22,155 bases of DNA from positions 1 to 22,155 of the IMG/VR virus record IMGVR_UViG_3300025009_000386; one strand, given 5' to 3'. This document shows, in pieces, positions 1 to 22,155 of the stretch. This DNA is from a virus. The translations under genes were made by a program, and so were the position numbers. Numbering within the stretch: the first letter of the stretch is position 1; each line of letters opens with the position of its first letter. Under the pieces are notes generated by a model that saw only the letters and a program-made list of their open reading frames with translations, made no database searches and had not been told where the DNA came from.

Positions 1-1869
1 AGCAAAACCCTTGGATAAAATACCTCCGAGTGTTGCCACTCCAGATATTCCCCCAACTGTTCCAAAGCCTTTTCCCAATAATCCAGTAGCATTTCCAACT
101 ATTCCTAATGCAGAACCAACGCCTCTTTTTTGCCCAATATTTATTAATCTCGATAATGCTCCTGCACCTTTTCCGCTTGCGGGTAATAACATATTTCCTG
201 CCATTCCACCAAGTTTAAGCATTCCTATCATTAATACGATATTAGCTAAAGATAATAGGGCTGGCATCATTTGAGATAGCTTATCTGCTAAAAATCCTAG
301 TGAAGCAACCCCCTTTGTAAAAGAATCGCTTTCAAATAATTTTCTTAAAGAGTCAGAAAAGTTACCAATTGCATTACCGAATCCACCTTCTGAAAATATT
401 TTAGCTAAATCGGTTAAAGAGTTTTGCAAAGCTATAAGTTTTGATTGTGGTGATTGTAAGGCATATGCTAAACCGCTTCCAAGCTCTTTATCTAATTGTT
501 TAGCAAATTTAGGCAAGAAGTCCTTAGACATGACTTCACCATTTTTTACCATTTTGTTGAATTCTTCTTGAGTTTTTCCCATTGACCTTGCAGCTATGCC
601 AAAAGCACCAGGTATATGTTCACCTAACTGTCTCCTTAATTCTTCCATTGACACAACGCCTTTAGAGGACATCTGTTCAATTGCTAATGAAACCAAATTG
701 AACTGATATGGCATGATGTGCATGACAGTTGAAGTCATTAATAAGGATTTGTAAATGTGCTGAATATCTTCTTCTGGCATTGTAGAAACAGCAGATGCAA
801 AGAACTTAGAATATCCACTTGAAGCATCCAGCATTGGCTGTCTCATATCTTTTGCAGTTTTGTATATCCATTGCATTTGATAAGCTGCGTCTGATGATGA
901 TTTTGCAAGTGCTTGGAATCTAACTTGAACAGCAACAAGTTTGTTTGAAACATCTACTAATCTGTTTATCCATTGCACAAGTTCGCTTGCTGCAATTGCT
1001 GCAACCAAGTTTCTTATATTGAATAATTTGTCTAATATTGAACCATGTTGCTGAGAATTTCTTCTTAATAAATTTTGTTTCTTTTCTAATTCCCTATTTA
1101 TTTGCTGATTAGCTCTCAATTCTTCTTTGGCTTGTTTTGCCATATAGTCTTGGGCTAACGAAAATGCCTTTTGTTGTTTTCTCCCCATGTCGGACTGAGG
1201 AGAATATGCAGATAGCATGTTTTTTTCGGCTCTTAATTCTGAATTTCTATCAGATAATCTTATTCCAGCTAGTCTTTCTTCTGCCGATTTAGACCATGCT
1301 GAAAATCCAGAACTAACAGAAGGGCTTATTCTACCAGATGGATTAACGACATTAGAAAAAGCACCTAATAGATTATTTAATGATTTGTCGCTAGTTTTTG
1401 TTAAGTCTGTTAGTGGCTTCATCCTATCTCTAAATCTATTATTAGAACTAGCACCAATAGCTTTAGAGTAATATACGTCTTGTTTCTTCTGCCATTTCTC
1501 TATTCCGCTTCTAACTCTTTGTTCATATCGTAACTGTGATTCATTTTGTTTTTCTTGAATTCCAGCTAATTTTATTCTTATTTTAGATTCTTCGTCAATT
1601 ACTTTGAGTTTTTGTTTTTGGGCAGATACTTGATTTTTTAATTCTTTAGATACTTTTATAGAGCCATCTTCTATTGTCTTATTAGCTTTTACTGTGGCTT
1701 CTGAAACCTTTTTTATGCTTGATGCAAGAGGAGAATTGTTTCCTAATACACCTTTTAGATTATTTAACTTGGCATATATATTATCAAAATATTTAGAAAG
1801 TTGCTCTAAATCCCTCAATGCTTTTGAGGAATCTATCTTTATATCACCATATAGAGAAACATCTGACAT
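1..1869 (-). CDS. Tail tape measure protein, N-terminal 623 residues (partial)
   Basis: Reads open from ATG at 1869 to the window edge, so the C-terminal end is missing. Tape measure proteins set tail length and are threaded inside the tail tube. What is seen: a charged, probably coiled-coil stretch at about residues 58-130, and a tape-measure N-terminal domain signature at about residues 406-456, with the pieces SMEELRRQLGEHIPGAFG and GKTQEEFNKMVKNGEVMS. A Gly/Ala-rich hydrophobic part begins near residue 531 and resembles the membrane-inserting segment common in the family. The gene starts 8 bp after the -1 frame stop of the tail assembly chaperone, which is the standard order in tailed phages. 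The family call is firm; full length and C-terminal domains cannot be judged. Confidence 0.93.
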   Translation of the reverse strand, partial: MSDVSLYGDIKIDSSKALRDLEQLSKYFDNIYAKLNNLKGVLGNNSPLASSIKKVSEATVKANKTIEDGSIKVSKELKNQVSAQKQKLKVIDEESKIRIKLAGIQEKQNESQLRYEQRVRSGIEKWQKKQDVYYSKAIGASSNNRFRDRMKPLTDLTKTSDKSLNNLLGAFSNVVNPSGRISPSVSSGFSAWSKSAEERLAGIRLSDRNSELRAEKNMLSAYSPQSDMGRKQQKAFSLAQDYMAKQAKEELRANQQINRELEKKQNLLRRNSQQHGSILDKLFNIRNLVAAIAASELVQWINRLVDVSNKLVAVQVRFQALAKSSSDAAYQMQWIYKTAKDMRQPMLDASSGYSKFFASAVSTMPEEDIQHIYKSLLMTSTVMHIMPYQFNLVSLAIEQMSSKGVVSMEELRRQLGEHIPGAFGIAARSMGKTQEEFNKMVKNGEVMSKDFLPKFAKQLDKELGSGLAYALQSPQSKLIALQNSLTDLAKIFSEGGFGNAIGNFSDSLRKLFESDSFTKGVASLGFLADKLSQMMPALLSLANIVLMIGMLKLGGMAGNMLLPASGKGAGALSRLINIGQKRGVGSALGIVGNATGLLGKGFGTVGGISGVATLGGILSKGFA

Positions 1870-1877
1870 TTATATAC

Positions 1878-2614
1878 CTATTTATTATTCTGATACATTG
1901 GACTCATGTGAACTTGTTGAATTAATGACATATCGCTTAATGCTTCCATTGTTATGCATATGTCTGAATACACCCATTTTTCTTTGATTGTTATATAATC
2001 ATCTTTTATTGATTCGTTTAAAGATAATATATATATTGGTTGCATCCATTCTGGAATGCTTGACTGTCCAACAATTGTTTTTATTGCTTTTTCTCTTCCA
2101 AGGTGTCTTTCAGTTCCAATCCCAGGAATTGGTACTTTTTTATGGCTTTTTTTAAACCTGTTTCTAAATTTAATCTAAAAGCTTCAATGATTATATCTAT
2201 TATTTCGTCCAAATTGTCAAAATCAAAATCTTTTTCAAAATCAAATTTAACAGTTTCGTTTACTGAACCATCGTCATTTTTAATTTCTATTTTTACATTT
2301 GACAGAATTGTACAAGTTATATCTTTTATTAATTCAAAATTCTCTTTTATTGTTGCAAAAATATCATATATGTTTTCTTTTATCATTTCTTTATTTGAAG
2401 CAACAAAGTTGAGCATGGTTAATGCTTTCTCTTTTTCTTCTTCGTTGCCATAAAATAAAGTGCAAATCAAAGAACCGATAGGCTTTGCTGAAACAAAACC
2501 CATCAGTCCCATAATCCTCAATACCTCAAAACCAGGTACTTTACCTATAATATATGTTTTATTTTCTATTTCTACTTTTCTGTATTTATTCAATGCACTG
2601 TTACTTACAGTCAT
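1878..2614 (-). CDS. Tail assembly chaperone, frameshifted long form (gpGT-like)
   Basis: Predicted product of a -1 ribosomal frameshift in the chaperone gene. Zero-frame reading runs from 2614 through codons AAA AAG (2140-2135) and then continues in the -1 frame (GTA at 2135-2133 onward) to TAG at 1878-1880. This gives about 160 + 85 = 245 residues. The -1 tail starts VPIPGIGTERHLGREKAIKT and ends SPMYQNNK. It has no convincing start of its own and stops just before the tape measure gene. In lambda-like and many other long-tailed phages the G and GT proteins bind the tape measure and tail tube subunits during tail assembly. The site and reading frames are seen directly; that frameshifting actually happens is inferred from the family and gene order. 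Confidence 0.82.
2081..2614 (-). CDS. Tail assembly chaperone, short form (gpG-like)
   Basis: A 177-residue protein read without frameshifting, ending at TAA 2081-2083. It is mostly helical and acidic, with a run rich in D, F and E in the middle (about residues 120-140) and the motif GLKKAIKK just before the frameshift site. Position between tail tube and tape measure genes, size and the overlapping -1 frame identify it as the tail assembly chaperone. These proteins are poorly conserved in sequence, so the call rests on gene order and the frameshift architecture more than on motifs. The short form is normally the major product and is not part of the finished tail. Confidence 0.85.
   Translation of the reverse strand: MTVSNSALNKYRKVEIENKTYIIGKVPGFEVLRIMGLMGFVSAKPIGSLICTLFYGNEEEKEKALTMLNFVASNKEMIKENIYDIFATIKENFELIKDITCTILSNVKIEIKNDDGSVNETVKFDFEKDFDFDNLDEIIDIIIEAFRLNLETGLKKAIKKYQFLGLELKDTLEEKKQ
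2135..2141 (-). promoter_or_regulatory. Programmed -1 frameshift slippery heptamer
   Basis: The minus strand reads A AAA AAG in the zero frame (codons ATA AAA AAG). This is the same heptamer used by E. coli dnaX and several phage chaperone genes. Both lysine tRNAs can re-pair after a one-base slip. A related run lies just upstream (TTA AAA AAA at 2155-2147), and the -1 frame is also open there, so slipping could occur at either place. I see no strong downstream pseudoknot. Confidence 0.8.
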
Positions 2615-2645
2615 TCATCCGCCCTCAATATTTCACGTTTACTAT

Positions 2646-3119
2646 TTATATTAAACCTGTTTTCTTTGATAAATCAGCAACGGTATTAGCAACACCGATT
2701 AAAGTAAACTCTAAAGAATTCAATTCACCTTGTATGGTTTCTTTAGGGTAGCCTTGTATTAAACCTGTAAAGTTTCTTACAAAATAGTCTAATGGATGCT
2801 TATAAGCAGCATTTATTTGTACCGCTAAAGTTCCTGCTCTTTGTGCTTCAAGAATAGTTGATAAATAAACAGATAGCGGAGTTCCTTTCATTGCTGAAAG
2901 AGTTATTGTATGCTTTCTACTATTTTTAGTGGAGAATTCTGCATATTTACCAGTGAAATCTTCTTTTAATGTTACCAAGTCAGTTGGTCCATCTATTCCT
3001 ATTTGGCTTCCTTCTTCCACACCGCTTTGAACAGCATCAAAGTTAGTTGCACCAGGTACGTTAGATGTTATAACTAAAGAAACATCTTTTACGTTATAAA
3101 AATTTGTATTGTTTCCCAT
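2646..3119 (-). CDS. Tail tube protein
   Basis: A 157-residue protein encoded directly downstream of the sheath gene, the usual place for the inner tube subunit of contractile tails. It forms the conduit for DNA and is polymerised around the tape measure. The sequence has an all-beta look: SLVITSNVPGA near the N-terminus, then a strand pair around SRKHTITLSAMKGTPLSVYL and a C-terminal GELNSLEFTLIGVAN strand. This resembles DUF3277-type tube proteins, which accompany DUF3383 sheaths. No signal peptide or membrane segment is present. The family call is by style and gene order; an exact family match was not tested. Confidence 0.75.
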   Translation of the reverse strand: MGNNTNFYNVKDVSLVITSNVPGATNFDAVQSGVEEGSQIGIDGPTDLVTLKEDFTGKYAEFSTKNSRKHTITLSAMKGTPLSVYLSTILEAQRAGTLAVQINAAYKHPLDYFVRNFTGLIQGYPKETIQGELNSLEFTLIGVANTVADLSKKTGLI

Positions 3120-3143
3120 TTTTTATTCCTTTATTTTTTATTA

Positions 3144-4298
3144 TTAAACAGCCATATCTACATCAACTTCAACTTTATGAATAGCTGAAGAGTATCTTAC
3201 TTTTACAGTTATTGTTTTAAATATTCTTAAATTTTTATTAGCTGTAGAAATATCTGCAACTTTAGGAATTATAATTTCGTAAGGAATAGTGTTATTTGCT
3301 CCCCTTGTATCTTTTTTAACATATGATGCAAGTCTGCCACCAGCTAATTCAATATCTAATATTGTTTTAATTGCAGCTTCTAATTGGTTTCCACCTTCGT
3401 CAGTATAAGGAATTTTGTCTCCGTTAGCAGGATTTTTTAATACTAAAGATATTTCTGATTCCAATTGGTCTTTTAAATAATAACCATATCTTTGAACATC
3501 TATAAACCTTCCAGAAACAGCAGTTCCTTCAGCAACAATATCTCCAACTTTTGATTCTTGCTGAATGTTACAATATTTACCCTTAAGATTTGTTATGTTG
3601 GTTGTGGTTAATCTAGCAACTCCAAGAGTGGTTGAATCAACAGCGGTTATGCCGTTTAATGTCATGAACTTTTGTGTTTCAGAACCAGGTTGTGTTGCTC
3701 CCCATCTTGAAGCCAAAGCTGCATCTGCATAAGTTCCTGCAACTGGATTAAATATAGCTTCTGTGTTATGATAATTAGCAGCTCCAAGAACACTGACTAT
3801 ATCAGAAGAGCCACTTCCTTTAACATCAGAATCAGAAGTCTGGAATATATATACTCTATTATTAGCTTCTGCCCATACTGCGTTAGCTGTTATTTCCACA
3901 CTTGTATTATCTGAATCAACATCAACAAGAATAAACCAATTTGGATTTTCGTCTATGATAGCATTTAAAGAAGTTCCTCTTGCTGTGTCTGCTGCTCTTG
4001 CTTGACCAACAATAACTGAAGCTGGAACAATATCTTGAGAAAATATTGCAGAAGCAGCTAAATAAATAGCAGAAGTAGCCCTAAAGTATGTTGCGACATC
4101 TGCAAGTGATGTAAATTCCATCGTTCTTACAGGATTACCACTAACCAATCCATCATCTGTAAAATATTTTCCTGCAACGAGAGGCAGTGTAGCATTGTCG
4201 GTATATTCAAACTCGTCTAAAATAAGAGGAGTTGAAAAATCTGTTTGTGTAGCAACTGCATCAGAAACAGTTAGTGTTATAGTTAAAAAATCTGACAT
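3144..4298 (-). CDS. Tail sheath protein (DUF3383-like)
   Basis: A 384-residue protein resembling the DUF3383 family, the sheath-like subunits that surround the tail tube and contract on infection. Features: an N-terminal segment LTITLTVSDAVATQTDFSTP typical of the family, a long middle domain with many Ala, Thr and Ser residues, a region with the pieces AALASRWGATQPGS and KFMTLNGITAV, and a C-terminal domain ending KTITVKVRYSSAIHKVEVDV that would form the interlocking extended strand. It is the gene that identifies the phage as contractile-tailed. It lies 14 bp after the end of the upstream neck gene and 24 bp before the tube gene, in the same operon. Confidence 0.85.
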   Translation of the reverse strand: MSDFLTITLTVSDAVATQTDFSTPLILDEFEYTDNATLPLVAGKYFTDDGLVSGNPVRTMEFTSLADVATYFRATSAIYLAASAIFSQDIVPASVIVGQARAADTARGTSLNAIIDENPNWFILVDVDSDNTSVEITANAVWAEANNRVYIFQTSDSDVKGSGSSDIVSVLGAANYHNTEAIFNPVAGTYADAALASRWGATQPGSETQKFMTLNGITAVDSTTLGVARLTTTNITNLKGKYCNIQQESKVGDIVAEGTAVSGRFIDVQRYGYYLKDQLESEISLVLKNPANGDKIPYTDEGGNQLEAAIKTILDIELAGGRLASYVKKDTRGANNTIPYEIIIPKVADISTANKNLRIFKTITVKVRYSSAIHKVEVDVDMAV

Positions 4299-4312
4299 TT
4301 GTTGTCTCCATT

Positions 4313-4870
4313 TTATGTTATATCTTCATAGTCCACATTTATATTTAAAGTGAATTCATTAGTGTCTAAGTCATAATCAGTATCAATATCCAAATCTGTT
4401 TCTACTGATTCTATTGGGAATATTGTTTCAGTCGTGTAAACCAATATGTTAAACTGAATATCTACTTGTGCTTGAGGTAAAAAATCTGTGAAATTAAAAT
4501 CATTGCTTATTTTTATTTGCCCTGTTTTTCCATATCCTAGATATGCCGTATCTCTTAAATAGTTTATCCATTCTCCATGAATAGAATTTGTTGTTTTTAA
4601 TATATTTGAAGTGCAACTATCTCCATATATAGTTATTCTTGCACTTAATGTTTTATGATTCTTTATCGTTGAAGTCGTTGCTCCGCTATTTATTTCTTTC
4701 CAAGGTGTCCCTTTATTAGATATATTTATAAATTCTATTGTAAAATATTCATCTAAAGAAGGTGTCTTCTTTCCTACATAGAACCCATCTAATGACGTTA
4801 CTGATTTTATCCAGTATATTAAATGCGATTCAAAAACCTCTATGTTTGTTCCAGTAAAAGCATTAGACAT
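4313..4870 (-). CDS. Putative tail terminator / neck protein
   Basis: A 185-residue protein encoded between the gp10-like neck genes and the sheath. Proteins in this slot cap the tail or join it to the neck (tail terminator, sometimes called NLP/gp12-like). The sequence has a beta-rich middle (ISNKGTPWKEINSG, then SARITIYGDS) and a strongly acidic C-terminus with repeated Asp and Thr (ETDLDIDTDYDLDTNEFTL). No enzyme motif, signal peptide or membrane segment is visible. Function is inferred from gene order and size only; it could equally be a baseplate-proximal or tail completion protein. Confidence 0.55.
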   Translation of the reverse strand: MSNAFTGTNIEVFESHLIYWIKSVTSLDGFYVGKKTPSLDEYFTIEFINISNKGTPWKEINSGATTSTIKNHKTLSARITIYGDSCTSNILKTTNSIHGEWINYLRDTAYLGYGKTGQIKISNDFNFTDFLPQAQVDIQFNILVYTTETIFPIESVETDLDIDTDYDLDTNEFTLNINVDYEDIT

Positions 4871-4871
4871 A

Positions 4872-5303
4872 TTATTGTTTTTCCTGTAATAGGGCTAACC
4901 CTTCGCTATACACATATTCTTCTTCGTAAGAATTATCAAATTTAGAATAATATCTATCTGTCCACTCAAATACTTCATACGTCTTACTTTGATAAGTAAT
5001 TAAATCTTTTTCGGTTAAAGCATTCTCTGTTGTTGACTTAATCTTTATAACTCCCTTTAATAAAGAGCCTCTTTTTTCAAAATCTATAAAGTTTTTATCT
5101 TTTATATCATTAGCAGAAGGAAATTGTATATTTAATAATTTACTGGAAGAGGTTGGTGTCCTTGCAGTTAATTTGCCGTAATTAGCATTTGTAGAAGGAG
5201 TCCCTGTAAAGTCAGCTTCGTCATCTCCAGAATAAGTTGTAACTGTGTAATAAGAAGATACTTTATTAATAGCGTCTTGTATTTTATCTTTTATTACACC
5301 CAT
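4872..5303 (-). CDS. Head-tail joining region protein, function unassigned
   Basis: A 143-residue acidic protein between a gp10-like neck protein and the putative tail terminator, with almost no spacing on either side, which implies translational coupling in the late operon. Seen: an N-terminal helix (VIKDKIQDAINKVSSYYTV), a Thr/Ser-rich loop, and a C-terminal beta section TYQSKTYEVFEWTDRYY. In this position tailed phages usually encode a head-tail stopper or tail completion protein, so I infer a neck role. I do not recognise a specific family. Confidence 0.5.
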   Translation of the reverse strand: MGVIKDKIQDAINKVSSYYTVTTYSGDDEADFTGTPSTNANYGKLTARTPTSSSKLLNIQFPSANDIKDKNFIDFEKRGSLLKGVIKIKSTTENALTEKDLITYQSKTYEVFEWTDRYYSKFDNSYEEEYVYSEGLALLQEKQ

Positions 5304-5310
5304 TATTTAC

Positions 5311-5868
5311 CTATTTCTTGTTTGCTTTCATTCGCATATCTTTTTTAACTTCAAAGTCAATTGCATTATATAATTGTTCTGTTTCTATTAACGGTATATT
5401 GTGACCTTTTTTAAACACTGTTATATATTCGTTCAATGGCACTCCGTTAAAGGTTTTTATTGCATCTTGCACTTCGCTTTTACAGAACTTACCAATTTGT
5501 TTTAGGAAATTATCTGCATTATTAGAGCCAACCCATAATAATTTAAACTGAGTTCTCATAACATCTAACAGAGAGCCTTTTATGTTCATTGTACCGCTAA
5601 AAAAGAAAGCTCTTGATGGAATAGTTATTTTTGTCCCTCTGAAAAGCCATCTTATTTCTCCGCTAGTATTTGTTATTGCAACATTGCTCTTTAGTTTAAA
5701 ACTTCTGCCTTCTTCATGTATTCTGGCTATTTGCCCAACAGATAGATTGCTATTATTGTGTTTCTCTTTCGCTTTGTTTCCGAATATCCCAAACTTAACA
5801 GATGAATTATGTAGAGAGTTTAAAGAATTTATCTTTTTTAATAAACCACTCTTATCTAACTTAGCCAT
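5311..5868 (-). CDS. HK97 gp10-like tail completion protein
   Basis: A 185-residue basic protein with the hallmark layout of the gp10/neck1 tail-completion family. It has an early GIFG segment, ARIHEEG (family pattern: A..hE.G), IPSRAFF (pattern: iPaRpF) and, near the C-terminus, PLIETEQLYNAIDFEV, matching the family PLidTGqL.nsI signature. These proteins sit at the head-tail interface and are needed to attach the tail. The gene start overlaps the end of the connector gene by 8 bp, supporting coupled translation. The motif set makes this one of the better-supported neck calls in the window. Confidence 0.8.
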   Translation of the reverse strand: MAKLDKSGLLKKINSLNSLHNSSVKFGIFGNKAKEKHNNSNLSVGQIARIHEEGRSFKLKSNVAITNTSGEIRWLFRGTKITIPSRAFFFSGTMNIKGSLLDVMRTQFKLLWVGSNNADNFLKQIGKFCKSEVQDAIKTFNGVPLNEYITVFKKGHNIPLIETEQLYNAIDFEVKKDMRMKANKK

Positions 5869-6322
5869 TATCTAAATCCGATAATTGATGAACAGGAAAG
5901 GTGTCGAATACATCAACTGGAAAATCATCTGATTTAAGAACGCCATCTGCTCTGCTTTGTAAATTACTATTTAAATCAGTATTATAAACACCGCCAAAGA
6001 AGAAATCAGGCAATTCATCAGGGTCTAATCCCATTGTGATAGCATGCTCTAATTGTTTAGCTAATTCTAAGTACTTACTGGCTTTAGATATTCCAGAATC
6101 TTTTATTGATATGTCATCAACTTTAATGTCAGAAGAAGAACTCATTGTATATTTAGAATGTAGTGCATAGCATGCTTGAATCATTGCTCTTGTTACACTG
6201 CCAAAAATATCTATTAAAGCAGTTATTTCATCATCTTGAAATATAGGATTGTCTGAATCTGTATCCCACATTCTTAATCTGAATTTGCCTATATTTGTTG
6301 ATAAATCATAAGTAAAAGACAT
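5861..6322 (-). CDS. Head-tail connector (gp6-like adaptor)
   Basis: A 153-residue mainly helical protein with the typical start of phage head-tail adaptors: STNIGKFRLRMWDTDSDNP followed by IFQDDEITALIDIFGS, then a run of helices including AMIQACYALHSKYT and a long Leu-rich helix ASKYLELAKQLEHAI. Adaptors of this type form a ring under the portal and hold packaged DNA with the stopper. The C-terminal 30 residues are Asp-rich and probably flexible. Encoded immediately after an unknown protein and overlapping the gp10-like gene. Confidence 0.8.
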   Translation of the reverse strand: MSFTYDLSTNIGKFRLRMWDTDSDNPIFQDDEITALIDIFGSVTRAMIQACYALHSKYTMSSSSDIKVDDISIKDSGISKASKYLELAKQLEHAITMGLDPDELPDFFFGGVYNTDLNSNLQSRADGVLKSDDFPVDVFDTFPVHQLSDLDNG

Positions 6323-6323
6323 G

Positions 6324-6887
6324 TTATACCTTATTATTTAGATATGTTAAAATTATAAAGTTTACCGTTTTAATATTTTCTTGTTTTATTATTTTTACTG
6401 GAGACACTCTTTTTTCTCCAATAATTTGTTTGCCTTCTTTTTTAGATGATAAAATATCCCATACTTCTTTAGAAGATATATTAAAGCATTTTGCTATTTC
6501 GTGTATTTTATAATCTAAATTTTCGTCAAGTATTTTGACATTAGTTTTTTTATTTTTTATTTCTGTTTCTAATTTTAAAGATACTTTTTTAACTATTGTT
6601 CCATTTATTATTAACTTCTCTAAGTTGGGCATATTTGAAACATCTAATACGTCACCATATTTTTTCTTTTCGCCACCATAGAAAGAATTATTTATTCCAA
6701 CAATATAATCAATTTTATATTTACTATTATCGGATTCAATAGGAACAATCCATTTAGCCAAAACAAATCTTTTATGATTTAAGTTATTGGGTTCATAATA
6801 AAATATGTCGCCAGAATAATATCTTTTATCTAATGCAAAATTTTGTTTTACTTCATAAGGTATCTGAATAACTTTATACTGTATCAT
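6324..6887 (-). CDS. Unknown capsid-region protein with IF2_N-like helical segment
   Basis: A 187-residue basic protein inserted between the major capsid gene and the connector gene, a place often used for small neck or capsid accessory proteins. I do not recognise a full-length family. Residues about 20-110 look beta-rich (FALDKRYYSGDIFYYEP, FVLAKWIVPIES). Residues about 126-148 (YKIHEIAKCFNISSKEVWDI) resemble the small helical IF2 N-terminal module, a nucleic-acid-associated fold. The C-terminus ends in two short strands. The start is ATG at 6887 with a weak GGGAA ribosome site; the gap to the capsid gene holds a hairpin. The role is unknown; a connector or capsid accessory function is only a guess from position. 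Confidence 0.7.
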   Translation of the reverse strand: MIQYKVIQIPYEVKQNFALDKRYYSGDIFYYEPNNLNHKRFVLAKWIVPIESDNSKYKIDYIVGINNSFYGGEKKKYGDVLDVSNMPNLEKLIINGTIVKKVSLKLETEIKNKKTNVKILDENLDYKIHEIAKCFNISSKEVWDILSSKKEGKQIIGEKRVSPVKIIKQENIKTVNFIILTYLNNKV

Positions 6888-6927
6888 ATAATTCCCATCA
6901 ATTTTATCACTATATTATTATATTGCT

Positions 6928-6949
6928 GGGAGCTAAATTAATAACTCCC
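6928..6949 (-). terminator. Hairpin just after the major capsid gene
   Basis: An inverted repeat (GGGAG ... CTCCC, 8 pairs including one G-T pair, 6-nt loop) sits about 20-40 nt downstream of the capsid stop. No clear T-run follows, so it is at best a partial terminator. It may instead stabilise the 3' end of the capsid message so that capsid is made in excess over the genes downstream. Confidence 0.4.
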
Positions 6950-6967
6950 ACACAACATATTGTATAA

Positions 6968-7912
6968 CTAAGGGGTCATAACTGTTTTTATTTTTAAGCC
7001 AAGACATGTTGCTTTAACAACAGGCATGAAATATCCTTTTGTTCTTAAGATATCGCATTCTGCATCTTCGTCTCTACCTTCTAACATATTGATTAGGTTT
7101 CCACCATATATAGGATCATTACAATATATGATTTGAGCAGCACCAGGAGCATTGATAGCACTAACGCCTCTGTGGTAAACCAAGATTGTATTGGTTGCTT
7201 GATAAGAAGCCGTTTGTGTTGCGTTGCCTTTATTAGCAGTGTTTTCTACACCTTTGGCAACAAAAACATTTTGAACTCCGAATAACTCAGCCAACGCAGC
7301 ATCAGAAGCGGTTCTAAGACCAACATTCTGACCAATTCTACCAATAATATCAGCATGATTTCTAAGTTTTCTATGAACATCTTTTGTTAAAAGAATAGAA
7401 TCAGCAGGAAGACCAGTTGTTTGACCAACATAATCAACATATTCTGTGATAACACCAATTGGGTCTCCAGATGTTGCGTCATCAAGATAAGTAAAATCAG
7501 AATTGCCAGTTTTGGTATTGTCAAATATGCTATCAGCTAATACTTTATCAATGGTTAATTTATCAATATATCTATATGCATCAACGATAGAAATATTTGC
7601 TTCCATTTGCATTGCATTAGAAATTCTTTTTTTCTTTTCGTCTGCAATTGAAACGTCAACACCATGTTTGTAAAGTTCAATGGTTTTCCATTCTAAATCT
7701 CTGCTTACTTTTTTGAATGCAGAACCAGGTGCTACTCTTTCCATGGTTGTTCTTAAAACATCTTCTAATTTATATTGAGGATAAGAACCGTATTCATCAG
7801 GAGAAGAAACTAATGGAAATGCTGAAGTTGCGAAGAAATCACTTGTGTCTTGAAGAAATCCAAGAGCTGTATCTGTGATTAGTTTATTAAATTTTAAATC
7901 TGTTACTGACAT
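6968..7912 (-). CDS. Major capsid protein
   Basis: A 314-residue protein in the position of the major head subunit, between the decoration protein and the connector. It builds the icosahedral shell. Features: an N-terminal arm (LKFNKLITDTALGFLQDTSD), the early segment AFPLVSSPDEYGSYP, a helix rich in K and R with MQMEANISIVDAY (spine-helix-like), the loop GLPADSILLTKDVHRKLRNH typical of such capsid proteins, and a C-terminal beta region AAQIIYCNDPIYGGN. Size fits HK97-fold coat proteins of this group. The ribosome site is AGAAGGAAAA upstream of ATG 7912; the stop is TAG. No frameshift or truncation is visible. Confidence 0.9.
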   Translation of the reverse strand: MSVTDLKFNKLITDTALGFLQDTSDFFATSAFPLVSSPDEYGSYPQYKLEDVLRTTMERVAPGSAFKKVSRDLEWKTIELYKHGVDVSIADEKKKRISNAMQMEANISIVDAYRYIDKLTIDKVLADSIFDNTKTGNSDFTYLDDATSGDPIGVITEYVDYVGQTTGLPADSILLTKDVHRKLRNHADIIGRIGQNVGLRTASDAALAELFGVQNVFVAKGVENTANKGNATQTASYQATNTILVYHRGVSAINAPGAAQIIYCNDPIYGGNLINMLEGRDEDAECDILRTKGYFMPVVKATCLGLKIKTVMTP

Positions 7913-7939
7913 TTATGTTTTCCTTCTATTTATTTACTA

Positions 7940-8329
7940 TTAATACACAAAGAATCTAAGTTGAACTGGAATGAAATCTCCTGCAACGCCAGTGCCAAGA
8001 GCTACAGCTACAACATTATCTGTTCCACTACCAAGAGATGTTACTAATGCTCCGTTGGAATCTGTTTTTAAGAAATCTCCAACTGTTGCTCCACCAGTTC
8101 CCAATATAGCCATTTCAACAGAACCAGAAACAACAACGCAAACTTCGTCTCCAGATTGTCTTCCACCATCTTCAACAATACCAATTACGTTTGCAGCATT
8201 AGCACCAGCCAATGTAACTTTTGGTTGTTTGTTGAATCCAATAGTGGCATTAACATATACAGCGTAACCTTTTTTGGCTGAATAGTCTGCTTGGCTTATA
8301 AAAGATTTTGTTACTTTTGTGTTATCCAT
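7940..8329 (-). CDS. Capsid decoration / cement protein (DUF2190-like)
   Basis: A 129-residue beta-rich, Gly/Val/Ala-rich protein resembling the DUF2190 family of capsid stabilising proteins. Tell-tale parts are AVYVNATIGFNKQP, ANVIGIVEDGGRQSGDEV, VVVSGSVEMAILGTGGATVG, FLKTDSNGALV and the ending DFIPVQLRFF. These proteins bind the outer face of the head after expansion. Gene order protease, scaffold, decoration, capsid is the common arrangement. It shares the late operon with 27 bp to the capsid gene. Confidence 0.85.
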   Translation of the reverse strand: MDNTKVTKSFISQADYSAKKGYAVYVNATIGFNKQPKVTLAGANAANVIGIVEDGGRQSGDEVCVVVSGSVEMAILGTGGATVGDFLKTDSNGALVTSLGSGTDNVVAVALGTGVAGDFIPVQLRFFVY

Positions 8330-8354
8330 TTTTTAATTTTCCTTCTATTTGCTA

Positions 8355-9134
8355 TTATTTATTTAATCTATACAATGCTTGTTCTACAGTTATGCCATCT
8401 TTTTTAGACATCTCTTCTGCTTTTACTCTAAGTTCTTTTTCTTTTTTAGCCATTTCGTCTTCAATGGCATCTCCAGAAGATGTTCCTAATTCTTTAGTTA
8501 GGTCAGTATTTGCTTCTGCCTCTTTTTTAAGATTTTCAAGCAATTCATTTCTTAATTCTTCGTCTTCGATTGCTTCAATCTTTCTTAGTTTAGAGCCTAT
8601 TTCTTCAGGTGTTCCAGATAAGCCAATATAATCAACTGCTTTTGCTGTATATTGAGCAACAATTAATTCTTCCGCTTTATTGGCTTCTTCTGATTCTTTA
8701 GCTAACAATTTGGCTTCAAGTTCTTCTTTTAAAACTTTAACTGATGCTAATTCGTCAACCAATACTTGCTTTTCTGCTTTTTCTGACTCTAGTGAAGCTT
8801 TGATTTCTTCAAGTTCAACATTGGCTTCAGGTTTTTTACCGAAATTTTCAACTGCTAATGCAATTTTTTCCAGTAGGGTAATTTGTTTTTCGTCCATTAT
8901 TTCTAAATTCTCCGTATTGACATCTGTGATTTCATTTAAAGCATTTTCATTACTTGTAACAGATGCACTATTATCTTCTACACTATTTGTCTGTGATGTG
9001 TTACTTTTTATAGTTGAAATAGGTATGTTATCAAAAGATATTTTCTGCAATAAATTATTTTCTTTAGGTAACATGTCTTCTATTTTTTTAATATTATTTT
9101 CTTCTTTTTGTTTAATAAATTTTTGCCAAAACAT
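8355..9134 (-). CDS. Putative capsid scaffolding protein
   Basis: A 259-residue, highly charged helical protein. Residues about 80-165 form a likely long coiled coil rich in Glu and Lys (LEEIKASLESEKAEKQ and LKEELEAKLLAKE). Residues 35-75 are Ser/Thr/Asn-rich and probably disordered, and a short basic helical end follows. Scaffolds of this type drive procapsid assembly and are then cleaved or ejected. Position directly between the ClpP-type protease and the decoration gene supports the call, as the protease usually processes the scaffold. The start ATG overlaps the protease stop codon. No sequence motif is diagnostic, so the function is inferred. Confidence 0.7.
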   Translation of the reverse strand: MFWQKFIKQKEENNIKKIEDMLPKENNLLQKISFDNIPISTIKSNTSQTNSVEDNSASVTSNENALNEITDVNTENLEIMDEKQITLLEKIALAVENFGKKPEANVELEEIKASLESEKAEKQVLVDELASVKVLKEELEAKLLAKESEEANKAEELIVAQYTAKAVDYIGLSGTPEEIGSKLRKIEAIEDEELRNELLENLKKEAEANTDLTKELGTSSGDAIEDEMAKKEKELRVKAEEMSKKDGITVEQALYRLNK

Positions 9135-9760
9135 TAGCTCACCTCTTCGTTTGGATATGTTTCAGGGTCTTCCTTCGGCTCTGTTTCTATATTTGCTTGT
9201 TTCCATTTAAGCAATAAGTCATCCATATTTTTTAATTTATTTATTCCGCCAACTTCATTAAAGAATCCCATCTTTACTGCATCTTCACCAAAGAATGATA
9301 AATCTGCATTAAAATTGTCCTTTATAAGACCTTTTGTATATCCAGATTTCCTTTTGGCTGCTTTGTCACATTTATCATAAACAAACTTATCAGCCATTTG
9401 ATTCAATAGTTTTGATTCTGATTCTACATCTGCTGCCTTGCCCCAAGCACAACCACTAGGCTGATGAATCATAAACTCGGTATTTGGACCTATGAATCTC
9501 AGTCCATCAGAGCCAGACATTGCTAATGCTGCTCCACATGATGCAACTACGCCTGTTGCAACTGTCATTATTGGTTTTTCACTAGTATCTATACAATCTA
9601 AAATTTCCGCAAGGGCTGAGACATAACCTCCAAAAGAGTTTACCTCAATTGGAATTATTGGTTGCTCGCTATCATGTATCATCCTAAATACTCTAACAAA
9701 ATAATCTGATGTAATCGGATGGAATGGATAATTAAATCTAATATATTGTATTTCTGCCAT
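9134..9760 (-). CDS. ClpP-type prohead protease
   Basis: A 208-residue serine protease of the ClpP/crotonase fold that processes head proteins during capsid maturation. The oxyanion strand is NSFGGYVSALAEI (residues 41-53, family NSpGG). The catalytic serine is Ser74 in VVASCGAALAMSG and the catalytic histidine is His99 in FMIHQPSG, 25 residues later as in ClpP. An Asp at about residue 153 (NADLSFFGEDAVKMG) could complete the triad. The last 35 residues are charged and Pro-rich. The catalytic residues are all present, so the enzyme looks active. The stop codon overlaps the scaffold start, suggesting coupled synthesis of enzyme and likely substrate. Confidence 0.92.
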   Translation of the reverse strand: MAEIQYIRFNYPFHPITSDYFVRVFRMIHDSEQPIIPIEVNSFGGYVSALAEILDCIDTSEKPIMTVATGVVASCGAALAMSGSDGLRFIGPNTEFMIHQPSGCAWGKAADVESESKLLNQMADKFVYDKCDKAAKRKSGYTKGLIKDNFNADLSFFGEDAVKMGFFNEVGGINKLKNMDDLLLKWKQANIETEPKEDPETYPNEEVS

Positions 9761-9761
9761 T

Positions 9762-9809
9762 TTAAACTCTCTTTGGTTTTGGTTTACATTTGCCTTTTGA
9801 AATTCTCAA
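9762..9809 (-). CDS. Possible 15-residue leader peptide before the protease gene
   Basis: A tiny frame starts at TTG 9809 with a good AGGAG site six bases upstream and ends at TAA, one base before the protease ATG. The peptide would be very basic (RISKGKCKPKPKRV). It could be a translational coupling leader or chance. The good ribosome site is the only evidence, and nothing like it precedes the neighbouring genes. Confidence 0.2.
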   Translation of the reverse strand: MRISKGKCKPKPKRV

Positions 9810-9845
9810 TTTTTTCTCCTAAATATATAAAAATATGATTATTTT

Positions 9846-11258
9846 TTACAGAGGAAGCCCAAACGATTCTGCTTCCCCATTTATGAAATCGCCTTCAGCA
9901 TGTTCGTCAACCGCTTGGCTGTTCCCTTTTGTATCTGAATTAGCATTTGCACTTGTGTTATTTGTGGTAGCATTTGATTTGTTAAGTTCATTTTTAAGTT
10001 TGTTGAATGAATTTTCATCAATGGTTGGAAATCCAGCTCCCATAAACTTTTTCATTAAGTAGTTGTATTGCTCTGCGTTTCCTATACTTCTAATCCATTG
10101 TCCTGCTGACTGAATAAGTAGCGCAGCTTCTATATTTAATAATTCAGATAAGTTTTCATGCTGTAGATAAGGCAATTTATCATATTTTATATTGTTTACT
10201 TCTAATAATATCGGTATTAGTTTTTTATTAACTTGGTATTTTATAATATCCATTAAAGATGCAACAAATGATGAAAATATTCTTATTTTAGGTTGAATCA
10301 ATCCACCTGTTCCACCAGACTTTAATCCCAATAATAGGAAATCACTTAATAGGTTTGTTGCAATATATCTATCACATCTGTCAATGATTAAACTTGTATC
10401 TTTTGTTAAATCTCCTTCTATTTTTAGAGTATCTAAATCATAATATTCTTCAGAAGGGAATAACATACATGTGTCTTTGGCATTAGAGATATTAGACAAT
10501 GATTTCTTTAATTTTTCTAATAAGTCAACGACTTTTGGTTCTTTGGAAGATAACATAGTGGCTGGAACTTTTGCTACAATGTTTCCTCTTGCATCTTTAC
10601 TAACTCTGATTCTTTCTTGGCTTTCAATGAATTTCTTTGTATAATATGCAGGAAAACAATTTCTCGTTAGGGCTATTCCTTCATAAGAGCCATCTACATC
10701 ATCTAATTTACAGTGAAGTAATTTATTATACGGAATAGTATATTTATTTAAGTTATTAGGGTCTTGTTGGACTATCCCATTTATGTTATCATTATTATCA
10801 ACAATCCATTCATATGTTGTTGAGGCTAATCTTTTAGCTAATTTTTTAAGAACATATCTTCCGTCTTTTTTTCTTTTCTTTAAAACTATTTCAGATAAAG
10901 AAAATCCATAAGTAAACATTGAACCCAATGTAAATTTTACAAACTCAGAAAAATCGCCCTCTAAATCTTCAAATAAATTTTCTCTTATGAATTCAGAAGC
11001 TTTTCTATCTCGTAATGAATCGCTTCCTTCTTTAACGCTCCATTCTCCTTTAGCACCCAAAATGGTAGTCATTTTATAGTTAGCACCTATAAATGGGTCA
11101 TTAACGACCATCTCTTTATACCATTTATATTTTTTATCGCCACGCAATAACTCTAAAGTTTCATCATCTATCTTGATATTACCAGAGCCACCATAGGAAA
11201 ATGATTTTATGCCTATTTCGCCTATTTCTGATATATAATCTTTTTGTTTAGTTGGCAT
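9846..11258 (-). CDS. Portal protein (DUF935/Mu gp29-like)
   Basis: A 470-residue protein between large terminase and head protease, the portal slot. Portals form the dodecameric DNA gate and bind the terminase. Seen: an N-terminal FIGANYKMTTILGAKGEW segment, the part GSMFTYGFSLSEIVLKKRKK typical of gp29/DUF935 portals (family pattern: GfSvsEivW), then a central IPYNKLLHCKLDD stretch and ANLL-type helices (IATNLLSDFLLLG). The C-terminus is Asn/Ser/Thr-rich and probably flexible. Size fits the family. The start is ATG at 11258, 11 bp after the terminase stop. No truncation is seen. Confidence 0.86.
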   Translation of the reverse strand: MPTKQKDYISEIGEIGIKSFSYGGSGNIKIDDETLELLRGDKKYKWYKEMVVNDPFIGANYKMTTILGAKGEWSVKEGSDSLRDRKASEFIRENLFEDLEGDFSEFVKFTLGSMFTYGFSLSEIVLKKRKKDGRYVLKKLAKRLASTTYEWIVDNNDNINGIVQQDPNNLNKYTIPYNKLLHCKLDDVDGSYEGIALTRNCFPAYYTKKFIESQERIRVSKDARGNIVAKVPATMLSSKEPKVVDLLEKLKKSLSNISNAKDTCMLFPSEEYYDLDTLKIEGDLTKDTSLIIDRCDRYIATNLLSDFLLLGLKSGGTGGLIQPKIRIFSSFVASLMDIIKYQVNKKLIPILLEVNNIKYDKLPYLQHENLSELLNIEAALLIQSAGQWIRSIGNAEQYNYLMKKFMGAGFPTIDENSFNKLKNELNKSNATTNNTSANANSDTKGNSQAVDEHAEGDFINGEAESFGLPL

Positions 11259-11269
11259 ATTTCTTCCTA

Positions 11270-13045
11270 TTAACTAAATACTGAGAATGAAAAATTATTT
11301 GCTGCGAATAATAAATCTGAATTTGTTCTTGCTGTTGCCATCAATAATGAAGACAATTCATCTGGAGATTTCTTTAATACTTTTTTTAATTCATCGTTTG
11401 ATATAACTTGAATTTGATTTTTAGCATTTTTCTTATAGACCATTGCAGCCAATGCTTTTTTTAAATCTTCTGAGAACTTTAATAATATTGGAGGCTTTTC
11501 TGAATTTCTTGGGTCGAGCATTTCTCTCAACCTCCACATATTTTCATCTCTCTTACAGTAAAACTGTTTTTTTAAATCTTCTGTTTCTTTAACCTGTTCA
11601 CTGGTAATTGCGTTTTCGTATCCGCAACCTCCACCAGATTGTATTTTTATAATAGGTAAGTTATAATCAGAAATACATATATCTGCTATTGGATTACCTA
11701 TTGCATCTCTTTCAATTCTTATTTCTTTTGGCTTATATGTTTCATAAACTTCTTTTATTTTTTCAATCAACGGTCTTGCAGATAAGTTAAATTGTTCTCT
11801 GTATATTTCTTTGTTTCCGTTTAATATTGAGATACTTGAGTTATCTGCTCCTAATCCTGCTGCAACGTCAACTCCCATTATTATGTCGCCAACTATATGT
11901 TTATCAGGATTATTGTAATTGTTGAAAGATTGAATATACCAATCATAAGGGAATAAAGAAGCGTCATTTTCGTCTGGGAATTCTGCTAAAACCCTTGTCT
12001 TGAATTCGTAGTGTTGTGGGTTCATGCCACAAGAGAACAATTCATCATATACTTCAAAGGGATTTACAATATGTGTGCAGAATGGTAATACTATTTTTGC
12101 TATTTGTTTATGAAGAGAATCTTGAGCTGGAGTTTTTATTTTTTTATGAGGAAATACTTCTTTTATTTTTACTTCAAGCTCTTCAATTGAGTTTATATTA
12201 AGTGGAGCAAAATCAGATATATTGGTTTCTTTATATTTTGTGATAACATATCTGTCAATTTTATTTCGCCAATAAGATTTATCGTTTTCTTCTTTTAAAT
12301 AATCTTCTAATTTTAAATCTAGTTCTATAAAAACATGTGTCTGGAAAGCAGATATGTGAACTTTGTGATATGTGGAGTTGTTTCCAAATGATTCGTAAAA
12401 CTGTCCACTTTTTCCATCTGGTAATGTAGTGTTGCCTATCATTACCTGTTTTACTATTGCCCCAGACTTTGTTATTCCTTTAAAATCAGAATAAGCCGTC
12501 TCTGTAACGCCTTGTGCTTCATCATAGATAACCAAAACATAAGTTCCATGCTTTCCTGATAGTTGGTTATCTTTTTTGTTAGATGTTACACCTTTTATAT
12601 AATCTTTTTTTCTATTAGGTAAAGATATTTGAGCTACATTTCTGTCTCCAGATACTTTGCCTACAAATTTTACACCTTCACCAAATTTTTCAGTTATATG
12701 TGTGTTTGCTGATTCTATGAATTGACATACTTGAGAAAATATATTGTCTCTTACTTGGTCAAATGATGGAGCTGTAAATATTATTATTACATTCCTATCT
12801 GGATTAGGGTCTAAATAACAAAAGAAAAACCAAAGTATTAAAGCTGACAAGATATATGATTTTCCCGAAGAATTGCAAGACCTGATAGATACTTTTTCAA
12901 AATCTCTTATCGCATCTATTATCTGTTTTTGGTGGATTGGGAGCTTTATTCCTAACACTTCTTCTAAAAATAAATTAGGGTATTCTCTCCAAACAGGTCT
13001 TCTCTCGTAGAAACTTATTAATTCTTTTTGTTTGTCTCTTGACAT
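11270..13045 (-). CDS. terL: Terminase large subunit
   Basis: A 591-residue packaging motor. The N-terminal ATPase has a Walker A-type loop SCNSSGKS (residues 56-63) and a Walker B motif LVIYDEAQG (residues 171-179, Asp175/Glu176). A coupling motif candidate is MIGNTT at about 202-207. The C-terminal RNase H-like nuclease begins IMGVDVAAGLGADNSS (first acidic residue Asp393), followed by a second acidic site in RIERDAIGNP (Asp447) and candidate final acidic residues near the C-terminus. All key parts are present, so it looks functional. It binds the portal and cuts concatemeric DNA. A 190-bp leader with a promoter-like extended -10 box and a dyad precedes it. The start is ATG 13045 with a weak GAGA site. 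Confidence 0.95.
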   Translation of the reverse strand: MSRDKQKELISFYERRPVWREYPNLFLEEVLGIKLPIHQKQIIDAIRDFEKVSIRSCNSSGKSYILSALILWFFFCYLDPNPDRNVIIIFTAPSFDQVRDNIFSQVCQFIESANTHITEKFGEGVKFVGKVSGDRNVAQISLPNRKKDYIKGVTSNKKDNQLSGKHGTYVLVIYDEAQGVTETAYSDFKGITKSGAIVKQVMIGNTTLPDGKSGQFYESFGNNSTYHKVHISAFQTHVFIELDLKLEDYLKEENDKSYWRNKIDRYVITKYKETNISDFAPLNINSIEELEVKIKEVFPHKKIKTPAQDSLHKQIAKIVLPFCTHIVNPFEVYDELFSCGMNPQHYEFKTRVLAEFPDENDASLFPYDWYIQSFNNYNNPDKHIVGDIIMGVDVAAGLGADNSSISILNGNKEIYREQFNLSARPLIEKIKEVYETYKPKEIRIERDAIGNPIADICISDYNLPIIKIQSGGGCGYENAITSEQVKETEDLKKQFYCKRDENMWRLREMLDPRNSEKPPILLKFSEDLKKALAAMVYKKNAKNQIQVISNDELKKVLKKSPDELSSLLMATARTNSDLLFAANNFSFSVFS

Positions 13046-13110
13046 ACATTCTCGATATGTTATAATAAAAATGGAAAAGTGAAGAAGGAATATAATTTAA
13101 ATATATGTAC

Positions 13111-13127
13111 AAATGATATAATCATTT
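13111..13127. repeat. Perfect dyad in the terminase leader
   Basis: AAATGAT-ATA-ATCATTT: seven-base perfect arms with a three-base centre, flanked on both sides by ATGTAC/GTAC. It lies between the promoter-like element and the terminase start, as an operator would, but it is AT-rich and could be chance. Confidence 0.35.
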
Positions 13128-13193
13128 TATGTACCAGTTTATTCCCTCATTTTCACAAATATTCCAAATAAAATATTTTACCCTCTATTATAT

Positions 13194-13216
13194 ATTATAG
13201 CATGTTTTTTATAAAA
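13194..13216 (-). promoter_or_regulatory. Extended -10 promoter upstream of terminase
   Basis: The minus strand reads ATGC then TATAAT (13199-13194), an extended -10 box, preceded by an A-rich tract. No -35 match is visible. Nearly the same element stands upstream of 14931 and at 18954, and the bases downstream of the -10 also match between this copy and the one at 14969. It would drive the packaging, head and tail genes. Confidence 0.55.
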
Positions 13217-13234
13217 GGTGCTATATATTTTATT

Positions 13235-13546
13235 TTATTTTTTATTATTTAACTTAAATGCTTTCATAGTGTAGAATTTTTCCATAATTATTTTTTTATT
13301 ATTTATGGATGAATTTTCAAAATATCTTTTTATGCAATATATTGGGATTGAAAAATCTGTTATATCTAAATTGTTTTTTAATATATATGATTTACATTCG
13401 GTACATAATACCACTGTGTTGCTTTGTAAGTATTTTTTATCTGGGTTAATTCTGTGAAGATGTTTGTTTTCATATCTATCTAAATATAATCCACACAAAA
13501 AACAATGTCTTGTATTGTTCTTTAGCTTATTCTTCTTACCAGCCAC
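13235..13546 (-). CDS. HNH-like zinc-binding protein
   Basis: A 103-residue basic protein with two cysteine pairs and a histidine core arranged as in HNH nucleases: HCFLCG (residues 14-19), then ENKHLHRINPDKKYLQ and NTVVLCTECKSYI. The H-x-H-R-I followed by an Asn and then C-x-x-C matches the beta-beta-alpha-metal fold. HNH proteins next to terminase genes often assist DNA cleavage at packaging. The start is GTG at 13546 with an AAAGGAG site, overlapping the end of the HU-domain gene. The catalytic His looks present, but the spacing is not textbook, so it might be only a zinc finger. Confidence 0.6.
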   Translation of the reverse strand: MAGKKNKLKNNTRHCFLCGLYLDRYENKHLHRINPDKKYLQSNTVVLCTECKSYILKNNLDITDFSIPIYCIKRYFENSSINNKKIIMEKFYTMKAFKLNNKK

Positions 13547-14462
13547 TTCTCTCCTTTACGATATAGTCCTCAATCATATCTTCAACATTTAAATCAGATA
13601 ATTTATCCATTCTTGTATGTACCCACTTAAAACCATTATTAAATACAATATCAGTAGCTTTGTCTATTTTAAATACTATTCCAGCGTCAGTTATTATAAA
13701 GCTTCCAAACCCATTTAAATAAACATTTCTTCCGCTATTTAATTCAGATATTACATATTTTATAAAGGATATAATAGTTTTATCAACCTGTCTTGAATAA
13801 ATATTGTATTTTTTAGATATGAATTCTTGTATTGATTTACTTGAAGATTTTTGAATATGATTTGAATTATTAGTATTGTTTTCTATTATATTTAAACTTT
13901 TATATAACTTTTCTCTTAATTTGTCAGGTATAAATAGATTGTATTCAGCTTTATGTGTATTTATTATGTTAAATCCATTATTATCTTTAGATATTTCTTC
14001 TATATATTCTTTATTAATATAAAAGTAATGCTTAAAACCCACTGTTTTATTATCTTTTAAATGCCTCAGTGTTCCCAATAAATACATATAAATTATATAT
14101 TCTATCAGCGTTCTATCGAATTTAAGCTCAAAATATCTTAATAATGAATAAAAGCAATGCTCTGTTATTTCTTTGGGTATTTCTATTTTATATTGCTGAT
14201 AATATTTATTCTTGCATAAATGCTTTCTGTGTTTTTTTAAATTCCTTTTATGCCTTGCGTTTAAATATATATATAACTGATTCCTAAGTATTTTAGTATA
14301 ATCGCCATACGTTTGCTTGATGCACATCTCGTAGAATAGCTTATCGTGGAGCATTGTTTTTTCTCTATTTTTATATGTATCAATCATGTGAGGTAGGTAT
14401 ATTTTACAAAGTTCTGTTATCTCATCATTCCATTTTTGTTTTGTTTTAGAGACCCTGCACAT
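13536..14462 (-). CDS. Unknown N-terminal domain fused to HU/IHF-like DNA-binding domain
   Basis: A 308-residue basic protein in the place where a small terminase subunit is expected. Residues about 208-282 look like an HU/IHF fold: helices SIQEFISKKYN and QVDKTIISFIKYVISELNSG, then the family signature NVYLNGFGSFIITDAG (HU: kvelrGFGtF). The first 200 residues are helical and Lys/Tyr-rich with no family I recognise; a possible helix-turn-helix may lie around residues 35-75. Low-complexity Asn/Ser at 195-209 forms the linker. It starts at ATG 14462 with AGGAGT and overlaps both neighbours. DNA binding is well supported; a role in choosing the packaging site is inference. Confidence 0.65.
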   Translation of the reverse strand: MCRVSKTKQKWNDEITELCKIYLPHMIDTYKNREKTMLHDKLFYEMCIKQTYGDYTKILRNQLYIYLNARHKRNLKKHRKHLCKNKYYQQYKIEIPKEITEHCFYSLLRYFELKFDRTLIEYIIYMYLLGTLRHLKDNKTVGFKHYFYINKEYIEEISKDNNGFNIINTHKAEYNLFIPDKLREKLYKSLNIIENNTNNSNHIQKSSSKSIQEFISKKYNIYSRQVDKTIISFIKYVISELNSGRNVYLNGFGSFIITDAGIVFKIDKATDIVFNNGFKWVHTRMDKLSDLNVEDMIEDYIVKERSGW

Positions 14463-14931
14463 TTTTACTCCTGATATATTTATATAAATCTTTAGAGAAT
14501 AATTCAGATTCTTTCCATTTTTTCATAGAATAGTTATTTTCAAGATATGATAAAGGTTTTTCTTTTTTAATATCTGCTGTTTTCCAATACTCTGAATTGG
14601 GATTATATTTCTTTATAACAAACCACTTAGCTATTTGTTTTTCTATATCATTTATCCAGCTTATATCTGTGTCGGTTAGTTTTTTTAATAAGTTTAATTC
14701 ATTCTTAGTCAGGGCAATATGCAACACATCGGAACGCCTTTTAAACTTTAATATATATGCTTCTTCTACTTTCAAATATTTTTCATATATCTCTGAGAAT
14801 TGGTCTTCCAAGTCTTCTCTTTTTATTTTTAATATAAACTTTCCAGTGGATGATAATAGCTCAAATATTTCAGAGGATGGGTTCATAATGTTCATTTCTT
14901 TTATTTTTATTATTATTTTATAAGAAAGCAT
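14446..14931 (-). CDS. Unknown 161-residue protein, first gene of late operon
   Basis: An open frame extends upstream to 15018, but the internal ATG at 14931 (MLSYKIII) has a perfect GGAGG five bases upstream and lies just after the predicted transcription start, so I choose it. The product is helical and charged, with a middle part VEEAYILKFKRRSDVLHIAL and LTKNELNLLKKLTDTDISW, and a basic C-terminus. No family is recognised. Its place before the HU-domain protein and terminase suggests a DNA packaging or regulatory role; a small terminase subunit is possible but has no motif support. It overlaps the next gene by 17 bp. Confidence 0.7.
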   Translation of the reverse strand: MLSYKIIIKIKEMNIMNPSSEIFELLSSTGKFILKIKREDLEDQFSEIYEKYLKVEEAYILKFKRRSDVLHIALTKNELNLLKKLTDTDISWINDIEKQIAKWFVIKKYNPNSEYWKTADIKKEKPLSYLENNYSMKKWKESELFSKDLYKYIRSKNVQGL

Positions 14932-14968
14932 ATCATCCTCCAAACACAAAAATATATCTCTATAATAT

Positions 14969-14998
14969 ATTATAACATATTTTTTATAAAAATTGTAA
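14969..14998 (-). promoter_or_regulatory. Promoter for the minus-strand late operon
   Basis: TATAAT at 14974-14969 preceded by TGT (extended -10), with TTACAA 18 bp upstream (14998-14993). Transcription would start near 14962, about 30 nt before the ATG at 14931. The sequence from -30 to +10 is almost identical to the element before the terminase gene. Confidence 0.65.
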
Positions 14999-15011
14999 TA
15001 CGCAACATATA

Positions 15012-15040
15012 TTGACAAAACAAATTGATAATGCTATATT
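15012..15040 (+). promoter_or_regulatory. Strong sigma70 promoter for the plus-strand operon
   Basis: TTGACA (15012-15017), a 17-bp spacer, and TATATT (15035-15040) preceded by TGC, an extended -10. Start of transcription is expected near 15047, about 36 nt before the first ATG. It is divergent from, and within 40 bp of, the late promoter, so one regulator could control both. Confidence 0.8.
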
Positions 15041-15082
15041 TATTTATAGGCAAAGATTATTAAACAAAGAGGAGTTTTTAAA

Positions 15083-15553
15083 ATGAGCGAATTGACTTAT
15101 ATTGAACAGCTAGAAGACGAAAACACCGCATTAAAAGAACAGCTTGCTAATAAATGTAAAACTTGTCCTGACTGGGGAATGTCTTTGACGGTACAGGGTC
15201 TTGAAGAACAGCTTGCTAAATATGAACAAGACACTCTAAGCCTCGAAGATTATGAACAAGTAATGGATTCAATTAAAACCCCTAAATATAACGAAAAATT
15301 GGCTAATGCACTAAAAAGACCGCTGCCTTTTGAAAAAGAAACAACTTGTCCCGACTGTATTAAACTTGAAAAACAACTTGCGGAGGCGGTGAAAGTTATT
15401 GAGGATGAAGTCAAAGACCGCTGCAACATGTGCGCTGACCATTTCGGTACTAAATGTAGTGATAGTATTGCTTGCGCATCCAACAAAGAACTGGAAAATA
15501 CACAACATACTTTAAAAAGGTTTTTACAATCCCTGAAAGGCGGTGAAGAATGA
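15083..15553 (+). CDS. Unknown Cys-pair, coiled-coil protein
   Basis: First gene of the plus-strand operon, 156 residues. It begins with a heptad-like helix (YIEQLEDENTALKEQLANKC) and carries CKTCPDW, TCPDCIKLEKQLAEAV and CNMCADHFGTKCSDSIAC. These look like zinc-binding or disulfide clusters alternating with coiled coils. The LKEQLA / LEEQLA / LEKQLAEA repeats suggest internal duplication. Related Cys-x-x-Cys and coiled-coil pieces recur in the later genes of the operon. The function is unknown; early phage operons of this type often encode host-takeover or anti-defence factors, but nothing here shows that. The start is ATG 15083 with GAGGAG. Confidence 0.75.
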   Translation: MSELTYIEQLEDENTALKEQLANKCKTCPDWGMSLTVQGLEEQLAKYEQDTLSLEDYEQVMDSIKTPKYNEKLANALKRPLPFEKETTCPDCIKLEKQLAEAVKVIEDEVKDRCNMCADHFGTKCSDSIACASNKELENTQHTLKRFLQSLKGGEE

Positions 15554-15753
15554 GTAAAGCAATAATAAAATGTCCTTATTGTGGACATGAAATAAAAAAT
15601 GGTTTTGATTATGGAGAAGATAGCGTTTTGAAAGAATGCGAAGAATTAGAAGATATTGAATGCCCCGTCTGCTTAAAAATATTTGATGCTGTAGTTGATG
15701 AAATTATTGCAAAAATAAGCACTTATAAACGGGAGGGCTGTAAAAGTGAATAA
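15550..15753 (+). CDS. Small zinc-ribbon protein
   Basis: A 67-residue protein starting MSKAIIKCPYCGHEI, with a second pair in ECPVCLKIFDAVVDEI. The two CPxC knuckles about 30 residues apart form a likely zinc ribbon, and an amphipathic helix follows. Its ATG overlaps the previous stop (ATGA), so translation is coupled. Small zinc ribbons in phages usually bind nucleic acid or a host protein; the target is unknown. Confidence 0.75.
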   Translation: MSKAIIKCPYCGHEIKNGFDYGEDSVLKECEELEDIECPVCLKIFDAVVDEIIAKISTYKREGCKSE

Positions 15754-16105
15754 ATGTCAATATTACGATATAAAGTGTTACCAAGATGATTACAGACTGG
15801 CTACTAAAGGTTTATCATACACACCAGTTAATTGTGAATTAAGACCAAACTGCTATTATAAACAACTCCAAAAAGCAAAAGCAGAAATATCTATCCAGAA
15901 AAAAACAGGAGAATTTTGCCAAGATTGCAAAACAGCAGAGCAATATGAAACCATAACCGCCGAGCGTGATAGATATAAAAAGGCTTTGGAAAAAGTTAAA
16001 AATTTGCTAAATAATTTTAATAATATGGATTTAGACCCAGCTATTTATAATGCTAATGAAGCATTTAACATAGCAAAACAATCTTTGGAGGAGGTTAAGG
16101 AATAA
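15746..16105 (+). CDS. Unknown Cys-rich coiled-coil protein
   Basis: A 119-residue protein starting at GTG 15746, served by GGAGG nine bases upstream and overlapping the preceding gene by 8 bp. It has an N-terminal Cys/Tyr-rich part (NKCQYYDIKCYQDDY, ELRPNCYYKQLQKAKAE), a CQDC pair, and a C-terminal helix ITAERDRYKKALEKVKNLLN ending AKQSLEEVKE. The segment TITAERDRYKKA has a close counterpart in the next gene (TITAKSERYEKA), pointing to shared modules. The type is common in phages of gut bacteria but has no known function. Confidence 0.72.
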   Translation: MNKCQYYDIKCYQDDYRLATKGLSYTPVNCELRPNCYYKQLQKAKAEISIQKKTGEFCQDCKTAEQYETITAERDRYKKALEKVKNLLNNFNNMDLDPAIYNANEAFNIAKQSLEEVKE

Positions 16106-16467
16106 TGAATTATGTTCAAGACAACAGAATATTAACAGTTGAAAAGATACATGAAGTACTTTTGGCTCATATCTACGAAAATGAAAACAATACACCTGTC
16201 GTATTAATGCATCCTGACCTTTCACCGCTTATGGAGCAGTTTAAAGAAGTTGCAAAAGAACCAGATAAACAACTCCAAACTATAACAGCCAAGTCCGAGC
16301 GATATGAGAAAGCTTTTAATGACATAGGAGAAATAAATAAATCTAAATGTAAGGCTAAGTTTAAATGTGATGTATATGCAGAACCTAACAGCTTAGATTG
16401 TTATGAATGTTTCTTTAGGTCTGCTCAGGACATAGCTAAACAAGCATTACAGGAGAATAAAAGATGA
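16105..16467 (+). CDS. Unknown modular Cys-pair protein
   Basis: A 120-residue protein; its ATG overlaps the previous TAA (TAATG). It has an N-terminal helix (LTVEKIHEVLLAHIYEN) similar to the start of a later gene (LTIEQIREIVF), a middle TITAKSERYEKAF helix like that of the previous gene, and a C-terminal cysteine cluster (KCKAKFKCDVY, DCYECFFRSAQDIAKQALQE). It appears to be a mosaic of modules shared within the operon. Function unknown. Confidence 0.72.
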   Translation: MNYVQDNRILTVEKIHEVLLAHIYENENNTPVVLMHPDLSPLMEQFKEVAKEPDKQLQTITAKSERYEKAFNDIGEINKSKCKAKFKCDVYAEPNSLDCYECFFRSAQDIAKQALQENKR

Positions 16468-16634
16468 GAAGTGAATCAGAGATAAAAGAAAAAATAGAAG
16501 AAATTAATTATTTTTTAAAAGAAATCGTGCCAAATGACTATAATTCTGTTGATAGGATGCAAAGAGACGATGCAGAGTCTTTTAAAAGGGCTTTAATTTA
16601 TGTACTTAACGAACAAAAAGAGGAGCAAGAATAA
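16464..16634 (+). CDS. Small unknown protein, 56 residues
   Basis: A short frame starting at ATG 16464, overlapping the upstream TGA (ATGA) and ending at TAA 16632-16634. AGGAG stands 8 bases upstream. The product is acidic and helical (SESEIKEKIEEINYFLKEI, then MQRDDAESFKRALIYVL), soluble, with no cysteines. The tight overlap on the left and the 2-bp gap on the right fit the operon pattern and support it as a real gene. No family is recognised. Confidence 0.65.
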   Translation: MRSESEIKEKIEEINYFLKEIVPNDYNSVDRMQRDDAESFKRALIYVLNEQKEEQE

Positions 16635-16636
16635 AG

Positions 16637-16861
16637 ATGAAATTAGATACAAAAATAAAAGTAAAAGATTTAAACCCTGAATTTGAAATAAATGTTAAAA
16701 AAATTATGGAAATATTTAAGGTTGATGAGTTAAAGGCTGCAAAACTTTGGCTTGATATGAAAATAGCAGAAAAAGAAGTAGTGCTTGGAGGTCAGGCTTT
16801 GGTTAAAACATTCTTTTATCTGTTTGCAACTATTTTATGTATTAAATTTATTTTTAATTAA
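16637..16861 (+). CDS. Small membrane-anchored protein
   Basis: A 74-residue protein with a charged helical first half (LDTKIKVKDLNPEFEINVKK, then FKVDELKAAKLWLDMKIA) and a C-terminal hydrophobic segment of about 20 residues (TFFYLFATILCIKFIF). It is probably a tail-anchored inner-membrane protein facing the cytoplasm. GAGGAG precedes the ATG. Candidates include superinfection exclusion or another membrane-directed function; there is no sequence proof. Confidence 0.7.
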   Translation: MKLDTKIKVKDLNPEFEINVKKIMEIFKVDELKAAKLWLDMKIAEKEVVLGGQALVKTFFYLFATILCIKFIFN

Positions 16862-16872
16862 GGAGCAAGCCA

Positions 16873-17064
16873 ATGCCAGAAAATAAAACATTAACTATTG
16901 AGCAGATACGGGAAATAGTTTTTAAAACATTAAGAAATGACTTATTTCAAAATTATACATGCCGCCTTTATAATCAGAGTTTTAAAATTTGCGGAATAAA
17001 AAACACAAGGGATTGTCGAGAATGCCTTATGAAAGAATTTGAAAGGGCTGCTAATGATAAATAA
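16873..17064 (+). CDS. Small Cys-rich protein, module shared with 16105 gene
   Basis: A 63-residue protein preceded by AAGGAG. It starts with TLTIEQIREIVFKTLRND and carries a four-cysteine cluster, TCRLYNQSFKICGIKN then DCRECLMKEFERAA. The same two modules in the same order occur in the longer protein at 16105 (LTVEKIHEVLL and KCKAKFKCDVY...DCYECFF), so the two are likely paralogs, this one lacking the middle helix. Probably zinc-binding; function unknown. Confidence 0.68.
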   Translation: MPENKTLTIEQIREIVFKTLRNDLFQNYTCRLYNQSFKICGIKNTRDCRECLMKEFERAANDK

Positions 17065-17485
17065 AATGTATGAATATTTTGGAGTTGAGCCTAAATATTT
17101 CGCAATAAAGTTTGAACAAAACGAATATGGACATAATAAAGCTGAAAAATTATCTAAAGAAGATTATGAATTAGTTTCAAATTCAGACTTGAAAAGTTTT
17201 TACAAGGAACTAAAAGAAATAAAACCTGACTTCACCCCAGATAAAGCTTGGAAGCTTGAGGAAATGATTTTAAGGAATTATGTAAATATTAACTATTCTG
17301 TTGATACAGGTGATGATAACTATTATGTTCCAGAAAAGTATTGTTTACAGGTTGAATATATGGAAGATTCTTATACTTATAAAGCTTATGGTAATACCCG
17401 CCTCGAAGCCCTCGCCTCTCTAATCCCCAAAATTGACTGGACAGAGCAGGAAAAAGAACAGATAAAAGCAATTTTAGAGAAATAA
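17054..17485 (+). CDS. Unknown 143-residue protein
   Basis: The frame could start at TTG 17039, but ATG 17054 has AAAGGG at a good distance and overlaps the end of the previous gene, so I prefer it. The acidic product begins NKMYEYFGVEPKYFAIKF, has a helix-rich middle (DFTPDKAWKLEEMILRNY), and ends YTYKAYGNTRLEALASLIPK followed by a Glu-rich helix. The last part resembles small phage proteins of the 'Y-G-x-T-x-L-E-A-L' type (substrate-independent hypothetical families). No enzymatic motif. Bases 17396-17430 are more C-rich than the surroundings. Confidence 0.7.
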   Translation: MINKMYEYFGVEPKYFAIKFEQNEYGHNKAEKLSKEDYELVSNSDLKSFYKELKEIKPDFTPDKAWKLEEMILRNYVNINYSVDTGDDNYYVPEKYCLQVEYMEDSYTYKAYGNTRLEALASLIPKIDWTEQEKEQIKAILEK

Positions 17486-17530
17486 ATAAAATTAGTGAAA
17501 AAGTTAATTTATTTAGAAGGATAATTAATT

Positions 17531-17761
17531 ATGAAATATGCTTTTGGAGACATAGTTATTGTAGAAGATAACCTAATAGGTGTAATTGTAAAAAGTTGGA
17601 GCAAAAGCAATTTAGGAACTCCAGTCCACCACGAAGTTTATGTCAGAAGTTTTAATTGCATAAAAGAATACAAAGAAGATGAAATTCGCAGATATCTAGT
17701 AAGACATAAAGAACTTGACGATGATGAAATTTACTACCAAGAGTGTTGTGAAAATTCTTAA
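17531..17761 (+). CDS. Conserved small phage protein, SH3-like barrel
   Basis: A 76-residue protein of a type I recall from phages of low-GC Firmicutes. It starts with a compact beta section (KYAFGDIVIVEDNLIGVIVK, then EVYVRSFNCIKEY) and ends with a charged helix DEIRRYLVRHKELDDDE. The first half suggests a small beta barrel that could bind nucleic acid or protein. The biological role is unknown. AGAAGG precedes ATG 17531; the 45-bp gap upstream is the longest within this operon. Confidence 0.7.
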   Translation: MKYAFGDIVIVEDNLIGVIVKSWSKSNLGTPVHHEVYVRSFNCIKEYKEDEIRRYLVRHKELDDDEIYYQECCENS

Positions 17762-17779
17762 TAAGAGAATGGAGAAAAA

Positions 17780-17956
17780 ATGCCAATATATACATACAAG
17801 TGCGATAACTGCGATAAAGAGTTTGAGGCAATAAAGTCAATTGCCAATAATGAAACAACATATTGTTCGTGTTCCAATTTAGCAAATAGGGTTTATAAAT
17901 ATGGAACATGTTTAATCAAAGGCAAAGATTTCTATCAAGCAAAGAAAGTGAGATGA
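17780..17956 (+). CDS. FmdB-like zinc ribbon protein
   Basis: A 58-residue protein starting MPIYTYKCDNCDKEFEAIKS, the usual opening of FmdB-type putative regulatory zinc ribbons (family: MPiYeY.C..Cg..fe). The second knuckle is YCSCSNLANRVYKYG. Four cysteines are in place. ATG 17780 is preceded by GGAG. Members of the family are widespread in bacteria and phages and are presumed nucleic-acid or regulator proteins; the target is not known. Its TGA overlaps the next gene start. Confidence 0.75.
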   Translation: MPIYTYKCDNCDKEFEAIKSIANNETTYCSCSNLANRVYKYGTCLIKGKDFYQAKKVR

Positions 17957-18282
17957 TGATGAAAGACAACAAAGAAATCAAAAAGAAGAAACTAACAAGA
18001 ACAGAGATGGAGACAACAATCAATTACAATGATTTATCAGACAATGCAGATATTTATACACATAATCCTGCGTTGATAAGGAAGCTGAATATATGTTGTG
18101 AGAAACATCCTGAATCATTCAAGATGATAAAGTACGATGCTGAATTTGGAAGTTATTGCTATGTTGTTCCAAAGAAATATATCAAGGTGAATGCTCCGAG
18201 AAAAGGCATGACGGAAGAACAGAAAGAAGCTGTTTCAGAAAGATTTAAAAAGTTGAGAGAAGCAGAAGATAATATGTTATAA
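17953..18282 (+). CDS. Conserved phage hypothetical protein
   Basis: A 109-residue protein beginning MMMKDNKEIKKKK; the ATG at 17953 overlaps the previous TGA. A longer in-frame start at 17908 would lie inside the FmdB-like gene and lacks a ribosome site. The body (ETTINYNDLSDNADIYTHNP, then RKLNICCEKHPESFKMIKYD, SYCYVVPKKYIKVNAPRKG and MTEEQKEAVSERFKKL) matches a small protein I recall as common in Firmicutes phages and prophages, where it lies among early or accessory genes. Its fold is probably beta with a helical tail; function unknown. Last gene of the plus operon. Confidence 0.75.
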   Translation: MMMKDNKEIKKKKLTRTEMETTINYNDLSDNADIYTHNPALIRKLNICCEKHPESFKMIKYDAEFGSYCYVVPKKYIKVNAPRKGMTEEQKEAVSERFKKLREAEDNML

Positions 18283-18400
18283 ATTGATAGTAATTCAGGC
18301 AAGAAAAATATGTTAAATTTTGTTTTGATACAAATATACCTAAATGAGATGCAATATCTTTTTTTTATCCTGAGTTAGTTGATAAAAAAGTCTGAGAATT

Positions 18401-18470
18401 GATTCAAACTTATATTCGTTTTATGCAGATTATCTGCTTAGAAATTTTATCAGTTTGAATCTTTTATTTT
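18401..18470 (+). terminator. Nested hairpin with T-rich tail after plus-strand operon
   Basis: Outer arms GATTCAAACT (18401-18410) and AGTTTGAATC (18452-18461) are perfect 10-bp complements. They enclose an inner hairpin GCAGAT-T-ATCTGC (18425-18437), and TTTTATTTT follows directly. It could end transcription of the operon about 120 nt after the last stop. The loop is longer than in a textbook intrinsic terminator, so a structured RNA element is also possible. Confidence 0.55.
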
Positions 18471-18510
18471 GCATATATGATATTTATAATTGGTAACATA
18501 TAAAATATAT

Positions 18511-18532
18511 TATATTTATTAGAATTATTCTA
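18511..18532. repeat. Inverted repeat ATTAGAAT-T-ATTCTAAT
   Basis: Eight-base perfect arms with a single-base centre. It opens the repeat region; half of it (TTAGAAT) recurs inside the 25-bp direct repeats further right. Confidence 0.5.
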
Positions 18533-18547
18533 ATTAGACTAAATATT

Positions 18548-18890
18548 AACTTATATCTATTAACTAAATACAATAACTTATTACTTAACTTACTACTAAC
18601 TTAATACTAATTAACTAAATTATATAACTTACTACAATTTAACTTACTCCAATTAACTTATATCTAATTAGAATAATACATTAACTTATTACTAAACTAA
18701 ATACATAACTAAATACTTAATTAGAATAATACATTAACTTATAACATAATTAACTTACTACTTATTAACTGACTACAATATAACTTAATACATATTAACT
18801 AAATACAATAACTTATATCTTAACTTACTACATAGAATAATACATAACTTACTACTAACTAAATACTTATTAGACTAATATATTAACTTA
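18548..18890. repeat. AACTWA repeat array, G-depleted on the plus strand
   Basis: By eye at least 21 copies of AACTTA or AACTAA plus one AACTGA. Starts include 18548, 18562, 18575, 18587, 18598, 18613, 18626, 18641, 18655, 18683, 18695, 18707, 18736, 18752, 18782, 18797, 18810, 18822, 18846, 18857 and 18885. Most neighbours are 11-16 bp apart, and the larger steps are about double that. The plus strand has only a handful of G in some 340 bases while C stays common. It looks like an iteron or protein-binding array, or a deliberately unstructured stretch. Confidence 0.7.
18665..18742 (+). repeat. 25-bp direct repeat pair
   Basis: The same 25 bases, with core TTAGAATAATACATTAACTT, occur at 18665-18689 and 18718-18742, 53 bp apart. 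A shorter relative is at 18832-18850. They lie inside the AACTWA array and imply local duplication. Confidence 0.75.
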
Positions 18891-18904
18891 ATACTAATTA
18901 GAAT

Positions 18905-18920
18905 AACACTATAAAGTGTT
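18905..18920. repeat. Hairpin AACACT-ATAA-AGTGTT
   Basis: Six-base perfect arms with a four-base loop, directly left of the 22-bp palindrome. Confidence 0.5.
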
Positions 18921-18928
18921 ATATATAA

Positions 18929-18950
18929 ATGTTACCTATATAGGTAACAT
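18929..18950. repeat. Perfect 22-bp palindrome
   Basis: Half-site ATGTTACCTAT followed at once by its reverse complement. GGTAACATATAA from its right half is repeated at about 18492-18503. It abuts the extended -10 element at 18954, where an operator would be expected. Confidence 0.75.
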
Positions 18951-18953
18951 ATA

Positions 18954-18972
18954 ATTATAGCATGTTTTTAGA
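18954..18972 (-). promoter_or_regulatory. Third copy of the ATGC-TATAAT promoter-like element
   Basis: The minus strand reads AAAAACATGC then TATAAT (18959-18954), matching the element before the terminase gene. It would send transcription leftward across the AACTWA array, where no gene lies, so any product would be noncoding. The 22-bp palindrome covers the predicted start point. Confidence 0.45.
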
Positions 18973-19112
18973 AAAAGTTCCTAAAATAAATAATTAATTT
19001 TTCCAACTTTATATTTTAGTCTAAATTAACTAAAATTTTTTTCATGCAAATTTTGGGATAAATATGTGGGGAGTACCATGCTAACATCAATTTAACTAAT
19101 AACATTTATAGG

Positions 19113-19132
19113 GGAGGGGATAACCTCCTTTA
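19113..19132 (+). repeat. G-rich hairpin GGAGG...CCTCC
   Basis: GGAGG, six-base loop, CCTCC, preceded by a further G run. It is the most GC-rich spot of the region and so stands out. On the minus strand it reads AAAGGAGG, a ribosome-site look-alike, but no frame follows it. Confidence 0.4.
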
Positions 19133-19172
19133 CATATGTTATATTAATTAGATTTATACTAGTATGAACTTG

Positions 19173-19200
19173 GCATGCTCATGCAGTTACGACTGCATGC
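19173..19200. repeat. Hairpin family A, copy 1
   Basis: GCATGCTC followed by CATGCAGT-TACG-ACTGCATG (19180-19199), eight-base perfect arms and a four-base loop. Copy 2 is at 19557-19585 with a compensating change in the stem. Confidence 0.7.
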
Positions 19201-19272
19201 TTAAAATTTTACTGGAGTAAATAATAATAATTTTAGTTAAATATTTTAGTTATTATTTTAAAGTTATTTGTT

Positions 19273-19292
19273 TAACCATGCCGGCATGGTTA
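19273..19292. repeat. Perfect 20-bp palindrome
   Basis: TAACCATGCCGGCATGGTTA, its own reverse complement. The centre GCCGGC is unusual in such AT-rich DNA. Confidence 0.75.
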
Positions 19293-19437
19293 TATCGTTA
19301 TAAGTTAACAATAGTCTAATAATTAACATGCCTGTATCAAGTAACTATATCTATTAGAAATAGTCCGATAATAATTATTATGTAATTAGTTAAGTTATAA
19401 GTTTAATGTATAACCATTTAAACTTGATGCTATAGGC

Positions 19438-19488
19438 TTTATATTAAACTTATTACTTAACTTATATCTGATATAAGTTTAATATAAA
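19438..19488. repeat. Long hairpin with 15-bp perfect arms
   Basis: TTTATATTAAACTTA (19438-19452) pairs with TAAGTTTAATATAAA (19474-19488). A second, competing hairpin AACTTATATC-T-GATATAAGTT (19459-19479) overlaps its loop and right arm, so the region could switch between two folds. Confidence 0.7.
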
Positions 19489-19518
19489 ATTTTGCTTAGC
19501 TCTTACGGCTGCAAAATT
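19488..19518. repeat. Hairpin AATTTTGC ... GCAAAATT
   Basis: Eight-base perfect arms with a 15-base loop that itself contains AGC...GCT. It directly follows the 15-bp hairpin and shares one base with it. Confidence 0.55.
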
Positions 19519-19556
19519 ATAATTATTAAATTGAACTAAAAACAATTAGAATTATA

Positions 19557-19585
19557 TGAGCATGCTCATGCGGTAATTACCGCAT
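19557..19585. repeat. Hairpin family A, copy 2
   Basis: TGAGCATGCTCA (a 12-bp palindrome) overlapping ATGCGGTAATTACCGCAT (19568-19585, an 18-bp perfect palindrome). Compared with copy 1, the stem pair A-T has become G-C and the loop TACG has become AATT, while the flanking GCATGCTC is kept. Confidence 0.7.
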
Positions 19586-19602
19586 ACCACGCACTATAAA
19601 AA

Positions 19603-19617
19603 GATTACAAGGTAATC
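19603..19617. repeat. Hairpin GATTAC-AAG-GTAATC
   Basis: Six-base perfect arms with a three-base loop. Confidence 0.5.
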
Positions 19618-19725
19618 AATATATAAATGCGTAACATGTAATGTAAAGATTTTATAAATATTATTCATTATATTTTACACTATATGAGCATGCTTATTGT
19701 ACTTATTACTTATTAGAGTTATATA

Positions 19726-19742
19726 CATACAGTTCATGTATG
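19726..19742. repeat. Hairpin family B, copy 1
   Basis: CATACAGTTCATGTATG: six-base stem, five-base loop. It differs from the copy at 20159 by one compensated stem pair (T-A instead of C-G) and one loop base. Confidence 0.7.
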
Positions 19743-19752
19743 TGTAATTATT

Positions 19753-19769
19753 TGTAACATTTTGTTACA
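19753..19769. repeat. Hairpin TGTAAC-ATTTT-GTTACA
   Basis: Six-base perfect arms with a five-base loop, 10 bp right of family B copy 1. Confidence 0.5.
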
Positions 19770-19802
19770 TTACTTAATATATAATTCATAGGCTAAGTTA
19801 TG

Positions 19803-19856
19803 TTAGTATACATTTTGTAGATTAGTCTAACGACTAATAATTTATTTGTATACTAA
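19803..19856. repeat. Nested double hairpin
   Basis: Outer arms TTAGTATACA (19803-19812) and TGTATACTAA (19847-19856), perfect over 10 bp, enclose an inner hairpin ATTAGTC-TAAC-GACTAAT (19821-19838). Two stacked perfect stems in 54 bases are hard to explain by AT content alone. Confidence 0.7.
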
Positions 19857-19934
19857 ACTTTAGACTTAGACTAAAAGACTTACTCCTCATGGGTAATTGA
19901 CTAATGATTTAAATTTGTGGTACTCCTCAGTTTT

Positions 19935-19977
19935 GTAAAATACAATCTGCAAAGGATTGCATATAAAGTTTTACAGA
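19935..19977. repeat. Nested hairpin TGTAAAA ... TTTTACA
   Basis: Seven-base outer arms enclose CAATC-TGCAAAG-GATTG. It lies just after TGGTACTCC (about 19918), whose reverse complement GGAGTACCA stands at about 19075-19083, 840 bp to the left, so the two could pair over a long distance. Confidence 0.45.
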
Positions 19978-20032
19978 CACCACCCCGTTGTAACTTACTG
20001 CAATTAAAACTGTTAAGAGGCTCATGCTATCG

Positions 20033-20048
20033 CAATTGCATGCAATTG
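20033..20048. repeat. Perfect 16-bp palindrome
   Basis: CAATTGCATGCAATTG, its own reverse complement. Confidence 0.65.
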
Positions 20049-20158
20049 TAATATATAACTTACTATAAACTATACAAGTTAAACCTAAGGTATATAGCAA
20101 AGCCATAGACAGCTTTAAATATATTAGTATATAATCCTATTCAAAAGCATTCAAAGTT

Positions 20159-20175
20159 CACACAGTCCATGTGTG
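20159..20175. repeat. Hairpin family B, copy 2
   Basis: CACACAGTCCATGTGTG: six-base stem CACACA/TGTGTG and loop GTCCA. The loop and lower stem are the same as in the copies at 20240 and 21824. Confidence 0.75.
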
Positions 20176-20239
20176 ATAGTAAGTTTTTTAATATATATCT
20201 AGCTATACAGCTTTATTATAATTCTTATAATCAAGTTAA

Positions 20240-20255
20240 ACACAGTCCATGTGTG
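20240..20255. repeat. Hairpin family B, copy 3
   Basis: ACACAGTCCATGTGTG followed by GTT. It matches the copy at 21824-21839 read on the other strand over about 18 bases. Confidence 0.75.
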
Positions 20256-20272
20256 GTTAGTTATATTGGTAA

Positions 20273-20292
20273 ATTGGTATTGATATACCAAT
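20273..20292. repeat. Hairpin ATTGGTAT-TGAT-ATACCAAT
   Basis: Eight-base perfect arms with a four-base loop, immediately beyond the minus-strand terminator. Confidence 0.55.
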
Positions 20293-20302
20293 ATAAATAT
20301 AT

Positions 20303-20329
20303 AAAAAAGAGATAGTTTAAACTATCTCT
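20303..20329 (-). terminator. Intrinsic terminator of the right-hand minus-strand operon
   Basis: A perfect 22-bp palindrome (20308-20329; half-site AGAGATAGTTT), followed on the minus strand by a run of T. It lies about 22 bases past the last stop of the operon. Confidence 0.85.
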
Positions 20330-20351
20330 GAAAATTATCATGCGTTACTAA

Positions 20352-20627
20352 TTACTTAAGACTAATAAATCTATCTTTTTTAATATTCTTATAAATTCTT
20401 ATAACTTGTAAATCTTTGGTTAGATGGTTATAGACTAATTTAATTTTATTATTTTCAAGATGTGTCCATGATAATCGTCTATATTTCATAAAATTATCAT
20501 TATTGTTTTTATTTTCAATATTTAAAAATATAGCTCTCAATCTTTTTTTTTGTTAGTTAATTTTATGTAAGTTTTTTAAATTAACAAAATATAAAATATT
20601 ATTACTTGGCATAAATCGTTTATACAT
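20352..20627 (-). pseudogene. Small gene interrupted by one in-frame TAA
   Basis: ATG 20627 has an excellent AAAGGAG site and reads MYKRFMPSNNILYFVNLKNL and a few more residues to TAA at 20553-20555 (24 residues). The same frame then continues open for about 66 codons (KKRLRAIFLNIENK ... RLSWTHLENNKIKLVYNHLT ... IKKDRFISLK) to 20352. A nine-A run follows the stop. The simplest view is a nonsense mutation in a 90-residue basic gene. Alternatives are readthrough or a re-start at TTG 20540, which lacks a ribosome site. No family is recognised. Confidence 0.55.
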
Positions 20628-20666
20628 TTTAATTACTCCTTTCGCTAATTTTATCTAACACAATTA

Positions 20667-21386
20667 TTATTTTTCTAATTCTTCTAAACTTTCAATATTT
20701 AAATTAAATTCTTTGTTGATTGCCTCGATTAATTTTGATTGATTAAAATATTTATCATCAAAAGCATGACCGTTTGAATAGAAATACTCACGGCAATAAT
20801 CATATATATCCATGTTTATATCTTTATTTTCATTCTCAAAGTAAAAATCTAAAAAACATCCCATATAATGTTCATTATCCTGCAAGTTTTCTTTATTTAA
20901 ATAATTTAACCAGTCATTATGATTATTAGAATAAGAAGAAACAAAACCACTGCATGAAGTATATCTGTCTTCAATAAATATTTTAAACTTATCAATATTT
21001 TTATGAATATAATCGTTTAAAAGGTCTATAAATTCAAAAGTGAATAAAACTTTAATATTTATTGAATCAGTATGAAAATTATATTCTTTTGGACTATATA
21101 AACTTTGAAATTTAAATTTAATACATAATTTTTCACTTTTGAAATAATCATTATAGAAGTCGATAACTTTTTTTGATATCTGCAAATAAAAATATTTATA
21201 GTCAACATGTTCCCATGCTTCATTATTTATAAATTCCAATATCTTGTCATCAACACTACTAGAATCATTAAATAAATAATTATCCTCAATTATATCATCG
21301 GTTAAACTGTCAAGTAATGTTTCATAAAACCCCTCAAAACATGGGCAATATGTTTCTACTTTTATTAAATCAGCTTTTTTAATCAT
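20667..21386 (-). CDS. Conserved protein of unknown function with SPKEYNF motif
   Basis: A 239-residue acidic protein. It opens with VETYCPCFEGFYETLLDSL and has the central motif SLYSPKEYNFHTDSINI, which I recall from a family of uncharacterised proteins in gut bacteria and their phages (pattern: SPkyYNF.tD.I.v). Aromatic residues are very frequent (Tyr, Phe, Trp), with acidic stretches such as FYFENENKDINMDIYDY. There is no signal peptide, membrane segment or catalytic motif that I can name. The acidic, DNA-mimic-like composition could fit an anti-restriction or inhibitor role, but this is a guess. The ribosome site upstream of ATG 21386 (GGGAGT) is good. Confidence 0.7.
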   Translation of the reverse strand: MIKKADLIKVETYCPCFEGFYETLLDSLTDDIIEDNYLFNDSSSVDDKILEFINNEAWEHVDYKYFYLQISKKVIDFYNDYFKSEKLCIKFKFQSLYSPKEYNFHTDSINIKVLFTFEFIDLLNDYIHKNIDKFKIFIEDRYTSCSGFVSSYSNNHNDWLNYLNKENLQDNEHYMGCFLDFYFENENKDINMDIYDYCREYFYSNGHAFDDKYFNQSKLIEAINKEFNLNIESLEELEK

Positions 21387-21459
21387 TTTATTTTACTCCC
21401 TTGTTATCTAAAATACATTTTAAGCCTGTTAAATTACTTCCTATTGTCTTTAAAATTGA

Positions 21460-21795
21460 TTATAAATCATATTCCAGTAAATTATCTATATTATTTTTAA
21501 ACTTATTTAAGATTCTTTTTTCTTGACCTGTTAAACTAACAAGGTCTAAAGCACTATATGGAATATTAACATCATTAAAAATTATTTTATTATTCCATGC
21601 ATTCTTTTTATATTGTTCTTTGCTTGTATAATGTTTAACGCTGATATATTGTTTATCTTGGTTATTTACCCATGATACTAATTTATTGATATAAAAAACA
21701 TAAAATTGTTTATTAATTTTTATATAGAATAATTCAACGGGTATATAACCTTGTTGATTATCTATTTTTTTAATAACTTCTTTATTCACTTTCAT
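21460..21795 (-). CDS. Unknown 111-residue protein
   Basis: A basic, Asn/Lys-rich small protein with a beta-rich first half (GYIPVELFYIKINKQFYVFY, INKLVSWVNNQDKQYISVKH) and a helical end (LTGQEKRILNKFKNNIDNLL). ATG 21795 is preceded by GGAGT. It is the second complete gene of the right-hand operon, downstream of the ribbon-helix-helix gene; a family B hairpin fills the gap between them. No family is recognised and no membrane segment is seen. Confidence 0.65.
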   Translation of the reverse strand: MKVNKEVIKKIDNQQGYIPVELFYIKINKQFYVFYINKLVSWVNNQDKQYISVKHYTSKEQYKKNAWNNKIIFNDVNIPYSALDLVSLTGQEKRILNKFKNNIDNLLEYDL

Positions 21796-21823
21796 AAATT
21801 TTAATTACTCCTATTATCTAAAC

Positions 21824-21839
21824 CACACATGGACTGTGT
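21824..21839. repeat. Hairpin family B, copy 4 (inverted)
   Basis: The minus strand reads ACACAGTCCATGTGTG, starting inside the TAA stop of the ribbon-helix-helix gene and lying 29 bp before the next ATG. It is the only copy outside the gene-free region and is in reverse orientation. Confidence 0.75.
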
Positions 21840-22003
21840 TATACTAAACTATTCTTTTTTTGCTTTTTGATTAATAAATCAATAATCACAGATTGATTAA
21901 GATTATTATACTCTGTCAATTCCTCTAGTCTTTTTATAGCCTGCAAACTTAGATAAATACATCTAACCTTCTTCTTTGCCTGTAATTTTTCTATATTGGT
22001 CAT
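21839..22003 (-). CDS. Ribbon-helix-helix (CopG/Arc-type) DNA-binding protein
   Basis: A 54-residue protein starting at ATG 22003 with AGAGG. The pattern is that of a ribbon-helix-helix repressor: a basic strand KKKVRCIYLSLQAIKRLEEL leading into helix 1, a turn with Asn, then helix 2 NQSVIIDLLIKKQKK. Such dimers bind short repeated operators and often regulate their own operon, plasmid copy number or partition. The hairpin motif overlapping its stop codon and the repeats in the nearby gene-free region are candidate targets; this is inference. The Lys-rich tail is short, so there is no extra domain. Confidence 0.72.
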   Translation of the reverse strand: MTNIEKLQAKKKVRCIYLSLQAIKRLEELTEYNNLNQSVIIDLLIKKQKKNSLV

Positions 22004-22017
22004 GTTTATACCTCTTA

Positions 22018-22155
22018 TTAATTACAATACTGATAAATTTTATTATTTTCATTGCTACAAAATATTTGATGATTAGTTTTTATAAATCCTAGCTGTAAAG
22101 CAAATACAAAGGCAATGCAAAGGACTATAAAGATATTTATTAGTGTTTGATTCAT
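22018..22155 (-). CDS. Small membrane peptide at the window edge
   Basis: 45 residues from an ATG that coincides with the last base of the window, so the true start may lie further out. An N-terminal hydrophobic segment (IFIVLCIAFVFALQLGFI) predicts one membrane helix, followed by a short polar tail with two cysteines (IFCSNENNKIYQYCN). The polar tail could be periplasmic and the cysteines disulfide-bonded. It is the first gene of the visible minus-strand group, 14 bp before the ribbon-helix-helix gene. Function unknown. Confidence 0.5.
   Translation of the reverse strand: MNQTLINIFIVLCIAFVFALQLGFIKTNHQIFCSNENNKIYQYCN

Follow-up and report, generated by a model that had tools for sequence, protein, structure and literature searches.

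The closest described systems are the twin origins of one phage, a pair of promoter-linked origins in another, and two families of giant phage RNAs. The Bacillus phage SPP1 carries the origins oriL and oriR (PMC3485210), which, in the account given by PMC6316719, share direct repeats and an AT-rich unwinding element, with oriR lying between genes. In phage T4, as described in PMC3016281, oriF and oriG combine a middle-mode promoter with a downstream unwinding element, and several origins are found near switches of the transcribed strand. GOLLD and ROOL are large, structure-rich and gene-free phage segments, as portrayed in PMC12286853.

Here we analysed a window of 22,155 nt (the whole stretch of DNA shown above) together with its sister contig from IMG/VR, G001 (123,605 bp). 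The interval 18471-20302 of the window consists of two parts, a repeat array with hairpins and a promoter-like motif (~18500-18990) and a hairpin field (18990-20302). We put at about even the chances that this interval is a non-coding replication-control locus, in which ~18500-18990 would be an origin module that the phage carries twice. The module of the left part recurs once elsewhere in the phage, and this suggests paired replication starts rather than a known giant RNA.

As in SPP1, two distant loci carry the same kind of short direct repeats, each with a predicted AT-rich unwinding element (ranks 1 and 2 of G001). Unlike in SPP1, each copy has 19-26 degenerate 12-bp repeats, a promoter-like motif and two hairpins, and the copies lie ~62 kb apart along G001, against 12-13 kb in SPP1. 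SPP1 recruits the primase and polymerase of its host, whereas the present phage encodes its own; the hairpin field is not known to have a counterpart in SPP1. Neither a gp38-like protein nor another initiator was recognised among 44 of the 189 G001 ORFs and the 12 window proteins, a point against the origin model. The promoter-like motif reads into a predicted AT-rich unwinding element as at T4 oriF and oriG, a likeness at the level of sequence only; the two copies here are nearly identical, whereas oriF and oriG share little homology (PMC3016281). The locus resembles GOLLD and ROOL in size, structure and lack of genes, and differs from them in having no Rfam match, no consensus promoter and no strand preference. 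Those RNAs are often, though not necessarily, close to tRNA genes; no tRNA or tmRNA gene was found in the window or in the G001 pieces. The flanks and the left part contain the following features:

18401-18475, plus strand: terminator-like hairpin with 30-nt arms (77% complementary) and a T-rich tail
18500-18902, no strand assigned: array of ~25 degenerate 12-bp repeats, TTAACTTANTAC / TTAGAATAATAC, spaced mostly 12-16 bp
18903-18922, no strand assigned: leader hairpin 2, with one compensated pair between strains
18929-18950, no strand assigned: leader hairpin 1, a 22-bp palindrome that differs from its 88-kb counterpart in a single loop base
18954-18975, minus strand: promoter-like motif TTTTNTAAAAANATGYTATAAT, directed leftward into the leader hairpins and the array
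20308-20329, minus strand: intrinsic-terminator-like site (terminator scan), serving the leftward genes on the right

An earlier note on this DNA had called 18471-20302 gene-free, and we agree: the ORF list holds no plausible gene between 18283 and 20351, the only ORFs of at least 40 aa inside the interval have 44 and 59 aa, and a further 48-aa ORF (20169-20315) runs across its right edge. A hidden gene was rejected on the size of the largest ORF, 59 aa (the strains were compared there at the DNA level only). The interval is kept in the one relative compared, G001, where it forms the largest gene-free gap (2,406 bp, counting ORFs of at least 60 aa). The hairpin at 18401-18475 lies where the rightward operon 15083-18282 ends; it is a putative terminator judged by eye and is absent from the terminator-scan list.

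The array has 1.9% G on the plus strand. By sequence-based prediction of duplex stability, it melts more easily than any other 400 bp of the window, and the two G001 arrays rank first and second lowest among 400-bp segments of that contig; at 100 and 200 bp they are among the ten least stable segments, not the two lowest. The densest 400 bp hold 26 repeat units in G001 and 25 in the window, compared with at most 7 in G001 outside the arrays (in the hairpin field, at 26.9 kb); in 38 distantly related viral loci the count does not exceed 3. The units cluster at two G001 loci in the same orientation, and the only 500-bp bins of G001 with at least three unit matches are the two array loci and the adjoining hairpin field. 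Like the ranks at 100 and 200 bp, two properties of the array speak against an origin: its phasing is loose (the 12-16 bp spacing is broken by gaps of 24-27 bp), and its R-loop potential is weak, the transcript strand having G, little C and no G clusters.

Next to the array, the compensated pair of leader hairpin 2 is C-G in the window and T-A at both G001 loci. The motif TTTTNTAAAAANATGYTATAAT occurs three times in the window with at most two mismatches, against 0.01 expected: one occurrence precedes the terminase gene, one precedes the first ATG of ORF 14446-15018, and one lies at the array. Its match at the array is exact, an exact copy also stands at the second array, and transcription from it would start near 18947, judging by the sequence. 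Elsewhere G001 has two plus-strand matches, at 95,760 and 117,205, with two mismatches each. These extra matches, and the fact that leader hairpin 1 also scores as a terminator-like site on the minus strand, weigh against the origin model.

The sole other array of this kind in G001 lies at 88.19-88.56 kb, inside the second-largest gap of the contig (848 bp). A 143-bp end block, comprising the array end, the two hairpins and the promoter motif, is 97.2% identical between the two loci, whereas the array blocks are rearranged. G001 has four promoters of the form TTGACA-(16-18)-TATAMT, two of which flank the second array divergently, and within ~12 kb of that array are genes for thymidine kinase, DnaG, DnaB, ligase and DNA polymerase III alpha; the phage also encodes a sigma-factor relative. 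The 88-kb copy lacks the 1.3-kb hairpin field, so the module does not need it. Along G001 the arrays are 62.2 and 61.4 kb apart, nearly antipodal, but this spacing cannot be relied on, since another contig (L101) runs for at least 744 bp beyond G001 base 1, into a repeat of the 113-kb region. The idea of an antipodal origin and terminus was downgraded accordingly, the circle not being closed.

The two-copy module, the common promoter-like motif, the predicted melting minimum, the terminator-like flanks and the constrained pairing are all legible in the DNA; from them we infer promoter activity, an R-loop, an initiator, origin activity, its timing and any role of the field. In the proposed model, a minus-strand phage promoter would start a short leader with its two hairpins and then transcribe the ~400-bp iteron-like array, which would offer a phage initiator its binding sites and double as a DNA-unwinding element. 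The transcript might open or prime the array (R-loop), allowing a replisome of phage DnaB, DnaG and DnaE to load. The copy at 88.2-88.6 kb of G001, between early divergent promoters, would be the early origin, and the copy between converging transcription units a second one, either late-firing or a fork barrier, as proposed for SPP1 oriR. The 1.3-kb hairpin field next to this second copy could be an accessory structured region acting as a folded single strand (DNA or RNA). It seems quite doubtful that the origins are twin R-loop origins of which the second has gained, in this field, a partner made of fast-turning hairpins that controls the switch from early to late replication; such a partner may be a new large RNA, or folded single-stranded DNA at the fork.

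If the origin model is right, such loci have a signature by which paired origins could be located in uncultured phages from sequence alone: a melting-minimum array that is present twice, each time with the same promoter-like motif and at a point where transcription switches. The phage would also offer a test case for R-loop origins that come in pairs and exchange sequence.

The earlier note had offered a new large RNA, an origin or partition locus, and a binding platform. An origin or binding array is supported for the left third, where the two-copy module combines hairpins and a promoter-like motif with the least stable 400-bp duplex of G001. A single large RNA is no more than a possible reading of the right two-thirds, where pairing is constrained but shows no strand preference, a consensus promoter is absent and some hairpins are present in one strain only. 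These right two-thirds contain:

18990-20302, no strand assigned: hairpin field with dense palindromes and stem-loops, some segments in one strain only
19067-19077, plus strand: 5' arm of a long-range 11-bp complementarity (partner 19919-19929)
19109-19132, plus strand: GC-rich terminator-like hairpin with a GGATAA loop and a CCTCCTTT arm, identical in both strains
19919-19929, plus strand: 3' arm of the long-range complementarity (partner 19067-19077)
20020-20043, plus strand: 24-bp hairpin element, missing from this site in G001
20158-20176, plus strand: hairpin with a GTCCA loop, an empty site in G001

The density of palindromes noticed earlier withstood a shuffle control: the interval has 9 strict hairpins (perfect stem of at least 7 bp, loop of 3-8, hydrogen-bond score of at least 17), against a mean of 0.89 (sd 1.02, maximum 5) in 100 dinucleotide shuffles. 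The palindromes of 22 bp (18929-18950), 20 bp (19273-19292), 18 bp (19568-19585) and 16 bp (20033-20048, read directly in the sequence) were all recovered, as were the 19438/19473 arms (16 nt, 100% complementary), which overlap a competing hairpin at 19459-19479. The 19803/19832 arms are there too, with 72% complementarity over 25 nt. The earlier note had missed that ~18500-18900, the degenerate repeat array, is hairpin-poor: 18471-18929 has one strong hairpin, at its right edge. On both strands, RNA folding of 19050-19960 exceeds all 20 shuffles in stability (z -7.8 for plus and -11.4 for minus), compared with just -1.5 and -2.3 for 18500-18955.

This very stable folding is one reason to ask whether the field encodes a new structured RNA of ROOL or GOLLD size, perhaps on the plus strand and perhaps with variable peripheral hairpins around conserved blocks, a reading we consider unlikely. 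Pairing in the field outlasts substitution between the strains, with fewer broken pairs than expected by chance, and the two-sequence consensus has 11 double-sided pair changes on the plus strand against 6 on the minus strand. The check for stems conserved in related phages, named in the earlier note, was thus passed with one relative. Three cases found by eye fit the plus strand only: the long-range 11-bp helix, perfect in G001 and with one G-U in the window (its sole change, A-U to G-U); a pair at 19155-19166 that goes from C-G to U-G; and a couple of G-U pairs within hairpin 19109-19132, whose CCTCCTTT arm, we presume, resembles the 16S anti-Shine-Dalgarno sequence. Against this reading, structure on the minus strand is equally supported, wobble asymmetry points clearly to neither strand, and several hairpins exist in one strain only. 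The field has no TTGACA-(16-18)-TATAMT promoter, the number of promoter-like sites in 18200-20700 does not rise above background (27 against 24.0, sd 4.6), the best of them (20106-20135, plus, 11/12 matches) is not kept in G001, and the terminator scan finds no plus-strand site at the right end. No Rfam family matches at the gathering score, including ROOL and GOLLD, to which the earlier note had pointed; a permissive search of the interval (E up to 5) gave three weak matches to eukaryotic miRNA and snoRNA families. Hairpin D (19587-19637) was rejected as a case of wholesale compensation: only its outer pair 19592-19629 is strictly compensated, and the inner stem undergoes a register shift between strains.

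It is likewise improbable that the field has no function of its own and chiefly receives small mobile or self-correcting palindromes, being tolerated because the transcription units on either side converge. Covariation can be mimicked by quasi-palindrome correction, and several hairpins would fit this reading: the 24-bp element has one site in the window and three in G001 in opposite orientation (~90 bp away and at two further loci), the 16-nt core of hairpin 20158-20176 recurs at 20240-20255 and 21824-21839 with no G001 match, and a 23-nt hairpin-bearing segment has an empty counterpart. On the other hand, only 2 of the 11 indels of at least 6 nt carry a strong hairpin (2 more carry a weak one), and the longest indel (74 nt) folds less well than the majority of background segments. 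Moreover, several stretches of 60-130 nt hardly differ between the strains, and the field stays a gene-free kilobase in both strains. Our literature search on mobile hairpins had nothing on point among the matches listed, and one on iteron origins was without match. Since close phages here differ by whole hairpins, the field is useful for the question of selected structure versus mobile elements.

Arrays for partition or gene regulation are known to be used by ParR, TubR and omega-type proteins, and type II/III partition loci (ParMRC, TubZRC) have a cytomotive ATPase or GTPase gene beside the array. That the present array is such a centromere or nucleoprotein-assembly site rather than an origin is very unlikely: its short, degenerate, AT-rich repeats, the location of both copies at switches in transcription direction and a protein of 54 aa (21839-22003) with a G001 homologue that weakly matches ribbon-helix-helix (E 0.16, below the cut-off and not the top match) would fit, but the scan of 44 of the 189 G001 ORFs plus 12 window proteins found no segregation or cytomotive ATPase or GTPase, and the promoter-like motif is aimed into the array, to our knowledge not a centromere feature.

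The comparative evidence for the origin model comes from two strains and two loci. IMG/VR scans with two flanking proteins, the terminase and a 298-aa protein encoded next to the second array returned G001 or nothing; a structure prediction for the latter was set aside (mean pLDDT 35.5). GenBank phages gave no DNA match and only protein matches below 60% identity. The DNA polymerase scan of IMG/VR found 39 loci: one is G001, and the other 38, none of them with an array, are distant (identity up to 38%). Searching for the hairpin pattern returned two stretches in IMG/VR, both of G001, and none in genomes. The array pattern was found in 7 viral stretches (2 of them G001) and 29 genome stretches; the 5 other viral and the 29 genome stretches were rejected, by counts and by eye, as shorter or near-perfect tandem repeats, with at most 11 units against 18 for the window by the same count.

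An ORF scan of the 22,155-bp viral record left positions 18283-20351 without genes, between a rightward operon whose final ORF ends at 18282 and leftward small genes, the first ORF of which ends at 20352. The palindromes named in an earlier note are present, and under a strict definition 18471-20302 holds nine strong hairpins, whereas 100 dinucleotide shuffles averaged 0.89 (sd 1.02, maximum 5); folding of 19050-19960 lay below 20 of 20 shuffles on both strands (z -7.8 and -11.4). The gene-free, hairpin-rich interval described in that note is confirmed. The hairpin density holds for the interval as a whole, but not for the first 400 bp of its left part, the module at 18500-18990; these 400 bp are a repeat array (folding z -1.5 plus strand, -2.3 minus strand).

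Our best reading, which we give about an even chance on computational evidence from two strains and two loci, is that the interval joins one member, the second, of a pair of phage replication-origin modules to a structured field of hairpins. Among the possibilities raised before (large RNA, origin or partition locus, binding platform), the layout partly supports the origin-type module at the sequence level.

A single close relative, contig IMGVR_UViG_3300025000_000064 (G001; 123,605 bp), emerged from protein scans of IMG/VR. Identity to G001 is 99.0% over window positions 1-19475, 75.6% over 19447-20317 and 92-94% over 21839-22155; 20318-21382 had no G001 match at E 1e-4. When ORFs of 60 aa or more are counted, the homologous interval is the largest gene-free gap of G001 (2,406 bp), followed by 87,997-88,844 (848 bp).

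The units of the array are 12 bp long, of the types TTAACTTANTAC, TTAACTAAATAC or TTAGAATAATAC, and are spaced 11-16 bp apart with some gaps of 24-27 bp. We recognised 25 units in the window, 26 at G001 26.0-26.4 kb and 19 in a second array at G001 88.2-88.56 kb, with G at 1.9-3.5% on the plus strand of the arrays. In G001, 500-bp bins with at least three units are confined to the two array loci, where the units share one strand, and to the neighbouring hairpin field (3 on the plus strand with a narrower pattern, 4 on the minus strand with a broader one). The densest 400 bp hold 25 units in the window and 26 in G001, where segments outside the arrays reach at most seven (in the field); none of 38 distantly related viral loci, with three units or fewer in their densest 400 bp, has a comparable array. 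The array terminates in two hairpins and then a promoter-like block, and a 143-bp stretch spanning the array end, the hairpins and the motif matches between the two loci at 97.2% identity, unlike the array blocks, which are rearranged. In the second hairpin, C-G in the window is T-A in both G001 copies, a compensated change.

By nearest-neighbour free energy, at a 400-bp width picked to suit the array, the two arrays rank first and second among G001 segments for low duplex stability (0.990 and 0.995; mean 1.166, sd 0.045). With segments of 100 and 200 bp the arrays fall within the ten lowest, but regions around 29.8 and 34.2 kb rank below them.

Read on the minus strand, the promoter-like block at the array is TTTTCTAAAAACATGCTATAAT. 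A search for TTTTNTAAAAANATGYTATAAT with up to two mismatches gave three occurrences in the window, against 0.01 by chance:

13194-13215, minus strand, in front of the terminase gene (ORF 11270-13045; identified by its matches to annotated terminases)
14969-14990, minus strand, within the TTG-started ORF 14446-15018, but before the first ATG in frame (14931)
18954-18975, minus strand, exact match at the array

The whole of G001 contains six matches: four minus (counterparts of the three window sites, and one at the second array that matches exactly) and two plus (95,760 and 117,205, two mismatches each). We infer that the motif is probably active and serves late genes. From the array copy, transcription would start near 18947 and run leftward across the two hairpins and then the array; the first hairpin, next to the motif, also scores as a terminator-like site on the minus strand. 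TTGACA-(16-18)-TATAMT promoters number four in G001, two of them flanking the second array and pointing outward, and none was found in the window's interval. The sole one in the window, a consensus sigma-70 promoter at 13039-13066 (plus strand), overlaps the terminase gene start, faces rightward, opposed to the minus-strand motif at 13194-13215, and could give rise to a short antisense RNA.

With its repeats, an AT-rich melting element into which a promoter-like motif is directed, and two copies at transcription switches, one near replisome genes, the module recalls the layout of SPP1 oriL/oriR and T4 oriF/oriG, and it looks as if it may function like them. SPP1 oriL/oriR combine direct repeats with an unwinding element, oriR being intergenic (PMC6316719) and a proposed fork barrier and switch to concatemer replication (PMC3485210); the module shares the repeats, the AT-rich melting element and the two copies. 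T4 oriF/oriG pair a middle-mode promoter with an unwinding element and use R-loop priming (PMC3016281), and the module has the corresponding promoter-like motif and element. The scanned G001 proteins include DnaB, DnaG, DNA polymerase III alpha, an ATP-dependent DNA ligase, thymidine kinase and a sigma-factor relative; no replication initiator was recognised among 12 window proteins and 44 of the 189 G001 ORFs (the 44 scanned with Pfam or PHROGs, two shortened at a locus edge). Were G001 circular, its arrays would lie 62.2 and 61.4 kb apart, a near-even spacing that is only suggestive because contig L101, from another metagenome (3300025010), runs at least 744 bp beyond G001 base 1, where it enters a repeat of the 113-kb region. 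A 231-bp repeat (95.7% identity) occupies G001 1-231, at the first base, and 113557-113787.

In the field (18990-20302), nearly unchanged blocks alternate with segments replaced or inserted relative to G001. Two-sequence folding (160-column windows, 60 column shuffles) gave window z values between about 0 and -6 on both strands; many windows, though not every one, fell below -2.5. We then took structures from one sequence alone and re-placed substitutions randomly within blocks (500 simulations). Broken pairs over 18990-20300 numbered 59 against 82.7 expected (window, plus), 57 against 78.6 (window, minus), 72 against 84.6 (G001, plus) and 58 against 81.0 (G001, minus), with at most 3.4% of simulations equally low in all four cases. 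Sub-regions were weaker, with 1.6% to 21.8% of simulations as low for 18990-19440; for 19440-20300 the share was 11.2% with G001 plus and below 0.1% in the other three cases. Pairing-keeping double changes were in clear excess over simulations with window structures only. Consensus pairs changed on both sides number 11 (plus) and 6 (minus), counts biased towards pairing; of the 141 pairs that the two strands share (span limit 80), four changed, all on both sides. Pairing is thus constrained, with neither strand preferred, in an alignment that is itself uncertain in variable blocks. The large RNA proposed earlier is a rival reading for this field, and an unlikely one.

An 11-bp complementarity (19067-19077 with 19919-19929) is perfect in G001 and has one G-U in the window. 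The hairpin at 19109-19132 is identical in both; its right arm reads CCTCCTTT, which we take to resemble the 16S rRNA 3' end, and the complement of that arm looks like a Shine-Dalgarno sequence. By eye, no conserved reading frame was seen behind it.

The field does not resemble a single fixed architecture; small palindromes that are mobile or made by template switching are a serious alternative. The 18283-20350 alignment contains 11 indels of 6 nt or longer, all of them from 19171 rightward; two contain a strong hairpin and two a 24-bp hairpin element, which sequence search placed as follows:

window 20020-20043, one orientation
G001 27644-27667, 31162-31185 and 36125-36147, opposite orientation to the window copy

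A 16-nt hairpin core has three window sites and zero G001 matches. Of the background segments, 93% fold better than the longest indel (74 nt). That the field is a functionless landing zone for palindromes is unlikely, to about the same degree as the large RNA. Beside the origin reading of the module, a partition or regulatory array is quite improbable.

Elsewhere in G001, a PHROG match marks a transposase gene (102471-103619; L023:2471-3619), which we take to be TnpB-like, with a 242-aa gene on one side and on the other a 63-aa ORF resembling the C-terminal part of that gene. A UvrD-family helicase gene (92474-95209; L022:12474-15209) carries an intein-like insert with a LAGLIDADG homing endonuclease domain. 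A strong corrinoid adenosyltransferase match (BtuR/CobO, E 3.7e-50; 74240-74818; L021:14240-14818) is a possible auxiliary metabolic gene. Two similar long hairpins, at 30305-30331 and 49873-49899 (AAAAGAGCCTA...TAGGCTCTTTT), look like bidirectional terminators.
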